Shown piece after piece: positions 1 through 64,000 of a DNA stretch of 64,000 nt. A program made the translations under genes and the position numbers. The stretch's first letter is position 1, and each line of letters begins with the position of its first letter. Source of the stretch: Bradyrhizobium sp. WSM471 (GTDB lineage: Bacteria; Pseudomonadota; Alphaproteobacteria; Rhizobiales; Xanthobacteraceae); contig NZ_CM001442.1 in assembly GCF_000244915.1 (NCBI RefSeq), positions 868,001 through 932,000 of the forward strand, in the 5' to 3' direction. Under the pieces are notes generated by a model. That model was not told where the DNA came from and searched no databases. It saw only the letters and a program-made list of their open reading frames with translations.

Positions 1-705
1 CGGACGCAACTGGCAGAGCTCGATGTCGATGCGGCCTACGCCATCCAGCAGGAGAACACTGCGCACTGGGAAAAGGAGGGGCGGCGCGTCGTCGGAAGCA
101 AGATAGGATTGACCTCCCGTGCGGTCCAGAAGCAGCTCGGCGTCGATCGTCCGGACTTCGGCGTACTCTTCGCTGACATGATCATGGGAGAAGACGAGCC
201 TGTCGCGGCGGGGCGCGTCCTGCAGCCGAAGATCGAGGCCGAAGTAGCCTTTCTTCTCGAGCGCGATATCGAGGTCGAAACGCCGACCGTGGCCGACGTC
301 GTGCGTGCAGTGGCCTATGCGATGCCCGCCCTCGAGATCGTGGGCAGCCGTATCACGAATTGGGATATCGGAATCGTCGATACCATCGCCGACAACGCCT
401 CGTCGGGGCTCTTCGTTCTGGGAGGACCCGTCCGGCGGCTGGATGGCTTGGATCTGCGCTCCCTCCAGATGCAGATGACGAGGAAGGACGAGGTCGTATC
501 GAAGGGGACGGGCGCCGCCTGCCTCGGCAATCCGCTCAACGCGATGGCCTGGCTCGCCGGCGAACTGGCGCGTCGCAAGCGGCCGCTGCGCGCCGGCGAC
601 GTCGTTCTGTCTGGAGCGCTGGGGCCGATGGTGCCCGTGAATCCGGGCGACGCATTCGAGGCTAACATCGCCGGGCTCGGGACCGTTTCGGCGCGATTCG
701 CGTGA
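1..705 (+). CDS. 2-keto-4-pentenoate hydratase family protein (5' partial)
   Basis: The reading frame is open from base 1, so the N-terminus lies outside the window; 234 residues are visible. The sequence matches the MhpD/HpcG hydratase family, which adds water to 2-hydroxydienoates in meta-cleavage pathways for aromatic compounds. Family landmarks are the early GSKIGLTS segment, the acidic PKIEAEVAF segment (metal-binding region) and the C-terminal [14 protein letters not shown]. The decayed fumarylacetoacetate-hydrolase gene 25 bases downstream fits the usual pairing in homoprotocatechuate or catechol operons. The exact substrate cannot be read from the sequence. Confidence 0.88.
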
Positions 706-729
706 ACACGCACACCAAAGGAACATCAG

Positions 730-960
730 ATGAAGCTCGTCCGCTTTGGTAAACCAGGCGCGGAAAAGCCGGGACCTCGTTGACGATCAGGGAAGGCTGC
801 CTGACCTGTCGGATGTCGTCGCGGATATCACGCCAGCCAACCTGTCTCGCTCGATGCTGCAGAAGATCGCAGCCACCAGTCCATCCGAATTGCCGGTCGT
901 TACCGAGCGAACCGCGGCCGGCGTGCCGGTCACCAGGAATGCTCGTTGCAAGTTCGGCAC
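730..960 (+). pseudogene. Fumarylacetoacetate hydrolase family remnant, frameshifted and truncated
   Basis: An ATG at 730 opens MKLVRFGKPGAEKPG and hits a stop at 781. One base out of register the homology continues as LVDDQGRLPDLSDVVADI and on to VPVTR near 935. Together these form the N-terminal 75 or so residues of the FAH family (2-hydroxyhepta-2,4-diene-1,7-dioate isomerase type). The C-terminal catalytic domain is absent. It probably once formed an operon with the upstream hydratase. A frameshift near 770 plus the missing C-terminus makes it a pseudogene. Confidence 0.75.
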
Positions 961-1151
961 GGGGACCGCGGTTGAAGCAATCCCCGGGCAGGCGACCAGT
1001 ACGTCGCAGCTAATACAGGTTAGCTCTGCAACGACATAGGAACGCGCCGCGCGGGACCGGTTTATTGACACGAACAGCCCGCGCGCCCTGTCGGCTTTCG
1101 CGACCTCGCGCCCGGATGCGTAACCCCCACGATCAATCAGGAAGGCGTACC

Positions 1152-1685
1152 ATGCAAACCAAGGTCCGGAATCAAATTTCGAAAGGCGTCGCGGCGGTCG
1201 TCGGTCTTTGTCTCATGACGATTGGAGGCGCATCCGCCGCGCCGCAGGGCAAGGCCAGCAAGCACGACCAGCATTTCCTGGTCGAAGCCATCCAGGGCGA
1301 TCTCTCCGAAGTGAAGGTCGGTCAGCTCGCCCAGCAGAAGGCGCAGAGCGACCAGGCCAAGCAGTTCGGAAAGATGCTCGAGCAGGACCACTCGGACAAT
1401 CTGAAGCAGGCGCAGCAGCTCGCCGACGCGCAGGGCGTTCAGGCACCGAGCGAGCCGAACAGCAAGCAGAAGGCGATCTACGAGAAGCTGAACGGGCTGT
1501 CCGGCGCGCAATTCGATGCCGCCTTCGCGCGCAGCATGGTGAAGGACCACGAGGAAGACGTGCGCAAGTTCCAGAAGGAAGCAAAATCCCAGTCACCCGT
1601 AGCCGATTTCGCCAAGCAGACGGTTCCGGTGCTGCAAAAGCATTTGGAGACGGCCCGGTCCCTTCAGAAGAGCGCGTCCCGGTAG
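1152..1685 (+). CDS. DUF4142 family periplasmic protein
   Basis: A 177-residue protein with an N-terminal signal peptide (hydrophobic run GVAAVVGLCLMTIGG, cleavage near ASA-AP). The mature part is an all-helical, Gln/Lys/Ala-rich domain with the DUF4142 pattern (DQHFLVEAIQGDLSEVKVGQ, then LEQDHSDN, then MVKDHEEDVRKFQKEA). The ATG at 1152 was chosen over an upstream in-frame start because AGGAAGG sits just before it and the signal peptide follows. Family function is unknown; members have a ferritin-like four-helix layout and are often stress induced. A GGAAC at 1039 with GTT at 1060 loosely resembles an EcfG promoter, but its spacing is short. Confidence 0.85.
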   Translation: MQTKVRNQISKGVAAVVGLCLMTIGGASAAPQGKASKHDQHFLVEAIQGDLSEVKVGQLAQQKAQSDQAKQFGKMLEQDHSDNLKQAQQLADAQGVQAPSEPNSKQKAIYEKLNGLSGAQFDAAFARSMVKDHEEDVRKFQKEAKSQSPVADFAKQTVPVLQKHLETARSLQKSASR

Positions 1686-1737
1686 AGCTGGCAGACGTCG
1701 CTGCAATGACGTGAATCGCGATAAAGTTCGGAGTTTC

Positions 1738-1848
1738 ATGAGCAGAATTCTCGTCATTGCATGCGCCTGGCTTGCGCTTGCGACGGTTGGTGCCAAGGCG
1801 CAGCCGGCCGAGGGCGCCGCCAGCGGACGCGGGAGGCCGACGGACTGA
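1738..1848 (+). CDS. Short secreted peptide or truncated gene start
   Basis: A 36-residue ORF starts with a convincing signal peptide (MSRILVIACAWLALATVGAKA) and stops after a short Gly/Arg-rich tail. It is too short for a known family. Because decayed kinase sequence follows directly, it may be the intact 5' end of a broken exported protein rather than a functional peptide. Confidence 0.35.
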   Translation: MSRILVIACAWLALATVGAKAQPAEGAASGRGRPTD

Positions 1849-1879
1849 TCCGACGTTCTTTCGGCGATGACGTCGCGGC

Positions 1880-2135
1880 CGTCGCCAACCTGGGGCGATC
1901 TCGCCGGCTGATCCTTCGTCCGCCGGAGTGGCGACCTCCAATCTCAATCGGCCGCCGCTCGCGATCGGCGAACAGCCGCCAATCATCTGGCACTAGTCTT
2001 CCACGAATTGGCCACCGATGCCGCCAAATACGGCCCCCTGAGCCGCGGCAAGGGGTGATGTTACGTGGTCGGTCACACCGACCGTTTGGAGATCGATTGG
2101 GGCGGAGACCGGCGGGGATGCTGGAACTCGGCGAC
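1880..2135 (+). pseudogene. HWE/HisKA_2 histidine kinase remnant
   Basis: Pieces of an HWE-type kinase ATPase region are readable in shifting frames. NLGRSRRLILRPPEW (1889-1933) matches the family's LGRAHDLL...W segment. LALVFHELATDAAKYGPLS (1987-2043) matches the N-box, normally ALHELATNAAKYGALS, and is followed by a stop at 2056. RLEIDW near 2085 matches the next strand. There is no complete kinase frame, start or C-terminus, so this is a decayed fragment. Confidence 0.65.
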
Positions 2136-2795
2136 ATCATCCGTCGCGGCGACGTCGCTGGTGCGTGCATACGCGGGAGGGCGGAAGCGAAGCTACACCG
2201 CGCGCACAGATCTTCGAGCGTGGTCGACGCGTTGGCCCCAACGCCGTCAACGTAATCCGGAGCCCGAGTCCCGCCTCTCCGACGTCGCGCTGGAATGAAT
2301 GTGCCGCGAAGCGACCGTCGCACGACGCTTCGATCTGCCCGCCGTCTTGCAGTGCGCGTCAGGTACGGCACCCTATCGGCCGGAGGCACTCACCGAACAC
2401 GTCGACTTCAAGCGATACTATCTTGGTACCGAGACCTGAAGCTTGAGCTCCGTACGGGTACCGACCCGCGAGCTGGCGCATGCCGCCCCCCAAGCAGATC
2501 GAAAAGATGGCCGCTGCCGCGGCCAGGAACGCCCCGGCCGTGCGGGGAACGGCTCCGGAGCAGGACTGCCCCCGGAATACTGGCAGACTCGGCCGGAACA
2601 GGTTGGAGACGTTCGCCACCCCGGGATCCGCAGCGACATAGCTGAGGCGGTCGTTTTGGCCTCGCCAGTGAGGATTCGATGCCCTGGATAGCCCCGGTAC
2701 CGCATTCAGCCCTGCCGATGCGAATCCCTGCTGCGTGCTAACCGCCCGGAACGAGAAGACGGACGAAGGGATTCGTCCCGGCAGGAGCAAGCTCG
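2136..2795. other. No recognisable gene
   Basis: Several frames are open by chance because of the high GC content, but none shows a recognisable domain, a good ribosome site or homology to other parts of the window. It is probably further decayed sequence continuing from the kinase remnant. Confidence 0.5.
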
Positions 2796-3053
2796 ATGCT
2801 GATGACGAAGGAAAGACGGCCGGCGATCATAACGTTGCGCGGATGGGCGCTCGGCGTGCTGCAGGAGGCGGGCGCCGTCCACGAATTCGAGGAGCACGGC
2901 TGGGCAAAGGACCGAGCCGACCCTCACGCCCGCGAGGGCGCGGTGGACATCGCAAGTCAGGAGCCTCCAGACGGTTTGTCTCCGGACCAGGCTGTCGCCG
3001 AGGTCCAAGACGTGCTGGAGTCGATCGGTGATACTTGCCCCGAATGCACCTGA
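2796..3053 (+). CDS. Small conserved hypothetical protein, paralog of 61225-61494
   Basis: The 85-residue product begins MLMTKERRPAIITLRGWA and ends DVLESIGDTCPECT. It aligns end to end with the 61225 product (MLMIKERARAIHTRRGW ... DVLDSSGDTCPEC), with a shared central ADPHARE/K segment. Two copies conserved at protein level support real coding. No catalytic motif is visible; the C-terminal CPxC is the only possible metal-binding feature. Function unknown. Confidence 0.6.
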   Translation: MLMTKERRPAIITLRGWALGVLQEAGAVHEFEEHGWAKDRADPHAREGAVDIASQEPPDGLSPDQAVAEVQDVLESIGDTCPECT

Positions 3054-3073
3054 CGCCAACTGCCGGGAAACCA

Positions 3074-4495
3074 TCAGGCTTGCTGCGGCTGAGCCACTGA
3101 TGACGAGGGCGAGCGCTCTGAACCAATGACGCCTGCTTTCTCGATCAATGCCGATCTCGGACCAATTGTGGCCATCAGGCCGCCGAGCTTCGACCTGGAT
3201 AGCTGCAGTCCCCAGTCGTAGGCGTCCAAGACGTCCTGCACGATGGCAAGGCCAAGGCCGGCGGTCCCACCTCGCTCGTCGAGGCGCGCGCCGCGCTCAA
3301 GCGCACGCGCCAAATGGGTTGAATCGATGCCTTCGCCATCGTCTTCGATCACGATGCAGGGCCGGCCGACCTTTGTCTTGATCCGGACCACTCCCGCGCT
3401 GTGGCGAGTCGCATTCTCAAGCAGATTTCCCAAAACTTCGGCGAGGTCGGTGCGGTCGACCGGGACCCGGAGGTCGTCGCCGATGAGATTGTCGAAGCTC
3501 ACCCGCGCCCCGTCAGGCGTGCGGGACAGGGTCCCGACGATCGATTGGACGAGCGGCCTCACGGCCGCGGACGCGGCGTTGCCTCGGGTGCGCCCGCGGA
3601 CCCTGGCCCGCGCGAGTTCGCGGTCGACGTGGCGCCCCATGGATTCACCGACCGCCTCAATGTCCCGAGCGATCTCGCGCTCGCCCCGATTCCGGAGACG
3701 CTCGGCATCGGCCGCCAGCGCCGCGAGCGGCGTCTTCAATCCGTGCGCCAAGTCGGCGGCGCGTCCGCGGGACCGTTCGATCTCGGCTTCCTGGGCGTCG
3801 ATCAGCGCGTTCACCTCCTCGACGAGAGGGTGAACCTCGGAAGGGACGGACGAGGGCAGATGGCGGGTCCGCCCCGCCCTGATGTCGGCCACGCCGCCGC
3901 GCAACGCGACCAGCGGGCGCAGGCCGACACTGATCTGGACCCAGCTGGCAACTGCCAGCACCCCGCCGAGCAAAACGAGCGCAATCGAAAGATCCTTCGC
4001 GAAGGCCGAAGTCGCCGCCGAGACCCTTGCCAGGTCCTCGGCGACCGCAAGGCGGACGATTACAGGGTTGCCGTTCGCGGTCAGCGTGACGGCGCGCTCG
4101 GCCACGAGCACGCGCTGCGCGCCCGGTCCCACCGCTTCGTGCTGGTGAGTCTCGCCAGGCCCGAGCCGATCCGCCGGTAGCTTCATCGCGGAATCCCACA
4201 ACGAGCGCGAGCGTAGAAGCTGCCCGCGATCGTCGCCCACCTGCCAGTACAGCCCGGAAAGAGCATCCGCGAAGCGCGGATCGACCGGCGTCTGCATCAG
4301 AACCAGCTTGCCTTGCGGATCGAGATCGATATTCGCGATGAGCTGTTTGAGATGGACCTCGAGATCCTGAGCCAGCGTGCGGGACACATGCCGCTCGAAC
4401 AGGACGACGAGCCCGCCCCCCGCGACCGCAAGCGCGATCAGGATGGCGACGATGCCGCCGGCGACCAGCCGCAGCCGCAACGAGTGCCGCATCAT
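3074..4495 (-). CDS. Sensor histidine kinase, PhoQ-like
   Basis: A 473-residue inner-membrane kinase. An N-terminal membrane helix (residues 10-34) and a second near 165-190 bracket a periplasmic sensor of about 130 residues. A HAMP-like linker leads to the HisKA box with the phospho-acceptor His in LAHGLKTPLAAL (about residue 250). The ATPase domain has the N box NLLENATRHS, the G1 box EDDGEGID and the G2 box GTAGLGLAIV. Its start overlaps the response-regulator stop by ATGA, so the two are translationally coupled. The HisKA context LAHGLKTPL is typical of PhoQ-type kinases sensing cations or envelope stress; the signal here is unknown. Confidence 0.9.
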   Translation of the reverse strand: MMRHSLRLRLVAGGIVAILIALAVAGGGLVVLFERHVSRTLAQDLEVHLKQLIANIDLDPQGKLVLMQTPVDPRFADALSGLYWQVGDDRGQLLRSRSLWDSAMKLPADRLGPGETHQHEAVGPGAQRVLVAERAVTLTANGNPVIVRLAVAEDLARVSAATSAFAKDLSIALVLLGGVLAVASWVQISVGLRPLVALRGGVADIRAGRTRHLPSSVPSEVHPLVEEVNALIDAQEAEIERSRGRAADLAHGLKTPLAALAADAERLRNRGEREIARDIEAVGESMGRHVDRELARARVRGRTRGNAASAAVRPLVQSIVGTLSRTPDGARVSFDNLIGDDLRVPVDRTDLAEVLGNLLENATRHSAGVVRIKTKVGRPCIVIEDDGEGIDSTHLARALERGARLDERGGTAGLGLAIVQDVLDAYDWGLQLSRSKLGGLMATIGPRSALIEKAGVIGSERSPSSSVAQPQQA

Positions 4496-5157
4496 TCGAC
4501 GGGCTCCGGGATCAGGTAGCCGAAGCCGCGGCGCGTCTCGATCGCCTCGGCGCCCAGCTTCTTGCGGACTCGGCCGATCAGCACCTCGAGAGTGTTGGAG
4601 TCGTGATCTTCGCCGTGCCCGTAGACGTTCTCGTCGATCTCCTGCTGAGAGACTACCCGGCCGCGATTGCGGAGGAGATGGGCGATGAGCCTGTACTCGA
4701 GCGGCGAGAGCGCGATCGGCACGCCGCGGCGGGTCACCTTCATCTGCCGTTCGTCGAGGGTGATCTCGCCCGCGGTCAGAAACGAGGACCCGTGCCCCGC
4801 CGAACGCCGCACGATCGAGCGCAGACGCGCCAGCAACTCCTCCATCCGGAACGGCTTCGGCAGGTAGTCGTCCGCGCCGGCGTCGATGCCGTCCACCCGC
4901 TCGGCCCAGCTTCCCCGAGCGGTGAGGATGAGGACCGGCATCTGACGGCCGTTGGCGCGCCAGCGCTTCAGCACCGCCAAGCCATCCATGCCCGGGAGCC
5001 CAAGATCGAGGATGACGGCCCCGAAATCCTCGGTGTCCCCGAGAAACCAGGCGTCCTCGCCATTCCCGGCTGTTTCAACTACGTAACCGGAAGCCTCGAG
5101 CGTGTGCGAGACGTCGGATGCGATCCGAGGGTCATCCTCGACAAGAAGCACGCGCAT
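4492..5157 (-). CDS. OmpR/PhoB-family response regulator
   Basis: A 221-residue DNA-binding regulator. The receiver has acidic pair E7-D8-D9, phospho-acceptor D51 in ILDLGLPG, a conserved Thr in LTARG and Lys in YLPKPF. The C-terminal winged helix contains LSPLEYRLIAHLL and ends RRGFGYLI, typical of OmpR/PhoB. ATG at 5157 overlaps the stop of the upstream PepSY gene (TGATG) and the 3' end overlaps the kinase start, so PepSY, regulator and kinase form one operon. It should be the partner of the kinase at 3074-4495. Confidence 0.92.
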   Translation of the reverse strand: MRVLLVEDDPRIASDVSHTLEASGYVVETAGNGEDAWFLGDTEDFGAVILDLGLPGMDGLAVLKRWRANGRQMPVLILTARGSWAERVDGIDAGADDYLPKPFRMEELLARLRSIVRRSAGHGSSFLTAGEITLDERQMKVTRRGVPIALSPLEYRLIAHLLRNRGRVVSQQEIDENVYGHGEDHDSNTLEVLIGRVRKKLGAEAIETRRGFGYLIPEPVE

Positions 5158-5465
5158 CACTTCTCCTTCGTCCGCTCGACTTCGCCGCTCTTCGCATCGA
5201 CGTGGATGTCGAACAGCCGGCCCTTGCCGTCCAGCACGCGGAATTCGTAGGTCCATGCGCCGCCTTCGCGCTCGAGCTTCACGCCGACTACCTCGCCGGG
5301 AAGCTTCCCCTTCACCAGGTCGAGAACGTCCGCGAGCGGACGTATCTCGCCGGCCTCCGCGGCGCGCCGCGCCTCGTCGTGGTCGCGGCCGGACGCGGGC
5401 ACACCAGCCGAAGCCAGAAGCGAGAGGGCAAGGATCAGGGGCCGAAGCCGGTGCAAGCGCAAATC
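5157..5465 (-). CDS. PepSY domain protein
   Basis: A secreted protein of about 102 residues: signal peptide LRPLILALSLLASAGVPASG followed by one PepSY repeat with the typical ending YEFRVLDGKGRLFDIHVDAK and SGEV. ATG at 5465 gives the most compact signal peptide, but in-frame ATGs at 5483 and 5492 cannot be excluded. It is the first gene of the two-component operon. Such proteins are common beside PhoP/PhoQ-like pairs and cytochrome b561 genes and may act as periplasmic accessories; that role is inferred. Confidence 0.8.
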   Translation of the reverse strand, partial: DLRLHRLRPLILALSLLASAGVPASGRDHDEARRAAEAGEIRPLADVLDLVKGKLPGEVVGVKLEREGGAWTYEFRVLDGKGRLFDIHVDAKSGEVERTKEK

Positions 5466-5614
5466 CATCAGGACACTCGTCATGCGAAGCATATGGATGC
5501 CAGATCCAACCTGACAAATCGCTGACTTGGGTCAACAGGCGGCAGTCAGGCGACTTCTGGCAGGTTGAGCGCATGGCCGGGGCATGGTGTCCCGGCCACC
5601 GTCAGGAGATACCC

Positions 5615-5880
5615 ATGCGCAAGATCGCCATTTTGACTGTCGCCGCCGTCGCCCTCGGGGCGGCTTCCGCCCAGGCCGGCAGCCTCGGCAAGCCCTGCAC
5701 GTCGGCACCGGAGTCCCAGTGGCTGCCGATGCCTCAGTTGCAGGCCAAGGTGGAGGCCCAAGGCTACAGAAGGCCAAGCTCAAGAGCGCATGCGGCGAAC
5801 TCTACGCCTTGGACAAGAACGGCAGCCGGATCGAGCTGTTCGTGGACCCCACCAACGGCCAGATCATCGGCCAGATGTGA
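5615..5880 (+). pseudogene. PepSY-like small periplasmic protein, frameshifted
   Basis: ATG at 5615 starts a signal peptide (MRKIAILTVAAVALGAASAQA) and GSLGKPCTSAPESQWLPM, followed by KVEAQGY. The frame then changes: one register away the homology resumes at KAKLKSACGELYALDKNG and ends LFVDPTNGQIIGQM at 5880. Joined, the two parts make a normal PepSY-type protein of about 88 residues. A single-base deletion near 5769-5772 explains the break. It lies 9 bases before the cytochrome b561 gene, its usual partner. A sequencing error is as possible as a true mutation. Confidence 0.75.
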
Positions 5881-5889
5881 TCGTCGCAA

Positions 5890-6456
5890 ATGAAAACCGT
5901 TAGCAACACGATCCAGGCCGGCGGCGCGAGGCCGCCGGCGATGGTCAGGGTCTGGGATCCGTTCGTCCGGATCTTCCACTGGTCGCTGGCGAGCCTGTTC
6001 GTTCTGGCCTACGCCACCGGCGACGAAATCGAGCGGGTGCACGTCGCCGCAGGCTACACCATGGCAGGCCTCGTCGGGGCCCGCGTTCTCTGGGGCGTCG
6101 TGGGTCCGCGGCATGCGCGATTTTCCAACTTCGCCCGGCCTCCGCGAGAGGTGCTCGCCTACGTCCGCGACGTCGCGCTGCTCCGGGCGCCGCGCTACAT
6201 CGGGCACAACCCCGCGGGCGGGGCCATGATCGTGGCGCTCCTGGTCGCGCTGGCCGGGACCTGCGTCACCGGCTACATGATGACCACGGACGCCTACTGG
6301 GGCTCGAAGATGCTCGAGCACGTCCACGAATTCCTGGCCAACTCGACGATCGGCCTGGTCGTGGCGCATGTTCTCGGGGTGCTGATCGCGAGCTTCGAGC
6401 ATCGCGAAAACCTGGTCGTCTCCATGATCTCCGGTCGCAAGAGGGCTGCCGACTAG
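5890..6456 (+). CDS. Cytochrome b561-like membrane protein
   Basis: A 188-residue integral membrane protein with four predicted helices. Candidate haem-binding histidines are seen in VRIFHWSLASLF (helix 1), ERVHVAAGYT (helix 2) and the C-terminal HVHEFLANSTIGLVVAHV. The pattern VWDPFVRIFHW is typical of NiFe-hydrogenase b-type or diheme b561 cytochromes that move electrons between quinone and a periplasmic partner. The preceding small PepSY-type gene is a frequent partner of this family. Confidence 0.88.
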   Translation: MKTVSNTIQAGGARPPAMVRVWDPFVRIFHWSLASLFVLAYATGDEIERVHVAAGYTMAGLVGARVLWGVVGPRHARFSNFARPPREVLAYVRDVALLRAPRYIGHNPAGGAMIVALLVALAGTCVTGYMMTTDAYWGSKMLEHVHEFLANSTIGLVVAHVLGVLIASFEHRENLVVSMISGRKRAAD

Positions 6457-6506
6457 GCAGCCTTCTTCGGACTCGACCATCAACTCCGTCAAGCAGGAGC
6501 ATCACC

Positions 6507-7202
6507 GTGCCCGCCACGCCCCATGTCGAAAAGCACTTCACCGCCACCGAAAGCGTCCGCGACGTCGTGATCGGCATGGCCGACGGCTTGACCGTCCCGT
6601 TCGCGCTGGCCGCAGGTCTCTCGGCGGCCGTCGCCAGCACGGACGTGATCGTCACCGCCGGCCTCGCCGAGGTCGTCGCCGGCGCCATCGCGATGGGGCT
6701 GGGCGGCTATCTCGCGGCGCGCACGGACGCGGAGCACTTTGCGGCCGAGGAACAGCGCGAGCACCACGAAGTCGAGCACCTGCGCGAGCGGGAGATCGAG
6801 GAAGTCGAGCAAGTCTTCCGCGAGTACGGACTCGAAGGGGACGCGTTGAACTCCGTCGTCGGCGCCATCGCGTCCGACAGGCAGCGCTGGGTCGACTTCA
6901 TGATGCGCTTCGAACTCGGGCTGGAGCGCCCCGACCCGAAGCGGGCGCCGATCAGCGCAGTCACCATCGGCGGCTCCTACGTGGTCGGCGGTCTGATTCC
7001 CCTGGTGCCCTACATGTTCACGAAAGACATCGGAGCGGCCCTGCAGATCTCGGTTGCCGCGACAGGCATGGCCCTGCTGTGCTTCGGAGCCGTCAAGGGG
7101 CACTTCACGGGCGTCAACAAGCTCAAATCCGCAGCGCAAACGCTGCTGGTCGGCGGCTTGGCCGCAGGAGCGGCGTACTGGCTCGCGCACCTCTTCGGCT
7201 AG
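6507..7202 (+). CDS. VIT1/CCC1-family iron/manganese transporter
   Basis: A 231-residue membrane protein with the VIT family layout: DVVIGMADGLTVPFALAAGL in helix 1, VIVTAGLAEVVAGAIAMGLGGYLA in helix 2, a charged cytoplasmic domain rich in Glu and His (EEQREHHEVEHLREREIEEVE) that in VIT1 proteins binds metal, then three C-terminal helices. The start is GTG at 6507 behind AGGAG. It probably moves Fe(II) or Mn(II) across the inner membrane. It follows the b561 gene by 50 bases and may be in the same transcript. Confidence 0.88.
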   Translation: MPATPHVEKHFTATESVRDVVIGMADGLTVPFALAAGLSAAVASTDVIVTAGLAEVVAGAIAMGLGGYLAARTDAEHFAAEEQREHHEVEHLREREIEEVEQVFREYGLEGDALNSVVGAIASDRQRWVDFMMRFELGLERPDPKRAPISAVTIGGSYVVGGLIPLVPYMFTKDIGAALQISVAATGMALLCFGAVKGHFTGVNKLKSAAQTLLVGGLAAGAAYWLAHLFG

Positions 7203-7277
7203 GCGTCGCATCAGCGCCGGGCCGCGAAGCGCGTGCCTGCTCGCTCGGAATGATGACCTAGCGCGCCTGCGATGCAC

Positions 7278-7291
7278 TTGATCAGCGTCAA
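7278..7291 (+). promoter_or_regulatory. FixK/FNR-type box
   Basis: TTGATCAGCGTCAA is a near-perfect match to the FixK/FNR consensus TTGAT-N4-ATCAA. It sits 70 bases before the permease start at 7361, a distance compatible with activation from about -40. It suggests that the permease, and perhaps the following cytochrome gene, respond to low oxygen. Confidence 0.65.
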
Positions 7292-7360
7292 GCAGTGCTC
7301 GCGTGGCCATGACAAAGAAGGTCAAGTCGGTTCTCATGGGCCCATCGGCGACCAAAGAAA

Positions 7361-8584
7361 ATGACCACTGAAACACGGCCGAAACTGATCCGCTCACTAA
7401 CGCTGACGCATGCGGTGCTCTATGGGCTGGGCGTCACCATCGGCGCCGGAATCTACGTCTTGGTCGGGGCGGCAGCGGCCCGGAGCGGCATGCACGCGCC
7501 TCTCGCGTTCTTCGCCGCCGCGGTCGTGATGGGCATGACCGCAGGAACCTTTGCCGAATTGGGGACGCGACTGCCGGTCGCGGCAAGCGAGGCAGCTTAC
7601 GTCCAGGCAGCCTTTCACCGGAAATGGCTTAGCGGCGCCACAGGACTGCTCGTGGTGGCCGCGGCGACGATCTCAGGCGCCACCATCAGCGTCGGGAGCG
7701 CCGGTTACATCGGCGTCTTCGTGCCGCTCCCTGCTGCCTGGATCATTGCCGGCGTCGTGCTCGCGATGGGAGCCATCGCCTGCCTTTCCGCGGTTCAGTC
7801 CATCAGCTTCGCCGGGCTGATGACGGTCGTCGAGATCGGAGGGTTGATCCTCATCCTCGCCGCCGGCCTGTTCAATGGCGGCGCGCTCGTCTCTCGTCTG
7901 CCTGAACTTTGGCCTTCGCTGGATGACCCGGGGGCCTGGTCCGGCATCGCGCAAACTTCGCTGCTCGCAGTGTTTGCGTTCATCGGCTTCGAACACCTGG
8001 TGAACATCTCCGAGGAAATGAAGAATCCTCTCCGGACGTTGCCTTGGGCGCTCCTCATCACGCTCGGCGTCACCGCGCTTCTCTACGCAGCCATCGTGTG
8101 GATCGCGGTCGTCGCCGTGCCGCCGATCGAGCTCGCGCGCTCCTCCGCTCCGCTTGCCCTTGTATTTCAGCGGCTGACGGGTCTTCCTCTGCAGGTCTTG
8201 GGCGCCATCGCGATCGTCGCGACGATTAACGGTATCATCGTTCACATGATCATGATCGGACGCGTGCTGTATGGGCTGGCCGACCAGGGTAGCCTTCCCG
8301 AACTTCTTGGGAAAGTGAACGCCAGAAGCCGCACGCCCATCGTGGCGACCCTCTTCGGGGTTGGAGCCATCCTGATCCTTGCGCTGGGCATTCCGCTGAC
8401 GGGCTTGGCCGAGTGGACTTCGCGCCTGACGCTCGGAATCTTTGCCTTGGTCAATCTGGCGCTGCTTCGGATCAAGGCAGCCGAATTGACTCGTCCTGCC
8501 GGCGTATTCTTCGTTCCGATGTGGGTGCCGGTCGCGGGACTGTTCACGACGGTTTCGCTGCTCCTCGTCGATCTCCTCGGATAG
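7361..8584 (+). CDS. APC-family amino acid permease
   Basis: A 407-residue polytopic transporter with about 12 hydrophobic segments. Helix 1 carries GLGVTIGAGIYVLVG, the unwound substrate-binding GxG segment of the APC superfamily. Helix 6 carries FAFIGFEHLVNISEEMKNP, the second hallmark (FIGFE...EE.KNP). The protein is slightly short for the family but complete. Substrate cannot be assigned; amino acids or polyamines are likely. A FixK box lies 70 bases upstream. Confidence 0.9.
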   Translation: MTTETRPKLIRSLTLTHAVLYGLGVTIGAGIYVLVGAAAARSGMHAPLAFFAAAVVMGMTAGTFAELGTRLPVAASEAAYVQAAFHRKWLSGATGLLVVAAATISGATISVGSAGYIGVFVPLPAAWIIAGVVLAMGAIACLSAVQSISFAGLMTVVEIGGLILILAAGLFNGGALVSRLPELWPSLDDPGAWSGIAQTSLLAVFAFIGFEHLVNISEEMKNPLRTLPWALLITLGVTALLYAAIVWIAVVAVPPIELARSSAPLALVFQRLTGLPLQVLGAIAIVATINGIIVHMIMIGRVLYGLADQGSLPELLGKVNARSRTPIVATLFGVGAILILALGIPLTGLAEWTSRLTLGIFALVNLALLRIKAAELTRPAGVFFVPMWVPVAGLFTTVSLLLVDLLG

Positions 8585-8646
8585 CGAGAAACGGCACCGA
8601 AGAGCCGGCGTTGTTGGCACGGCCAAACCGACCGGAGGACCCTAGA

Positions 8647-9180
8647 ATGACCACCCTTTGCTTGCGCTACGGGAGGACCGCAAAAATCCTGCACTGGACG
8701 ATCGTCGGTCTCCTGGCCGTGCAGTATCCGATCGGCTGGTTGATGCCGGACGTCCACCGCGGCCAGACACCGGGTGCTCCGATGACCTTCCACGTCTCCA
8801 TCGGGATCGTAATCCTTGCGCTTATCGTTGTGCGTTTCGTCTGGCGATTGACACATCCGGTTGCGCCGGAAACCTCGCTTGTGGCGTGGCAGCGCCTGAG
8901 CTCGGAGGTCGTGCACTGGATGCTCTACATTTCAGTGCTGGCGACGACCCTCACCGGTTGGCTGTTCGCGTCTTACCGCGGTTGGTCGCTGAAGTTATTT
9001 TACCTCGTTCCGCTGCCGATGCTCGCGTCCGACAACGCGGCCGCCGGAAAGGCTATCGACGGGCTGCACCAGGCGGCGGAGTGGTCGTTGCTTGCGCTGA
9101 TAGGGATCCACTTGGCTGCCGCACTGGCGCACATCTTCGTTTACCGCGACCGCGTGATGCAACGGATGCTCCCCGAGTGA
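8647..9180 (+). CDS. Cytochrome b561 family protein (CybB-like)
   Basis: A 177-residue four-helix membrane cytochrome. Histidines lie at the expected places: KILHWTIVGLL (helix 1), TFHVSIGIV (helix 2), VVHWMLYISV (helix 3) and GIHLAAALAH (helix 4), consistent with two b haems that oxidise quinol or superoxide. ATG at 8647 is preceded by GGAGGACC. The gene follows the permease by 62 bases. It is a different subfamily from the 5890 cytochrome. Confidence 0.88.
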   Translation: MTTLCLRYGRTAKILHWTIVGLLAVQYPIGWLMPDVHRGQTPGAPMTFHVSIGIVILALIVVRFVWRLTHPVAPETSLVAWQRLSSEVVHWMLYISVLATTLTGWLFASYRGWSLKLFYLVPLPMLASDNAAAGKAIDGLHQAAEWSLLALIGIHLAAALAHIFVYRDRVMQRMLPE

Positions 9181-9269
9181 GATGGAGCGGCTCGCGAGGA
9201 AAGCGTGCGGGGGACGACGATGCGGGCCCTTTAGGGACGGCTCGATCAGGACCGCGGGCGTGCCCGCAG

Positions 9270-9307
9270 TGTTCCGAGTTAGGAACAAACTGCCGTTTTT
9301 TCCTGTT
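9270..9307 (+). promoter_or_regulatory. Candidate EcfG promoter overlapping a TGTTCC dyad
   Basis: GGAAC at 9282-9286 and TGTT at 9304-9307 are 17 bases apart, matching the EcfG general-stress consensus GGAAC-N16/17-(C/T)GTT. The -35 is also the right arm of a dyad, TGTTCC-N6-GGAACA (9270-9287). The downstream gene starts at 9345. Confidence 0.45.
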
Positions 9308-9344
9308 GTTCCTTGCCGGCGACTGCCGGCGTAAGGAGGAAGAT

Positions 9345-9579
9345 ATGGAGCTCAGGCCGTTTGCTGCCGCAGGTCTCGTTTTAGCTTCCGTCGCTCCGGC
9401 CCTAGCGGCCAACGAATTCTGCATCGCTCAGGATATGAAGACGAAGAAGTGCACGATCCTCGACAAGAAGCCGACGGATACCTCCATGATCGTCGTCAGC
9501 CGGTCTGGCACCATCTACAAGACACGCGCGGAAGGCGGAGACCGGCATGGAGACGGTCAAGGTCTGTTCATCCAAGTGA
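9345..9579 (+). pseudogene. Small exported protein, frameshifted near its end
   Basis: ATG at 9345 follows a strong AAGGAGGA site and opens a signal peptide (MELRPFAAAGLVLASVAPALA), then NEFCIAQDMKTKKCTILDKKP. The normal family ending, ETGMETVKVCSSK with TGA at 9577-9579, is present one base out of frame. One extra G near 9533-9541 explains it. The as-read frame would run on into the P450 start region. The family is a short cysteine-containing periplasmic protein of unknown role. Confidence 0.7.
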
Positions 9580-9631
9580 TGGACAATCGCCCGGAGGCGT
9601 CCACCTTCGCCCCACCCGGGCGCCCACCCCC

Positions 9632-11026
9632 ATGCTGGATCGCAGTCTGACCGATACTGACTATCGACCACCGGCTCCCGTGCCGCCGCCGAGGCGGCTC
9701 GGGCTGATCGAGATCATCCAGACCCTGAGAAGGAACCCTCTCGAATGCTGGAGCGCCGAGTTTTTCCGTGAACCGATCGCGAAGGTCAGACTGCCCTTTG
9801 CCCGGGCAATTCTGGTTCACGACCCGGCCGCGATCAAGCGCGTTCTTCTCGACAACGCGGACAACTACCGCAAGGACCCAATCCAGCGGCGCATCCTATC
9901 CTCCGGTCTCGCCGACGGCCTATTGAGCGTGGAAGGAAGCCGCTGGGAGGTGCAGCGCCGGACTTTGGCACCGCTATTCGCAAAGCGGACCGTGGCCTCC
10001 TTCAGCGAGGCGATGCTGACCGCGGCGCACGAGCTCGCGGGCAAATGGAGCCGCCTCGGCTACGGTACCGTGGTCGACGCTGTCGCCGAGATGACGTTGC
10101 TCACGCTCAAGGTGCTGGCCCTGACCATCTTCTCCGACGGGATCGGCGGAGACTTCGAAGAATTTCGTCTGGCCATGAACGCCTATTTCGGGGTCATCGG
10201 ACGCATCGGCGCGCTCGATCTATTCGGCGTTCCGGAATTCGTGCCGCGCCCAGGGCGGGCGAGGCTGCGCCGGACGATGAGCTACTTCGAGCGCGTAATC
10301 GACGAGCTCATCGAAGCGCGGCGCCGTCGACTTGCCTGCTCGGCCGGCAAGGACGATCCGAACGACATCCTGACACTGCTGCTCCGCACGCTCGATCCTT
10401 CGACGGGACAGCCGATGAGCCGCGCCGAGGTGAGGTCGAACATCCTCACGTTCCTCTCCGCCGGCCATGAGACGACTGCCAATTCGCTGGCGTGGTCGAT
10501 ATTTCTGCTCTCGCAGGCGCCTGCGTGGCGGGCGCGGGTTCGAGAGGAAGCGGAGCGCGAATTGAGCGGCCCGACGGCTGGGCTGGCCGATCGGCTGATG
10601 GTGACGCGGGCTGTCGTGGAAGAGGCCCTGCGGCTCTATCCGCCGATCGCCGCGCTCAGCCGAATGTCCGAACGGCCGGACAATCTGGGATCTCATGAGA
10701 TCGGCGCCCGGTCCCTGATCGTTATCGCACCCTACGTGCTGCATCGGCACGAGCGCCTGTGGGTCCGGGCGGATATGTTCGACCCGTCGCGCTTCTTGCC
10801 GCCGGCAAGAAGCGAAGTGCCTCGTTTCGCCTACCTGCCCTTCGGCGCAGGTCCCCGGACCTGCATCGGCTTATCCTTTGCGCTGCAGGAGGCAACGATC
10901 GTGTTGGCGGTGCTGATGCGAGGCTTCGATCTAGACCTTCTGCCGGGCACCAAAGTCTGGCCGCTGCAGGGGATTACGTTAAGGCCAACGAACGCCCTAC
11001 CTATGCGCCTCCGGAAGTGTCCGTGA
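9632..11026 (+). CDS. Cytochrome P450
   Basis: A 464-residue soluble P450 mono-oxygenase. The haem-thiolate motif is FGAGPRTCIG with ligand Cys411. The I-helix oxygen-activation motif is AGHETTAN and the K-helix ExxR is EEALRLYPPI. ATG at 9632 gives MLDRSLTDTDYRPPAP, matched by the second copy at 62155. The two are near identical over most of their length. No ferredoxin or reductase gene is adjacent, so redox partners must be elsewhere. Substrate unknown. Neighbouring small-gene families are also duplicated beside the second copy. Confidence 0.93.
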   Translation: MLDRSLTDTDYRPPAPVPPPRRLGLIEIIQTLRRNPLECWSAEFFREPIAKVRLPFARAILVHDPAAIKRVLLDNADNYRKDPIQRRILSSGLADGLLSVEGSRWEVQRRTLAPLFAKRTVASFSEAMLTAAHELAGKWSRLGYGTVVDAVAEMTLLTLKVLALTIFSDGIGGDFEEFRLAMNAYFGVIGRIGALDLFGVPEFVPRPGRARLRRTMSYFERVIDELIEARRRRLACSAGKDDPNDILTLLLRTLDPSTGQPMSRAEVRSNILTFLSAGHETTANSLAWSIFLLSQAPAWRARVREEAERELSGPTAGLADRLMVTRAVVEEALRLYPPIAALSRMSERPDNLGSHEIGARSLIVIAPYVLHRHERLWVRADMFDPSRFLPPARSEVPRFAYLPFGAGPRTCIGLSFALQEATIVLAVLMRGFDLDLLPGTKVWPLQGITLRPTNALPMRLRKCP

Positions 11027-11099
11027 GGTAGAGCCGACGAGGAGCGCGCTCCCCAGTCCGGCACTGAGCCCCCGCGACACTCCTTCGTACCAGCATTGG

Positions 11100-12029
11100 T
11101 CATGCCGACTTCCGCCGCGCCCTGGCCGGCGGCTTCTTGGCTGCGGATTCCTTGGCGGGCTTCTTGCCGGCGATCGGCATCAGCATCTCCTTCTGGCCGG
11201 CGGCCACCTTCTTGGCTTTTTTGGCCGGACTTTTCGCAGCCTTGCTCTCTGCAGCTGCGCCGCCGACGCTCTTGCGTAGCGCGTCCATCAGGTCGACGAC
11301 GTTCTCGCCTTTCGGCCGCTCCTTGGGGCGGATGGTCTTTCCGGCGCGCTTCTGGTTGATGAGCTCGATCAGAGCGGTCTCATAGTGGTCCTCGAACTTC
11401 TCCGGCTCGAAGTTGCCGGCCTTCTGGTTCACGATGTGCCTGGCGAGATCGAGCATGTCCTTCGTCACTTTGACGTCCTGGATCTCGTCGAAGTATTCCT
11501 GCTCGCTACGAACCTCGTAGGGATACCGCAGCAAGGTGCCGACCAGACCCTTGTCCATCGGCTCGAGCGCGATGATGTGCTCGCGGTTCGTCAGCACCAC
11601 CCGCCCGATAGCGACCTTGTTCATCTCGCGGATGGTCTCGCGGATGACCGCGAACGCGTCGTGGCCGACTTTTCCGTCAGGACGGATGTAGTAGGGACGG
11701 ATCAGATAGCGCGGATCGATGTCGGCCTTGTCTACGAACTCGTCGATCTCGATGGTCCGCGTGGATTCCAGCGCGATCTCCTCAAGCTCCTCCTTGGTCA
11801 CCTCGATGAACTGGTCCTTCTCGAGCTGGTAGCCCTTGACGATGTCCTCGTTGGGCACCTCGTCGCCGGTCTCGGCGTCGACTTTCAAGTACTTGATCCG
11901 ATGACCGGTCTGACGGTTGAGCTGGTTGAACGAGATCTTCTCGCTCTCCGACGTCGCCGGATAGAGCGCGACCGGGCAGGTGACGAGGGACAGACGCAGG
12001 AAGCCTTTCCAGTTTGCTCGCGGGGCCAT
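11100..12029 (-). CDS. ku: Ku DNA end-binding protein (NHEJ)
   Basis: A 309-residue bacterial Ku. It begins MAPRANWKGFLRLSLVTCPV and contains the family segments RTIEIDEFV, PYYIRPDGKVGHDAFAVIRE and MLDLARHIV. It binds double-strand breaks as a homodimer and recruits LigD. After about residue 250 the protein has a long Lys/Ala tail (KSPAKKAKKVAAGQK ... PPARARRKSA), an extended basic C-terminus of the kind that affects DNA sliding and ligase recruitment. ATG at 12029 was chosen because conserved Ku sequence begins there; the frame is open upstream. LigD lies 1.7 kb away in opposite orientation. Confidence 0.96.
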   Translation of the reverse strand: MAPRANWKGFLRLSLVTCPVALYPATSESEKISFNQLNRQTGHRIKYLKVDAETGDEVPNEDIVKGYQLEKDQFIEVTKEELEEIALESTRTIEIDEFVDKADIDPRYLIRPYYIRPDGKVGHDAFAVIRETIREMNKVAIGRVVLTNREHIIALEPMDKGLVGTLLRYPYEVRSEQEYFDEIQDVKVTKDMLDLARHIVNQKAGNFEPEKFEDHYETALIELINQKRAGKTIRPKERPKGENVVDLMDALRKSVGGAAAESKAAKSPAKKAKKVAAGQKEMLMPIAGKKPAKESAAKKPPARARRKSA

Positions 12030-12198
12030 GGTTACGCAACGCTCCAGGTACGGGTACTTGGATTCAAGACGAACCGGGCAGCGCGGTTCCGACACCGGCC
12101 ACAGGTGTCCACCGCGAATTGATGTCACGTCCGGTCAGGCCCCCGAGAGACATGGCAGGGAGCCTTGACTCTCACGAACAAAATAAGAACATAGCGTG

Positions 12199-12423
12199 AT
12201 GAGCCAACCCATGGCATCCGGACCGGCCAACTTCGAGTTGGAGAATGCCGCCGACCAGGCGATTGCGGCCTGTGGGGGCGACGCCCGGGAAGCTCTCAAG
12301 GCGCTCATCGTCGCGAATGGCTTCCTGGAGGCGCAGGTCGAAGAGCTGCGGGCTTCGATTTCTGCCGGCTACTCGCGGGGCCGGTTCGACGTCCCGCGCG
12401 ACCGGAAGGATTGGTACGACTGA
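12199..12423 (+). CDS. Small hypothetical protein with helical motif
   Basis: A 74-residue protein, MSQPMASGPANFELENAADQ at its start and ending DVPRDRKDWYD. Its centre (CGGDAREALKALIVANGFLEAQVEELRASIS) looks like two amphipathic helices. It is two bases before the next gene (TGAC-ATG), so the pair is probably co-transcribed. It diverges from ku across a 170-base gap. I recognise it only as a type of small protein common in Bradyrhizobium. Function unknown. Confidence 0.6.
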   Translation: MSQPMASGPANFELENAADQAIAACGGDAREALKALIVANGFLEAQVEELRASISAGYSRGRFDVPRDRKDWYD

Positions 12424-12424
12424 C

Positions 12425-12673
12425 ATGCCCGCGGTGACCTACCATGTGGCTCTGCCGTTCCTCCCTTCCGATGACGGTGTCGCCGCCGGCGAGGCCGTCG
12501 AATGCTTCAATCCCAACGCCGCCGTGATGAAAGCCGAGGCGCTTTCGCGAAGGCCCGGCATAGTCGGCGCGGTGGCCTTCAGCCGCAGCGGGGATCCGGC
12601 TACAGGCGAGTTCGGAGACGCAATCGTGATCCGCAAGTTCGGCGACGTGCCGGACGATCTGAGCACCCTGTGA
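12425..12673 (+). CDS. Small hypothetical protein
   Basis: An 82-residue protein beginning MPAVTYHVALPFLPSDDGV and ending FGDVPDDLSTL. The central FSRSGDPATGEFGDAIVIRKFG segment suggests a compact alpha/beta fold. No signal peptide, membrane segment or metal motif is seen. It starts one base after the previous gene, which supports an operon with 12199-12423. Confidence 0.6.
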   Translation: MPAVTYHVALPFLPSDDGVAAGEAVECFNPNAAVMKAEALSRRPGIVGAVAFSRSGDPATGEFGDAIVIRKFGDVPDDLSTL

Positions 12674-12715
12674 AGGGACGCGCGGAGAAGTTCTGCGCGG
12701 AGCCCCGCAAGCCCG

Positions 12716-13183
12716 CTACCTTCCGCTGAGCGACAGGCTCATACGAGTGACAATGTTGTCCCAGGCGCGCTCTTCTTCCTCTGCGGGGTAGTTGATCAGG
12801 ACGCAATGGATTAGCTGCCCCGAGAAGTTGCAGCGGTTGTACCAAACCTTGTCGCCCTTGTAGCTGGAGACCGCAAAGAAGCGTGGTGTCACTCGCTTGT
12901 ACTGAATGCGTGAAGGCGGATGCTTTTTGGCGAGAAAGGCCGCGGGTGAATCGTTCTCGACGTTGGGCGCGGCCTGGATCGTGATGTCGGCACGCCCGTC
13001 GGCGGTTCGGAACCGTTGCCCGTAGCCGTCGGGTCGGCCAGCTTCTTCCGTGAAGATCGAAGATGGAAAATCCATCGAGGTGCCGGTCTGGGGAATGGTG
13101 TACTTACTCCATCGCACCGGCTGCGCCGAGGCCGTCGCTGTCGAGACGACAAGTGCCAATGCGAGAGCGCTCGTCGACTTCAT
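12716..13183 (-). CDS. Exported conserved hypothetical protein
   Basis: A 155-residue protein with a clear signal peptide (MKSTSALALALVVSTATASA-QP). The mature domain starts WSKYTIPQTGTSMDFPSSIF and contains two cysteines (NRCNFSGQLIHCVLINYP) that could form a disulphide. It ends with EERAWDNIVTRMSLSL. It is a periplasmic protein of unknown function. A 7+7 base dyad lies 36 bases upstream of its start. Confidence 0.72.
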   Translation of the reverse strand: MKSTSALALALVVSTATASAQPVRWSKYTIPQTGTSMDFPSSIFTEEAGRPDGYGQRFRTADGRADITIQAAPNVENDSPAAFLAKKHPPSRIQYKRVTPRFFAVSSYKGDKVWYNRCNFSGQLIHCVLINYPAEEEERAWDNIVTRMSLSLSGR

Positions 13184-13218
13184 CGCACTTCCCTCCGACT
13201 ATCACGGAGCAAAAAGCC

Positions 13219-13237
13219 GGAACGTCAAATACGTTCC
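13219..13237. promoter_or_regulatory. Perfect 7-bp dyad upstream of 12716-13183
   Basis: GGAACGT-N5-ACGTTCC forms a perfect inverted repeat 36 bases upstream of the minus-strand start at 13183. Position and symmetry suggest an operator for a dimeric regulator. It also contains GGAAC but lacks a correctly spaced -10, so I do not call it an EcfG promoter. Confidence 0.35.
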
Positions 13238-13396
13238 AGACGCCTGATGCTATGGATTGAAAGCGGGCGCGCTACTCGTCTTCCTCGTGGGGACCACTGG
13301 GATCGAGCTTGGTCAGCCTGGTATCCCCGCCGGGCGAGAACCCGCCAACTCGAAAGGCGACGGTGATAGCGCCTCCGGTGCTTCAGCCGCGTGGTG

Positions 13397-13573
13397 TCAG
13401 GCGGCCCGCAACGGGGACGTCGGACGACGGAGCCGGCCGACCTCCTCCGCCTGGCACCTCGGACACCTGAACTGGATTTCGCGTTGCGCGGAGGCGAGCT
13501 CTTGGATTTTCGCCGCCATAGGCCATGCGCCGCATTGGGGACATTTTTCCAGCAGGCTCTCCGATTCTATCAT
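13397..13573 (-). CDS. Small zinc-ribbon protein
   Basis: A 58-residue protein, MIESESLLEKCPQCGAWPM, with a second pair FRCPRCQAEEVG about 28 residues later. The CPxC...CPxC layout is a classic zinc ribbon. ATG at 13573 was preferred to an upstream in-frame start because it places the first CPxC near the N-terminus. It diverges from the LigD gene. Role unknown. Confidence 0.55.
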   Translation of the reverse strand: MIESESLLEKCPQCGAWPMAAKIQELASAQREIQFRCPRCQAEEVGRLRRPTSPLRAA

Positions 13574-13684
13574 CGCACTCGCTCCTTCCCGCGTCCTCAA
13601 CTCGCCAACGCTCGGAGACAACCCGCGTTCCGGACGTAGTCCTGGACGACACGGAACGAATCAGCGCGACCGCGTTGAATCGGC

Positions 13685-15502
13685 ATGTGTGCCGTGGCGT
13701 TGCGTCAATCCCGTTTCGGAGTATCGCGTGTCCATGGCGCCGTCAAAGCTGCTATTCCTGGTTACATCGAGCCGTGTGATCCCACTCTGCGCGAAAAGCC
13801 GCCGCGCGGCGAAGACTGGGTCTACGAGATCAAGGCCGACGGTTACCGCGCACAACTGCACTTGCAAGAGGGCGACATCAAAGTTTACTCGCGCACGGGC
13901 CTTGACTGGACGGAGCAGTTCTCCTCGATCGCAGCGAGCGCCCACCTGCTCAAGGCACACAGCGCGATCATCGACGGCGAAGCGGTGGTGTACGGCAGTG
14001 GCGGCCTGCCGGATTTCCAGCAGCTCAGGAGGGAGCTCGGCCGAATGCGCAGCGAGCGTGTGCGGTACCACGCCTTCGATCTTCGCTACCTCGATGGCTA
14101 CGACCTGCGCCGCGTCGTGTACGAGGAGCGCAAGCGTTTGCTGCAGCGGCTCCTGAAGGGCGCGCCTGAAACCTTCATCTATGTCGAAGGGATTCGGGCG
14201 AACGGCAAGCAGATTTTCGAAAACGCTTGTAAGATGGGGCTTGAAGGTCTCGTCGCCAAGCGACTCGGCGAGCCCTATCGCTCGGGGCGGCAGGACAGCT
14301 GGGTCAAGCTCAAGTGCAAGAAGAGCGAGACCTTTCCGATTGTCGCGTTCGTCGAAAAGCTGGATGCGCGCCCCCGCAAGGTCGCGTCCCTCTACGTCGG
14401 CCGGCGCCAGAATGGCAAGCTGCTCTACGCCGGCAAGGTGCGTACCGGCTACACGGAGACGACGGCGCGCGAATTGCGCGAGCGGCTGGATCCGTTGATT
14501 CGGAAGACTTCGCCGCTCGATGTCGCCGTCAAAAAGCCCAAGGCGACGTGGGTCGAGCCTACCCTAGAAATCGAGGTCCAGTATGGCGCGCTGACCGATG
14601 ATGGTCTGCTTCGCGAAGCCGTGTTCAAGGGTTTTCGAGACGATCTTGCGCTACGCAAGGTCAAGGCGCCGCGGCTGGTGCCGTCCGCAGCCGGCCGGCC
14701 GAAGCTGGGTGTCCCCCGAGAGAACATCCTGCAGCTTCTGCCCGACGCCGTTGTGCCGTCAAACGAAGAACTCGCCGACTACTGGCGCAGGGTGTGGAAG
14801 AAAGCCCTCCCGCACCTCGGCCATCGCCCGCTCAAGCTGGTGCGTCGCGTGCACGGCACCACCTTCTACCACAAGGGGCCGCTGCCGAAGGACATTCCGG
14901 CCGCCGTGCACCAGCTCCGGATTCAGAAACGCGAGGGCGGCGAAGGCACGCGCCTGTGGGTTGACAGCCTGGAAGGCTTTCTGGGCCTTGTCGAGATCGG
15001 GGCGGTCGAGCTGCACCCGTGGAATGCGACTGTCGAGGACTTCGAGCATGCCGACCGCATCGTCATCGATCTCGATCCCGGGGAGGGCGTCGACTGGGAT
15101 GCCGTCGTGGAGACTGCGCTCGCTCTGCGCACACTGATGAAACGCGAGGGCTTCGAGACCTGGCCCAAGCTCACCGGCGGCAAAGGAATCCATCTGATGG
15201 CGCCGCTGGATCAGCCGGTGCTGCACGATAAGGCGCATCGGGTGGCGCATCAGCTGGTGGCCGCTTTCGCAGCGCGCCATCCACACCGCTACCTCTTGTC
15301 TGCGCAGGCAAAGCGTCGCGATCGCATCTTCCTCGATTATCTGCGAAATGGCCGCGGTACCACGGCCATCGGCACCTATTCCCCGCGAGCCCGGGAGGGA
15401 TTTCCGATCGCAGCGCCCGTGACCTGGAAGCGGATCGAGGGCGGGATCGCGCCGGACGCCTTCACCATGGACAATCCATTCCGCGCCAAGTCGAGAAGGT
15501 AA
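13685..15502 (+). CDS. ligD: LigD: ATP-dependent DNA ligase plus primase-polymerase, no phosphoesterase domain
   Basis: A 605-residue NHEJ enzyme. Residues about 25-300 are the ATP-dependent ligase domain with adenylated Lys50 in YEIKADGYR, plus DGEAVVYG and EGLVAKRL. From about 320 on is the archaeo-eukaryotic primase-type polymerase domain, with catalytic aspartates in VIDLDPGEG (about residue 462) and KLTGGKGIHLM (about 495). The 3'-phosphoesterase domain of full-length LigD (850-900 residues) is missing. The start is uncertain: ATG at 13685 is in frame, but MAPSK from 13735 reads one base out and resembles a normal LigD N-terminus, so a small indel may have altered the start. It works with Ku. 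Confidence 0.93.
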   Translation: MCAVALRQSRFGVSRVHGAVKAAIPGYIEPCDPTLREKPPRGEDWVYEIKADGYRAQLHLQEGDIKVYSRTGLDWTEQFSSIAASAHLLKAHSAIIDGEAVVYGSGGLPDFQQLRRELGRMRSERVRYHAFDLRYLDGYDLRRVVYEERKRLLQRLLKGAPETFIYVEGIRANGKQIFENACKMGLEGLVAKRLGEPYRSGRQDSWVKLKCKKSETFPIVAFVEKLDARPRKVASLYVGRRQNGKLLYAGKVRTGYTETTARELRERLDPLIRKTSPLDVAVKKPKATWVEPTLEIEVQYGALTDDGLLREAVFKGFRDDLALRKVKAPRLVPSAAGRPKLGVPRENILQLLPDAVVPSNEELADYWRRVWKKALPHLGHRPLKLVRRVHGTTFYHKGPLPKDIPAAVHQLRIQKREGGEGTRLWVDSLEGFLGLVEIGAVELHPWNATVEDFEHADRIVIDLDPGEGVDWDAVVETALALRTLMKREGFETWPKLTGGKGIHLMAPLDQPVLHDKAHRVAHQLVAAFAARHPHRYLLSAQAKRRDRIFLDYLRNGRGTTAIGTYSPRAREGFPIAAPVTWKRIEGGIAPDAFTMDNPFRAKSRR

Positions 15503-15507
15503 GCCAT

Positions 15508-16002
15508 ATGTCAGATGCATTCGATCAATGGGTGGAATGGCGCCACAAACCTCGCCGTGACAGGCGCAACATTCCTGCCGAACTGTACGCCGCGGTGATG
15601 TCGCTGCCTGAGGCCGATCGCTCCGACCGGCAAAGGGTGAACGAGGTGGTTCGCAGCCATGATGAAGCTCGCCGCGAGGGCAGAACCGTATGGCTCTACC
15701 TCGATTACCACGACCGCGCACCGCGCACGATCGAGGATTCCGGCTGGGTGAAGGTGTTTGCATCGGCCGACGTCGCCAAAAGGTGGCTCAAGGAAAACGA
15801 CCCCGAAGGCGTAGCCTGGGAGTACGAAGTGGAAGGCGGTCGGGCGCGAGGATCGGTTTGGCTCCACTCGCACGATCCGGAGTCCACAGACATTGGCGAC
15901 GTCGATTGGGGCAGGCTCTTTGCCTCGCAAGCGTGTGCGGAAAAGTGGGTTGAGCAGAACGATCCGACGGGCAAAATTTGGGAGCATCCGGTTCAGGAGT
16001 GA
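15508..16002 (+). CDS. Hypothetical protein with an internal repeat, LigD operon
   Basis: A 164-residue protein starting 5 bases after ligD. It contains two related halves: SGWVKVFASADVAKRWLKEN followed by DPEGVAWEYEV, and VDWGRLFASQACAEKWVEQN followed by DPTGKIWEHPV. Each unit is about 35 residues with the pattern W-x-LFAS-x(4)-A-x-W-x(3)-NDP-x-G. There is no signal peptide or catalytic motif. Its position suggests a role connected with NHEJ, but that is inferred from location only. Confidence 0.72.
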   Translation: MSDAFDQWVEWRHKPRRDRRNIPAELYAAVMSLPEADRSDRQRVNEVVRSHDEARREGRTVWLYLDYHDRAPRTIEDSGWVKVFASADVAKRWLKENDPEGVAWEYEVEGGRARGSVWLHSHDPESTDIGDVDWGRLFASQACAEKWVEQNDPTGKIWEHPVQE

Positions 16003-16007
16003 CGCCC

Positions 16008-16050
16008 ATGAGCGCCTTCGTTGACACGTCGGTATGGTTCGCCGCGCTAG
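16008..16050 (+). pseudogene. VapC-like PIN-domain gene start, truncated by IS110
   Basis: After an AGGAG site the ATG at 16008 begins MSAFVDTSVWFAA, the first strand of a PIN-domain toxin with its catalytic Asp. At about 16050 the sequence becomes reverse-strand IS110 transposase, so only 14 residues remain. No antitoxin is seen. Confidence 0.6.
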
Positions 16051-16380
16051 GGACGAACATATTTGGCCGGCATCAACCTGGCATCATGACCAAGCGATGC
16101 GAGTTTGCGGCTCAGGTGATGTGCACCGACGCAGGCTTCCATGCCGATGAGGCAAAGGTGTGTTGGCGGGCCGCACTTCCACTTGGTCACGCGACCACTT
16201 TTGCCCGCAGCACGATGGCGCCGCGTGCATTGTGCCGACCACGTGGAACCAATTCTTGGCGATATCGATTCCGATCACGGCGATCGCGGTATTGGGTGTC
16301 TGGCACATGGCGACCTCCATGTCCTTGGCGCCCCTGGCCAGCTTATCGCTGGCGGGGCAGGAGCACGGCCGGACCATCTC
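16051..16380 (-). mobile_element. IS110-family insertion sequence remnant
   Basis: On the minus strand an ATG at 16308 behind GGAGG starts MCQTPNTAIAVIGIDIAKN, with catalytic Asp of the DEDD transposase, then WFHVVG and QKWSRDQVE. After one frameshift it continues as LCLIGMEACVGAHHLSRKLA, GHDARLMPAKYVRP, and stops at the junction with the PIN gene near 16050. Only about the first 85 residues survive, so the element cannot transpose. Bases 16309-16380 look like its 5' non-coding end. Confidence 0.78.
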
Positions 16381-16410
16381 ATTAGTAGAAGTGACAGTCT
16401 CGCAGCCAGC

Positions 16411-18246
16411 CTACTCCTCCGGCACACCTGACAAACGTAGGCCCTCGTAGATGCGCTCGCGCTGCGCCAGGAAAATCGGGTTTTCACTGCGGCGTTCATT
16501 GCGAAATCTAGCGACAGTGAAGTTCGGGTCGAGCCGGAGGCCGGCATTCCGCGCTTCTCGCGCCTCCGTCGAGCGGCCGCTGAGCGCTGAGGCCGCCGCC
16601 AGGAAGAAATGAGGCATGCCGACATTAGGATTCAATCCGACTGATTTACGTAGCCGGTCCAGGGCAGAGTCGAGCCGGCCGAGGAACAGATCGGCAATCC
16701 CAAGCAGGGCGTGCCAGCGATCCAGTCCGGGATCGCGCGGGCTGAGTCGGATTGCGTTTGTGAGACTAGCTTCTGCCTCTTCCGCGCGCCCGAGTAGCAC
16801 CTTCATGAAGCCTGCGTCGGCGTGCGCCCAGGCCAGATTGTGATCAAGCCCGATCGCGAACTCAAGCTCGCTGAGCGCTCGTTCCGTCGCGCCCGAGACA
16901 TGCAGGACGTTGGCGTGGACAAAATGGGCAAGAGCGTTGCTAGGGGCCAGCGTCAGCGCCTGAGTAATCGCGGTAAGCGCGATTCGTAGTTGCTCGTCCC
17001 GATTGATCGAGGCGAAGGTGCGAAGTTCGTTGCCATGATAGAACGCAACACCGATCAACGCCTCTACGTTTTGGGCGTCCAACTTGAGCGCTTCGTCAAA
17101 CAGGTCACACGCCGCACGGTCGCGGCGCAGCGACAAGGGTTGGTTGAGGATCGCCCAACCGCGCATGGCTAGATCTACGGCATCCATGTTGTTTGGCCGT
17201 TCGCGCTCGGCCCGGCGGCCTTCGGCAGCAACGAGCTCGATGCCAACAATCCGAGCGAGCCGCGTGGTGATCTCATCTTGCATGTCGAAAATGTCGGCGC
17301 GCGGCTTGTCGAAACGTTCGGCCCAAAGGTGTGCGCCGGTTTCTGTGTCGATGAGCTGTGCGTTGACGCGAACGCGGTCGGCGCCGCCCTGCACGCTCCC
17401 TTCCATCACGTATCGAACCCCAAGTTCGCGGCCGATCACCCGGACGTCCACTGGCTTGCTTTTGAAGGTGAAGGCCGTGTTGCGAGCTATGACGAAAGCT
17501 CCAGGAATGCGGGATAGGTCGGTTGTCAGACTTTCCGTTACACCATCGACGAAGTAGTCCTGCGCGCTGTCGCCATTGAGGTTGACGAAGGGCAGGACGA
17601 CGATGGAGAGCCGCGGTGCGATGGCGTTGTCCGGCGCCGTTGCTAACGAGCGGGTAGGCGATAGCGTATAGACTTGGACTGGCCCGGCGATATTCTTCAA
17701 TTTGTGGCGGCCGCGATCTTGCGCCGCGATATCGATCTTGCCACGTACCTGGTCATAGGCGGCACTGGACAGGCAAATACCGCCAGGCTCGGCAATCCCC
17801 TCCAATCGCGCCGCCACATTGACCGCATCTCCCATGAGATCGCCGTCTTCCTCCACGACCACGTCACCAACATTGATGCCGATGCGGAATTCAATGCGCT
17901 TATCCGGCGCTAGGTCGGCGTTGCTCCCGGCCAAGGCCCGCTGCACATCGATCGCCGTACGAACCGCATCCACAACCGAAGCGAACTCGGCCAGCAAACC
18001 GTCTCCAGTAGTTTTGACGATGCGACCTCGATGGGCAGTGATGGCGGGATCGATCAAGTCCTTGCGAAGGTCCCGGAGGCGATCGAGCGTACCTTCCTCG
18101 TCACTGCCCACAAGCCGACTGTAGCCGACTGCATCGGCCGCCAGGATCGTGGTCAACCGTCGGATTTGCCGGTCGATCGCCAAGTCGCCCTCCTGGATGA
18201 TCGAGGCCAGTCTACGCAGTTGGCTGTGGGTGCCAAGGAATTTCAC
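16411..18246 (-). CDS. Class III adenylate/guanylate cyclase with TPR repeats
   Basis: A 611-residue protein. The N-terminal cyclase domain (residues about 28-200) has metal-binding Asp in TTILAADAVGYSRL, the KTTGDGLLAEF loop with the second Asp, and MGDAVNVAARLEG. The middle domain begins IVVLPFVNLNGDSAQDYFVDG, typical of the TolB-like/CadC-associated region in Bradyrhizobium cyclases. The C-terminal 250 residues are TPR-like helices (for example ALAHFVHANVLHVSGATERA). The true start may be at AIDRQIRRL rather than the first ATG. The protein is cytoplasmic, with no membrane segment. It is a likely cAMP synthase; the genus is rich in such proteins. Confidence 0.88.
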   Translation of the reverse strand: MKFLGTHSQLRRLASIIQEGDLAIDRQIRRLTTILAADAVGYSRLVGSDEEGTLDRLRDLRKDLIDPAITAHRGRIVKTTGDGLLAEFASVVDAVRTAIDVQRALAGSNADLAPDKRIEFRIGINVGDVVVEEDGDLMGDAVNVAARLEGIAEPGGICLSSAAYDQVRGKIDIAAQDRGRHKLKNIAGPVQVYTLSPTRSLATAPDNAIAPRLSIVVLPFVNLNGDSAQDYFVDGVTESLTTDLSRIPGAFVIARNTAFTFKSKPVDVRVIGRELGVRYVMEGSVQGGADRVRVNAQLIDTETGAHLWAERFDKPRADIFDMQDEITTRLARIVGIELVAAEGRRAERERPNNMDAVDLAMRGWAILNQPLSLRRDRAACDLFDEALKLDAQNVEALIGVAFYHGNELRTFASINRDEQLRIALTAITQALTLAPSNALAHFVHANVLHVSGATERALSELEFAIGLDHNLAWAHADAGFMKVLLGRAEEAEASLTNAIRLSPRDPGLDRWHALLGIADLFLGRLDSALDRLRKSVGLNPNVGMPHFFLAAASALSGRSTEAREARNAGLRLDPNFTVARFRNERRSENPIFLAQRERIYEGLRLSGVPEE

Positions 18247-18437
18247 ATCTTGGACGAACTTCGAGGTGCCCGGTCGGGACCTAAGTCTGACCTCTGGTGA
18301 GATGCCGCCGGATATCAGAGGCAGAGCGGACGTCGTAGCGCCCTGAGTCAGCGGAGATTTTTGACTGACACCGTAGTATGGTGGCGCCGGGGGCGCTTCT
18401 TGCGGCCTATGACGAACCGCGGCTCGGAGGGAGCAGG

Positions 18438-18638
18438 TTAGTTCCGCAGGATCGGCGCCTCGCGAAGTGCACTCCTGCCGATCTGCTTCAGCCCGTCGAC
18501 CGATGTCTCGCCCTTGCTGGCGGCTTCGAGGATCATGGAGGCGACGTGGGTGCGGGCAGAGGTCTCATAGCGTGACACGCTCTCGCACACTTCGTCGAGG
18601 ACCGCGCGCAAAAGCGCGGTGGTTTCAGAATCGAACAT
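18438..18638 (-). CDS. Small conserved protein, MFDxETTALLRAVLDEVCES family, intact copy
   Basis: A 66-residue all-helical protein starting MFDSETTALLRAVLDEVCES. A conserved HVASMILEAA follows, then a tail ending LREAPILRN. Two more members occur in this window, at 30494-30692 (frameshifted) and 57994-58380 (C-terminus replaced). The repetition at protein level supports coding. Function unknown. Confidence 0.65.
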   Translation of the reverse strand: MFDSETTALLRAVLDEVCESVSRYETSARTHVASMILEAASKGETSVDGLKQIGRSALREAPILRN

Positions 18639-18885
18639 TGGAGGTCTCCCCCAGCGAAAGCGGGATCTTGCATGAACCCGCCCAGACTGGGATTCACGCA
18701 AGTTAGTGATGACGAAAAATTCTGCGGGAGGACGAGGAGGAATGAGCGTGGCCTCGCCTTTTGGGGGCTGGGGGGCTTGGGGGCGGAGCCACGCAGGCCA
18801 TGCATTCGCGCGGGCCCACCACATCAACGGTATCCGGCCGAGCCCGTTCCATGTTCGACACCAAGACCACGCGCGGCTCGAACGC

Positions 18886-19068
18886 CTACGGCTCCGGAGG
18901 GCGCAGCGGGCCGTCCGCCCACTTGCGGGCGGCGGGGTCGCGTAGCGGGTCATCGTTGCAATTGGTGCAGACGTACCGCGGCGGCCGTTCTGAAGCTTCG
19001 TCGGACATAGCTTTCATCGGCTTGCCGCACGTCGGGCACGCCTTCCGGATCGGATGGAGCATGGCCAT
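18886..19068 (-). CDS. Small zinc-ribbon protein, paralog of 63837-64000
   Basis: A 60-residue protein with CPTCGKPMKAM near the N-terminus and YVCTNCNDDPLRDPAARKWA near the C-terminus, a two-CxxC zinc ribbon. The partial protein at the right edge of the window has the same layout and the same YVCTNC and LRPP ending. Role unknown. Confidence 0.65.
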   Translation of the reverse strand: MAMLHPIRKACPTCGKPMKAMSDEASERPPRYVCTNCNDDPLRDPAARKWADGPLRPPEP

Positions 19069-19223
19069 CTATTTTTCCCCTGCGATGGCACTCTAGTTCA
19101 GCCGAGATCGCGAGCTCAAGCTGGCCGATAAAAATTAGGTCGGGTTCACGCACTGTTGCGCGCCTTCTTGACTCCGCCGCCGCACAGCACTCAACTCTGG
19201 GCAGTGATGTTGAGGGGCGTGTC

Positions 19224-19436
19224 ATGGAGCAGGAGTTCTACCGAGGTCTGGCCCAAAAGGTCCGAGGTATGGCGGAGAAAGCCGATCCGTTCACCCGGCG
19301 TCGTCTCCTAGATCTCGCCAAACGGTATGACAGCAGGGGCGGTCAGCCCTCGGCATCCGGGCCGACCGAGCGGCCGCTGCCGGCGTCTCGCACGCCGCCG
19401 CCTGCAGCGACTTTCTCTGGACCCAGTGAGGCCTGA
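19224..19436 (+). CDS. Small conserved hypothetical protein
   Basis: A 70-residue protein beginning MEQEFYRGLAQKVRGMAEKA, followed by DPFTRRRLLDLAKRYD, a helical module I recognise as common in Bradyrhizobium. The tail is Pro/Ser-rich and disordered. No membrane or metal motif. Function unknown. Confidence 0.6.
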   Translation: MEQEFYRGLAQKVRGMAEKADPFTRRRLLDLAKRYDSRGGQPSASGPTERPLPASRTPPPAATFSGPSEA

Positions 19437-19633
19437 CGCCCACACCCGTGTCGTTCTTGATGGTGCCGCACCGCGCACCCGATGAAGCCTGGCGCCGCAG
19501 CGCGCGAGAGATCTGCCGACAGACGCTCCCCAGGGCCAAGCTCACGTACCCAGCCGGTGGTCCTGGCCTCACCGGCGAGGATTTGATGCCGTGAGCGGGT
19601 GGTGCGGCATCGCGTTGCCCCCTGAACTCGCTC

Positions 19634-19861
19634 CTAGCGCCTTGGAAGGGGGTCCGGGAAGGCGCTGCGCCTTGCCTCGGTAACGAGCTGCCGCGTAGGC
19701 CACCCTTCCGGCACGTTGTGCTCGGCAGCCCCGCGTAGGCGAGTCAACTCCGACCACGCCAGGGCGGCGGTGATCCATCTCTGCCGTTCTAGCCCATCGG
19801 CTTCGGCGGCAAACTTCATCGCCGCGGCGGCCTCGCGCTTGGGGTCGTACTCGAGATCCAT
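19634..19861 (-). CDS. Small conserved hypothetical protein, paralog of 61491-61661
   Basis: A 75-residue protein beginning MDLEYDPKREAAAAMKFAAE and containing ERQRWITAALAWSELTRLR. The product at 61491 shares EYDPxREA, the RQRWI(T/R)TAALAW-type segment and the LT element. DNA just upstream is also conserved (CGTAAACGATCAC in both). ATG at 19861 matches the paralog. Function unknown. Confidence 0.6.
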   Translation of the reverse strand: MDLEYDPKREAAAAMKFAAEADGLERQRWITAALAWSELTRLRGAAEHNVPEGWPTRQLVTEARRSAFPDPLPRR

Positions 19862-20167
19862 AGATACAAATATAGCTGCAGATCGTAAACGATCACGCAC
19901 CAGTGGGACCGTAGCAATCCGGGGTCGGCACGATAGGCGGACGCCTGTCTAGCCTTTGGAGCTGCTCCGCCGATCCGCCCGTTCATAGCGCGGACCTCTG
20001 GAGCGCTCGCGCTTGAAGCCCTGCGCGAGCGTCCCGCAAGGGGACCCAACTGCACCGACTCTCCCGAAAAGCCCGTGAATTGCTTTGTCTTTCAGATATC
20101 TCGCGCCGAGCGGTCCCGATATTGTGGGGCCTGACGGGACTACCTCATCGGCTCACCACGAGAAGAG
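19862..20167. other. Intergenic region, no gene seen
   Basis: About 300 bases between two divergent genes. The left end holds CGTAAACGATCAC and ATCCGGGG, which are conserved upstream of the paralog at 61661 and may be promoter or former coding sequence. Nothing else is recognisable. Confidence 0.5.
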
Positions 20168-21067
20168 ATGTTTCAAGACGCATCGGATCTGGCCGCGATG
20201 GCCGAGGTACTAGGGCGATCGAGCGACTACCGGGTGCTCCGGCGCCTGGTGCCGCGGCCGAGGTCGATGGGGGTCTCCGGACACGAAATGAGGATCGGCA
20301 TCCTGCTCGACACCGAAACCACCGGCCTCGACCACCGCAAAGATGAAGTCATCGAACTCGGCATGGTCAAGTTCGGCTACACGCCGGACGGGCGCATCAT
20401 TGATGTCAGGGACACGTTCTCCGCCTTCAATGAGCCGTCCGAGCCGATCCCGGCCGAGATCACGGCGCTTACCGGCATCACCCACGAAATGGTGGCCGGC
20501 CACAGGATCGACGAGGCCGCCGTGAACGCCTTCGTCGATGATTCCGTGGTCCTGGTCATCGCGCATAACAGTGGATTCGATCGGAAGTTTTCCGAACGCT
20601 ACTGGCCCGTCTTCGAGCGGAAGGCGTGGGCATGCTCCGCGACCGAGGTCCAGTGGCGGCAGCACGGCTTCGATGGAGCGAAGCTCGGCTACCTTCTGAA
20701 TGGCGCCGGCTATTTTCACCAGGCGCACCGCGCGGTTGACGACTGTCACGCGCTGCTCGAGATCTTGGACTTCGACCTACCAACGACCGGCGCGCCCGCG
20801 CTCGCCGTCCTGCTCGAGACCGCACGACAGAAGACCATCCGGATCTGGGCCGAACAGTCGCCGTTCGAACTCAAGGATTCGCTGAATCGGCGCGGCTATC
20901 GCTGGAGCGACGGCACGGACGGTCGGCCAAAGTCCTGGTACGTCGACGTCTGCGACTCGGCGCTGGACACCGAGCTCGCGTTTCTCCGGACCGAGATCTA
21001 CCTGCGCGACGTGGAGCCGCGCCTGCAGACGCTGACCGCCTTCACCCGCTTCTCCTGCAGGATCTGA
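20168..21067 (+). CDS. DnaQ-like DEDDh 3'-5' exonuclease
   Basis: A 299-residue protein. After a short N-terminal extension (about 40 residues) comes the exonuclease fold: Exo I LLDTETTGLDH (D and E), Exo II AHNSGFDRKFSE (D) and Exo III HRAVDDCHALLEIL (H and D), the complete DEDDh set. A C-terminal extension of about 90 residues contains NRRGYRWSDGTDGRPKSWY, seen in some stand-alone DnaQ homologs. It trims 3' DNA ends; in this block it could process breaks for Ku and LigD, which is inferred from position. Confidence 0.87.
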   Translation: MFQDASDLAAMAEVLGRSSDYRVLRRLVPRPRSMGVSGHEMRIGILLDTETTGLDHRKDEVIELGMVKFGYTPDGRIIDVRDTFSAFNEPSEPIPAEITALTGITHEMVAGHRIDEAAVNAFVDDSVVLVIAHNSGFDRKFSERYWPVFERKAWACSATEVQWRQHGFDGAKLGYLLNGAGYFHQAHRAVDDCHALLEILDFDLPTTGAPALAVLLETARQKTIRIWAEQSPFELKDSLNRRGYRWSDGTDGRPKSWYVDVCDSALDTELAFLRTEIYLRDVEPRLQTLTAFTRFSCRI

Positions 21068-21105
21068 TGGCCGCCAACGGCCATGCTACGCGCGCGAACC
21101 TGCCC

Positions 21106-21288
21106 TCAGCGGCCGAGACGTTTCTCGACCCGCTTGCGGCTGTTGCCGACCTTCTTCACGGCCTTCTTCACCGCCGAGGCCGAGCGGCCAGTCTTCTTTG
21201 CTTCGTACCGCAATTCGTAGTGCTGGCCTTTAGCCACGCGGGCGCGATCCTGTTTGCGTCCCCGTGCGGTCTTCTTCTTCCCTGCCAT
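21106..21288 (-). CDS. DUF3606 family basic protein
   Basis: A 60-residue, very Lys/Arg-rich protein (MAGKKKTARGRKQDRARVAK ... VGNSRKRVEKRLGR). The central YELRYEAKKTGRSASAVKKA fits DUF3606, a small family with a helix-turn-helix-like core. It is a plausible nucleic-acid-associated protein; function unknown. Confidence 0.7.
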   Translation of the reverse strand: MAGKKKTARGRKQDRARVAKGQHYELRYEAKKTGRSASAVKKAVKKVGNSRKRVEKRLGR

Positions 21289-21621
21289 CTGCTCCTCCGT
21301 CTGCGAAACTGATGGCAGTGCAACGCTTCAAGGAATCGCGGGGTTCCCTCAAAGAAGCTGTTGCGGGCTGAAGCCGAACGAGCGCCGGCAGCATCTCGGC
21401 TTCACCCTTGTTGGCCTTTCCATTTCGTTTGCTCGACCGCCTGCACGAAGGCTTCGTCGCACCGCATGACTACAGCGGCCCTTTGGCGTACGTCGCCCGG
21501 GTTGGCCAGCTCCGAACGCTCCGCCCGAATGACCTTGAAGTACGCGCCCTGAGCCCGCTCCCGTTTTCTTGCAGATCCTTTTCTACATCTTCCATTCCAA
21601 ACCCACGGACCGGGAAAACTT
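21289..21621. other. Intergenic region without a convincing gene
   Basis: Short open frames occur on both strands but none has a recognisable domain or ribosome site. The right end runs into the EcfG-type promoter at 21622. Confidence 0.5.
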
Positions 21622-21646
21622 GGAACTTCTCAGTCCAGCGCATGTT
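21622..21646 (+). promoter_or_regulatory. EcfG-type general-stress promoter
   Basis: GGAAC at 21622-21626 and TGTT at 21643-21646 are separated by 16 bases, the EcfG consensus arrangement. The first gene downstream starts at 21674, leaving a short leader with GGAGG at 21663. The downstream genes (general stress protein, YidB and GlsB types) are of the sort expected in the PhyR-EcfG regulon. Confidence 0.6.
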
Positions 21647-21673
21647 TGTGCCGTGCCACTTCTGGAGGACGAC

Positions 21674-21994
21674 ATGAACAAGAGACTGCTTCTTCTGCTA
21701 ACGGCTGCTTCGCTTCTGGCGGGTTCGTCGTTTGCGCAAAACCCGCCGGCCACTGATCGGCCGAACAATAACGCGGTCAACAGTACCGGTCAGAACAATT
21801 CGCACAAGCCGGTCGCAGGGGCCAACAGCTTCACCGAGGGGCAGGCCAAATCGAAGATTGAGGACGCGGGCTACACCAACGTCACATCCCTGAAGAAGGA
21901 CGACAACGGCGTCTGGCGCGGAAAGGCCAGCAAAGGCGGCGCCTCGACCGATGTGAGTCTGGATTTCCAAGGCAACGTGAACGCGGCGAAATAA
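21674..21994 (+). CDS. PepSY-like exported small protein
   Basis: A 106-residue protein: signal peptide MNKRLLLLLTAASLLAGSSFA-Q, an Asn/Pro-rich linker, then a single domain with KIEDAGYTNVTSLKKDDNG, VWRGKA and VSLDFQGNV. This pattern (GYxxVxxLxxxxxGxWxGKAxxxGxxxxVxLDxxGxV) is PepSY-like and is echoed by the protein at 42650-42883. First gene of the EcfG-controlled group. Confidence 0.75.
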   Translation: MNKRLLLLLTAASLLAGSSFAQNPPATDRPNNNAVNSTGQNNSHKPVAGANSFTEGQAKSKIEDAGYTNVTSLKKDDNGVWRGKASKGGASTDVSLDFQGNVNAAK

Positions 21995-22024
21995 CCTGCG
22001 CCCAACAAAATTGAGGGATTCAAG

Positions 22025-22645
22025 ATGACCGTCACGATTTCACGTCTCTACGATAACTACTCCGATGCGCAGCGCGCGGTGACGAGCCTGGAGGCTGCGG
22101 GCGTGCCGCATTCGGATTTGAGCATCGTCGCGAACAATTCCGACAACTGGTACAGCACCGACAAGAAGGTCGATCGAGATCGAGATGGGGTTGATGATCG
22201 GGCTGAAGGTGCGGCCACGGGAGCGGGCGTCGGCGCAGGCCTCGGTGGCGCGGCCGGCTTGCTCGCGGGCCTTGGCTTGTTGGCGATACCTGGCTTGGGT
22301 CCGGTCGTGGCGGCCGGATGGCTCGCATCGACCGCGCTCGGTGCCGTTGCCGGCGGCGCGACGGGCGGGGTCGTGGGAGCGTTGACGCAGGCCGGCGTAT
22401 CCGATGAGGAAGCACCACTCTACGCCGAAGGTGTTAGGCGCGGCGGCACCCTGGTTTCGGCTCGTGTACCTGATGCGGACCGCGCGCGCTACGAAGCGAT
22501 CCTGAACCAGTCCGCCGTCAATCTCCGCGAACGGAGCGCAGCCTGGCAGAAGGCCGGGTGGAAGAGCTACGATCCCTCCGCCCAGCCTTATGGCGCGGAC
22601 GAGGTCCGCAGAGAGCGCCAACTTTACGGCACCGGAGTGCGATGA
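22025..22645 (+). CDS. General stress protein 17M-like domain protein with glycine zipper
   Basis: A 206-residue protein. Residues 1-55 (VTISRLYDNYSDAQRAVTSL and DLSIVANN) resemble the heat-induced/general stress protein 17M-like domain. Residues 60-125 form a long glycine-zipper hydrophobic stretch (GAGVGAGLGGAAGLLAGLGL), suggesting membrane association. The C-terminal part is charged. It lies 30 bases after the PepSY-like gene and is closed by a strong terminator. Confidence 0.8.
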   Translation: MTVTISRLYDNYSDAQRAVTSLEAAGVPHSDLSIVANNSDNWYSTDKKVDRDRDGVDDRAEGAATGAGVGAGLGGAAGLLAGLGLLAIPGLGPVVAAGWLASTALGAVAGGATGGVVGALTQAGVSDEEAPLYAEGVRRGGTLVSARVPDADRARYEAILNQSAVNLRERSAAWQKAGWKSYDPSAQPYGADEVRRERQLYGTGVR

Positions 22646-22652
22646 ATTAGCC

Positions 22653-22684
22653 GGCGGCCCGCCCTAGGCGGGCCGCCCTTTTCT
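22653..22684 (+). terminator. Rho-independent terminator
   Basis: A perfect 11-bp stem (GGCGGCCCGCC, loop CTA, GGCGGGCCGCC) at 22653-22677 is followed by CTTTTCTT. It begins 7 bases after the stop of the general stress gene, so the EcfG-driven transcript probably ends or is attenuated here. Confidence 0.88.
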
Positions 22685-22719
22685 TGCACGTTACTAATGA
22701 TCGAACTGAGGAGCCGAAT

Positions 22720-23178
22720 ATGAGCCGCGGAATGCCATCGATGACCGCCCTCTTGGGTATGCTCGCAATCGCCGGTTACCAGAATCGTGACAAGTTGGCC
22801 GACATGTTTCGCAGTGCGACCTCCGGTCAGCCGGCGGGTGCCAAGGATTCCCTGAGCGGCATGCTCGGCAACCTTGGTGGCCTTGTGGGGGGCGGCGGCG
22901 TGGGTTCGCTCCTGAACGGCGGGATCGGCGAGTTGCTCGAGCACTTCAAGCAGAACGGACAGGGCGAGGCGGCTCAATCCTGGATCAATCAGGGGCCAAA
23001 CCGGGATGTCACCCCGCCCGAACTCCAGCAGGCTATCGGTCCGGACGTCCTTCAAAAGCTGGAGCAGCAGACCGGCCTGTCGCAGCAGGAGATCCTCGAC
23101 CGATTGTCCCGAGAGCTTCCGACGGCCGTGGACAAATACACGCCTGATGGACGTCTTCCGGCTCCATCGGCGGGATAA
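22720..23178 (+). CDS. YidB-family protein (DUF937)
   Basis: A 152-residue protein with the DUF937/YidB pattern: a Gly-rich loop LGNLGGLVGGGGVGSLLNGG, then GQGEAAQSWINQGPNRDVTP, and VLQKLEQQTGLSQQEILDRL near the C-terminus. ATG at 22720 is preceded by GAGGAG. The function of the family is unknown; members are often near stress and membrane proteins. Confidence 0.85.
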   Translation: MSRGMPSMTALLGMLAIAGYQNRDKLADMFRSATSGQPAGAKDSLSGMLGNLGGLVGGGGVGSLLNGGIGELLEHFKQNGQGEAAQSWINQGPNRDVTPPELQQAIGPDVLQKLEQQTGLSQQEILDRLSRELPTAVDKYTPDGRLPAPSAG

Positions 23179-23198
23179 TCACAGCGATAGAGAGAGAC

Positions 23199-23462
23199 AT
23201 GGGCATTATCTGGACGATCATCATTGGCTTCATCGCAGGCATCATCGCGAAGTTCATCATGCCCGGCGATAACGAGCCCTCGGGCTTCATCCTGACCACA
23301 ATCCTGGGAATAGTAGGGGCGTTCGTTGCGACCTATCTTGGTCAGGCTCTCGGCTGGTACCGGCCAGGACAAGGCGCGGGGCTAGTGGGGGCAGTGGTAG
23401 GCGCCATCATCGTGCTTTTCATCTACGGTTTTGTGGCCGGTCGCAGCCGTCGGGCCATCTAA
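23199..23462 (+). CDS. GlsB/YeaQ/YmgE family membrane protein
   Basis: An 87-residue protein with three hydrophobic segments and the family signature GFIAGIIAKFIMPG, then TTILGIVGAFVATYLGQALG and VGAVVGAIIVLFIYG. It is a small inner-membrane stress-response protein (transglycosylase-associated family). It is 20 bases after the YidB gene, so the two are likely one transcript. Confidence 0.9.
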   Translation: MGIIWTIIIGFIAGIIAKFIMPGDNEPSGFILTTILGIVGAFVATYLGQALGWYRPGQGAGLVGAVVGAIIVLFIYGFVAGRSRRAI

Positions 23463-23524
23463 CCACAGCGAGCGGAATTCTGCGGGTTAGCGGAGAATTC
23501 GCCCGGCGCGAAAGGCGAAGCAAG

Positions 23525-23863
23525 ATGAAATGGATGCTCGTTGTGCTGGCGGGAGGGATGACACCGGTTAACACCGACCTGGTCTTCGACAAGTTTGCCG
23601 ATTGCCTCGCCGCCGAGGAGCAGATGCGAAAGCACTATACGGACGCTTTCGAGGCCTGGGACAGTTGGGCCGCGGCCAATATCGAGCGACGGCGCGAATA
23701 CTCGAAGGTCCGCGATCTCCAGGCCAAACGCCTGCTCAGCAACATCGGTACGTGCGTTCCTCATGCGGGCGGCGCCGCCGTAGCACCTCAGCAGCAGAGT
23801 AATCCCGCACCTTCTCAGCCTCCCCAAGGTCTTCCTACTCCGCAGCCAAGTCCCAAAACGTGA
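23525..23863 (+). CDS. Hypothetical protein with Pro-rich tail
   Basis: A 112-residue protein. The N-terminus MKWMLVVLAGGMTPVNTDLV is weakly hydrophobic and may be an atypical export signal. The middle (FADCLAAEEQMRKHYTDAFEAW ending with CVPHAGG) has two cysteines and is helical; the tail is rich in Pro and Gln. No family recognised. Confidence 0.5.
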   Translation: MKWMLVVLAGGMTPVNTDLVFDKFADCLAAEEQMRKHYTDAFEAWDSWAAANIERRREYSKVRDLQAKRLLSNIGTCVPHAGGAAVAPQQQSNPAPSQPPQGLPTPQPSPKT

Positions 23864-24063
23864 CGTCCGAACGTTTCGAACAGGCCCGGCCGCAAACGAA
23901 GGTCGCAGCCGCGCTTTCATCGCCCCTGCCTTGGTTGTTCTCGCCACGCGCTGAGCTGTAGCCTGCTGACGATTATAGGTGCACGCCAAATGTCGCCCAT
24001 AACGGTCCTGCGGGCTGACGATGTCGACCGAACTATAGGCGAGAATGGGCGTTTACCCAGACC

Positions 24064-24342
24064 ATGTCTGACGCCTTCGATTACTTCCGCGCCTACGCCG
24101 TCCGGGCTCTTTGCAAAGCCCGATCGCTGCCGCGCGGCAGAATGAAGCATCTGCAGCTCGTTGCGGGGCGAATTTACAATCTCCTCAAGAAGGAGGCCGC
24201 TTACAGCCCGAACACGCAGCACCTTGAGGACTTCCGGGCAGCGCAAAAACTTGAGGCATCTCTCGATCGCCGCGATCACGGCCCACCCGCTAAAGGAGCG
24301 TTTGCTCCGGTGAGGCCGGGCGCGGAACGGGAGGCTCGTTGA
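24064..24342 (+). CDS. Small conserved hypothetical protein upstream of PolX
   Basis: A 92-residue basic protein (FRAYAVRALCKARSLPRGRM, then AGRIYNLLKKEAAYSPNTQH, then DFRAAQKLEASLDRR). The TGA stop directly abuts the GTG start of the PolX-like gene, which indicates translational coupling. I recognise similar proteins in Bradyrhizobium but know no function. Confidence 0.62.
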   Translation: MSDAFDYFRAYAVRALCKARSLPRGRMKHLQLVAGRIYNLLKKEAAYSPNTQHLEDFRAAQKLEASLDRRDHGPPAKGAFAPVRPGAEREAR

Positions 24343-26025
24343 GTGGCTTCCGTTGACTTACGCACCATCGTCAGTCTCCTGCGAGAATACGCACAGCGGA
24401 CGGCGTTGCGTGGCGGCAACCCGTACAGGGCGAAAGCCTACACGCGGGCCGCAGACAGCCTGGCGGCCCTTGCCGTCCCTCTGGACGTGCTCATCGCCGA
24501 AGACCGGCTCACCGAGATTCCCGGCGTCGGAGATGCGATCGCCGACATCATCACCAAGCTTCACAAGACGGGCTCTCATCCGAGCCTTGAGAAGCTCCGG
24601 AAGGAGATACCCGAGGGCGTGCTCGAGATGCTCGCCGTTCCCGGCCTCCGCCCCGAGAAGGTGCTGCGGCTCTACAAGGATCTCGGCATCACCTCGCTCG
24701 CCGAGTTGGAGGCCGCCGCCAAGGACGACCGTATCAAGAAGGCCAAAGGCCTCGGCGCCGCGCTGCAGACCAAGATCCTGCAAAACCTGGCCATCGCCAA
24801 AAGTGGAGAAGGTCGCCTCCATCTGCACCGTGCCGCCGCCCTGCTCGCGCACGCCAAGGATTCGCTCCGCAAGGCTCGGCCGGAGCTCAAGCGCGTGACC
24901 ATCGCAGGCGACTTCCGCCGCGGCTGCGAACTGGTCGGCGACCTCACGATCGTTGCGGAGGCTGCCAAGATCGAGAAGGCGGCGAATGCTTCGGCGACCG
25001 ACGGACTGCAAATCCGCTTGTCCGACCGCAACCACTTCGGCGCCGCCCTTCTTTTCGGCACCGGCTCAGCCGCTCACATCGAGAGGCTCCAGGCTTTGGC
25101 CGCGGAGAAAGGAATGCGGCTGGAGAGCGACGGGCTGCACAAGGGCCGCACCCTGATCGCCGGCGACGAGGTCCAGATCTATAGTGCCCTCGGTCTGCCG
25201 TTCATCGATCCTGAACTCCGTGAGGGCCGCGGCGAGGTGGAGCTCGCCCTGAAGGGCAAGTTGCCGAAGCTCGTCACCGACAAGGACCTGCGCGGAATCC
25301 TTCATTGCCACACCGATGCCTCCGACGGCACGGAGAGCTTGGACACGATGGCCAAGGCCGCGCGCCAGCGCGGCTTCGAGTATTTCGGCGTCGCCGACCA
25401 CTCCAAGTCCGCGCACTACGCGGGCGGCCTCTCGGAGGAAGAGATCAGGCAGCAGCACCGGGACGCCGACCGGTTGAACAAGCGCTTCGGCAAGGATTTC
25501 CGGATCCTGAAAGGCATCGAGTCCGACATTCTGGCCGACGGCTCGCTCGACTATGCGGACGACGTGCTGCAGCGCTTCGACTTCGTGGTCGCGAGCGTCC
25601 ACGGCCGATTCAAACTCGACCCCAAGGCGCAGACGCAGCGCCTGCTTCGTGCGATCTCCGATCCCCACACCACCATCATAGGCCATATGACCGGGCGGCA
25701 GCTGCAGCGGCGGCCGGGCTACGAAATCGACATCGAGAAGGTGTTGCGGGCATGCGCTAGGCATGACGTCGTCGTCGAGATCAATGCCCACCCTTGGCGG
25801 CTCGACCTGGATTGGCGCTGGCATCAGGCCGCCCTCGAGTTCGGCTGCATGATGAGCATCAATCCGGACGCGCACTCGATCCCCGAGCTCGACCACATGC
25901 ACTGGGGCGTCGAGATGGCCCGGAAGGGCGGCGTCCCTGCCGACCGGGTTCTGAACGCGATGGCCCTTCCGGAGATCACGCGCTACCTCCGCCAGAAGCG
26001 GCGCTCGGTCGCCCGGGCGGCCTGA
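24343..26025 (+). CDS. PolX-family protein with PHP domain, polymerase site degenerate
   Basis: A 560-residue protein starting with GTG. Residues 1-150 contain the PolX 8-kDa/helix-hairpin-helix region (TEIPGVGDAIADIITKLH). In the nucleotidyltransferase domain the usual GDxD metal pair reads VGDLTIVAEA, so the second Asp is Thr202. The third Asp region reads GLQIRLSDRN instead of a VDLR-type strand. The C-terminal PHP phosphoesterase looks intact: HCHTDASDG (321-329), ADHSK, GIESDI, SVHGRF, INAHPW and NPDAHS. The protein probably acts as a DNA-end phosphoesterase or 3'-5' nuclease rather than a polymerase, which is an inference. Confidence 0.86.
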   Translation: MASVDLRTIVSLLREYAQRTALRGGNPYRAKAYTRAADSLAALAVPLDVLIAEDRLTEIPGVGDAIADIITKLHKTGSHPSLEKLRKEIPEGVLEMLAVPGLRPEKVLRLYKDLGITSLAELEAAAKDDRIKKAKGLGAALQTKILQNLAIAKSGEGRLHLHRAAALLAHAKDSLRKARPELKRVTIAGDFRRGCELVGDLTIVAEAAKIEKAANASATDGLQIRLSDRNHFGAALLFGTGSAAHIERLQALAAEKGMRLESDGLHKGRTLIAGDEVQIYSALGLPFIDPELREGRGEVELALKGKLPKLVTDKDLRGILHCHTDASDGTESLDTMAKAARQRGFEYFGVADHSKSAHYAGGLSEEEIRQQHRDADRLNKRFGKDFRILKGIESDILADGSLDYADDVLQRFDFVVASVHGRFKLDPKAQTQRLLRAISDPHTTIIGHMTGRQLQRRPGYEIDIEKVLRACARHDVVVEINAHPWRLDLDWRWHQAALEFGCMMSINPDAHSIPELDHMHWGVEMARKGGVPADRVLNAMALPEITRYLRQKRRSVARAA

Positions 26026-26582
26026 TGCCGCAGGCGCACGATCTCTCGCTGCAGGGAAGGGTGGTGGCGGTCGCCGCCGACCCGGGGCACAACTTCAGCA
26101 AACCGCTCCAGGACCGCATCGTCCTGGTGGAAGGCCACGGCGTCGAAGGCGACGCCCACGCCGGCCCATTCGTCCGGCACCGCTATCTCGCCCGCCGCCG
26201 GCCAGGCCTGCCCAATCTCCGGCAGGTCCACCTGATCCCGTCCGAGCTCTTTGCCTCCCTCTCGGACGCGGGCTTCGAGGTAGGAGAGCTCGGCGAGAAC
26301 ATCACCACTGCCGGTCTGGACCTTGAGCGGATGCCGCTCGGGACGCTCATCGAGCTTGGACCAACGGCCATCGTGGAACTGACCGGCCTCCGGACGCCTT
26401 GCGTTCTGATCGACCGCTTCCACCCCGGCCTTAAGCAACAGGTGCTCTCGTCGGCGGAAACGGGCCCTCCGTTCAAATCTGGGGTGCTGGGTGTGGTACG
26501 GGCCGGCGGGATGGTCGCGGCTGGTGATACCGCGCGGGCTCGCCCTCCGTCCTCCTCGTTTCGGCCTCTGCCGGCCGTGTAG
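26025..26582 (+). CDS. MOSC domain protein
   Basis: A 185-residue protein overlapping the PolX stop (TGATG). MOSC landmarks are GHGVEGDAHAGP, LRQVHLIPSELF, VGELGENITTAGLDL, and the conserved Cys in GLRTPCVLIDRF. MOSC proteins handle molybdenum cofactor-bound sulphur or reduce N-hydroxylated compounds. The C-terminal half has a decayed second copy at 29777-29935, just past the topoisomerase gene. Confidence 0.88.
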   Translation: MPQAHDLSLQGRVVAVAADPGHNFSKPLQDRIVLVEGHGVEGDAHAGPFVRHRYLARRRPGLPNLRQVHLIPSELFASLSDAGFEVGELGENITTAGLDLERMPLGTLIELGPTAIVELTGLRTPCVLIDRFHPGLKQQVLSSAETGPPFKSGVLGVVRAGGMVAAGDTARARPPSSSFRPLPAV

Positions 26583-26593
26583 AAAGAGCCTAC

Positions 26594-27541
26594 ATGGCCC
26601 GCAAATCGACCCTGCCTTATCGCCTGCAGCCTATGCTGGCCACGCTCACGGATGCGCCGTTCGACGATCCCGATTGGGTCTTCGAGGACAAATTCGATGG
26701 TTTCCGCATGGTCGCGGAAATCCGGCGTGGTCGGGTCGCGCTCTACAGCCGGAACGGGAAGATCATCAGCCACTCCTATGTCGAGGTCGCGAAAGCACTC
26801 GAGGGAGTGAAGGCGGACGCCGTGATCGATGGCGAGCTCGTTGCGATCGGGAAGGACGGCGTATCCCATTTCCAGTTGCTTCAAAACGCCCTGCGTCACG
26901 AGGCCAAGCTTTTGTACTGCGCGTTCGACCTCATGTTCGCAGCCGGCGAGGACCTGCGTGCGCTGCCGCTTCTCGAGCGCAAGAAGCGGCTCAACGCCCT
27001 ACTGCCGCGCCACAAGCTCATCGCGTTCAGCAACCACCGCAAAGGCAGCGGCACAAAGTTCTTTGCACAAGCCGAGCTGAGACATCTCGAAGGCATCATG
27101 GCCAAGCGCGCCGACAGCCCGTACGCGTCCGGACGCCGGACCGCCGATTGGCTGAAGGTGAAGACCGCGCAGCGGCAGGAGGTAGTGATCGCCGGCTTCA
27201 CCGCGCCGAGGCGAACCCGGCCCTTCTTCGGCGCCCTCGTGCTGGCGGTACGCGACGCCGATGCATGGCGGTACATTGGCCACGTCGGCACCGGCTTCAG
27301 CCACCAGGTTCTCGAAGAGCTTCACCGCAAGCTCGTGAGGCTGAAGACAGCCAAGTCGCCCTTCGCTGGCAAGGTGAAAAATGAGCGGGTTACGACCTGG
27401 GTGCGTCCTTCCTTGGTCGCGGAAGTGAAATTCGCGGAGTGGACCAGCAAGGGCGAGCTGCGCCAGCCGGTCTATCTCGGCCTGAGGTCCGACAAAAACG
27501 TCAAGGACGTTGTTTGCGAAAAGAAGTGGTCGCGAAAATAA
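26594..27541 (+). CDS. Stand-alone LigD-type ATP-dependent DNA ligase
   Basis: A 315-residue ligase containing only the nucleotidyltransferase and OB domains. The adenylation Lys33 is in VFEDKFDGFRM; other motifs are IDGELVAIG, EGIMAKRADSPY and DWLKVKTA. The C-terminal OB part ends EWTSKGELRQPVYLGLRSDK. It lacks polymerase and phosphoesterase domains, and is distinct from the ligase at 13685. It follows the MOSC gene by 11 bases. It probably seals nicks in NHEJ-like repair. Confidence 0.93.
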   Translation: MARKSTLPYRLQPMLATLTDAPFDDPDWVFEDKFDGFRMVAEIRRGRVALYSRNGKIISHSYVEVAKALEGVKADAVIDGELVAIGKDGVSHFQLLQNALRHEAKLLYCAFDLMFAAGEDLRALPLLERKKRLNALLPRHKLIAFSNHRKGSGTKFFAQAELRHLEGIMAKRADSPYASGRRTADWLKVKTAQRQEVVIAGFTAPRRTRPFFGALVLAVRDADAWRYIGHVGTGFSHQVLEELHRKLVRLKTAKSPFAGKVKNERVTTWVRPSLVAEVKFAEWTSKGELRQPVYLGLRSDKNVKDVVCEKKWSRK

Positions 27542-27572
27542 TGCCCCCCAGACGCAGAGTACGACCTGTAGT

Positions 27573-28397
27573 TCAGCTGGCGGCGCGCTCGGATGCCGAA
27601 GGCCACGGCGGCAGGGGCGGCAATCCGAGGGCTTTGCGTACAGGTCCAAACGACCTCCGGTGAGCTGCGCATGCACCAAGCCTGGCGAGCGCCTCATAGT
27701 GAGCCGGCACCGGGTAGCCCTTGTGATCCGCGAAGCCGTAGCCGGGGTGACGCACGTCGAGTGTCCGCATGACCGTGTCGCGTTCGACTTTCGCTAGGAT
27801 GGAGGCGGCGGCAATGCTGGCGGACTTGGCGTCCCCTTTAATGATCGACTGCTGAGGGATGTCGATTTCCTTCAACCGCTTCGCATCGATCAGCAAGTGC
27901 TGCGGCGTCAACCCTAGGCCCCGGACCGCACGTTGCATCGCCTGGATGCCTGCCCAATAGATGTTGATTTCGTCGATCTCCTCGACCTCGACGAATGCTA
28001 CACACCAACTCTCTGCCTTTTCCTTGATTTCCTTCGCGAGTTCTTCGCGAGCGGCGGCATCGAGCTTTTTCGAGTCGTCGATTCCGATTATCCGCGTGCC
28101 GGGCTTCAGGATCACGGCGCCAGCAGAGACTGGCCCTGCGAGAGGGCTCATTCCGGCCTCGTCCACGCCTGCCACGGCATGTTGGCCGCTTTCCCAGAGA
28201 GAGGTCTCGAAGCGGAACATCTTACGGAGGCGCTGCCCTTCGGACCTGTTTTCGGAGCGCCGCTTGTCGATTGAAGCCAGGATGGCACGGGCTCCCGCGC
28301 GGGCGTCGGCCCGCAAGATCTGCTCGACGTCGGCCTCGAGCGGTCTTTTCTCGACGACATAGCGCCGGCGCAACGCATCGAGCGAATACTGGGGCAT
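27573..28397 (-). CDS. rnhB: Ribonuclease HII
   Basis: A 274-residue RNase HII that removes ribonucleotides from DNA and RNA primers. Catalytic motifs are GVDEAGMSPLAGP (D79, E80), the DSKKL segment, LLIDAKRL, and IIKGDAKSASIAAASILAKV. It has an N-terminal extension of about 70 residues, so it is longer than the common 200-residue form and resembles the Bacillus-type length. ATG at 28397 was preferred because family-like sequence starts there, although the frame is open for 42 codons upstream. It is convergent with the ligase. Confidence 0.9.
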   Translation of the reverse strand: MPQYSLDALRRRYVVEKRPLEADVEQILRADARAGARAILASIDKRRSENRSEGQRLRKMFRFETSLWESGQHAVAGVDEAGMSPLAGPVSAGAVILKPGTRIIGIDDSKKLDAAAREELAKEIKEKAESWCVAFVEVEEIDEINIYWAGIQAMQRAVRGLGLTPQHLLIDAKRLKEIDIPQQSIIKGDAKSASIAAASILAKVERDTVMRTLDVRHPGYGFADHKGYPVPAHYEALARLGACAAHRRSFGPVRKALGLPPLPPWPSASERAAS

Positions 28398-28468
28398 AGG
28401 GGCCTTCGTGAAGACTGACTGTGGGAAGCGTGTCGGTGAAATTTGTGGCGATTGTCTGAAGCTAGACC

Positions 28469-28609
28469 ATGCCGTCATCGACTGCGCAGCGCCTTGTCGA
28501 AAGGAACCGGACCGGCTCGCCATCTGAGCGTCCCGCTATTCTTGAGGCCGCTCATCCAGACCTCGCGTTCGACCTCAGAGCGGAACCAACCGGTGTCTTC
28601 ATCCCTTGA
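28469..28609 (+). CDS. Possible 46-residue protein
   Basis: A short ORF (MPSSTAQRLVERNRTGSPSE start, GVFIP end) sits between rnhB and the topoisomerase gene. It has no good ribosome site and no known family. It is listed because the gap is otherwise empty; it may not be real. Confidence 0.2.
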   Translation: MPSSTAQRLVERNRTGSPSERPAILEAAHPDLAFDLRAEPTGVFIP

Positions 28610-28656
28610 GAAAGAGTGGAGCCTCGATCCCCGGGTGCTTCCGAGGGGGCCGGCTC

Positions 28657-29760
28657 ATGCTCCGCCAAGCCAGCAACGAAGAAGAGGTTCTGGACCGCAC
28701 CGCCGAGGTCGCGGCCACCATCGCGGAAGAAGGCCTCCGCTACGTCAGCGACTCCGCGCCGGGGTACACGCGCAAGCAGGCTGGAACCAGCTTCAGCTAC
28801 TACGACCAGGACGGCAACCGCATCACCGATGCCGCCGTCATCCAACGCATCAAATCAATCGGCATCCCGCCGGCCTACGAGTCCGTGTGGATCTGCCCGT
28901 CGTCGAACGGCCACATCCAGGCAACCGGGCTCGATGCGCGGGGTCGCAAGCAGTATCGCTACCATCCGAAGTGGCGCGAGCTCCGAGACCAGAACAAGTA
29001 TGAGCATATCATCCTGTTCGCTGCCGCGCTGCCCGCGCTGCGGGAACGGGTCGCTGCCGACATGAAGCGGGACGGACTGCCCCGCGAGAAGGTGCTGGCC
29101 ACGATCGTTAGTCTTCTGGAAAAGACGTTGATCCGGGTCGGTAACGCCGAGTACGCCGAGAAAAACAAGTCCTACGGGCTCACCACCATGCGCCGCAAGC
29201 ACGTCGCGGTCGGGCGCGGCGTCCTTCGTTTCGACTTCACGGGCAAGTCGGGCAAACAATGGAAGCTTCGCGTCGAGGACAAGCGGATAGCCGCGATCGT
29301 GAAGCGCTGCGCGGAGATCCCGGGACACGAACTCTTCAAGTACCTCGACGACGACGGACAGCCCCGCACCGTCGATTCCGGCGACGTCAACGCCTACATC
29401 AAGGACATCACCGGCGAGGACTTCAGCGCCAAGGATTTTCGGACTTGGGCGGGAACCGTTCTGGCGGCGTTGGCGCTTGCCGAATTCAAGAAGTACGACA
29501 GCCAAGCCGAGGCGAAGCGCAACGTCGTCGCCGCGATCGAAAGCGTCGCGAAGCAGCTCGGCAACACACCAGCCATCTGCCGCAAGTGCTACGTGCACCC
29601 GGAAGTCCTGAACGCCTACATGTCCGGCAACCTCGTGAAGATGATTGATGCCAAGATCGCGCAGAAGTTCAAGCGCCAGTACGCCAAGCTTACTTCCGAC
29701 GAGATCGTGGTGCTGGCATTTCTCCGCAAGCGTCTCGATTCTCTGAAGACGCCCGCCTAG
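28657..29760 (+). CDS. Type IB DNA topoisomerase
   Basis: A 367-residue bacterial/poxvirus-type topoisomerase IB that relaxes supercoils through a 3'-phosphotyrosine. The nucleophile is Tyr312 in ICRKCYVHPEVL. The catalytic pocket is formed by segments RVGNAEYAEKNKSYG, RRKHVAVG, FTGKSGK and AKDFRTWAGT. The N-terminal IPPAYESVWICP is also family typical. ATG at 28657 follows GAGGGGG. It lies in the repair block with ligase, RNase HII and PolX. Confidence 0.93.
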   Translation: MLRQASNEEEVLDRTAEVAATIAEEGLRYVSDSAPGYTRKQAGTSFSYYDQDGNRITDAAVIQRIKSIGIPPAYESVWICPSSNGHIQATGLDARGRKQYRYHPKWRELRDQNKYEHIILFAAALPALRERVAADMKRDGLPREKVLATIVSLLEKTLIRVGNAEYAEKNKSYGLTTMRRKHVAVGRGVLRFDFTGKSGKQWKLRVEDKRIAAIVKRCAEIPGHELFKYLDDDGQPRTVDSGDVNAYIKDITGEDFSAKDFRTWAGTVLAALALAEFKKYDSQAEAKRNVVAAIESVAKQLGNTPAICRKCYVHPEVLNAYMSGNLVKMIDAKIAQKFKRQYAKLTSDEIVVLAFLRKRLDSLKTPA

Positions 29761-29776
29761 GCCTCGCGTACCCGGT

Positions 29777-29935
29777 CTCCGGGGACGCCTGCGTCCTTCT
29801 CGACGCCTCCAGGCACGCCTCGGCTGGTGCTCTCGTCGGCAAAAATGGGCCTTCCATTCAAAGCCGGGGTGCCCGGTGTGGTGCGAGCCGGCGGGACGGT
29901 CGCTTACCGCGCGGGTTCGGCTTTCGTCCTCGCCA
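29777..29935 (+). pseudogene. Decayed duplicate of the MOSC C-terminus
   Basis: DNA from about 29777 to 29935 aligns with 26390-26560 of the MOSC gene, for example GGTGCTCTCGTCGGC in both, then GGGCC-TCC-TTCAAA-C-GGGGTG and GCCGGCGGGA. There are small deletions and substitutions and no intact frame. It begins 17 bases after the topoisomerase stop, so a MOSC gene or fragment once followed topoisomerase too. Confidence 0.7.
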
Positions 29936-30056
29936 TTCGCGCTTAGCCGCAAACAACGTAACGTCGTCCGCTTGGGGCTGGCGGAGGTACTCGAATGGCC
30001 GGGACTAGTACAGCCGTCGCGCCAGCGGTCGGTTTCTTCTTTGGCTTCGATCCACC

Positions 30057-30478
30057 TCAAGAGGCGTTCGCTCTCGCGCGTTCGCGCGCCTCACGACGAC
30101 GTTGGCGGCGTTCACGCCGCCGCTTGGCACGGTCAGCAGGTTGCCGCAGCGGAGGAACCGGCGCTGTCTCGGATACCAATTTGGGAGCCTCATCGGCTGC
30201 GGCCTGTTGGGCCAGCTCGGATGCCTCCGGGCGGGCTTCCATGAACTCAAGCACTGCCCGACCCTTTGCCGTGATCTTCCAACCCCCCTGATGCGTTCGA
30301 CTAAGCCTTGAGAAAAGATGTCGAGGTCGGGGACCTGCGCAGCGAGGCGCTTGGTCCGGTCCGCCCAATCGCGGCCGCTGGTCGCCAGAATGGCCATGTC
30401 GCGCTTGAGGTCATCCATGACGGCGAAGCCGTCCGGATAGCTCACCAAGATCTTCAGCACCGTGACTTGGAAATTCAC
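30057..30478 (-). pseudogene. Conserved winged-helix-like hypothetical gene, frameshifted
   Basis: From ATG 30478 the protein reads MNFQVTVLKILVSYPDGFAV, then DLKRDMAILATSGRDWADRT and VPDLDIFSQGLVERI. Near 30287 homology shifts register and continues as GGWKITAKGRAVLEFMEARP, ending in a basic Arg-rich tail with stop at 30057. Joined, it would be about 140 residues with a winged-helix layout. A broken fragment of the same gene is at 35299-35350. Confidence 0.68.
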
Positions 30479-30493
30479 GCCCGCCTCGACCGA

Positions 30494-30692
30494 TCAGCGC
30501 CACATCGCGGGCGCCCGCCAAAGGGCGTCACCGCCGGCCTGCGTGAGTTCGTCCTGCGATACCTCGCCCCATCGCCGCCTCAAGTATGTTTGAGGCGACA
30601 TGGCTACGCGGTCCGATCTCGCGCTGCAAAACGCTCTCGCAGACCTCGTCCAAGACCGCGCGCAACAACGCAGTGGTTGCCGCATCGAACAT
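30494..30692 (-). pseudogene. MFDxxTTALLRAVLDEVCES family copy, frameshifted
   Basis: ATG at 30692 reads MFDAATTALLRAVLDEVCES, then HVASNILEAA. At about 30570 the frame changes and the tail WGEVSQDELTQAGGDALWRA, ending PAMWR, continues to a stop at 30494. The intact relative is at 18438-18638. Confidence 0.7.
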
Positions 30693-30879
30693 CGATGCTC
30701 CCCAGCAAGCGAAAGTCCCACTATAGCCAACATTCGCTCAGCGCGACTCAACAAAGTTCGATCGCGATTGGCCAGGCCAGCTGGTCTGACCTGTATCCTT
30801 GGAAGATGCCCTGCAAGGTGGACTTGTCTTGTAAGATCGGGCAAGTCGTAAGGCTATCCTCGAGATCAGGAACACTCGC

Positions 30880-32286
30880 GTGTCGAGACCCCAGCGAGTC
30901 TATAGGCAGGTCGTGCTTTCGATGTCGGTCCTCTTGCTCCTGGCAGCCGGCGCCGCCGCCCAGGAGGATAAGAAGACCGACGACGACAAGCCTGCCGACC
31001 CGGACACGGGTGAGAGCACCGTGGAGGAAAAGACGCTCGGCCTTCTTCCTAACCCACTGCAGAAGTATGGCGTGAAGTTCGCTGCCACTTACATCGGCGA
31101 GGCGTTGGGTAACGCTTCCGGCGGCCTGAAGCAGGGCGCTATCTACGAAGGCCGTCTCAACCTTGCGGTGGATGTCGATCTGCAGAAACTCGTCGGCATC
31201 GACAAGCTCACTTTTCACGCCAACATGTTCCAGATCCATGGCGACGGCCTGTCCCGGAGCAATCTTCAGAACTTCTTTGTCGTCAGCGGAATCGAGGCTC
31301 TACCCTCAACGCGTCTTTACGAAGCGTATTTTGAGAAGCAGTGGGGCGCGAAGAGGATCTCGGTGAAAGTGGGTCAGCTTGCCGCCGACAGCGAATTCTT
31401 CAACACCAAGTATACAGACGTGTTCACCAACGCCTCAATGGGTTGGCCCGCGATCACGTCGCTCAATCTTCCCAGCGGCGGACCGTCGCCACCTTTGGCG
31501 GCTATGGGCGCAAGGCTACTGGTCAACGTGACCGACCAGCTCTCCGTTCTGGGTGGGATCTTCGACGGCGACCAAGCAGGACCGGGATCGGGCGACCCGC
31601 AGGAGCGCAATCGCTACGGCGTCAATTTCCGCGTCAACGATCCACCGTTGCTTCTAGGTCAGATCCAGTACGCCTGGAACAACAAGAAGGGCGATCCCAA
31701 CCTGACCGGCCAGATCAAGTTTGGCGGCTGGCGGCACTTCGGCGCTTTCGCGGATCAACAGCTCGCGTCGAACGGCGTCTCGTTCGCCGCTCCCGGTAGC
31801 AGCGGAGAGCCGCTATTGCTCGCAGGAGACATCGGTGGCTGGGCGGTCTTTGAGCAACAGATCTACCGCGTGTCTCGCAGCGACGATCGCGGGATCGGTG
31901 TGTTCGCAAGGGCCGCCGGCGCGCCCGCTGATCGCAACCTGATCGATCTATACGCTGATGCCGGCGTCGAGTTCATCGGGCTTCGTGACGACCGGCCCTA
32001 CGACAAGTTCGGGATCGCCGCGGGCTATGCCCATGTGTCCAAACGGGCGCAGGCGCTCGACGCCGATTACCGCACGCTGGTGAATCCCAACTGGCCCTCG
32101 CGAAACTTTGAGGGATTGCTGACGGCGGTCTACCAATACCAGATAAAGGACGGCTGGTCGTTGCAGCCGAACTTCCAATACATCATCCACCCCGGCGGCG
32201 GCGCTACGGGGCCGGCGACGCCATTCGCCGGAAAGGTCCTCAAAAACGCGTCGGTGTTCGGTCTAAGGACGACGTTAAAATTCTAG
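30880..32286 (+). CDS. OprB-family carbohydrate-selective porin
   Basis: A 468-residue outer-membrane protein with signal peptide (SMSVLLLLAAGAAA-Q), a short acidic linker (EDKKTDDDKPADPDTGE) and a beta-barrel domain. Features typical of OprB are LYEAYFEKQWGAKRISVKVG, SEFFNTKYTDVFTNASMGWP, DLYADAGVEFIGL and the C-terminal aromatic (RTTLKF). The start is GTG at 30880. It should let sugars across the outer membrane. No sugar transporter is adjacent, but GH13 and GMC/DUF1080 genes lie 5-10 kb away. Confidence 0.9.
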   Translation: MSRPQRVYRQVVLSMSVLLLLAAGAAAQEDKKTDDDKPADPDTGESTVEEKTLGLLPNPLQKYGVKFAATYIGEALGNASGGLKQGAIYEGRLNLAVDVDLQKLVGIDKLTFHANMFQIHGDGLSRSNLQNFFVVSGIEALPSTRLYEAYFEKQWGAKRISVKVGQLAADSEFFNTKYTDVFTNASMGWPAITSLNLPSGGPSPPLAAMGARLLVNVTDQLSVLGGIFDGDQAGPGSGDPQERNRYGVNFRVNDPPLLLGQIQYAWNNKKGDPNLTGQIKFGGWRHFGAFADQQLASNGVSFAAPGSSGEPLLLAGDIGGWAVFEQQIYRVSRSDDRGIGVFARAAGAPADRNLIDLYADAGVEFIGLRDDRPYDKFGIAAGYAHVSKRAQALDADYRTLVNPNWPSRNFEGLLTAVYQYQIKDGWSLQPNFQYIIHPGGGATGPATPFAGKVLKNASVFGLRTTLKF

Positions 32287-32391
32287 CACCGTGCGCATCG
32301 CACGGACTCTGCTCCAGGAAGAGCTCGTGCAGATGAACACGATGGCGCAGGGGGCATCAGAGCGACCCCCATGTCGTCTTCCGGGCGAATC

Positions 32392-32907
32392 TCATTGAGG
32401 CTTTTCAGCCTGCTCGCGCTCGCGCAAGCCTCGGGCAAGTTGATCAATAGATGTCTCCTGCGCCAATTCGTCTTGTTGGCAATCCTCGTCATCGACATTC
32501 AGCCGCTTGGCAAGCTTCTGCAATATTCTCAAAGACCGCGTCGCCTCCCGTTCAGAGAGAAGATTAATCTGAAGTTCTAGGCGATCCCGCTTCTCCAAGA
32601 TGCGGTCAGTCGCATTTTGACGAATGAGGACGCAGGAGGTGAGAAGTACCGCCTCTAGCGCGAGGAATGTCCCGAGCAGCGGGAACGGGAATGGATCAAG
32701 CGCGCGATCGGGAAATACCCCGCCGAAGGCAATCCAACACACCACCGCCGCGCACTGCAGCACAACGAACTGCGGAGTGCCTGCGAACGATCCGATTGCA
32801 TGAAAAACACGATGATGAAGAGCGATCTTTTCCTCATCCTGCTTTTCAAGCCGCAGGATGGCGTCGATATTTTCTACCGGCCTTTTCGATGATGCCGGCG
32901 CTGACAT
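32392..32907 (-). CDS. DUF1003 membrane protein
   Basis: A 171-residue protein with two membrane helices (FVVLQCAAVVCWIAFGGVF and LLGTFLALEAVLLTSCVLI) and the family segments HHRVFHAIGSFAGTPQF, DPFPFPLL and IRQNATD. A coiled-coil-like charged tail follows. It starts 2 bases after the iron-permease-like gene stop, so the two are co-translated. Function unknown. Confidence 0.85.
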   Translation of the reverse strand: MSAPASSKRPVENIDAILRLEKQDEEKIALHHRVFHAIGSFAGTPQFVVLQCAAVVCWIAFGGVFPDRALDPFPFPLLGTFLALEAVLLTSCVLIRQNATDRILEKRDRLELQINLLSEREATRSLRILQKLAKRLNVDDEDCQQDELAQETSIDQLARGLREREQAEKPQ

Positions 32908-32909
32908 CG

Positions 32910-33353
32910 TCAGCTGGCGATCTGCTCGGCGGCCCGCCGCGCTGACTGTCGGGTCCGGTCGACTGTCTCATCTCCGGCCTTTTCGGCCTTGGCACGCGCT
33001 TCACATTTCGAGCGAAGCTCCTCAATCTCATCGTCTGTGAGGTGCTCAATTCCCACGAGACTATTGCGCGCCGCACTCACGCGAATGAGTTCGTCCAGCT
33101 TTACTTGAATGGCCGCGCTGTCACGGTTTTGCGAGTTCTGAATCAGAAATACCATAAGGAAAGTTACGATTGTGGTCCCAGTATTAATGACCAACTGCCA
33201 AGTGTCCGAAAACTGGAAGAGCGGGCCGCTGATGCCCCATACGACCACCACACCCGCGGCTAACAAGAAGGTCGAGGCGCGCCCAGCCGCAAGCGAGGTC
33301 TTGTTCGCCAAATCACCGAAGAATTTTGAGATCCGGGATGGTTCGTTTTTCAT
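32910..33353 (-). CDS. Low-affinity iron permease family protein
   Basis: A 147-residue protein of the low-affinity iron permease family: FGDLANKTSLAAGRASTFLL, a membrane helix (AAGVVVVWGISGPLFQFSD) and a second one (WQLVINTGTTIVTFLMVFLI) with the marker QNSQNRDSAAIQVKLDELIR. The C-terminus is charged. First gene of a pair with the DUF1003 gene. Iron transport is a family label; direct evidence in bacteria is weak. Confidence 0.85.
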   Translation of the reverse strand: MKNEPSRISKFFGDLANKTSLAAGRASTFLLAAGVVVVWGISGPLFQFSDTWQLVINTGTTIVTFLMVFLIQNSQNRDSAAIQVKLDELIRVSAARNSLVGIEHLTDDEIEELRSKCEARAKAEKAGDETVDRTRQSARRAAEQIAS

Positions 33354-33612
33354 GACTCAGCCTTTGCCGCCAACCACAATGTTGCTTCGGAGTGAAAGTT
33401 CCGCGTCAGGAACCGACATACATCTGCGGCAAGCCCGAGACATGCTTTGCGGGGAGCTCCCGAGAGCACGTATTGACAGCGATCGCAGAGTACGTCCAAG
33501 CCACGCCCGTTCGGATGCCGACCTCAACTCTAGAATTCCACTTGCTCCTGATTCGAAACGGATGGCCCAGGATTCGATCGCGCGCCAGTCCCACAAGCCA
33601 GCCGCGGAACTG
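33354..33612. other. Intergenic region, no gene seen
   Basis: About 260 bases between the iron-permease-like start and the end of the glycosyltransferase gene. Open frames exist on both strands but none is recognisable. Confidence 0.5.
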
Positions 33613-34653
33613 TCACGCGAAGCGTCCTCCACGAGCGATCAGGTTGCGATATCGGGTCTCGTATTCATTCGCCATGCGGCTTGCGGCGAAGCGCTCTTCG
33701 AACCGGGCGCGGATCACTCTTCTATCCAGCCGGCCCAGTTCTTTCACGGCGCTGATCGCCTGCTCCTCACCATCGACGATGAAGCCGGTGACGCCGTCCT
33801 CCACGACTTCCGGCACCGAGCCTGATCGATAGGCGATCACGGGTGTCCCGCACGCCATCGCCTCGATCATGACCAGACCGAACGGCTCGGGCCAATCGAT
33901 CGGAAACAGCAGGCCCGCTGCATTCGCGAGGAAAGGCTGTTTCTTCGCGTCGTCGACCTCGCCGACGAGCTGAACCGTCTGGCCATCGATGTTCGGCTCG
34001 AGCTTATTCTTGAAGTAGGCCGTCTCCGCCCGAGGAATCTTCGCAGCGATCCGCAGGGGCATCCGCGCCGCCCGCGCGATGCGGATGGCGTCTTCCGGCC
34101 CCTTCTCCGCCGTCAGCCGCCCCAGAAAGGCCAGGTACGAACCCGGCTCGTAGGATGGCCGAAACATATCCTTGGGCAGTCCGTGCTGGATCGTCGCGAT
34201 CCAGTTCGCCTCCGGAAGCGGACGACGCTGGTCGGCGGAAATCGAGACGAACGGAGCGTCCGCAAAGGCACCGATTACCTGGGGCAGACCGGGAAGGTCT
34301 AGCCGGCCGTGCATCGTCGTGAGGAAAGGCACGCCGGTTCGGCTGAGCACCGGAAGGGGCAACCAGTCGACGTGCGAGTGGATCACGTCGAAGTCGCGCG
34401 CCCGCTCGGCGATAGCTTCGATCAGAAGCGCGCAGGCGGCGCTCGGATCCGCACCCTTCCGCCCCAGGCGCAGCGCGCGCGGCCACACCGCGTGGAGCTT
34501 TCCCTTTGTCTTGGAGTCCCCGCTTGCAAACAGGGTCACGTCGTGTCCGGATTCGACCAGTTCGTCCACGAGCCAGGCGATCACACGCTCAGTGCCGCCG
34601 TAAAGCTTGGGAGGTACGCTCTCGGCCAACGGAGCAAGCTGGGCAATCCGCAT
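33613..34653 (-). CDS. Glycosyltransferase family 4 protein
   Basis: A 346-residue GT-B enzyme. The N-terminal domain has [20 protein letters not shown] and the acceptor-side [10 protein letters not shown]; the nucleotide-sugar domain has [15 protein letters not shown] and [20 protein letters not shown], the E-x7-E motif of GT4. No membrane helix is present. Sugar and acceptor are unknown; close relatives are common next to stress genes and may act on glycolipids, trehalose or glycogen. Confidence 0.9.
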
Positions 34654-34656
34654 CGG

Positions 34657-34791
34657 CTAGGCCCCGAACACGAACCGCAGGACTGTCACGATCGTCGCGG
34701 AAATGAGGGACGAAATCGCGAGCAGCGTCCAGGCTGGTCTTGTGCTTTCGCGAGCCACTCGCGCCGCGAGCATTTTCACAGCCGTCAACAT
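34657..34791 (-). CDS. Small single-pass membrane protein
   Basis: A 44-residue ORF (MLTAVKMLAARVARE, then WTLLAISSLISATIVTVLRF) with one hydrophobic helix. Its ATG at 34791 overlaps the stop of the upstream gene, and its stop lies 3 bases before the glycosyltransferase start, so all three may be one operon. Coding is supported by this tight spacing only. Confidence 0.45.
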   Translation of the reverse strand: MLTAVKMLAARVARESTRPAWTLLAISSLISATIVTVLRFVFGA

Positions 34792-34994
34792 TCGTCTCGA
34801 GGAAGCCGCTGCAAGTAGGCTATCCCGAAGCCAGCGAGTTCTTCCGTGTCGCTCTCGCGCGCCTCCGACCTGCTGTGGAGGTGGCGCTCCAGCAGGCAGC
34901 GCCGGCTGTCGTGCGCATCGACTTCAGGGTGCCCCGCCCGGTACACCGTCCAGGCGGTCTCTGTGGCGTTCTTCAAGACGACTTCATCGACCAT
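34785..34994 (-). CDS. Small conserved hypothetical protein
   Basis: A 69-residue protein starting MVDEVVLKNATETAWTVYRA, then RRCLLERHLHSRSEARESDT and EELAGFGIAYLQRL. The frame is open upstream, but ATG at 34994 marks the conserved part. It is the first gene of a compact group with the small membrane protein and the glycosyltransferase. Similar proteins are common in Bradyrhizobium; function unknown. Confidence 0.6.
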   Translation of the reverse strand: MVDEVVLKNATETAWTVYRAGHPEVDAHDSRRCLLERHLHSRSEARESDTEELAGFGIAYLQRLPRDEC

Positions 34995-35568
34995 GCTCTT
35001 CCTTCCGCAGTCGAACCCAGTCGCTGCCAACTCAAGGCACTCCGGAAAGTTTCCGGATTTTCCCGACAGTAGACGAAGGGAGGAAGCTCAGGATGCGCTG
35101 ACATGCGCCAGCGTAATTGCCGCACGCCGGCGCTGCAGGCGTTGGATTCGGCCAATCCATGTGACGGCGACAGTGGGGCGCGGGCTTCGCACGACAGCTG
35201 CTCGACCGGACCATCCCGTCCGGTTTGCGGCCTGGAAAACTTGGCTTGAAATCGAGTGCCGTCCTCCCCTTCTCCGTAAAACGGCCATCCGAGGTTTAGG
35301 CGTTCGACTACGCCTGCGAGAAGATGTCGAGATCCGGAAGGCGCGCGGCCACTGGCCCGAATTTGACGGGCCCCGCGCGCGGCACTCGGTCCCACCCCGC
35401 CCTAGACCACCAGATTGGCGGAGAGCTTGCCAACGTGCCGTAGGCATCGCGGCTCGCCTTGGTGTCCTCAGCTGAGTTTGGGCGGCTCAATGTACTGGTG
35501 TGTATCTTTTGATACTTTGCGCACTGTTATGCTTTGCTACTGTTTCCCGGAACGGAGTGTGGGCGGAC
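34995..35568. other. Gene-poor region with a decayed fragment
   Basis: No intact gene is seen in about 570 bases. It contains a perfect palindrome, CCGGAAA-G-TTTCCGG near 35042, and a fragment of the winged-helix-like gene at 35299-35350. Confidence 0.5.
35299..35350 (-). pseudogene. Fragment of the 30057-30478 gene
   Basis: On the minus strand the peptide RLPDLDIFSQA is readable and the DNA (GCGTTCGACTA-GCCT-GAGAA-AGATGTCGAG) matches 30293-30340. Only this core and its edges remain. Confidence 0.55.
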
Positions 35569-35832
35569 ATGGACGGGCTAAAGCAAACATTGGGGCACCT
35601 CGATGCCCCTCACTGTCCGAATTGCCGCATTCCGATGAGATGGTTTCGCTCTGAGCTGGTGCGAGATACTCCAGAATCGATAATCGCCCACCTTTTCGTT
35701 TGCCCAAACTGCAAACGCACTCAGCGGAGCGACACAAAGTTCGCTCCGATGCACGTGCCGCCCGAGGGGCGGGCGCCAGCCGAATGGGGCTGTCCATTTC
35801 GATCAGGAAGCAGGACGAGGGCCGCAGCTTAG
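35569..35832 (+). CDS. Zinc-ribbon hypothetical protein
   Basis: An 87-residue protein with CPNCRIPMRWFRSELV, then HLFVCPNCKRTQ, forming a two-CxxC ribbon separated by 30 residues. ATG at 35569 was preferred; the frame is open upstream from 35500 but that part looks non-coding. The tail is basic. No partner is evident. Confidence 0.5.
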   Translation: MDGLKQTLGHLDAPHCPNCRIPMRWFRSELVRDTPESIIAHLFVCPNCKRTQRSDTKFAPMHVPPEGRAPAEWGCPFRSGSRTRAAA

Positions 35833-36379
35833 GAGATCGCCGGGTGTCACAACCCCTGACGACCAGAGCGCTCACGGGCCAGCTACGGTACCGGATGAAA
35901 AGCCGTTCTGCGATTGCCTGTTTCTCAGAGCGCAAGCGACGCCAGCGTGAGCTCTGCCGCGAGACGCTCGGGTTGGTCGGCCGCTCCTTGTCGATCTTAA
36001 GGATCATTCCGCCCTGATGCTGGCATGTTGCATCGGTGACAAGCTCAAATCGTAGTACGGCATGAAAGCCTCTGAACTTGCAACGCCCACTCTGAGCATA
36101 ACTGCGCTCTCCATCAGGTGAATTATCGTATCTGAATGCGAAAGCTGGTTTGTGGAAGGATGCGGACCGACTTTCGACCAATGGCCATATCCAGTGACGC
36201 TGTGGCGGGCTGATGCTGTTCGCCGAAGTCCACCAAATCTGCGCTCTGGCTTGCGGGCTATCTGCGTACCACCATACCGAAGCCTTGGTTGCGAGGCGCG
36301 AAAGGCACTAGCTTTGGTGCGATCGAGGAACTTCAGAGGTTCAACAATATTCTGTCATGATCAACAAGGAGGGATCCTC
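35833..36379. other. Intergenic region, nothing recognised
   Basis: About 550 bases with chance frames only. The right end provides the strong AAGGAGG site for the gene at 36380. Confidence 0.5.
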
Positions 36380-36601
36380 ATGCCGATCCAGACCGTGATG
36401 GACAGTACCGGCGACAGCCGTCACTTCTTCGATGCGGACGATGCAAGGGAAGTAGCCAAGGCGGAGCAGCGATTCCGCCAGCTGACGGACGTCGGCTTCA
36501 CCGCCGCGGTCCGGACCGGTTCAGGTCAGGTGTCGCGGATCCGATCGTTCGACCCCACTGCGGAAGAAACTCTCTTCTTCCCCCGGCTGGTCGGCGGCTG
36601 A
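36380..36601 (+). CDS. Small hypothetical protein
   Basis: A 73-residue protein beginning MPIQTVMDSTGDSRHFFDAD, then AEQRFRQLTDVGFTAAVRTG and ending FFPRLVGG. An excellent ribosome site (AAGGAGG) supports coding. The charged N-terminal region and alpha/beta pattern suggest a small soluble protein. Function unknown. Confidence 0.6.
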   Translation: MPIQTVMDSTGDSRHFFDADDAREVAKAEQRFRQLTDVGFTAAVRTGSGQVSRIRSFDPTAEETLFFPRLVGG

Positions 36602-36612
36602 ATCGCTGAGCC

Positions 36613-37035
36613 GTGTGGCTGTTCAGGCGGTCGCGGCCGGGTGAACGCTCACGGATGAGCGCTGCAAAGGCGCTGTTCATTAGACACGGCGCCGAGGGGA
36701 CTCCGGAAGGACGCGCGCTGCTACTGCTGCGGCATTACCTCTCGCCTGTCCAACGGCGGCAATTCGCGGAAAAGGGGTATTTCGAGGTAATCGGCGGCGA
36801 CACGGGCAACCGCTACAGAATCTATGCGGGAGCGGCTGCGAATGTCTGCGAGATCGGCGAAAACGGTCGCCCAAAGATAGGCTTGTGTTTCCTGCCCGTT
36901 GGCGACCTTCCGATTGGAGACGTCATGCTGGCCCAGAAGATCGCGCTCGAAACGACCGAGGGCAGCGCGCTCGCAGTAGCCCGAAAGTTCACTCCCAGCG
37001 GTTTCTTGTTCAGCCGGTCCCGCCCGCTTCGGTAG
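36613..37035 (+). CDS. Conserved hypothetical protein
   Basis: A 140-residue protein (GTG start at 36613, or ATG at 36655). It contains ALLLLRHYLSPVQRRQFAEK, GYFEVIGGDTGNRYRIYAG and NVCEIGENGRPKIGLCFLP, a soluble alpha/beta protein with two cysteines. The spacing of 11 bases after the previous gene suggests one transcript. Function unknown. Confidence 0.62.
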   Translation: MWLFRRSRPGERSRMSAAKALFIRHGAEGTPEGRALLLLRHYLSPVQRRQFAEKGYFEVIGGDTGNRYRIYAGAAANVCEIGENGRPKIGLCFLPVGDLPIGDVMLAQKIALETTEGSALAVARKFTPSGFLFSRSRPLR

Positions 37036-37141
37036 CCGCGGCGTTGCGTCGCGCGTCGGTGACGTTGCGTGCTGCCCATCGCCGCTGGCAAACCGCAGCG
37101 GTATGCTTGGAGCGATAGGTAGAGTGGAAGTCCCCGGGCGC

Positions 37142-39016
37142 CTACGTCAGCGTCCAGATCCGTCCATAATGCGATGGGATATTTAGATCTACTTGCCGGA
37201 GCGAAAGCACGTTCCTCAGGTCGAGAGCGCCGCCATGCAGCTCTTCGGCGTAGTCACCGGCCATCGGAAACCAGAACGGGACGGTCCGGTCGGTGTCGCT
37301 GAAATTGACAGCGACCAACGTGTAGTGGGCGCCTGCGTAGCGCGCGAACAGCAGAACACCGAACTGCTGATACCGGTTCCAGTCATTGAAGAAGAAGTAC
37401 GTGCCCTGACGCATGTGGTCGCGCTGCCGCCGGATGCGCAGCAGCTTGCGGACCAGGCTCACGATCGGCCGGCCGGACTCATCGTAGAAGAAGTCCCACC
37501 GCATCGGCCGCAAGAGCGAGACGCGGCCCATTCCGAAATCGGGCAGAAAATAGTTTTCGGCGAATTCCTCGCATTGCCAAAGCATCGGAATCCCCTTGCT
37601 CATCAGCAGGCCGATTAAATAGGGCTGCAGCATGTACCAGCGCGCCCGGTCGCCCTCGGCGAACAGAGGATTGCCAGCTTCGTCGGGATTGGAGGTGCCG
37701 AAATTGCACAGAAAGCGCTCGTGATCGTGATTCTCGATGTACTGGAGCGCGGTCTTGGGGATGTCGTCGCCGTTGACGGTCTCCCGGTCGGGGTAGCCGA
37801 AGAGACCAAGCTGCAGGCCGAGGTCGGCGAGCCGGCCGCGATCCCCCTGGGCCACCGCGCGTGCCGCGCCATAGGTGCCGTTCTGCCACGTGCAGTTGGA
37901 ATAGGTCGAGCGCAGCACGTCCTCCGGAGCTTCGAGCTGTTCGGCCATCTGCACGAGCCTCAGCGGCTTGCCGGCGCCTGCGTCGAAGCGGCTCCAGTAC
38001 GGGCGACCCGCCGCGATGTTCGCCCTGGTCAGCTGGTGCGTCTCATAGACGAGGCTCGCATAGCCCACGCCCATCGGCCCGTCCCAGTAGTTCGGAACGC
38101 AGTCGTATCGAAAGCCGTCGACGTGATAGACTTCGAGCCAATGGTGATTGGCCGTAAAAAAATAGTCCCGCGTGATCTCCCGATTGAAATCCGTGCTCTT
38201 GCCGAAGTTGCTGAAGTAGTCCTTGGCAAACGGCCCCATGAACGGATTATCGCGGTACTGCAACCGCGTGTAGGCGTCGTAGTAAGGAAAATCCACGCCC
38301 GTATGGCCATAGACGACGTCCACGATCACCGCGATCCCGTGCTGATGGCAGATGTCGACTAGCTGCTGGAAATCCGACCGCTTGCCGAACCGCTCGTCGA
38401 CACCAAAATAGCCGATCGGCAGATAGCCCCAGTCCACAGAGTTTCCGACGTTGGACAGCGGCATGATCTCGATGGCGTTGATCCCGAGGTCGGCCAGGTA
38501 GGCAACGAGCTCGCGAGCGCGGTCGAGGTCGTTGCCGAACTCGGCGATGTTCACCTCATAGAGGATCAGGTCGGCCAGCGCGGGCGTACGCCATTGCGCC
38601 TCGCCGGCACTCCAGACGTAGGGCTCATAGCCCAGGGTAAAGGCGGATTGCTTGCCGACACCGAACTCGCGCGCGAAGGGGTCGATGATCCAGTCGAGCG
38701 TGCCTACGCTCGGGTTCGTGATCGTGTAGCGATAGACGTAGCGGCCCGGATTGCCCCAGGCTGAGCCCGGGACTGCAGGCGGCGTGCCGGCGATTGGCAC
38801 CGCGACCGACCAGAAGTCCCCATACGGCGGACGAAAACTGTGTGTGAGCTGAAATTCCCGAGCCGGAAATGCCTGAAGAAACTGATCTGCCTCATGGATG
38901 ATCTTAACGGTGACGACGTTGCCATCGGCCGCCGACACCCAAGGCAGCCAGAATCCGAACGTCATGGTGCCGCGTGCTTCGACGGCGCCCAACGATCCGA
39001 GTGGCATCAAGTTCAT
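37142..39016 (-). CDS. GH13 alpha-amylase family glycosidase
   Basis: A 624-residue enzyme. The N-terminal 120 residues form a beta-rich domain like the CBM48/isoamylase N-terminus (YRYTITNPSVGTLDWIIDPF). The catalytic barrel has VIVDVVYGHTG (region I), DGFRYDCVPNYW with the nucleophile Asp (about residue 302), a likely acid Glu in the MAEQLEAPED strand (about 357), and YIENHDHERF with the transition-state Asp (about 433). There is no signal peptide, so it acts in the cytoplasm. ATG at 39016 overlaps the stop of the GMC/DUF1080 gene by ATGA, so both are made together. Exact specificity (branching, maltogenic or trehalose-related) is not readable. Confidence 0.88.
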   Translation of the reverse strand: MNLMPLGSLGAVEARGTMTFGFWLPWVSAADGNVVTVKIIHEADQFLQAFPAREFQLTHSFRPPYGDFWSVAVPIAGTPPAVPGSAWGNPGRYVYRYTITNPSVGTLDWIIDPFAREFGVGKQSAFTLGYEPYVWSAGEAQWRTPALADLILYEVNIAEFGNDLDRARELVAYLADLGINAIEIMPLSNVGNSVDWGYLPIGYFGVDERFGKRSDFQQLVDICHQHGIAVIVDVVYGHTGVDFPYYDAYTRLQYRDNPFMGPFAKDYFSNFGKSTDFNREITRDYFFTANHHWLEVYHVDGFRYDCVPNYWDGPMGVGYASLVYETHQLTRANIAAGRPYWSRFDAGAGKPLRLVQMAEQLEAPEDVLRSTYSNCTWQNGTYGAARAVAQGDRGRLADLGLQLGLFGYPDRETVNGDDIPKTALQYIENHDHERFLCNFGTSNPDEAGNPLFAEGDRARWYMLQPYLIGLLMSKGIPMLWQCEEFAENYFLPDFGMGRVSLLRPMRWDFFYDESGRPIVSLVRKLLRIRRQRDHMRQGTYFFFNDWNRYQQFGVLLFARYAGAHYTLVAVNFSDTDRTVPFWFPMAGDYAEELHGGALDLRNVLSLRQVDLNIPSHYGRIWTLT

Positions 39017-41481
39017 GCCACAGCGCCTTCCAACGACTTCCACTGAATGTTGCGAAAGAACACGCGGCCCGTATGCGTTTGCAGGCCGACGAAGCGCGGG
39101 TCTTGCGAGGTGGACGGCAGGCCGCGGCGCGGAGACTGCGGATCGCCGGCGAAATGGAAAATGTTTACCGCCTGCCCGTTCAGCGCGACCGTGATGTCGG
39201 CCCCATCGACGGTGATCTCATAGTTGTTCCATTCTCCGACCGGATGGACGATCAATGGACCGTCGGTTGGCCCCTTGAAGGCGTAGACTGCCCCCGTCCT
39301 GTGGATCGGCGCATTGTCTGGACGGGCCAATTCGTCGATCTGAATTTCGAAGCCGAAGTTGACGCCGACATAGGCCGTGTTGTCGTAGCCTTCGTTTCGA
39401 GGGTCGGGGAAGCCGATGAAGACGCCCGAATTGTCGTCGGGTGCCGTCATCATCCATTGCAGCCGCAAAACGTAGCGAGGCGGGGTCGGGCGCTTCAGCC
39501 AGAGCAGCCCCAGGTCGGTCCCCGTTCGCGCCTCGAGAACGCCGCGCCGTACCCGGAACGAGCCAGGGTCGTCCCGACCGAGCTGGTTGCTGATCGTCGA
39601 CATTGTCCAGTCCCCCAGAGAGGTGCCATCGAACAGCGTCTCGAAACCCGCCTCGGCCACGAAGGCTGGAGGCGTCATGATCCGGTCGCCGGTGCGGCGC
39701 GATAACGCTATCCCGGTCAGCATCGGGTTGGGCGAACCGATGCTCGGGAATAGCGCCGGGCCCGCCGCATACAGGTTTTCGGTGTGATGGAAGCGTCCGT
39801 TGCCGTCGGTGACGCTCGCCGTCAAATCGGTGCCCATCCAAAGAGTTCCGGCTTCATGATGGGTCGTCCCGAGCCCGTCCTGGTTGCTCTGGAGCACCTG
39901 CATGGGCTGACCGTTGGCGAAGGCGGCGGCGACCTTCTGCATCGCCGCATCCATGGCGGCCCAGAGATCCCGATCGCGCTGCGTCGGCGTCAGCGCAACC
40001 GATGCGCGACGAACACCGTACTCGTCGGTCCGCGAGCTCAGATCAACGCGGCTTGGATGAGCCGCAGGATTGGCCGGATCGGCGGGCTCCATCTCTCCGA
40101 GCCCTCTGATCGCAATTGCAACATGCGTATCGGTCGAGGTCTTCAGCTGATCGAAGAAGTCAACGTCGGGCACCTTGCGGTAGAGCTCGTCCTCGGCACC
40201 GATGGTGTTGGCGCCGCCGCTCGCGGAGATCTGAAGGTGGAAGTGGCCGATCAGATCACCATTCGGGCGCGTGGCCCGCCCCTTCACGAACAGGGCCGCG
40301 GTCTGCAGCTCGTTCACCACTGCGGAAAGCCCGGAAATCGCCGACCGCGGCACGCGGACGACGAGGTTCGAGCGAAGGTGCGCGATCAGGTTCTTGCCGA
40401 TGAGCGGCAGGGTCGAAAGTCCGGTGGCATCGAACGATGCGAGAGCCAGCCGCGCGTTCTCGATCGTGCCGAGGGCCATGACGACCACACCACCCGGTGC
40501 CAAATCTATCGGACCTCGGCTGGTGTCGATGCCCGAGATGCGCCAAGTCCCTGCTGAGGTAGGAACGCTGCGCAGCGTGAGCACATGCGTGTCGGGCAGC
40601 ACCATGAATTCCTTGACGGAATCGCTGCCGTTGGAGTCGCTCGCCGCGGTCCGAGCAGCCTTCATCAGCAGCGGAACGACGCTGAACTTGTTCAGGGGAA
40701 AGAACCCCGCGTGTGGCGCGCGCGCCTGCACAGCAAGCGGCGCTTCCAGCTTCAGCAGGTTCAGCAGGTCGTTTTGCGAAAGCCCGCCGCTCGACGACAG
40801 GCCAAGCAACTGTGCGGGGTCGGCGCCGGGCTTCAGCAGCGGAGACGGCGGGAGCGCGTCGAGCGCGAACGCTCCGGGCACGCTCGACAAATTGTCGAAG
40901 AGCTGGCGACGCAGCGCATTCTGCAATTCGCCGAAAATGAAGTCGTTCGCCTCATCGACACCGATCTGGCGAGAACTCTCATCGAAATAGCGGCTGTTCA
41001 GATCGGCTACGGTGTTTGCGGGCCAACCCAACATCTCCTCGTCCAGCAGACGAGGCGACCAACCGCCCCAATAGAGTGATCGGCCTCCGAGCGTATACGC
41101 TAGTCCCTTGAAGGGAATGGTCGACTTCCAAGGAATGCCCCACACCTCGTTGCGCGGCGGCTCCGGCTGCGGCAGGTTTTCGTTCAGAAAGAACGGATTG
41201 GCCGGATCGGCAAACCCCTGGATTCCCGTGTTCTGGACGTGCTCAGGAACGGTGAACAGCCCGGCGTCTACGACCAGTGTCCGTAATCCGCCGCCACTCT
41301 GCTTCTGACGAAACCACAGATGCTCCGCGATAGCCGAGCCGAACGTACCGCCTCCCACAATGATGAAATCGAACGGACGCCCGCCTGCGGATTTCCATGC
41401 ATCGACCTCCGCGAGATTGTTGCAGAGATAGCGGCCTTGAATGTCTTTGGTGAACGAGGTCGTCTCCGTTGTGATCGGCAT
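39013..41481 (-). CDS. GMC-type FAD oxidoreductase fused to a DUF1080 (3-keto-disaccharide hydrolase) domain
   Basis: An 822-residue two-domain protein. Residues about 35-600 are GMC-like: FIIVGGGTFGSAIAEHLW (FAD-binding GxGxxG), THHEAGTLWMGT with the catalytic-type His (about 537), and NLYAAGPALFPSIGSPNPML with the conserved Asn. After a linker, residues about 610-815 are a DUF1080 concanavalin-like domain: FETLFDGTSLGDWT, DDNSGVFIGFPDP and NNYEITVDGADI. In Bacteroides, DUF1080 proteins hydrolyse 3-keto-glycosides, and relatives of GMC enzymes (glucoside 3-dehydrogenases) make them. One chain could therefore do both steps. There is no signal peptide or Tat motif. Substrate is inferred, not shown. 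Confidence 0.85.
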   Translation of the reverse strand: MPITTETTSFTKDIQGRYLCNNLAEVDAWKSAGGRPFDFIIVGGGTFGSAIAEHLWFRQKQSGGGLRTLVVDAGLFTVPEHVQNTGIQGFADPANPFFLNENLPQPEPPRNEVWGIPWKSTIPFKGLAYTLGGRSLYWGGWSPRLLDEEMLGWPANTVADLNSRYFDESSRQIGVDEANDFIFGELQNALRRQLFDNLSSVPGAFALDALPPSPLLKPGADPAQLLGLSSSGGLSQNDLLNLLKLEAPLAVQARAPHAGFFPLNKFSVVPLLMKAARTAASDSNGSDSVKEFMVLPDTHVLTLRSVPTSAGTWRISGIDTSRGPIDLAPGGVVVMALGTIENARLALASFDATGLSTLPLIGKNLIAHLRSNLVVRVPRSAISGLSAVVNELQTAALFVKGRATRPNGDLIGHFHLQISASGGANTIGAEDELYRKVPDVDFFDQLKTSTDTHVAIAIRGLGEMEPADPANPAAHPSRVDLSSRTDEYGVRRASVALTPTQRDRDLWAAMDAAMQKVAAAFANGQPMQVLQSNQDGLGTTHHEAGTLWMGTDLTASVTDGNGRFHHTENLYAAGPALFPSIGSPNPMLTGIALSRRTGDRIMTPPAFVAEAGFETLFDGTSLGDWTMSTISNQLGRDDPGSFRVRRGVLEARTGTDLGLLWLKRPTPPRYVLRLQWMMTAPDDNSGVFIGFPDPRNEGYDNTAYVGVNFGFEIQIDELARPDNAPIHRTGAVYAFKGPTDGPLIVHPVGEWNNYEITVDGADITVALNGQAVNIFHFAGDPQSPRRGLPSTSQDPRFVGLQTHTGRVFFRNIQWKSLEGAVA

Positions 41482-41723
41482 TGCCCGCCTCCTGGTGCAA
41501 TCCTCGGACTCGCATGCCTATTACGACACGATTTCCTTCAACCTAAAATGAGCTAGTTCACAGATTGCTCTTCTTTGAGTGCCGCACCCAAAAGGCCCGC
41601 TGCGGCGACCGGTTCTTAGACCATCGCGTTCAAATCCTCGCACACAATAGCCAGAGACCTGTTCAGGTCAGAAATCCAGTCTATCGCGGGTGGCCCCTTG
41701 CACTCCTTCGCTCGATCTTTGGC
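41482..41723. other. Intergenic region, probable promoter area
   Basis: About 240 bases between divergently oriented operon start and a convergent stop. No gene is seen. The minus-strand promoter of the GMC/DUF1080 operon should be here; no clear operator was found. Confidence 0.45.
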
Positions 41724-42632
41724 TCAACCCTTCGTGCTGGCGGTCTTGTCGAGGGCCGCGCGCAGACCCTGCGCGAGCTTCACTGCGTCGTCGTTCGCCC
41801 AGAAGTGCATGAAGAACAACCTTGGCTGCTCATCGAGCATGTGACTGTGCAGCGCAGTCACCTCGATGCCGTGCGCCCGCAGCGCCAAAATGACCGGGTT
41901 GACCTCGTCGCCGGTCAGCACGAAGTCGCCCGTGATGGCGGCCTTGCCTCCTCCGGTCGGCTGAAAGTTGATGCCAATCGCGACGCCCATTGGGCCGACC
42001 GGTGTCAATGGCATGCCGTCCTCCGTGATAGGATCCCGCCGCTTCACGTTGAACTGGTAGACGCCGCCATTGGCCTGCCCTTTGACGCCGATGATACGGT
42101 CGAGCCTCGCCGTGTCCAGCTCGACTGCGGGCGGCGGGCTCGCCGGTGCCGTGATCGTTAGCGGTGTCTTGCTCTCGGCAAGTGCGTCATGAATTGCCGA
42201 GGCCAGTTTGACGGGATCGCCGTGGCCGGCGACGTGCATGTAGAACGTCGCCGGGCTGGCGCGGAGTAGATGATTGTGTACGGCGGTAATTTCGAGACCG
42301 CTCGCGATCATCTTCGCCATGACGGGATTGATTTCAGTCTCGAGCAGCACAAGATCGCCCATGACCATTGCGCCGCCATGCGCAGGCTTGAACGCGACCC
42401 AACCGCCAAGCGCCAGCGCCGGCTTCACCGTGACGCCGTCCAGAGTCACGGTGAGATCGCTGCGAGGGAAGCCGTAGCGCCGGACATCGTCCGAAACGGC
42501 GGGCTTGCGACCCAGGGTCTCATCCACCTTCTGCCAGTTGGCATCTTGGGCGTACGCCGGGATGAAGGCCGCGAGGCGGAACGCAAAAAGGCAGACGCCG
42601 GTGACTGTCAGAGCCGAGATGAATTTTTTCAT
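41724..42632 (-). CDS. DUF1259 (LppY/LpqO-like) exported protein
   Basis: A 302-residue exported protein (signal helix ALTVTGVCLFAFRLAAFIPA). It contains two copies of the DUF1259 repeat: ITAVHNHLLRASPATFYMHV, then GDPVKLASAIHDAL, and VTALHSHMLDEQPRLFFMHF, then DDAVKLAQGLRAAL. Each unit begins with a conserved HxH. Preceding strands (YQFNVKRRDPITEDG and FQPTGGGKAAITGDF) also match the family. Family function is unknown. The neighbouring PepSY-like gene is probably co-transcribed. Confidence 0.88.
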   Translation of the reverse strand: MKKFISALTVTGVCLFAFRLAAFIPAYAQDANWQKVDETLGRKPAVSDDVRRYGFPRSDLTVTLDGVTVKPALALGGWVAFKPAHGGAMVMGDLVLLETEINPVMAKMIASGLEITAVHNHLLRASPATFYMHVAGHGDPVKLASAIHDALAESKTPLTITAPASPPPAVELDTARLDRIIGVKGQANGGVYQFNVKRRDPITEDGMPLTPVGPMGVAIGINFQPTGGGKAAITGDFVLTGDEVNPVILALRAHGIEVTALHSHMLDEQPRLFFMHFWANDDAVKLAQGLRAALDKTASTKG

Positions 42633-42649
42633 TGTGCGACTCCTCAACC

Positions 42650-42883
42650 TCAGTTTCGTTCTTTGATCTGGCCGCTGCTGTCGACGACGAGCGTCACCGG
42701 CTTGCCGTCCTTCACCGCCTTGGCGGCGATGCCTTCGGCCGTGGACTTGACGTCTTTCACCTGCGAGTAGCCGGCCGCCTGGATCTTGGCGATGAGCTCC
42801 TCCTGAGTCAGGGCGTGGACGGGCGAGAGCCCCGCCGCAAGGGTCACGATTATCGCTACCTGATAGATCGTCGATGTTCGCAT
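42650..42883 (-). CDS. PepSY-like exported small protein
   Basis: A 77-residue protein with signal peptide (YQVAIIVTLAAGLSPVHA) and a single PepSY-like domain (IAKIQAAGYSQVKDVKSTAE, then VTLVVDSSGQI). ATG at 42883 is preceded by AGGAG. It is upstream of the DUF1259 gene by 17 bases and similar in plan to 21674-21994. Confidence 0.75.
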   Translation of the reverse strand: MRTSTIYQVAIIVTLAAGLSPVHALTQEELIAKIQAAGYSQVKDVKSTAEGIAAKAVKDGKPVTLVVDSSGQIKERN

Positions 42884-42932
42884 GTCTGATCTCCTGGTTG
42901 TCCCAGCCCCAGAAGTAGTCCCGCATCCGGCC

Positions 42933-43151
42933 TCACCCGACCTTGTTGGCCGGCCCATCGTGCGATCCCCTGATCGTGTCGCGGCAACATCGGTCGTGTA
43001 GGAGGAGACCTGGGTTCACCCGCTCGATGGCGTCGTCGAACATGCGCGAAGCGCCGCGCGAAGCCGCGAGCCGGCCCAGCGTCGGCGCGGCCGCCGAGCC
43101 TACCGATCGAGATAGTTTGTCGGGTGAAAGGTAGGTGTACAATGCTGACAT
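42933..43151 (-). CDS. Small hypothetical protein
   Basis: A 72-residue product, MSALYTYLSPDKLSRSVGSA, then FDDAIERVNPGLLLHDRCCR. Its middle is Ala/Gly/Arg-rich. It lies 50 bases upstream of the PepSY-like gene. No family was recognised, and it could be a truncated gene. Confidence 0.4.
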   Translation of the reverse strand: MSALYTYLSPDKLSRSVGSAAAPTLGRLAASRGASRMFDDAIERVNPGLLLHDRCCRDTIRGSHDGPANKVG

Positions 43152-43471
43152 GCTGCGCCCTTCGTGATCAGGACGCGATTCTTGAGCATGACGCCTCGCG
43201 GGGAGATCGCATATCCCCGTCACGCGACTAAAAACTCACTCGGCCAGGCTGTCAACCCGCGATCGCTCGGGCGCGTGAAACCGAACGTCACGAAAATTTC
43301 ACCGCCGTCCGGAACGGAAGCGACTCTCCCCTACGTCAACACGCCAATCAAGAAAGCCGCCGCTTGAAGGATCCACGCGATATCACGTAGACTGCCTGGG
43401 CGGGATTAAGCAGACTCCCGGCGAGACTTCGGTCCAAGCTCTGCGCAGCACGCAACACGTGGAGCTTGCGC
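43152..43471. other. Divergent intergenic region
   Basis: About 320 bases between divergent genes, with no convincing ORF. The promoter of the Cj0069/FetAB operon should be here; no clear known operator was found. Confidence 0.4.
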
Positions 43472-44506
43472 ATGGACACCGACAAACACTCCTCTGCCCG
43501 ACGCACCGTAGCCACCCTCTCGCGAGGAGACGCCGCCGCGCGTCGAGATGCCACCCCGAAAAGCGGCCGCTTCGTCGACGTCTTCGATGCGCTTGCCGCC
43601 GTCGGCGTCCAAGGGCGCCCCGTGATCTACGACGAGAGCTTCGCAGACGCCGTCCGCGAACAGCTGCTCGCGGTTGACGGCGTACTCGTCTGGGTCAACC
43701 CTATCCAAGACGGTCGGAACCGGGCCGGTATCGATGCCCTGCTGCGCGACGTCGCCGCGCAAGGCGTTTGGGTAAGCGCTCATCCGGACGTAATCCTCAA
43801 GATGGGCACCAAGGAGGTCCTCTATCGCACCCGCTCCATGGGCTGGGGAAGCGACACGGCGCTGTACCAAACCGCCGCTGCGATGCGCGCGGAGCTGCCG
43901 GCGCGGCTCGCCTCCGGCCCGCGCGTGATCAAGCGCAACCGGGGCAACGGTGGCCAGGGCGTCTGGAAGGTCGAGAAGCTGCCGACCTCATCCATGATCA
44001 GGGTGCTGGACGCGACCAAAGACACGCCCGAGGAACTGACGCTGGACAATTTTCTCCGCCGCTGTGCGGAGTATTTCGAGAACGGCAGCGTGATCGACCA
44101 GGCGTTCCAGCCTCGCCTGAGCGAGGGCGTGGTGCGCTGCTACATGGCAGGCGACCGCTGCGCCGGCTTCGGCCATCACAAAGTCAAGGCCCTGGTCGAC
44201 TCGCCGGCTGCGCGCGCCGAGGCTGGACCGCGGCTCTACTCGTCCAACGCAGACCCGCGCTTCCAGCGGCTGCGTCGGGTGATGGAAGACGAGTGGACGC
44301 CGCAGCTGACCTCGTTGCTGGATATCGCGCGAGGCGACCTGCCCGCGATCTGGGACGCCGACTTCATGCTGGGACCCGTCCAGGCGGACGGGAACGATAG
44401 CTACGTGCTCGGCGAGATCAACGTCAGCTCTGTGCATCCGTACCCGGCCGAGGCGCCGGCGGAGATCGCCCGTCGGGTTGCCGATCGCTTGCAGCTCAAG
44501 GTTTGA
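43472..44506 (+). CDS. Cj0069-family, ATP-grasp-like protein
   Basis: A 344-residue cytosolic protein. ATP-grasp-like elements are visible: VIKRNRGNGGQGVWKVEKL (nucleotide-loop strand), RFVDVFDALAAVGVQGRPVI (N-terminal fold) and YVLGEINVSSVHPYPAEAP (metal-binding E-x-N strand). It matches proteins annotated as the Cj0069 family. It is three bases before a FetA-like ATPase and a FetB-like permease, so all three likely form one operon. The enzyme might ligate or modify a metal-binding small molecule, which is an inference. Confidence 0.75.
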   Translation: MDTDKHSSARRTVATLSRGDAAARRDATPKSGRFVDVFDALAAVGVQGRPVIYDESFADAVREQLLAVDGVLVWVNPIQDGRNRAGIDALLRDVAAQGVWVSAHPDVILKMGTKEVLYRTRSMGWGSDTALYQTAAAMRAELPARLASGPRVIKRNRGNGGQGVWKVEKLPTSSMIRVLDATKDTPEELTLDNFLRRCAEYFENGSVIDQAFQPRLSEGVVRCYMAGDRCAGFGHHKVKALVDSPAARAEAGPRLYSSNADPRFQRLRRVMEDEWTPQLTSLLDIARGDLPAIWDADFMLGPVQADGNDSYVLGEINVSSVHPYPAEAPAEIARRVADRLQLKV

Positions 44507-44509
44507 CGC

Positions 44510-45106
44510 ATGCTGACGGTCAGCAGGCTCAAGCGCTTGCACATCTCAGTGTCATTCGATCTGCAGGACGGCGAATGCGTCGCCCTGCAGGGACCATCCG
44601 GCGTCGGGAAGACCTTGCTGCTTCGCTCAATCGCGGACCTCGACCCCAACGAAGGGGCGGTCAAGCTTGACGGAACGCCTAGGGAGTCTATGCCCGCCCC
44701 CACCTGGCGAAAGCGAGTGACCTATATCGCCGCCGAGCCGGGCTGGTGGTCCGACATCGTGCAGGAGCACTTCACGGCCTGGGATGATGCGCTACCGCTG
44801 GTCATGCGTCTTGGCCTTCCAGACGACTGCGGACCTTGGCCGGTTCAGAGACTTTCGACGGGCGAGAGACAGCGATTGGGGCTTGTGCGGGGGCTGATGC
44901 TGCGGTCGCGCGTCCTGCTACTGGATGAGCCGACTTCGGCGCTCGACTCGGCATCCGCCGCCACCGTCGAGGCTTTGATTGCCGAACGTGTCGCGGACGG
45001 AACGAGCGTCATCTGGAGCACCCATGATGACGCTCAAGCGCGACGTGTCGGATCAAGGATATTCGCGATGAGCCCTGACGGCGGCATCAAGGAAAGCCGG
45101 CAGTGA
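44510..45106 (+). CDS. FetA-like ABC transporter ATPase
   Basis: A 198-residue ABC ATPase: Walker A GPSGVGKT, Q-loop region, signature LSTGERQRLG, Walker B RVLLLDEPTSALD and the switch His in IWSTHDD. It is small, like E. coli FetA (YbbL). It is followed by a FetB-like permease with GTGA overlap, so the pair forms one exporter. The E. coli relatives export iron and protect against peroxide; here metal and direction are inferred. Confidence 0.88.
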   Translation: MLTVSRLKRLHISVSFDLQDGECVALQGPSGVGKTLLLRSIADLDPNEGAVKLDGTPRESMPAPTWRKRVTYIAAEPGWWSDIVQEHFTAWDDALPLVMRLGLPDDCGPWPVQRLSTGERQRLGLVRGLMLRSRVLLLDEPTSALDSASAATVEALIAERVADGTSVIWSTHDDAQARRVGSRIFAMSPDGGIKESRQ

Positions 45107-45909
45107 CGTACATTCAGCTTTCGTACGGCGATCTGATCCTACCCGCGCTCCTTGTCGTCATGGATGGCGTCCTCTCGCTTGTTCTCCGCCTCAAACTTGA
45201 GAAGCAACTGGCCATCGCGACCGTCCGGATGGTCGTTCAGCTCGTTCTCGTCGGATACGTGCTGGCGTTCCTGTTTGCCGCGGTCTCGCCGATTTGGACC
45301 GCACTCGCCGCGTTCATCATGGTTCTCTTCGCCTCGCGGGAAATCGTCGCGCGGCAGAAGCGGCGTCTTACGGGCGTCTGGAAATACGGCCTGGGAGCGA
45401 CATGTACGCTACTCGCTGCCGGTACCGTCACGATGTTCGCGCTCCTGACCGAGTTACGCCCCGATCCTTGGTACCATCCGCGCTATGCGCTGCCTCTGCT
45501 GGGCATGATGTTGGGCAACACCATGACCGGAATAAGCCTTGGCCTGGACGTGCTGACGAACAGCTTGGTGCGGGAACGGGCCGCCGTAGAAGCTTGTCTG
45601 GCACTAGGCGGCACCCGACACCAAGCAATGCTCCCGATCATACGGGACGCCTTGAGAAGTGGGTTCATGCCGATCATGAACAGCATGGCGGCGATCGGCC
45701 TCGTTTCTCTGCCCGGGATGATGACCGGCCAGATCCTTGCCGGCGTCGAGCCGGTCGATGCGGTCAAATATCAATTGCTGATCATGTTCCTGATCGCCGG
45801 CGGCACCGGCCTGGGAACGCTGGCGGCCGTCCTGGGAGGCGCTCGCCTGCTTACCGACCATCGACACCGGCTACGTCTCGATCGCATAGCCGCCGGGAAG
45901 TCCGGATAG
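45103..45909 (+). CDS. FetB-like permease (UPF0014/YbbM)
   Basis: A 268-residue permease with about six to seven helices. Family landmarks are IATVRMVVQLVLVGYVL, FIMVLFASREIVARQKRR, LGMMLGNTMTGISLGLD, and MPIMNSMAAIGLVSLPGMMTGQILAG (split: IGLVSLPGMMTGQIL). GTG at 45103 overlaps the ATPase stop. Together they resemble FetAB. The Cj0069-family gene upstream makes this a three-gene unit. Confidence 0.9.
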   Translation: MTYIQLSYGDLILPALLVVMDGVLSLVLRLKLEKQLAIATVRMVVQLVLVGYVLAFLFAAVSPIWTALAAFIMVLFASREIVARQKRRLTGVWKYGLGATCTLLAAGTVTMFALLTELRPDPWYHPRYALPLLGMMLGNTMTGISLGLDVLTNSLVRERAAVEACLALGGTRHQAMLPIIRDALRSGFMPIMNSMAAIGLVSLPGMMTGQILAGVEPVDAVKYQLLIMFLIAGGTGLGTLAAVLGGARLLTDHRHRLRLDRIAAGKSG

Positions 45910-46436
45910 AGCAACGGTCAGGGCGACCGGCGACCTCAAGCGTCTCGAAATCGTCCGAGATTGACGGCCGAAATGGCCGTCGCGGTGGTACACAACGGTG
46001 GTCACAAAATCCGGCCGGGCTTTTTGGGAATCCTTGTTTATCAGCTGTTTTGGCGCAATCGCGGCATAGGGGATGGGAGTCCCACTATCCCCCCAGTGCG
46101 ACCTCTGCCAGTGCCCAACAGCGCAACAACTATCGAAGGGTCAGATCAGCCAGTTCCCTCAGCTAACGGGATTTCGCCTATGGAAACTAATGCTTCGCGG
46201 CGCCCCTCAAGGGTACCACATCGAAATAGATCGCTGGACTGAAAGGTACAATAAACCAATATTTTGGCGGAGTTCTTGTCACAGTCCACTACCGTCTACA
46301 GAACTGGAGCGCCGCGCTCCGTAAATATTCAAACCAGATGCGCGGTCGTTAACAGGGATCTGACCACGAGCCATCTAAGACTATGGACATGACGGCCGGC
46401 AGCGTGAGCGGAGTTGGCCGCAGTATGATGAGACCG
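45910..46436. other. Gene-free boundary region with a hairpin
   Basis: About 530 bases with no recognisable gene. They look less GC-rich than the DNA on the left. Two dyads are seen: GACGGCC-N5-GGCCGTC at 45963-45981 and GGGGAT...ATCCCC at 46069-46092. It is the left edge of the 46-58 kb block. Confidence 0.5.
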
Positions 46437-48278
46437 CTATTTGTGGCTCAGAGAGGTTGATGCAACTAGAGGCAGCTTGAAGGAAAACACGGCGCCGCGC
46501 TTACGGTTCTCAGCCCAGAGTTCGCCTCCGTAACTTTCAACGATCGTCCGTGCGATGGGCAGCCCTAGCCCGGTCCCTTGCGGTTTCGTCGTGACGAATG
46601 CATCGAATATCTTAGTGAGCTGGTTATGGGAGATACCCGGGCCAGAGTCGGCTATTTTAGCCTCGACATGGCCGGCATCAGCCAGATTGGTTCGGATCGT
46701 CAGTTCATGCGGGTTGGGGACCTCCTCCATCGCGTCGACGCCATTCATCACTAGGTTGATGATGACCTGCTGTAGATGAATTGGATCGCAGCGCACCCAC
46801 AATGGCTCCGTCGCAAGAACAGTTCGTACAACCACTCCCCGCCTTGTGACTTCAGGAGAGACGATCCTGACGACGTCGCGCACAGTATCGTTTAAATCGA
46901 GGGCTTGCAGATCGGCTTCCATTCTGTTGTTGAGCAGGTTCCGCAATCCGTTAATGATCTCGCTCGCACGTTGCTCATCACGGACAATATCGGAAAGGAT
47001 CTCCCCAAGCTGAGACACATCTAGCGGACTAGCCTTGAGCAACATCTGCGCGGCCTCGGTGTTGCTCAAGATTGCACCGAGCGGCTGATAAAGTTCATGG
47101 GCGATCGAGGACGACAGAACGCTTGCGGTCGTCACCCTGTTCAGACGGACGACCTCCTGCCGACGACTAGTCGCCTCCGCCTGGGCGGTAAGCCGTCGGC
47201 GTCGCTCGACGAGGAGCAATGCAATGATGCCTGCCTGCAGCAGGATGGCCGCGAAGACAGCCGTCAGCTGGGGGCGATACTGCTCCCCAAGGCTGGGCAC
47301 TCGAAAGAACACTTCACTGCCTGGCGGTAATCGGCTTTCGCTTATGTTCCAGCGCTGCAACTCTCTCCAGTCATATCTAGACGATGCGGCGAGGATGGGT
47401 GGCACCTTGATGTCCCCCGGAGATTCTCCCTTCAGAATGCGCACGGCAACTGCGGCAGACTGGCGTGCGACGTCAGATATGTTCGTCATCCGGCCACCCA
47501 CGATGCCCCGGCCGAAGAAGGCGTCCTGTTCCGAAAAAATCGGCGCATTAGCGACCGCGTGAATCCGATCTATGGCTGCTTTGCCCTCGTGCACGACGCC
47601 GTCGGCGTCCACCAACATTTGCCCGTACACGATGAAGGACCGGGGTGGTAGGGTAGCCACCCGCTTGAGGATTTCTTCGAGCGACATTTCGTTGGAGTAA
47701 GTTATCTCGAGCCGATGAGTCAGCGGCTGGAACAGTTTGCGCATCTCCCCCAACCATAGCTTCTCGATCGGAGAGTTTCCTATCACGATGAAGACGTTGA
47801 TTGTCTCCGGAATCAACTTCAGGATCTGATCGATAGTGGCTAATACATCGACAGTTACCGACACCATTGCATCGGTCGCGGGTGCGTTCGACGACATCTG
47901 CTGCGCGAGGGCCGCGTACAAGGTGGGGGTCGAAGGAAAAATTCGTTGACGGTTCTGCTGAAAGAATCGTGCTGCGGGGCCGCCGATCGTCATAATCAGA
48001 TCAAGCTGGCGTTCAGAAAACACCGCATTCAAGTAGTTGACGAAGGCATCTTCGTTCCCGTCAGGAAAGCGGGCCGTCGACAGCGACGCCTCGAAGATAT
48101 CGACCGGATCCTTCGACTGAAGCTTCAACTCTTCGCGGATGTTTCTCGCATAATCATCCCATGGCGAAAAATCGCGGCCGACGGAATGAACAACCAGCAC
48201 CCGCTTCGGCTGGGAAAAAGCCGCCACGGACATCGCCAAGAGCAGAACGACCGAACTGCAAAGTATTCTAGCTAACAT
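46437..48278 (-). CDS. Sensor histidine kinase with an ABC-type substrate-binding periplasmic domain
   Basis: A 613-residue membrane kinase. After a signal helix (CSSVVLLLAMSVAAFS) comes a periplasmic ABC_sub_bind-type domain (VLVVHSVGRDFSPWDDYARN ... DLIMTIGGPAARFFQQN). A membrane helix (LTAVFAAILLQAGIIALLLV) leads to HisKA with SSIAHELYQPLGAIL (His) and HATPase with IINLVMNGVDAM, IADSGPGIS and GTGLGLPIA. Such sensors perceive a small ligand through the binding domain. The nearby receiver protein at 48419 is the likely partner. Confidence 0.9.
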   Translation of the reverse strand: MLARILCSSVVLLLAMSVAAFSQPKRVLVVHSVGRDFSPWDDYARNIREELKLQSKDPVDIFEASLSTARFPDGNEDAFVNYLNAVFSERQLDLIMTIGGPAARFFQQNRQRIFPSTPTLYAALAQQMSSNAPATDAMVSVTVDVLATIDQILKLIPETINVFIVIGNSPIEKLWLGEMRKLFQPLTHRLEITYSNEMSLEEILKRVATLPPRSFIVYGQMLVDADGVVHEGKAAIDRIHAVANAPIFSEQDAFFGRGIVGGRMTNISDVARQSAAVAVRILKGESPGDIKVPPILAASSRYDWRELQRWNISESRLPPGSEVFFRVPSLGEQYRPQLTAVFAAILLQAGIIALLLVERRRRLTAQAEATSRRQEVVRLNRVTTASVLSSSIAHELYQPLGAILSNTEAAQMLLKASPLDVSQLGEILSDIVRDEQRASEIINGLRNLLNNRMEADLQALDLNDTVRDVVRIVSPEVTRRGVVVRTVLATEPLWVRCDPIHLQQVIINLVMNGVDAMEEVPNPHELTIRTNLADAGHVEAKIADSGPGISHNQLTKIFDAFVTTKPQGTGLGLPIARTIVESYGGELWAENRKRGAVFSFKLPLVASTSLSHK

Positions 48279-48418
48279 GCGATGAGGGGCTGCTTACACG
48301 GGACCCAATGGTGGGACAGCCAATGATACTCGACTCGTCGAGCATGTGGGAGAATAATCGTAGAAACCGACTTCAGCAGCAATTCGCGCGATCAGTAAGG
48401 AATGAGACTTTCCGGGCC

Positions 48419-48772
48419 TTATGGAATCCGACCAATAGCATCGATAAGCAATTTCGACAGAAATGGCTTCTTCAAATACGCAACGCAGCCGGCGTCGAAT
48501 GCCTCTTGCCGAGTGACCTCATTGTGGATGGCCGTCATCATAATGACCGGCAATTCACTGCCTAGCGCGATCAATTGCCGTTGCAGGTCGATCCCTGAGA
48601 TCCCCCCGAGGTGAATATCCAACAGCAAGCAATCCGCTTCGCACTCGACATAGGCCTCCAAAAACGCCTCTGCCGATGCAAATGTGCGGACATGGAAGCC
48701 ATGGGCCGACAAAAGGCGGCCCAGGCCTTGGAGCATGCTGGGACTGTCGTCGACCACAGCTATGGTGCGCAT
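48419..48772 (-). CDS. Single-domain response regulator
   Basis: A 117-residue receiver-only protein, VVDDSPSMLQGLGRLL, with phospho-acceptor Asp in CLLLDIHLGG, a Thr in MMTAIH and Lys in YLKKPF. No output domain. It lies upstream of and in the same orientation as the kinase at 46437, with a 140-base gap. Confidence 0.87.
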   Translation of the reverse strand: MRTIAVVDDSPSMLQGLGRLLSAHGFHVRTFASAEAFLEAYVECEADCLLLDIHLGGISGIDLQRQLIALGSELPVIMMTAIHNEVTRQEAFDAGCVAYLKKPFLSKLLIDAIGRIP

Positions 48773-48952
48773 GACGAAATGATCATTGGCTGTTTGCAGT
48801 TGTCCCCGCGCAAGAAAAACAAGCCTATTGTGGCCGCGATCAGCGCTTCCAACACGCGACCTTCGCGCATAGCACCTGCCTCGGTGCTGGTGCTCTCAGA
48901 ACACGATGGTTCATGCCGCTTTGTTCAGGATCGCTAGATCCTTTCTGGAAGC

Positions 48953-49309
48953 CTAAGGCTTCATATCTATTCCGAGTTTCGCACGCATGTCCTTGAACAC
49001 GACGGCGATCGCCTCAATGATCAATTGATCGGGATTGGCTTTGCAATAGACGATTACTTCGTGCTCCGCTTCTTTGCCCTTTTTGAAGTCAAGGTAGTGC
49101 TTTTTGGCAAGACCGTTGTACCAGCCGCTGTACCAGGTGGTCAGCATGTCGGCGTCACCTTGCCACGTCCCCGCCAGCTGAGCGCAAGTCAGCTTCTGAA
49201 CGTTGATGAAGCCGTTGGCGTCGGCATACGTGCTTAGATCGACTTGCGCGTCAGCCGTCGGGACCATCGCCACGTAAATTATCGCGGCCAGAATCAAGGA
49301 TCTAAACAT
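48953..49309 (-). CDS. HdeA/HdeB-like periplasmic protein
   Basis: A 118-residue protein with signal peptide (SLILAAIIYVAMVPTADA-Q) and the HdeA-like features KLTCAQLAGTWQGDADMLTT, WYSGWYNGL and two cysteines about 50 residues apart (TCAQ and VYCKAN). HdeA-type proteins are acid-stress chaperones. Role here is inferred from the fold. Confidence 0.75.
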   Translation of the reverse strand: MFRSLILAAIIYVAMVPTADAQVDLSTYADANGFINVQKLTCAQLAGTWQGDADMLTTWYSGWYNGLAKKHYLDFKKGKEAEHEVIVYCKANPDQLIIEAIAVVFKDMRAKLGIDMKP

Positions 49310-49414
49310 TTCTTCTTCTCCATTCCGTTCCGTTTGCCGCCTTCCAGTTCTGCCGGTGCCGGACAGCTGTGAGCTGTCCGGCAGGGAAGAAAGGTTAGCC
49401 TTCCCCTGCTAGTC

Positions 49415-50089
49415 TCAATAACACGGCGGATACGGATAGTAGCCGCAGACGGGACGGGGATATGCGTAGGCGTAGGGCGCAGCATAGGCTGCTGCCCCGA
49501 CTGCGCCGGCATACATGGCGCCCCGGAACGCCGAGCGCCGCGCCACACCGGCAAACGACATTGGCGTAAACGGCCGGCCGATGATGTCGATGAACAGCGC
49601 AGCCGCTCCATCCGCGCCGGCGAGGTCGCCTTCGAGGGTCTGCACATTGAATGTGAGCTTGTCGCCCTCGAGCTTCGGGTTCTTGAGCACCACCACGGCG
49701 TCCTTCACCGCACCCTCCTTGCCCAGCACGGACACCGTGGCGTTCGGTGGGTTCTTAGTAAAGCTGTCATCGCCCGATCCCCATTCCGCAATAACGTCTG
49801 CCGTCGGTTGATGGCCCGCGGAGCGCACGGGCCGATCGGCAAATATGATGGAGCTGGGGGTTACGCCGGTCAGAATCAGCGTGTCCCCCTGCAGTGTCGC
49901 GCCGCGCGAGTTCAAAACGAACAAGGACGGCACGATTTCGGGCTTGGTGGCAGCGGAAGGAGTGCCGATCGTCTTCATGGCAGACGGCGCCGGGGTACTT
50001 TGAGCGAAGCTTGCTTCCGCGCCCCCTATCACCACCGCTGCGGCCAGCAGTCCTGCGATCTGTGTCAGTCTCGCGCGCATCATGTCCAT
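49415..50089 (-). CDS. Exported conserved hypothetical protein
   Basis: A 224-residue protein with signal peptide (TQIAGLLAAAVVIGGAEASFA-Q). The middle is beta-rich (ATLQGDTLILTGVTPSSIIF, WGSGDDSFTKNPPNATVSVL). The C-terminus is Ala/Tyr/Pro-rich and ends GYYPYPPCY, as in surface-linked proteins. Start could be either Met of MDMM. It is upstream of the HdeA-like gene and in the same orientation. No function is known. Confidence 0.7.
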   Translation of the reverse strand: MDMMRARLTQIAGLLAAAVVIGGAEASFAQSTPAPSAMKTIGTPSAATKPEIVPSLFVLNSRGATLQGDTLILTGVTPSSIIFADRPVRSAGHQPTADVIAEWGSGDDSFTKNPPNATVSVLGKEGAVKDAVVVLKNPKLEGDKLTFNVQTLEGDLAGADGAAALFIDIIGRPFTPMSFAGVARRSAFRGAMYAGAVGAAAYAAPYAYAYPRPVCGYYPYPPCY

Positions 50090-50175
50090 TTCTCCTGTGG
50101 GATTTCGGCGCGTATCGCGACATCGTCGCGGGCATTACGCTCGTTGCCAATTATCGAAAGCCCAAGCAGCATCCG

Positions 50176-50256
50176 CTATGCAAAAAACGACCCAGATTTG
50201 GAAATGCCGCGAGTACTCGGAAGGAAAGAGAACTCGGTCAGACCGTTTTTGCATAG
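50176..50256. repeat. CTATGCAAAA inverted-repeat element A
   Basis: CTATGCAAAAAACG at 50176 faces CGTTTTTGCATAG at 50244-50256, giving an 81-base element with inverted ends. It sits between the exported protein gene and the membrane-fusion protein gene. Confidence 0.7.
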
Positions 50257-50318
50257 TCCGGTCCTTGAACGTTGTGCAGGGTAGACCTTTGGCATCAACC
50301 AACGACGGGAGGCTCGCC

Positions 50319-51428
50319 GTGGTCATTATCCTGTGCCTCTATGTTGTAGCGTTGTGGGCGGTATTCTCGAAGTTCAAGCTTGCTCGCTGGAGCTGGGCCT
50401 CAGGAACGGTGGCGATCTTCGTTGGCGTATTCATTCTCGCGACATTTCTGGCACTGTTCAATTATTTGACGCCGGCCGGCAAGGTTACTGTGGCCGGCAA
50501 GGTCGTCGAAGTGACCCCGAACGTAACCGGACAGATCATCGCCATTCCGGTCAGGCCGAACGTGCCGGTGAAGGCAGGTGACGTACTGTTTCAAATCGAT
50601 CCGGCTCCGTTCCAGTACACGGTGAAGCAGCTGCAGGCGTCGCTTGCCGCAGCACGCCAGCAAGTGCAAATCCTGAAGTCGAATTATGAGCAGGCGACGG
50701 CGAACGTTGCGGGGCTTACCGCACAACTAAAGTACAACACGAAGCGCCTCGCCGACATCCAGACGCTTTCGACGGAGGGGGCAAACACCGAGTTCAAGGA
50801 GCAAGACACCCAGGTCCAGTTCGAGACGGTGACTGCGCAAGTCAATGCTGCCAAAGCTACGCAACAAAGTGCCAAGCTCGCGATGGATTCCGAGATCGGC
50901 GGCGTCAACACGTCGGTCGCGCAAATCGAAACTCAATTAGAGAATGCGAACTGGGAGCTGTCGCAGACAATCGTTCGCGCACCCGCAGATGGCTATGTGA
51001 CCGCAGTGGCTCTGACCGTCGGCGACAGGGCCAAGCAGTTGCAATCCGCGATGTCCTTCATCGTTGAGAGTGAGATTACAATTGTTGGAATGTTTTCGCA
51101 GAACGGGTTTCAGACGATCAAGCCCGGCGCTCACGTCGATATCGTGTTCGACAACGATCCCGGACGCATTTATCGCGCAAAGATCATCGCGATACCAAAG
51201 GGGGTCGGCCAAGGCCAGATTGCCGCTTCTGGCACGCTGGCGCGCACCAACGCGCTCGGGGGTACATCCGCTTTTCCGGCAGTGATTTCCATACCCGATG
51301 AATTGAGCCCAGACTCGCTGCGGCTAGGAATGTCAGGAACGGCGACGGTATTTGCTGAGAAAGCGGGCGTGATTGGCCTCCTCGCCTCGATTCTTGTCTG
51401 GGTCAGCGCCTATACTGCCTATCTTTAG
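50319..51428 (+). CDS. HlyD-family membrane fusion protein
   Basis: A 369-residue periplasmic adaptor anchored by N-terminal helices (VVIILCLYVVALWAVF and TVAIFVGVFILATFLALF). Biotinyl/lipoyl-like parts are VTPNVTGQIIAIPVRPNVPV and IVRAPADGYVTAVALTVGD; between them is a long coiled-coil hairpin. The start is uncertain: GTG at 50319 follows GGGAGG, and a TTG at 50289 is also possible. The frame stays open farther upstream through the repeat, which is not coding. No pump or outer-membrane factor is adjacent. Confidence 0.84.
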   Translation: MVIILCLYVVALWAVFSKFKLARWSWASGTVAIFVGVFILATFLALFNYLTPAGKVTVAGKVVEVTPNVTGQIIAIPVRPNVPVKAGDVLFQIDPAPFQYTVKQLQASLAAARQQVQILKSNYEQATANVAGLTAQLKYNTKRLADIQTLSTEGANTEFKEQDTQVQFETVTAQVNAAKATQQSAKLAMDSEIGGVNTSVAQIETQLENANWELSQTIVRAPADGYVTAVALTVGDRAKQLQSAMSFIVESEITIVGMFSQNGFQTIKPGAHVDIVFDNDPGRIYRAKIIAIPKGVGQGQIAASGTLARTNALGGTSAFPAVISIPDELSPDSLRLGMSGTATVFAEKAGVIGLLASILVWVSAYTAYL

Positions 51429-51603
51429 CCGCGCGGCTGCCTGCGGCAAAGCAACGTTGAGTTGACGCTTGAGGCCGCGCCGGGCTATGCTGGTCATCTA
51501 TATTCTTCCTGAGATTTAGTCGCCGCAAATGGCCGTTTGACGCGGCTGCTGCATCGAAGACTTTTCGGATTTGTCCGGCGGTCCCTGACGAAAGCGAAAA
51601 CCT

Positions 51604-52242
51604 ATGACCGGCGGCCCGGTGGTTCATGTCGTGGACGACGACCCGTCATTCCGTAGCGCGATCTCTCGCGTATTGAGAATCTCCGGGTATCAGGTCGCTG
51701 ATTACGATTCCGCTGCTTTCTTCCTGCGAAACATCAAGGATGCCAAGCCGGGCTGCCTCCTGCTCGACGTCCAGATGCCCTCTCTGGGCGGACTGCAGTT
51801 GCAGGAAGAACTGGCCAGGTTATCGCCAGACTGGCCTATTATCTTCATGACCGCGCATGGGGACATTCCAACCAGCGTGCGTGCAATCAAGGCCGGCGCC
51901 GAAGACTTTCTCGCCAAGCCCGTGTCAAAGAACACGTTGCTTCCCGCGATTGAACGGGCGCTCGTTCGCTATGAGCGAATACGCGCAAGCCAAAATCAGC
52001 AAAATTCGCTTAAATCGCTGGTCGCGACACTGACGCCGCGGGAAAGCGAGGTTTTTTCATTGATGGTCCGCGGCAAATTGAACAAGCAGATTGCGCACGT
52101 ACTGGGCACGTCCGAGCGAACCATCAAGGCGCATCGGCAAGCGGTGATGCAGAAGTTGCAGGTTCAATCCTTCGCCCAGGCTGTTTCTATTGCGGAGCGC
52201 GTCGGATTGCTGGCGGCGCCCTCGCTGGACGCCAATTCGTAA
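51604..52242 (+). CDS. FixJ/NarL-type response regulator
   Basis: A 212-residue regulator: receiver with acidic HVVDDDPSFRSAI, phospho-acceptor Asp in CLLLDVQMPSLGG, Thr in IFMTAHGD and Lys in FLAKPV. The C-terminal LuxR helix-turn-helix has LTPRESEVFSLMVRGKLNKQ and TIKAHRQAVMQKL. It belongs to the FixJ/TtrR/NodW type. No sensor is directly adjacent; the kinase at 46437 is a possible partner. Confidence 0.92.
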   Translation: MTGGPVVHVVDDDPSFRSAISRVLRISGYQVADYDSAAFFLRNIKDAKPGCLLLDVQMPSLGGLQLQEELARLSPDWPIIFMTAHGDIPTSVRAIKAGAEDFLAKPVSKNTLLPAIERALVRYERIRASQNQQNSLKSLVATLTPRESEVFSLMVRGKLNKQIAHVLGTSERTIKAHRQAVMQKLQVQSFAQAVSIAERVGLLAAPSLDANS

Positions 52243-52388
52243 GGCGGCACCAGTTCGGCCGTCGCTAGGTCCGGGCTCTGACAGGCAACTTCGGTTTGCC
52301 CCGAAGGACAATACCGCAGGCGCTCCTGAGTGCTGTCTATTCTCCAAGGAGAGCCGGTCTGCCGCGCTCAAAACGGAGGCTGCTTCGA

Positions 52389-52844
52389 ATGGAATTGCAT
52401 GGGTGCGTTGTTAGGGTACCGCAAACGCTAACCGGGTTGACAAACCGGGCCTGCTACGAACTTGTGCAGCAGGCAGAGATGCTGGCGCTCTCCGAGCTCG
52501 ATGAACCGCTCCACATTTCGTCCGTTTGCCGCGCCCTTATCGTCAGCGAGCGAACTCTCCGCAAAGCTTTTCACAAAGTGCATGGCATCCCGCCATGCCG
52601 GCACCTCAGGATGCTGCGATTGTCCGAGGCTCGACGTGCCCTTTTATCCGCAGATAGCCAAGTCGTAACCGTGACGGAAATCGCAACAGGTTTTGGTTTT
52701 GTGGAGCTGGGACGCTTTTCAGTCGAATACCGCAAAGTGTTCGGCGAGAGTCCCTCGAAGACACTTCATCGCGCATCACCGGCTATCACGACGGCGATCA
52801 GTGGCGCTGCTGATCATAGATCCAGCTTTGCATTTGGAATGTAG
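52389..52844 (+). CDS. AraC-family DNA-binding protein (DNA-binding domain only)
   Basis: A 151-residue protein in which the second half is the AraC helix-turn-helix pair: ISSVCRALIVSERTLRKAFH and VTVTEIATGFGFVELGRFSV, followed by YRKVFGESPSKTLHR. There is no ligand-binding domain, so it is shorter than typical AraC proteins. It probably controls the adjacent SphA-like gene. Confidence 0.82.
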   Translation: MELHGCVVRVPQTLTGLTNRACYELVQQAEMLALSELDEPLHISSVCRALIVSERTLRKAFHKVHGIPPCRHLRMLRLSEARRALLSADSQVVTVTEIATGFGFVELGRFSVEYRKVFGESPSKTLHRASPAITTAISGAADHRSSFAFGM

Positions 52845-52877
52845 GCCGGCGTGACTTTCAAGCATCAGCTTGGGCCG

Positions 52878-52888
52878 ATTTTGCATAG
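52878..52888 (-). repeat. CTATGCAAAAT single copy
   Basis: ATTTTGCATAG on the plus strand (CTATGCAAAAT on the minus) lies 63 bases before the SphA-like start. It is one of six copies, all between 50.1 and 58.2 kb. Confidence 0.6.
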
Positions 52889-52950
52889 CGGCGACCTGCA
52901 TGGAGACATTCAATCGCTGGACTGACAGTCCAGTTCTCGGGGGATATGAG

Positions 52951-54024
52951 ATGACACGCAAGATTTCCGAACAAAAGCTTAGTCGCCGGATCTTGCTAGG
53001 CGGCCTTGGCTTGGCTGTGACTATGATAGGATCAGCCTCCGTGCCGGCTTACGCCGACGAAAGCGGAGTTTCATATTGGCTCCCGGGCCGGTTCAGCAGC
53101 CTCGCGGCCACGCCCCAGGTGCCCGGATGGTCCATGGCGGAGGTCTACTATCATACCTCGGTATCGGCATTCGGTGCTGCAGCGGCGGCCAGGGAGATTC
53201 AGATCGGCAGATTTCCCGCGGCGGTGAACGCCAATTTGAATCTGCATCTGAATGCGCAGGCCGACCTGGTGCTGCTCAACCCGACCTACACCTTCGCGAC
53301 GCCGGTGCTGGGCGGGCAGTTTGCGATCGGTGTCACGGGCATATTCGGCCGAGCCAGCACCAGCCTGGACGGGACCCTCACCACAGCAGTCGGTCCGCTC
53401 GTCACAACCCGCACAGGAAGCATCTCGGATTCACTTACATCGGTCGGAGACCTGTATCCGCAAGCGACGCTGAAATGGAATGCCGGCGTACATAATTTCA
53501 TGACATATGTGACCGGAGACATTCCGGTCGGGGCCTACGATCCCAGCCGCCTTTCCAACCTCGGCATTGGTCACGGCGCGATCGACGGCGGCGGCGGTTA
53601 CACCTATTTCAATCCGGCAACCGGCCACGAATTTTCGGCAGTCGGCGGGTTGACTTACAATTTCAAGAACCAGGACACGCAATACCAGAACGGGGTCGAT
53701 TTCCACGTCGATTGGGGTGCATCCCAGTTCCTGTCGAAGCAGGTTTTTGTCGGCCTCGTCGGATATGCGTACCAACAGATCACGGACGATTCGGGCCAGC
53801 ACCCGATCCTCGGCGGCTTCCGCTCTCGCGTCCTCGGAATTGGGCCACAGATCGGATATCTATTCCCGGTGGGTGATATGCAGGGCTACCTCAATCTGAA
53901 GGGATACGGCGAGTTCGCCGCGGAGAACCGGCCGGCGGGTTGGAACACCTGGCTGACGTTCTCGATCTCCCCCATGGCGCCAGTCAGCACCGTGGCGCCG
54001 ACCCGGCGAATGGTGACGAAATAG
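52951..54024 (+). CDS. SphA/MetA-like outer-membrane protein
   Basis: A 357-residue protein with a leader carrying RR (SRRILLGGLGLAVTMIGSAS) and cleavage near YADES. The mature part is a beta-barrel of the phenol-degradation MetA/SphA family: YWLPGRFSSLAATPQVPGWS, then HLNAQADLVLLNPTYTF, DIPVGAYDPSRLSNLGIGHG and AVGGLTYNFKNQDTQYQNGV. Such proteins are linked to uptake or sensing of hydrophobic or aromatic compounds. ATG at 52951 follows GGGGGATATGAG. Confidence 0.85.
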   Translation: MTRKISEQKLSRRILLGGLGLAVTMIGSASVPAYADESGVSYWLPGRFSSLAATPQVPGWSMAEVYYHTSVSAFGAAAAAREIQIGRFPAAVNANLNLHLNAQADLVLLNPTYTFATPVLGGQFAIGVTGIFGRASTSLDGTLTTAVGPLVTTRTGSISDSLTSVGDLYPQATLKWNAGVHNFMTYVTGDIPVGAYDPSRLSNLGIGHGAIDGGGGYTYFNPATGHEFSAVGGLTYNFKNQDTQYQNGVDFHVDWGASQFLSKQVFVGLVGYAYQQITDDSGQHPILGGFRSRVLGIGPQIGYLFPVGDMQGYLNLKGYGEFAAENRPAGWNTWLTFSISPMAPVSTVAPTRRMVTK

Positions 54025-54120
54025 GTAGACTCATAATAAGTTCGGACAGCCGCGATCCCCATTGATTCAGGGCGCGGTGTTCTCGCCGGCGCCTTTCGGG
54101 CCCATGATCGTTTTCCCGCA

Positions 54121-55464
54121 CTACTTGGCTTTGGCAAACTCATCAACTGCCGGCGCCCTGCGTAGCAGGGTTCGGCGGTGGGTCATCAAATATTGCAGTC
54201 CATGTGCTGCAAGACCCAAAGCGCCAACATCGGCATTGTCGGCGCCCTCCCCGTTCGCGTTCCTGGCGAGCTCAACCTTCAGTATATTGTCAATCTTCTT
54301 CTCGATCTCCTGCAGTTCGGCCTCGCTCTCGGCGCCCTTGATCTCACGACCGAGTTCGTACAACGGTCCGAGCAAGCTCTTCGATGCCACGTCCGAGCCG
54401 GCGAAGCGCCACGCGGCTACAACAATCGAGATCAGAGATCCAAGCAGCAGCGATCGATAATAGAGCTTGTCGTCATACTTATCGAGGAAGCTTTGCTGGT
54501 TGCCGTTGTAGTAGGTGGCGGCTCCTGGATGGATCGGTATGAGCGCATCGGCATCCGCGCTTGGTGCGCCGGCTTGCGCTAGAACCGGATATAGCGACAG
54601 CAGATCCCTACGAACGTCCACCAAGGATTGCGTCAGGTCTGTGATCGTGTCTGCATCAACCGATTTGTTGGCGACAAGATAGAAAGAGACCCGCAGCGAG
54701 GTGAGATCATCTGACGGTACCGGCGGAGCTCCGCGTAGAGTTCCCTTTGGGATGTCGTAGCTCTCATAGTATTGCGCGACGTTGGCGACGGCCCCAGCTG
54801 AGGCGATTTCGATGAGCTTCGGAGCCGATGCCTTCCCACCGTTCTGCTGAAACATTTCTCGGACTTTCGCCAGGTACTTCTCGGTCAGAGGAACGACCGC
54901 GAGCAGGGCGTGAACTTTTCCAGACGACAGCGCAGCCGCCGCCTCCCCAACGGCAACATTCTGGAAGCTGACCTTGGCGCGATCGAACTGATAGACTTGC
55001 TTCAGCGCTTCGACGACTGCCCGGTTAACGTCGCCTCCGATGACGCCGATGGTTATGCTGCGCATATCGCCCAGGCTGTCGGCGCTCGCAGGCGACGGAG
55101 CCACAATTAGAACCACCCCATGGGTCAGAAGAAGCACGCTTCGCGCGTCGGAAAGACCGCCCGTGTCGCCACGCACCACAGCAAGGTCGGCCTTGCCCCC
55201 AGCCAGCATCTCGGACGCTCCCGCAGATGTGCCCGCATTGACGACCTTTAGTCGGACATGAGCGCCTGATGCCGCCAACCGGGCCGAGATCGCGGAGGTG
55301 AGCAATTGCGCTTCACCGTCCGACGACCCCGTGGCGACCGTTAGCATAACAGGTTTGGTAAAATGTCGATAAACGAACCAGCCGCCGCCAATCATGGCAG
55401 CAGTTGCAACCCCGACAACGACTATCCGGAGCCGTCGTGGCAGGTTGGTGACGAGATTCGCCAT
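54121..55464 (-). CDS. TAXI-family TRAP solute-binding protein, membrane anchored
   Basis: A 447-residue protein. An N-terminal helix (LRIVVVGVATAAMIGGGWFV) anchors it; the periplasmic domain is TAXI-like (LTVATGSSDGEAQLLTSAIS, AGTSAGASEMLAGGKADLAV, LLAVVPLTEKYL). A second helix (LYYRSLLLGSLISIVVAAW) and a cytoplasmic coiled coil (EAELQEIEKKIDNILKVEL) follow, unlike simple binding proteins. No TRAP membrane subunits are next to it. It may sense or present a ligand rather than act in transport. Confidence 0.85.
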   Translation of the reverse strand: MANLVTNLPRRLRIVVVGVATAAMIGGGWFVYRHFTKPVMLTVATGSSDGEAQLLTSAISARLAASGAHVRLKVVNAGTSAGASEMLAGGKADLAVVRGDTGGLSDARSVLLLTHGVVLIVAPSPASADSLGDMRSITIGVIGGDVNRAVVEALKQVYQFDRAKVSFQNVAVGEAAAALSSGKVHALLAVVPLTEKYLAKVREMFQQNGGKASAPKLIEIASAGAVANVAQYYESYDIPKGTLRGAPPVPSDDLTSLRVSFYLVANKSVDADTITDLTQSLVDVRRDLLSLYPVLAQAGAPSADADALIPIHPGAATYYNGNQQSFLDKYDDKLYYRSLLLGSLISIVVAAWRFAGSDVASKSLLGPLYELGREIKGAESEAELQEIEKKIDNILKVELARNANGEGADNADVGALGLAAHGLQYLMTHRRTLLRRAPAVDEFAKAK

Positions 55465-55567
55465 AGGATGCCCCGCGAGACCGACGCCTCTTACGAGACG
55501 CTGAACAGCGTCCAAGCACAACGAGCCTGGGCCACCACCGTTCATACGAACACGCGGGATTGTCCGT

Positions 55568-55680
55568 CTATGCAAAATCGAACGATGTTGTCGGGAGGGC
55601 CACGTTTAGGGGCCTTTCGAACCAGCACCTCAAGTATGGACGGGGCAGTATTCGTTCGTGGCGAGTCCGTTTTTGCATAG
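55568..55680. repeat. CTATGCAAAA inverted-repeat element B
   Basis: CTATGCAAAATCG at 55568 faces CGTTTTTGCATAG at 55668-55680, making a 113-base element in the gap between the TAXI gene start and the DUF1254 gene. The inner sequence differs from element A. Confidence 0.7.
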
Positions 55681-55766
55681 TCGGCCCATCAGCCCGCTCG
55701 TAGGCTGTCTCAAGTTTCTCGCGCGTGCGCGGCAGCCTTTGCACGATTTGACAAGAGGATGTTCCC

Positions 55767-57206
55767 ATGTTGACCAAACGCGATCTGCTTCGCTCCGCAG
55801 CGGTTGCCGTAATGACCGCCTCACTCGTGAAGTCTGCCCCCGCGAGCGCCCAGAACAAAGCCGAATGGCCCAATCTGTTTGAGGCCAAGGACATCGCTGA
55901 AGAAGGCTTCATCTACGGCCTACCGCTAGTAATGTATTATGCGGTCATGCAAGAGTTCGCAGTGGACAAGAACTCCGGACAGTTCAAGGCCCCCTTCAAC
56001 GAGATCAACAGCCTTCACCACGTCGCTACACCGGAGGATACGGCGGTCATCACGCCGAACAGCGACACTCCCTACTCGTTTATCTGGCTAGATTTGCGCG
56101 CTGAGCCGATGGTTATCTCGGTGCCGATGATCGCAAAGGACCGTTACTACGCGGTCCAGCTTATCGACGGAAACACCTACAATTTTGGCTACATCGGCAC
56201 CCGCGCCACGGGGACCGAGCCGGGCGACTATCTGGTGGTTGGCCCCGACTGGAAAAGTGAAACTCCGCCCGGGGTTAAGAAAGTCTTCCGATCGACGACG
56301 CCGTTCCCACTCGCTCTCATTCGTACTCAACTCTTCAACCCCGACGATATCTCGAAGGTCGAAAAAGTTCAGACCGGCTACAAGGCCCAGCCGCTTTCGG
56401 CCTTCCTTAAGCAACCGGCGCCACCCGCCGCGCCGAAGATCGATTTCCTTCCCGCCACCACTGCGGGGATCAAGGATAACTTCTTTCAGTATCTCGACGC
56501 AGCCCTGCAATTCGTCCCTGAGACGCCGAGGGACAAGGCGATTCGCGCGAAGCTTGCGAGGATTGGCGTCGGCCCCGGGAAGACGTTTGTCTTCAAGGAT
56601 CTTTCGCTCGAACATAAAGCCGAAATCCTGGTGGGCATGAAGCAGGGTGACGACAAAGTCGACAAATGGCTGGCCGGCGGAAACAAAAACATCAACGGCT
56701 GGAACGTCGGTTCGTTTTTCGGCGATGAGGCGTTCTACAATGGCGATTGGCTGATGCGAGCCGGGTCTGCCAAGGGCGGTCTCTTGGGCAATGACGCCGT
56801 CGAAGCGATGTACCCCTATACCCGAACGGACGTGACCGGTGAGCCGCTCGATGGCAGCAAGCACAAGTACACGATCACCTTCGCACCGGGCCAGTTGCCG
56901 CCGGTGAACGCCTTTTGGTCCGTGACGATGTACGACGGCAAGAGCCAACTCCTGGTCAAGAACCCGATCAAGCGCTACCTCATCAACTCTCCAATGTTAC
57001 CGGCGATGAAGAAGGACGCAGACGGCTCGGTGACGCTGTACATCCAGAAAGACAGTCCCGGTGCGGATAAGGAAGCAAATTGGCTGCCGGCGCCGGACGA
57101 CAAGATCTATCTCGTAATGCGCCTGTATTGGCCGAAGCCAACGCCCCCATCGATCCTGCCGCCCGGGCAAGGAACGTGGCAGCCGCCTGGCATCAAGCGG
57201 GTTTAA
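55767..57206 (+). CDS. DUF1254/DUF1214 exported protein
   Basis: A 479-residue protein with signal peptide (LLRSAAVAVMTASLVKSAPA). The DUF1254 part has AEEGFIYGLPLVMYYAVMQE and TPNSDTPYSFIWLDLRAEPM; the DUF1214 part has KYTITFAPGQLPPVNAFWSV and YIQKDSPGADKEANWLPAPD. The family is periplasmic, widespread and of unknown function; it often accompanies SphA-like genes, as here. ATG at 55767 follows AAGAGGA. Confidence 0.92.
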   Translation: MLTKRDLLRSAAVAVMTASLVKSAPASAQNKAEWPNLFEAKDIAEEGFIYGLPLVMYYAVMQEFAVDKNSGQFKAPFNEINSLHHVATPEDTAVITPNSDTPYSFIWLDLRAEPMVISVPMIAKDRYYAVQLIDGNTYNFGYIGTRATGTEPGDYLVVGPDWKSETPPGVKKVFRSTTPFPLALIRTQLFNPDDISKVEKVQTGYKAQPLSAFLKQPAPPAAPKIDFLPATTAGIKDNFFQYLDAALQFVPETPRDKAIRAKLARIGVGPGKTFVFKDLSLEHKAEILVGMKQGDDKVDKWLAGGNKNINGWNVGSFFGDEAFYNGDWLMRAGSAKGGLLGNDAVEAMYPYTRTDVTGEPLDGSKHKYTITFAPGQLPPVNAFWSVTMYDGKSQLLVKNPIKRYLINSPMLPAMKKDADGSVTLYIQKDSPGADKEANWLPAPDDKIYLVMRLYWPKPTPPSILPPGQGTWQPPGIKRV

Positions 57207-57248
57207 GACTGCCGCGATGATCCTCGCGCAGGCAACAGGCTGAGTGCA

Positions 57249-57683
57249 ATGTCCCCAGATACGCCAACGGTCAGCCAGCTTTCGCACGTTATCTCACAGT
57301 CGGCAGCGCCAGCGTTCCTTTTGGGAGCACTGGCGGCCTTCATTGCTGTCCTGATTTCCCGCTTGAACAGGATCATCGATAGAACGATCCTCCTGAATGG
57401 AATCGCCGACGACGACACGGTCAGATCCCGGCTCAAGGTGGATCTTCCGCGGCTGATGCGGCGTGCAGCGATGCTGAACCGGGCAATCTTCTGGGCGGTA
57501 ATCGGCAGTATCGCCGTCACAGCCCTTGTTATGGTCGCGTTTGCAAGCGCTTTTCTTCAGATCCACCACGAGCACGGCGTGGCTATCCTTTTCATGGTTG
57601 CGCTGGGCGCGTTCGCTGTATCGCTTATCGATTTCGCTCGCGAAGTGCGGATTGCGCTGAGCGAGCTCGATCACTACGCCTGA
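57249..57683 (+). CDS. DUF2721 membrane protein
   Basis: A 144-residue protein with three helices (AAPAFLLGALAAFIAVLISR, IFWAVIGSIAVTALVMVAFA and AILFMVALGAFAVSLIDFA). Family landmarks are SRLNRIIDR and LPRLMRRAAMLNRAI. It is 42 bases after the DUF1254 gene and likely co-transcribed. Function unknown. Confidence 0.85.
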   Translation: MSPDTPTVSQLSHVISQSAAPAFLLGALAAFIAVLISRLNRIIDRTILLNGIADDDTVRSRLKVDLPRLMRRAAMLNRAIFWAVIGSIAVTALVMVAFASAFLQIHHEHGVAILFMVALGAFAVSLIDFAREVRIALSELDHYA

Positions 57684-57740
57684 TGCGAGTGGATGCTTTT
57701 CTTGCTGCGATCCAATGCCAAGCCACAGCGTCAACACACA

Positions 57741-58055
57741 TCAGGGTTTGCGGACCCACTGATCCATCTGGAGGCACGTCAGCAAACTGACGTAGCTTGG
57801 CGTACCTCCAATGGCCTCTTGGCCGACACAGCTTTCTTTCTGCGAGACCGACATTTTCGACCAGAGCGCACCAAGCTGGCGCCGCGCCTTTTGCTCATCA
57901 TTTATACACCTCTTGAGAGACTGATCGACCGTAAGCCCGGCCGCAGCTGCAAGGTCAAGCTTGCAACTCCGCCCCACGTCGAACTTCGGCACGTTATCGG
58001 CTACTGGGACAAGCAATTGCGAACCGAGAATTATCATCGAGATCGAGATTGGCAT
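57741..58055 (-). CDS. Small exported conserved hypothetical protein
   Basis: A 104-residue protein: hydrophobic start (SISMIILGSQLLVPVA), then VGRSCKLDLAAAAGLTVDQS, RCINDEQKARRQLGALWSKM and PSYVSLLTCLQMDQWV. Four cysteines likely form disulphides. I recognise the ARxQL...W...C...PSYVxLLTCxxM pattern as a recurrent Bradyrhizobium exported protein of unknown function. ATG at 58055 starts the hydrophobic segment. Confidence 0.7.
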   Translation of the reverse strand: MPISISMIILGSQLLVPVADNVPKFDVGRSCKLDLAAAAGLTVDQSLKRCINDEQKARRQLGALWSKMSVSQKESCVGQEAIGGTPSYVSLLTCLQMDQWVRKP

Positions 58056-58380
58056 GACTGCACCCTGCCTGTTTGAGCCCGCTGAACAGCTCTTCGCGCA
58101 GCCTGTATCCAGTCGCTGGCTTTCGTCTATGCAAAATCCGACAGTTCCGCCTTTGACCGCTGTTTCCGCGCCGTTGCGCTGACCGATCGGGGACAAACCG
58201 AAGTCTATTCCCGCCTTCACACCGGCGGCGGTGATCATCCACCGAAGCCTCGCCTATGGTGGCGGCCTCCAGGATTTTCGAAGCGACGTGAGTCCGCGCC
58301 TCGATCTCGCGATGCGAAACGCTTTCGCAGACGTCGTCCAGGACCGCGCGCAAAAGCGCGGTTGTCTCCGTACCAAACAT
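57994..58380 (-). pseudogene. MFDxETTALLRAVLDEVCES family copy with replaced C-terminus
   Basis: From ATG 58380 the product reads MFGTETTALLRAVLDDVCES, HVASKILEAATIGEASVDD. Beyond about 58234 it stops matching the family and runs on for 79 unrelated residues, overlapping the 57741 gene. The normal tail (about 17 residues, ending AP.MWR or similar) is gone, so the break marks a DNA junction. Confidence 0.65.
58137..58150 (+). repeat. CTATGCAAAATCCG single copy
   Basis: The last of the six copies of the motif. It lies 82 bases upstream of the 58055 minus-strand start and about 85 bases from the junction inside the broken gene at 58234. Confidence 0.6.
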
Positions 58381-58537
58381 GAGGCGCCCCCGAGGGAAAG
58401 GTGTAGCGTAGCCCGGTTTTGCCGGCTGGGGATTCAGGCATGTTAAGCTTCCGGGAAAAATGCAGTCGAAGGTATGAGGGAGCCAAGAGTGTCGGGGGCG
58501 AGTGTGATTGCGGCTCCGGTCGGTTCTTGCCGGCGGA

Positions 58538-59962
58538 CTATCTGGTTCTCTTGCTGGAGATATCATCGGCTTCGAAGCCAACGCGCTGCATCAGACTAGA
58601 AAGCGGTATCAACCCGAACGCCATCATCCCAGCAGAGACTGCGAAAAAGTTCAGGTCGAGACTCGCATTCCAGCGTAGCAGCAGATAACCGCCCGCAGCA
58701 GCGATCAGCGCGCGGGTCAGAACTCCGAGCAGCGAAGGCGCGAGCCGCCGGGTGGCTTGGCCTACACAGTACAGCACAAAGCCGAGACCGAAGAACCCAA
58801 AGAAGGGGCCGACATCGTGCAGGTACTGCACGCCCGCCTGGATGGTCGCGGGGTCGTCGTTGAAAAGGCCGATCCATTGGCGCGCTAACAGCGCGCCAAT
58901 GAGTCCTATTGTGGCGGTCACCGCAGCGCCTATAACCGCGCCCGTCCAGGCGGCGCGCCGCGCACGCTCGATCAGTCCGGCGCCAAGGCTGGCGCTGACA
59001 ACCATGCCGACCGGGCCGCCCACACCGTAGGAGATCGGCACAAGCAGGAACTCTAGACGTGAGGCTGAGCCATACGCTGCCAAAGCAGCGATACCATGGG
59101 AGCCGACGTAAGCGGTCACAAGCGTCAGCGTTACATTGGTGCTCGCCGCGATGATGGCAGAGACGCCGCCGATCTTGAGGATCGTCAAGGCAGGCGCGAG
59201 CGCCAGGCGCGGTGGGGTTGGCGAAGGCCGCAACAAGCCCATATGGCCCCACAGGTAGATTGCGTAGGCAAGTGTTCCGAGAGCGTAGTTGATCAACAGT
59301 GCGACGCCACCGCCGATTGGGCCAAGCGCGGGAATGCCGAAGCCGCCGAAAATCAGAAGCGGTGATAACGGTACCAGCAGCGTTGCGCCTGAGCACACGA
59401 CAACGACCGGCACTCGCAAATTTCCGGTGCCGCGCACCGCCGCCATCAGCAAGTTGAATGTCCAGATCAGCGTCGCTCCGCCAAAGACCACCGTCGAATA
59501 TTGCAGCGAGATCTGGAGCGAAGCGCCATGCCCGCCCATCGCACGATAGATCAAGGGCCCCAGCCCATACATCAATGCGGTGGTTGCCAATCCAAGCGGC
59601 AGCGCCAACTCGATCGCGTACCAAGGGTAGGAACTCGCCTCGGCGAATTCGCCGCGTCCTAGCGCCCGCGCCACCGAAGTGACGATACCACCGCCGGTCG
59701 CACCTTGGGAGATCGCTACGGTAAGCGCGAGCAGCGGGAAGACCAGCGTCACTCCGGCGAGAGCGTCGAGCCCGAGCTTTGCGATGAAGTAAACCTCGAG
59801 AAGTCCCATCAGCACCTGGACGAGCATCACGGTCGAATTCGGGACCGCCAGGCGGAGGATCGTTAAGGCGACCGGATGGCCAAGCAGCGCGTCAAGTCGG
59901 TCATCGCGCAGCGTGCGCGCCGCGTGCGGCTTTGAATCGGCGATATTCGCGGGTCCGTTCAC
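58538..59962 (-). CDS. MATE-family efflux transporter
   Basis: A 474-residue transporter with 12 hydrophobic segments in two similar halves. MATE features include LALTVAISQGATGGGIVTSV in the first half and LLVPISYGVGGPVGMVVSAS in the second. The start is taken as GTG at 59962, eight bases after GGAGG; an upstream frame is open to 60019. It is divergent from a LysR regulator with a shared 100-base control region, suggesting the regulator controls it. Drug or metabolite substrate unknown. Confidence 0.88.
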   Translation of the reverse strand: MNGPANIADSKPHAARTLRDDRLDALLGHPVALTILRLAVPNSTVMLVQVLMGLLEVYFIAKLGLDALAGVTLVFPLLALTVAISQGATGGGIVTSVARALGRGEFAEASSYPWYAIELALPLGLATTALMYGLGPLIYRAMGGHGASLQISLQYSTVVFGGATLIWTFNLLMAAVRGTGNLRVPVVVVCSGATLLVPLSPLLIFGGFGIPALGPIGGGVALLINYALGTLAYAIYLWGHMGLLRPSPTPPRLALAPALTILKIGGVSAIIAASTNVTLTLVTAYVGSHGIAALAAYGSASRLEFLLVPISYGVGGPVGMVVSASLGAGLIERARRAAWTGAVIGAAVTATIGLIGALLARQWIGLFNDDPATIQAGVQYLHDVGPFFGFFGLGFVLYCVGQATRRLAPSLLGVLTRALIAAAGGYLLLRWNASLDLNFFAVSAGMMAFGLIPLSSLMQRVGFEADDISSKRTR

Positions 59963-60040
59963 GATCACTTCCTCCCGTTGCAGAGAGCGAAATGACCACG
60001 GCCACTGAACGCGGCCCAACCATATGAATTGACACGCTCT

Positions 60041-60055
60041 GTTAGCAAAACTAAC
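60041..60055. promoter_or_regulatory. LysR-type operator dyad
   Basis: GTTAG-CAAAA-CTAAC contains TTAG-N5-CTAA, the LysR T-N11-A arrangement. It lies in the MATE/LysR divergent gap, 10 bases before the LysR ATG. Confidence 0.6.
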
Positions 60056-60064
60056 AATCTAAAA

Positions 60065-60958
60065 ATGGTCCGTTTACCGCCACTCGAAGCCATGCGCGTG
60101 TTTGAAGTCGCCGCTCGTCATGGCAGTTATTCCAGAGCGGCTGAAGAACTTCACATCACTCATGGAGCGGTAAGCCAAAGGATTCGGCAGATCGAAGAGC
60201 GGGTCGGGATCAAGCTTTTCGAGCGAATGGGGCACCGAATGGTACCCACGCCGGACGGGCGGCGTCTCTATGATCGGGTTGCGCGCTCGTTAGCCGAGCT
60301 AACAGGGGCATTCACTTCGCTGAGATCTTCCCGTATGGATGCCGAAGTCACAGTGAGCTTGCTGCCGGTGATGGCGGCCCGCTGGCTGTTGCCGCGCTTG
60401 CCCCGATTCAACGAGCATTACCCCCACATCCATGTCAACGTGAAGTCGGATCGGCAACTCGCCAATTTCAAGTCGGACAAGGTCGATGTCGCTTTACGTC
60501 TCGGCACCGGAACCTGGAAGGGGCTTCACGCCATCCGGCTGATGGACGAGGAGATCTTCCCGGTCTGCAGCCCGCGCTACAACGGAGGGCAGTTCACGCG
60601 AGACCCGTCGGCATTCGTGAACGAGCGGTTGTTGATCGATCCGAACGTCCCTTGGTCGACCTGGTTCAAATCGTTCGGGGTGCAGATCGACCGCAAGATC
60701 GTCGGCAACTCCTTCGCCGACGCGAATCTGCTGATCGAGGCGGCGATCGATGGGCAAGGAATTGCGCTCGCGCGCCGCTCGGTCACTCGCGCCGATCTGC
60801 TCAACGGCAAATTGGTCCGGTTGTCCGACCATAACTGCCGCCTGCCGTTATCGCACTTCCTCGTTCATCCGTCGTTGCTAGAGAGCAATGCGCCGGCGAT
60901 GGCGTTCCGCGATTGGATGCTGGCGGAGGTCGGTCAACGACCCCTACGCGTTCCCTGA
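60065..60958 (+). CDS. LysR-family regulator (GcvA-like)
   Basis: A 297-residue regulator. The helix-turn-helix is RVFEVAARHGSYSRAAEELH, THGAVSQRIRQIEERVGIKL. The effector domain has VTVSLLPVMAARWLLPRL and a typical LDPN..W-type segment (IDPNVPWSTWF). ATG at 60065 was chosen over TTG at 60029 because family alignment begins at MVRLPPLEAM. It diverges from the MATE gene. A second copy of its operator-like dyad lies inside its own coding sequence at 60289. Confidence 0.9.
   Translation: MVRLPPLEAMRVFEVAARHGSYSRAAEELHITHGAVSQRIRQIEERVGIKLFERMGHRMVPTPDGRRLYDRVARSLAELTGAFTSLRSSRMDAEVTVSLLPVMAARWLLPRLPRFNEHYPHIHVNVKSDRQLANFKSDKVDVALRLGTGTWKGLHAIRLMDEEIFPVCSPRYNGGQFTRDPSAFVNERLLIDPNVPWSTWFKSFGVQIDRKIVGNSFADANLLIEAAIDGQGIALARRSVTRADLLNGKLVRLSDHNCRLPLSHFLVHPSLLESNAPAMAFRDWMLAEVGQRPLRVP
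60289..60303. promoter_or_regulatory. Second GTTAG-N5-CTAAC dyad, inside the LysR gene
   Basis: GTTAG-CCGAG-CTAAC has the same 5-base arms and spacing as the site at 60041. It lies 248 bases downstream, in codons of the LysR gene. It could be a second binding site allowing looping or self-repression. Confidence 0.4.
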
Positions 60959-61146
60959 CGACGGAGCCGAATGCCGAGCTCGGCGCCATCCACCCGAAGG
61001 CAATGCCCGTGATCTTGACCACGCCTGAAGAGGTGGAGGCCTGGGTGACCGCGCCTCCGGACGAAGCCTCAAACTGCAGCGGCCGCTTCCCGGCGGCGCG
61101 CTCCGGATCGTCGCCCGTGGCGTCAAGGAAGACTCGCCGCAGAGGC
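60955..61146 (+). pseudogene. SRAP (YedK/HMCES-like) C-terminal remnant
   Basis: The peptide LTTEPNAELGAIHPKAMPVI, then EEVEAWVTAP, is readable from 60955; after one frameshift near 61075 it continues LQRPLPGGALRIVARGVKED. This is the C-terminus of an SOS-response-associated peptidase, a protein that crosslinks to abasic sites. The N-terminal catalytic Cys2 part is missing and replaced by the LysR gene, whose stop overlaps the first codons. Confidence 0.78.
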
Positions 61147-61224
61147 CGTGAGGTTCTTCCTCGGCAGAAATCGCCCGGAACAGCCCGGCGGTCCCAAGGA
61201 GTCGTCACGGCAGGAGCCGTCTCG

Positions 61225-61494
61225 ATGCTGATGATAAAGGAAAGAGCACGGGCGATCCACACGCGGCGCGGCTGGCCATCCACTGTGCTTTACGAGGCCG
61301 GTGCCATCCGCAAATGCGAGGCGCACAGCGGGATCCAGGATCGCGCGGACCCGCACGCGCGCAAGCGCGCCTTCGACGTCGCGGCCCGGAATTCGCCGTC
61401 GGGCGTACCTGCGCACGATGCCGTCGCTGAAGTCCGCGACGTGCTGGACTCGAGCGGCGATACCTGCCCGGAGTGCCCCACGGAGTTAGACTAG
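61225..61494 (+). CDS. Small conserved hypothetical protein, paralog of 2796-3053
   Basis: The 89-residue product begins MLMIKERARAIHTRRGWPST and ends DVLDSSGDTCPECPTELD, with RADPHARKRAFDVAARN in the middle. It aligns end to end with the 2796 product. It follows the SRAP remnant and ends just beside the convergent gene at 61491. Function unknown. Confidence 0.62.
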   Translation: MLMIKERARAIHTRRGWPSTVLYEAGAIRKCEAHSGIQDRADPHARKRAFDVAARNSPSGVPAHDAVAEVRDVLDSSGDTCPECPTELD

Positions 61495-61661
61495 ACCAGC
61501 TCTTCCGCCCCGCGGCGTTCGGGTGTAGGCGCCCGAAAGTGCGTGAGTTGGATCCACGCCAGCGCTGTGCGGATCCATCTCTGTCGGTCGGCGCCAACGG
61601 CTCCCGCGGCAAGTTTGATCGCCGCGACGGCCTCGCGTTCGGGGTCGTACTCGCTCTCCAT
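61491..61661 (-). CDS. Small conserved hypothetical protein, paralog of 19634-19861
   Basis: A 56-residue protein (MESEYDPEREAVAAIKLAAG, then DRQRWIRTALAWIQLTHFRA) related to the 19634 product but with a shorter C-terminus. It overlaps the stop of the convergent 61225 gene by four bases. Met at 61664 is an alternative start. Function unknown. Confidence 0.58.
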   Translation of the reverse strand: MESEYDPEREAVAAIKLAAGAVGADRQRWIRTALAWIQLTHFRAPTPERRGAEELV

Positions 61662-61709
61662 CATCCGCAATATAAGCGCGGACCGTAAACGATCACCCGA
61701 AGACGGCAC

Positions 61710-62154
61710 CGTAAGAATCCGGGGCAGCGCGCAGCCAGCGCCCCGGTCCTAATCCTCGGGGGTGGCACCGCTGTGCTGTTCGCCCGCTTTGAGCTCTTTC
61801 CCCACCTAGAGCGACCGTCTTCGGTGTTCTCGCCGTGTGTGCGTGTTCATCGGGAGCGCTCTTTTTGTTCGGACTTGAGCCGCCATTCGAGGGAGTGCTG
61901 CAGCTGTCCCACGCCCGGACAGTCAGGCCCTTGCAACCGTCGGGCACTAGCGTACCGTAACGATTTCTTCAGCACCGCGCCTTTTTCCAGCATGCGCCTG
62001 CACATCTCGACAGGGCGGCGACGCTTGACCGGCGATCCGGACCGGCTACCTTGGAGCTGGATGCCGCCCCCGACCAGGCGTCGCGGGATGCGGCGGCCGT
62101 GCCTGGGAGTGTTTGGAGCCGGCAATGCGCCGGCTCGCGATGCGGGAAGGCCCG
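61710..62154. other. Region upstream of the second P450, one doubtful small ORF
   Basis: No clear gene on the plus strand in about 445 bases. The minus-strand frame 61847-62005 is listed separately as doubtful. Confidence 0.45.
61847..62005 (-). CDS. Doubtful 52-residue protein
   Basis: The frame reads MCRRMLEKGAVLKKSLRYAS, then GPDCPGVGQLQHSLEWRLKS. The GPDCPGV-x-QL-x-x-SLE-x-RL pattern looks protein-like, but there is no good ribosome site and no second copy in the window. It is listed as possible only. Confidence 0.25.
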   Translation of the reverse strand: MCRRMLEKGAVLKKSLRYASARRLQGPDCPGVGQLQHSLEWRLKSEQKERSR

Positions 62155-63549
62155 ATGCTCGATCGCAGTCCGACCGGCATTGACTATAGACCGCCGGCTC
62201 CCGAGCCGCCGGCGACACGCCTCGGGCTGATCGCGATCATCCGGACCCTACGACGGAATCCTCTCGAATGCTGGAGCGCCGAGTTTTTCCGCGAGCCAGT
62301 CGCGATGATCAGGCTGCCCTTTGCTCGGGCGTTTCTGGTTCACGACCCTGCCGCGATCAAGCGCGTCCTTCTCGACAACGCAGACAACTACCGCAAGGAC
62401 CCGATCCAGCGCCGCATCCTGTCCTCCGGCCTCGCCGACGGCCTGTTGAGCGTGGAAGGAAACCGTTGGGAGGTGCAGCGCCGGACTCTTGCGCCGCTGT
62501 TCGCGAAGCGGACCGTCGTGTCCTTCACCGAGGCGATGCTGACCGCAGCGCACGAACTCGCCGAGAAATGGAGCCGCTTCGACAACGGTGCCGTGGTCGA
62601 TGCCGCCGCCGAGATGACGCTGCTGACGCTCAACGTCCTCGCGCTTACCATCTTCTCTGACGGGATCGGCGGAGACTTTGAGGAATTTCGTGGAGCCATG
62701 AATGCTTATTTCGGCGTGATCGGACGGATCGGCGCGCTCGATCTGTTCGGCGCTCCGGAATTCGTGCCGCGACCCGGGCGGGCGCGGCTGCGCCGGACGA
62801 TGAGCTACTTCGAGCGCATCATCGACGAGATCGTCGAGACGCGGCGCCGGCGGCTTGCCTGCTCCGCCGACACGGCTCCGAATGATCTGCTCACACTCCT
62901 GCTGCGGGCGCTCGATCCTTCGACGGGACAGCCGATGAGTCTGGCCGAGGTGAGGTCGAACATTCTCACATTCCTCTCTGCCGGCCACGAAACGACCGCC
63001 AATTCGCTGGCGTGGTCGATTTTTCTGCTCTCGCAGGCTCCTGAGTGGCGGATGCGCGTTCGAGAGGAGGCCGAGCGCGAATTGAGCGGCCCGGCCGCGG
63101 GCCTCCCCGATCGGCTTGTGGTGACGCGGGCGGTTGTCGAAGAGGCCCTGCGGCTCTATCCCCCCATCGCCGCGCTCAGCCGAATGTCGGAACGGCCCGA
63201 CCGTCTGGCATCTCATGAGGTCGACGCGCGGTCCCTGATCGTCATCGCCCCATACGTGCTGCATCGGCATAAGCGCCTATGGGACCGGCCGGACGTGTTC
63301 GATCCGGCGCGCTTCCTGCAGCCGGCAAGGAGCGAAGTGCCCCGTTTCGCCTACCTACCCTTCGGCGTGGGGCCCCGCACCTGCATCGGATCGTCCTTTG
63401 CGCTACAGGAGGCGACGATCGTGCTGGCGGTGCTGATGCAACGCTTCGATCTGGAAGTCCTGCCGGGCACCAGGGTCTGGCCGCTGCAGCGGATAACGTT
63501 GAGGCCGGCGCACGGGATTCCCCTGCGCATCACTAGAGGGCCAAACTGA
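62155..63549 (+). CDS. Cytochrome P450, second copy
   Basis: A 464-residue P450 nearly identical to the one at 9632. Haem motif FGVGPRTCIG with Cys410; I-helix AGHETTAN; ExxR in EEALRLYPPI. The main differences are in the N-terminal 30 residues, the SADTAPND loop and the C-terminus (ITRGPN). A start at 62113 (TTG) is in frame, but MLDRSPTGIDYRPPAP matches the other copy. No redox partner is adjacent. Confidence 0.93.
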   Translation: MLDRSPTGIDYRPPAPEPPATRLGLIAIIRTLRRNPLECWSAEFFREPVAMIRLPFARAFLVHDPAAIKRVLLDNADNYRKDPIQRRILSSGLADGLLSVEGNRWEVQRRTLAPLFAKRTVVSFTEAMLTAAHELAEKWSRFDNGAVVDAAAEMTLLTLNVLALTIFSDGIGGDFEEFRGAMNAYFGVIGRIGALDLFGAPEFVPRPGRARLRRTMSYFERIIDEIVETRRRRLACSADTAPNDLLTLLLRALDPSTGQPMSLAEVRSNILTFLSAGHETTANSLAWSIFLLSQAPEWRMRVREEAERELSGPAAGLPDRLVVTRAVVEEALRLYPPIAALSRMSERPDRLASHEVDARSLIVIAPYVLHRHKRLWDRPDVFDPARFLQPARSEVPRFAYLPFGVGPRTCIGSSFALQEATIVLAVLMQRFDLEVLPGTRVWPLQRITLRPAHGIPLRITRGPN

Positions 63550-63670
63550 ACGGGGGCGACGGCGGGGTGTGCTCGTCTCAGGCAAACTCCGCACACGGAT
63601 CTGAGAGCTGGTTCACATTCGTCGGGGCCGCTGCAGGCTATGCTACTGCCATTCCCGGAGGAGACCGATC

Positions 63671-63826
63671 ATGGCTGCACTGGCGAAGATGCTCTCCCGC
63701 TCGACCGGCATGAATGTCGTCGCCGACGAACTGAAGACGATCCTGATCTTTTGCGGCGTCGGGCTTTTGCTGTCCCTTGCGGCCGCCATGACTTACGGCC
63801 TGAACATCGCGGCGGACCTATTCTAA
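63671..63826 (+). CDS. Small single-pass membrane protein
   Basis: A 51-residue protein with one hydrophobic helix (TILIFCGVGLLLSLAAAMTY) after a charged N-terminus (MAALAKMLSRSTGMNVVADE). The start has a strong ribosome site (GGAGGAG, 7 bases upstream). Function unknown. Confidence 0.6.
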   Translation: MAALAKMLSRSTGMNVVADELKTILIFCGVGLLLSLAAAMTYGLNIAADLF

Positions 63827-63836
63827 TCGAGCACTC

Positions 63837-64000
63837 CTATTTCGCCGGCGGCCTTAGCGGGCTCTCCGCCCACCTGCGGACGGCGGGATCGTGCAGCGGG
63901 TCGTCGTCGCAGTTCGTGCAGACGTAGCGCTCGCGTCCGGGACCAGTCTCTTCGGCCGCGAGCTTCATCGGCCGCCCGCACGCCGGGCACGTCTTCCGGG
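63837..64000 (-). CDS. Small zinc-ribbon protein, paralog of 18886-19068 (5' partial)
   Basis: The minus-strand frame at the right edge reads KTCPACGRPMKLAAEE, then YVCTNCDDDPLHDPAVRRWA and ends LRPPAK with TAG at 63837-63839. It is homologous to 18886-19068. The N-terminus lies beyond base 64000. Confidence 0.65.
   Translation of the reverse strand, partial: RKTCPACGRPMKLAAEETGPGRERYVCTNCDDDPLHDPAVRRWAESPLRPPAK

Follow-up and report, generated by a model that had tools for sequence, protein, structure and literature searches.

A fused oxidoreductase gene and a glycoside hydrolase gene lie together on the minus strand of a 64,000-nucleotide stretch of the Bradyrhizobium sp. WSM471 genome, referred to here as the window. 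Upstream of the pair are a ChrL-type gene, a PepSY_2-like gene, and the elements chrB-a and chrB-b, the latter ahead of a divergent run of genes. The features are as follows.

30880..32286: gene for an OprB carbohydrate-selective porin, about 5 kb past the GH13 gene, with a relative in locus L006
37142..39016, minus strand: GH13 alpha-amylase-family enzyme of 624 aa, with D305, E359, and D431 intact (PF00128 match)
39013..39016, minus strand: ATGA overlap of the fusion stop with the GH13 start
39013..41481, minus strand: GMC oxidoreductase-PF06439 (3-keto-disaccharide hydrolase) fusion of 822 aa, a single chain with GMC first and PF06439 second
39037..39648, minus strand: PF06439 domain, fusion residues 612-815, with NSGVF, ExQID, TGAVY, GEWN, LNG, and LQxH kept
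39703..40053, minus strand: GMC C-terminal domain PF05199, fusion residues 477-593, with the catalytic-type His542 and Asn585
41338..41355, minus strand: FAD-binding GxGxxG motif, fusion residues 43-48 (GGGTFG), from alignment A1
41724..42632, minus strand: ChrL-type protein (PF07485, DUF1259; LppY/LpqO) with a hydrophobic N-terminus
42650..42883, minus strand: PepSY_2-like protein of 77 aa (23.5 bits, short of the 24.3 that Pfam requires) with a hydrophobic N-terminus
43149..43223, minus strand: chrB-a (RF03078), a cis-regulatory element ahead of the genes that run on the minus strand
43400..43444, plus strand: chrB-b (RF03086), a cis-regulatory element ahead of the divergent genes
43472..44506, plus strand: DUF6815 protein of the divergent run, which has a relative at 76% identity in the locus of the paralog
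44510..45106, plus strand: ABC ATPase of the divergent run
45103..45909, plus strand: UPF0014 permease of the divergent run

The first-pass annotation had reported GMC motifs and a complete DUF1080 (PF06439) domain in one 822-residue frame, and the Pfam matches bear this out. PF05199 was matched at 57.2 bits (cut-off 24.6) and PF06439 at 105.2 bits (cut-off 26.8), the latter over profile positions 1-187 of 187. A database search placed both domains in one chain in 117 of the best 120 of 1976 relatives (E 1e-3 or better). With the paralog described below as the query, both were in one chain in 120/120 of the matches listed. Source names among the fusion matches listed include Bradyrhizobium, Nitrospira, Deltaproteobacteria, and Roseicella. 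A structure prediction in which both domains were modelled jointly gave a pTM of 0.87. Since the same chain recurs in listed relatives from many sources and the joint model scores this well, an error of assembly or gene calling that merged two genes is rejected. Nothing was found in its favour and its probability is negligible. Neither the fusion nor the GH13 enzyme has a strongly hydrophobic N-terminus, which agrees with the earlier claim that both lack a signal peptide.

Judged from their sequences, both halves appear to be known kinds of enzyme. The first pass had also noted that the fusion was not familiar as a described enzyme. This stands for the literature, where searches gave no description of a GMC-PF06439 fusion, and searches on sugar enzymes within chr clusters gave nothing on it either. 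It does not stand for database names, as the JGI name “3-keto-disaccharide hydrolase/GMC oxidoreductase” is already borne by two such proteins (P0067 and P0091). As far as the searches go, the searchable literature does not describe a leaderless chain with GMC before PF06439 that is coupled to GH13.

The residues that would be required for activity were checked, and the FAD motif, the His-Asn pair, the PF06439 motif, and the GH13 triad are all kept. In alignment A1, which holds the window fusion and 87 of 240 listed fusion proteins (88 sequences), G43, G45, and G48 of the FAD motif are invariant. His542 and Asn585 are each at least 90% conserved in A1, and they align with the His and Asn of the C-glycoside oxidase 7dve. 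STHW is presumably the motif of pyranose oxidases, and the fusion has SLYW at that place; FAD is therefore probably bound non-covalently. In some pyranose oxidases FAD is bound covalently via a His (PMC11650716). The His-Asn pair is catalytic and essential in the glycoside 3-oxidase PsG3Ox (PMC10646112), to which the fusion is likened by description, the residue alignment having been made to 7dve. The pyranose oxidases and glycoside 3-oxidases PsG3Ox, DaCGO1, and OPOx have this pair as well and appear to share the GMC fold with the fusion (PMC10646112, PMC11650716). They differ in being about 16-21% identical, and the window fusion adds a C-terminal PF06439 domain and falls short of the pyranose-oxidase equivalogue TIGR02462 (35.1 bits, cut-off 544.9). 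A fold comparison that covered the GMC part placed oxidases among its nearest structures.

The PF06439 half keeps its motifs much like stand-alone PF06439 proteins do. The stand-alone proteins were those of G440, for which 5/6 loci gave a frame and one (L057) looks wrong. The motif residues are the family-conserved ones, and no paper that assigns the catalytic ones among them was found. The exported neighbour called “cep”, which is found near some relatives of the fusion, is without most of these residues in the alignment.

Given the domain reading, the ATGA coupling, the leaderless proteins, and the kept residues, “oxidise C3, then cleave” is still the most likely chemistry for the fusion. 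The GMC half would form a keto-glycoside by oxidising a hydroxyl of a glycoside or sugar, with C3 of a glucosyl unit as the most likely position. The PF06439 half would then break the glycosidic bond weakened by the keto group, which would pull the reaction forward and free a sugar. The coupled GH13 enzyme could supply or trim the alpha-glucoside. The substrate, the C3 regiochemistry, and the electron acceptor are those that we infer. In Caulobacter, the lactose 3-dehydrogenase LacABC and the PF06439 protein CCNA_01705 have been proposed to work successively in lactose use (PMC9007349). The Caulobacter proteins are separate, periplasmic, and for lactose, whereas the window has one leaderless chain that is coupled to GH13 and whose kin are often in chr-type islands. 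The 3-ketotrehalose hydrolase BT2157 of Bacteroides shares the PF06439 domain with the fusion (PMC9007349) but is a single-domain protein.

The window’s genome (G000) possesses a second fusion (G000:C1:3260018-3262426; 8019-10427 of locus L049). This paralog is about 36-43% identical to the window fusion (36% over 97% of the paralog). In a midpoint-rooted tree of 39 chosen rows, the two are in separate deep clades. One acidobacterial row and L068 group with the window fusion and L095 groups with the paralog; a Nostoc fusion is a long branch of uncertain placement. Profile searches, in which no more than the best 2 to 4 candidates of each genome were scored, gave a match at 1e-40 in 29/242 genomes within the genus, 3/297 genomes in one phylum, and 2/296 in another. 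At 1e-60, only the window’s genome was matched among 385 of the class, and likewise among 200 of the phylum.

The overlap of the fusion stop with the GH13 start by ATGA, noted in the first pass, was confirmed at 39013-39016. D305, E359, and D431 are presumably the GH13 catalytic Asp-Glu-Asp, going by the usual GH13 motifs. They are invariant in alignment A2, which consists of the window GH13 and 16 of 120 listed relatives (17 sequences), all at least 79% identical to the window’s GH13. The best NCBIfam matches were TreZ (123.3 bits, cut-off 538.8) and GlgB (at most 100.6 bits, cut-offs 463.95 and more), yet these are far under the equivalogue cut-offs. A GH13 structure model from a shallow alignment (pLDDT 40.1) was set aside.

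GH13 was looked for in 17 loci of subfamily 1, to which the window fusion belongs (the window, L001-L008, L058, and L061-L067). It adjoins the fusion in 13/17, in one of these with a split frame (L006). The ATGA junction is present in the window, L001, L002, and L006, and a few bases separate the two genes in L003 and L005. L008 has the two genes in the opposite order, 9 bases apart. In L004 GH13 has shrunk to about 62 residues, and it is absent next to the fusion in L066, L067, and the broken copy L007. Decay is thus seen in both genes: the fusion is broken in L007 and lies in two frames in L089, and GH13 is a remnant in L004 and split in L006. In 12 other Bradyrhizobium fusion loci (L049, L068-L077, and L079), GH13 was found in 0/12 within the 18-20 kb read.

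Features of chr type lie upstream of the fusion. The PF07485 family is taken here to be LppY/LpqO; the PF07485 gene is called ChrL-type, and its neighbour in relatives “cep”, by resemblance to the published descriptions of ChrL and cep. In the window the ChrL-type gene and chrB-a are adjacent, and ChrA and ChrB are not near the fusion. With a gap of about 240 bases from the PF07485 gene to the fusion, a single operon of the two is only a possibility; no terminator pattern was found in 41450-43500. The literature searches found nothing on chrB RNA motifs, and chrB-a is known here by its Rfam name and type. The DUF6815, ABC ATPase, and UPF0014 run (43472-45909) recurs opposite the PF07485-fusion run in relatives. 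The paralog locus L049 holds a near-copy of the chrB-a, PepSY, and PF07485 cassette; genes for exported PF06439-like and HbpS-like proteins are present in addition, and GH13 is absent from the stretch read.

Linkage of this kind was counted in 29 genomes with 31 fusion loci between them. In 24/31 the fusion has chrB-a or a PF07485 gene within 10 kb, where random placement expects about 0.31. The 24/31 is descriptive and not a p-value, since these are fusion-bearing loci, mostly from one genus, and hence not independent. Each of the two markers is within 10 kb in 21/31 loci, and ChrA in only 4/31. In subfamily 1 a marker is within 10 kb in 10/16 loci, and in the other fusion loci in 14/15. Seven loci lack one, six of them in the window fusion’s own subfamily: G412 accounts for two, and G342, G345, G397, G235, and G411 for a single one each. 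The G235 copy is broken, with a marker 22-23 kb off, and in G411 chrB-a is 10.2 kb off. In the reverse view, a fusion is within 10 kb of 21/39 PF07485 genes and 26/82 chrB-a elements. Each PF07485 gene was counted by one domain row (41 for the set of 33 matches, 39 for the 31 loci). The broken G235 copy was kept; G237 and G424, with 583-residue frames matching GMC only, are in the 33-match set and were left out of the 31. A third G000 match (1690286-1691332), a 431-residue frame without the PF06439 part, was also left out. Distances were taken from matched stretches, and in many rows (G438, G439, and most of the paralog’s clade) these cover the gene incompletely.

Within the window’s own genome, the only two PF07485 genes (four domain matches, two each) are both at the two fusion loci. 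Two of its three chrB-a elements are there also (104 of 1367 candidates scored). The third heads a chrB-chrA pair at 4.87 Mb, with the genome’s single ChrB, and another chromate-transporter pair at 6.09 Mb is without chrB-a. Rfam scans covering the window plus 14 loci detected chrB-a in 12/15; L066 has chrB-b only, and L005 and L008 have neither. Among 14 control genomes, chrB-a was found in 0/14. L070 has no PF07485 gene, and chrB-a is directly ahead of an MFS-fusion run.

Other stress-type genes are present near some fusion relatives. These include ChrB, ChrA (L066, L073, and L095), Fe/Mn SOD, SOD-rhodanese, GST, RND efflux, MFS, LysR regulators, and HbpS-like genes. An exported PF06439-like protein resembling “cep” was found in 16/29 loci (the 17 of subfamily 1 and the 12 other Bradyrhizobium loci). 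A hydrophobic N-terminus was seen in the PF07485 and PepSY proteins, and likewise in cep and the HbpS-like protein. In Rhizobium, L005 has ChrB, PF07485, and SOD-rhodanese near the fusion, and in the plasmid locus L058 genes that belong to the ChrB and ChrA clusters lie some 10 kb from it. ChrB/ChrL or ChrA is beside the fusion in two genomes outside Proteobacteria. L008, from a MAG labelled Mycobacterium whose contig may be wrongly binned, brings together ChrB, PF07485, UPF0014, GH13, and the fusion, with a beta-propeller gene nearby. L095, from the same phylum, has a ChrA-type gene, ABC, and UPF0014 with the fusion.

Many of these genes are known from chromate resistance determinants. The Arthrobacter FB24 protein ChrL is a lipoprotein of the LppY/LpqO type; chromate raises its transcript and its loss lowers resistance (PMC2751784, PMC7060636). 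Cupriavidus has chrB2A2CF-cep-chrL, in which cep encodes an exported ConA-like protein (PMC7060636). PF07485, a cep-like protein, SOD, ChrB, ChrA, and the beta-propeller of L008 recur around the fusions as in these determinants, but the available portions of the two papers mention no fusion or GH13 gene (PMC2751784, PMC7060636). Chromate-transporter and SOD genes are among the candidates in serpentine-soil Mesorhizobium, and the available part of that study does not mention the fusion either (PMC5315480).

This recurrence beside chromate-resistance-type genes suggests a stress role over simple sugar feeding, and the genomic setting makes a part in a stress regulon the likelier purpose of the fusion. 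The sugar pathway that the first-pass annotation implied for the fusion and GH13 is conceivable, but most neighbourhoods point elsewhere (24/31 near chr-type markers; GH13 in 0/12 of the other Bradyrhizobium loci). The preferred reading, given slightly less than an even chance, is a cytoplasmic fusion that oxidises a sugar and cleaves the 3-keto-glycoside, is coupled to GH13, and serves as an accessory of a chr-type stress regulon. The module would be downstream of chrB-a and the ChrL-type gene in a regulon for chromate or a related oxyanion, and with this placement the electrons or keto-sugars from internal glucan would probably serve redox defence over plain feeding. Chromate would be expected to induce the module, which may contribute to resistance. 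Genes of an island can, however, travel together without a shared function.

Plain nutrient catabolism would have GH13 and the fusion degrade imported or stored alpha-glucosides by a 3-keto route, with the chr-type genes as mere island neighbours. Such sugar use is possible given the six of 16 own-subfamily loci without markers within 10 kb and the OprB gene about 5 kb from GH13, which has its relative in L006. The fusion and GH13 are kept together without chr markers within 10 kb in three loci of two genomes (L006, with its split GH13, L062, and L063), and the successive action proposed in Caulobacter offers a precedent (PMC9007349). The neighbours are annotated in part, and a shared sugar transporter may sit among the rest. 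Nutrient use as the whole explanation is nevertheless unlikely, as the chr linkage recurs in distant clades and the paralog’s clade retains it without GH13.

The GMC half could instead be a redox-defence dehydrogenase that feeds quinones or reduces chromate, with PF06439 serving only for carbohydrate binding or as a scaffold. The chr determinant of FB24 does contain another accessory flavoprotein, the malate:quinone-oxidoreductase-like ChrJ, whose loss lowers chromate resistance (PMC2751784), and SOD, GST, and HbpS-like genes are near the fusion in some loci. This alternative is rather improbable, as the PF06439 motif is strongly kept although, as the cep proteins illustrate, this fold need not retain it, and ChrJ itself is held by its authors to be an unlikely Cr(VI) reductase (PMC2751784). 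Direct chromate reduction by the fusion is possible and unproven. By analogy, the fusion may work like ChrJ, with electrons from a small metabolite, without being placed in the ChrJ family.

The stress-regulon reading can be extended to a fuller scenario, which is doubtful but conceivable. Under chromate-type stress, GH13 would mobilise internal alpha-glucan and the fusion would burn it; the electrons or enolisable keto-sugars would then detoxify the oxyanion or repair the redox balance. If true, no 3-keto-glycoside enzyme would have been placed in a regulon for metal-oxyanion resistance before, as far as the searches go. The recurrent chr-type setting gives a large unnamed family a testable function and connects the redox chemistry of carbohydrates with the tolerance of soil bacteria to metal oxyanions. 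Two candidate genes are added to chromate-resistance determinants whose accessory genes remain unexplained.

A few fusions are in other settings. No chr gene was seen among the annotated neighbours of the Nostoc fusion and of Acidobacteriota L089 and L090. On the Nostoc plasmid the fusion is 31% identical, and the GH13 lying 3.4 kb downstream of it is 26% identical. Genes for an M4 peptidase, emfourin, a DyP-type peroxidase, and a patatin-like protein accompany the two there (L059, 6564-21249). The DyP-type peroxidase gene is directly before the Nostoc fusion and a tyrosinase gene adjoins an Acidobacteriota fusion, which would fit a GMC half that is an oxidase whose hydrogen peroxide is used by a peroxidase or oxidase encoded nearby. 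The oxidases among the nearest structures by fold to the GMC part would fit as well. No such partners are among the annotated Bradyrhizobium neighbours, and this explanation is very unlikely.

The L090 fusion (8511-13799) is between the tyrosinase gene and an AbiE-type pair, of which the antitoxin match is below the cut-off. The M4, DyP, fusion, and GH13 proteins of Nostoc have no hydrophobic N-terminus in any of the four. An Azospirillum plasmid (L060, 10031-12576) encodes only the end of the GMC part and PF06439, under a short family 16 glycoside hydrolase annotation, and an M4 peptidase gene follows this short protein. The M4 peptidase and patatin neighbours on the Nostoc and Azospirillum plasmids raise the idea that the fusion could be exported alongside other leaderless enzymes.
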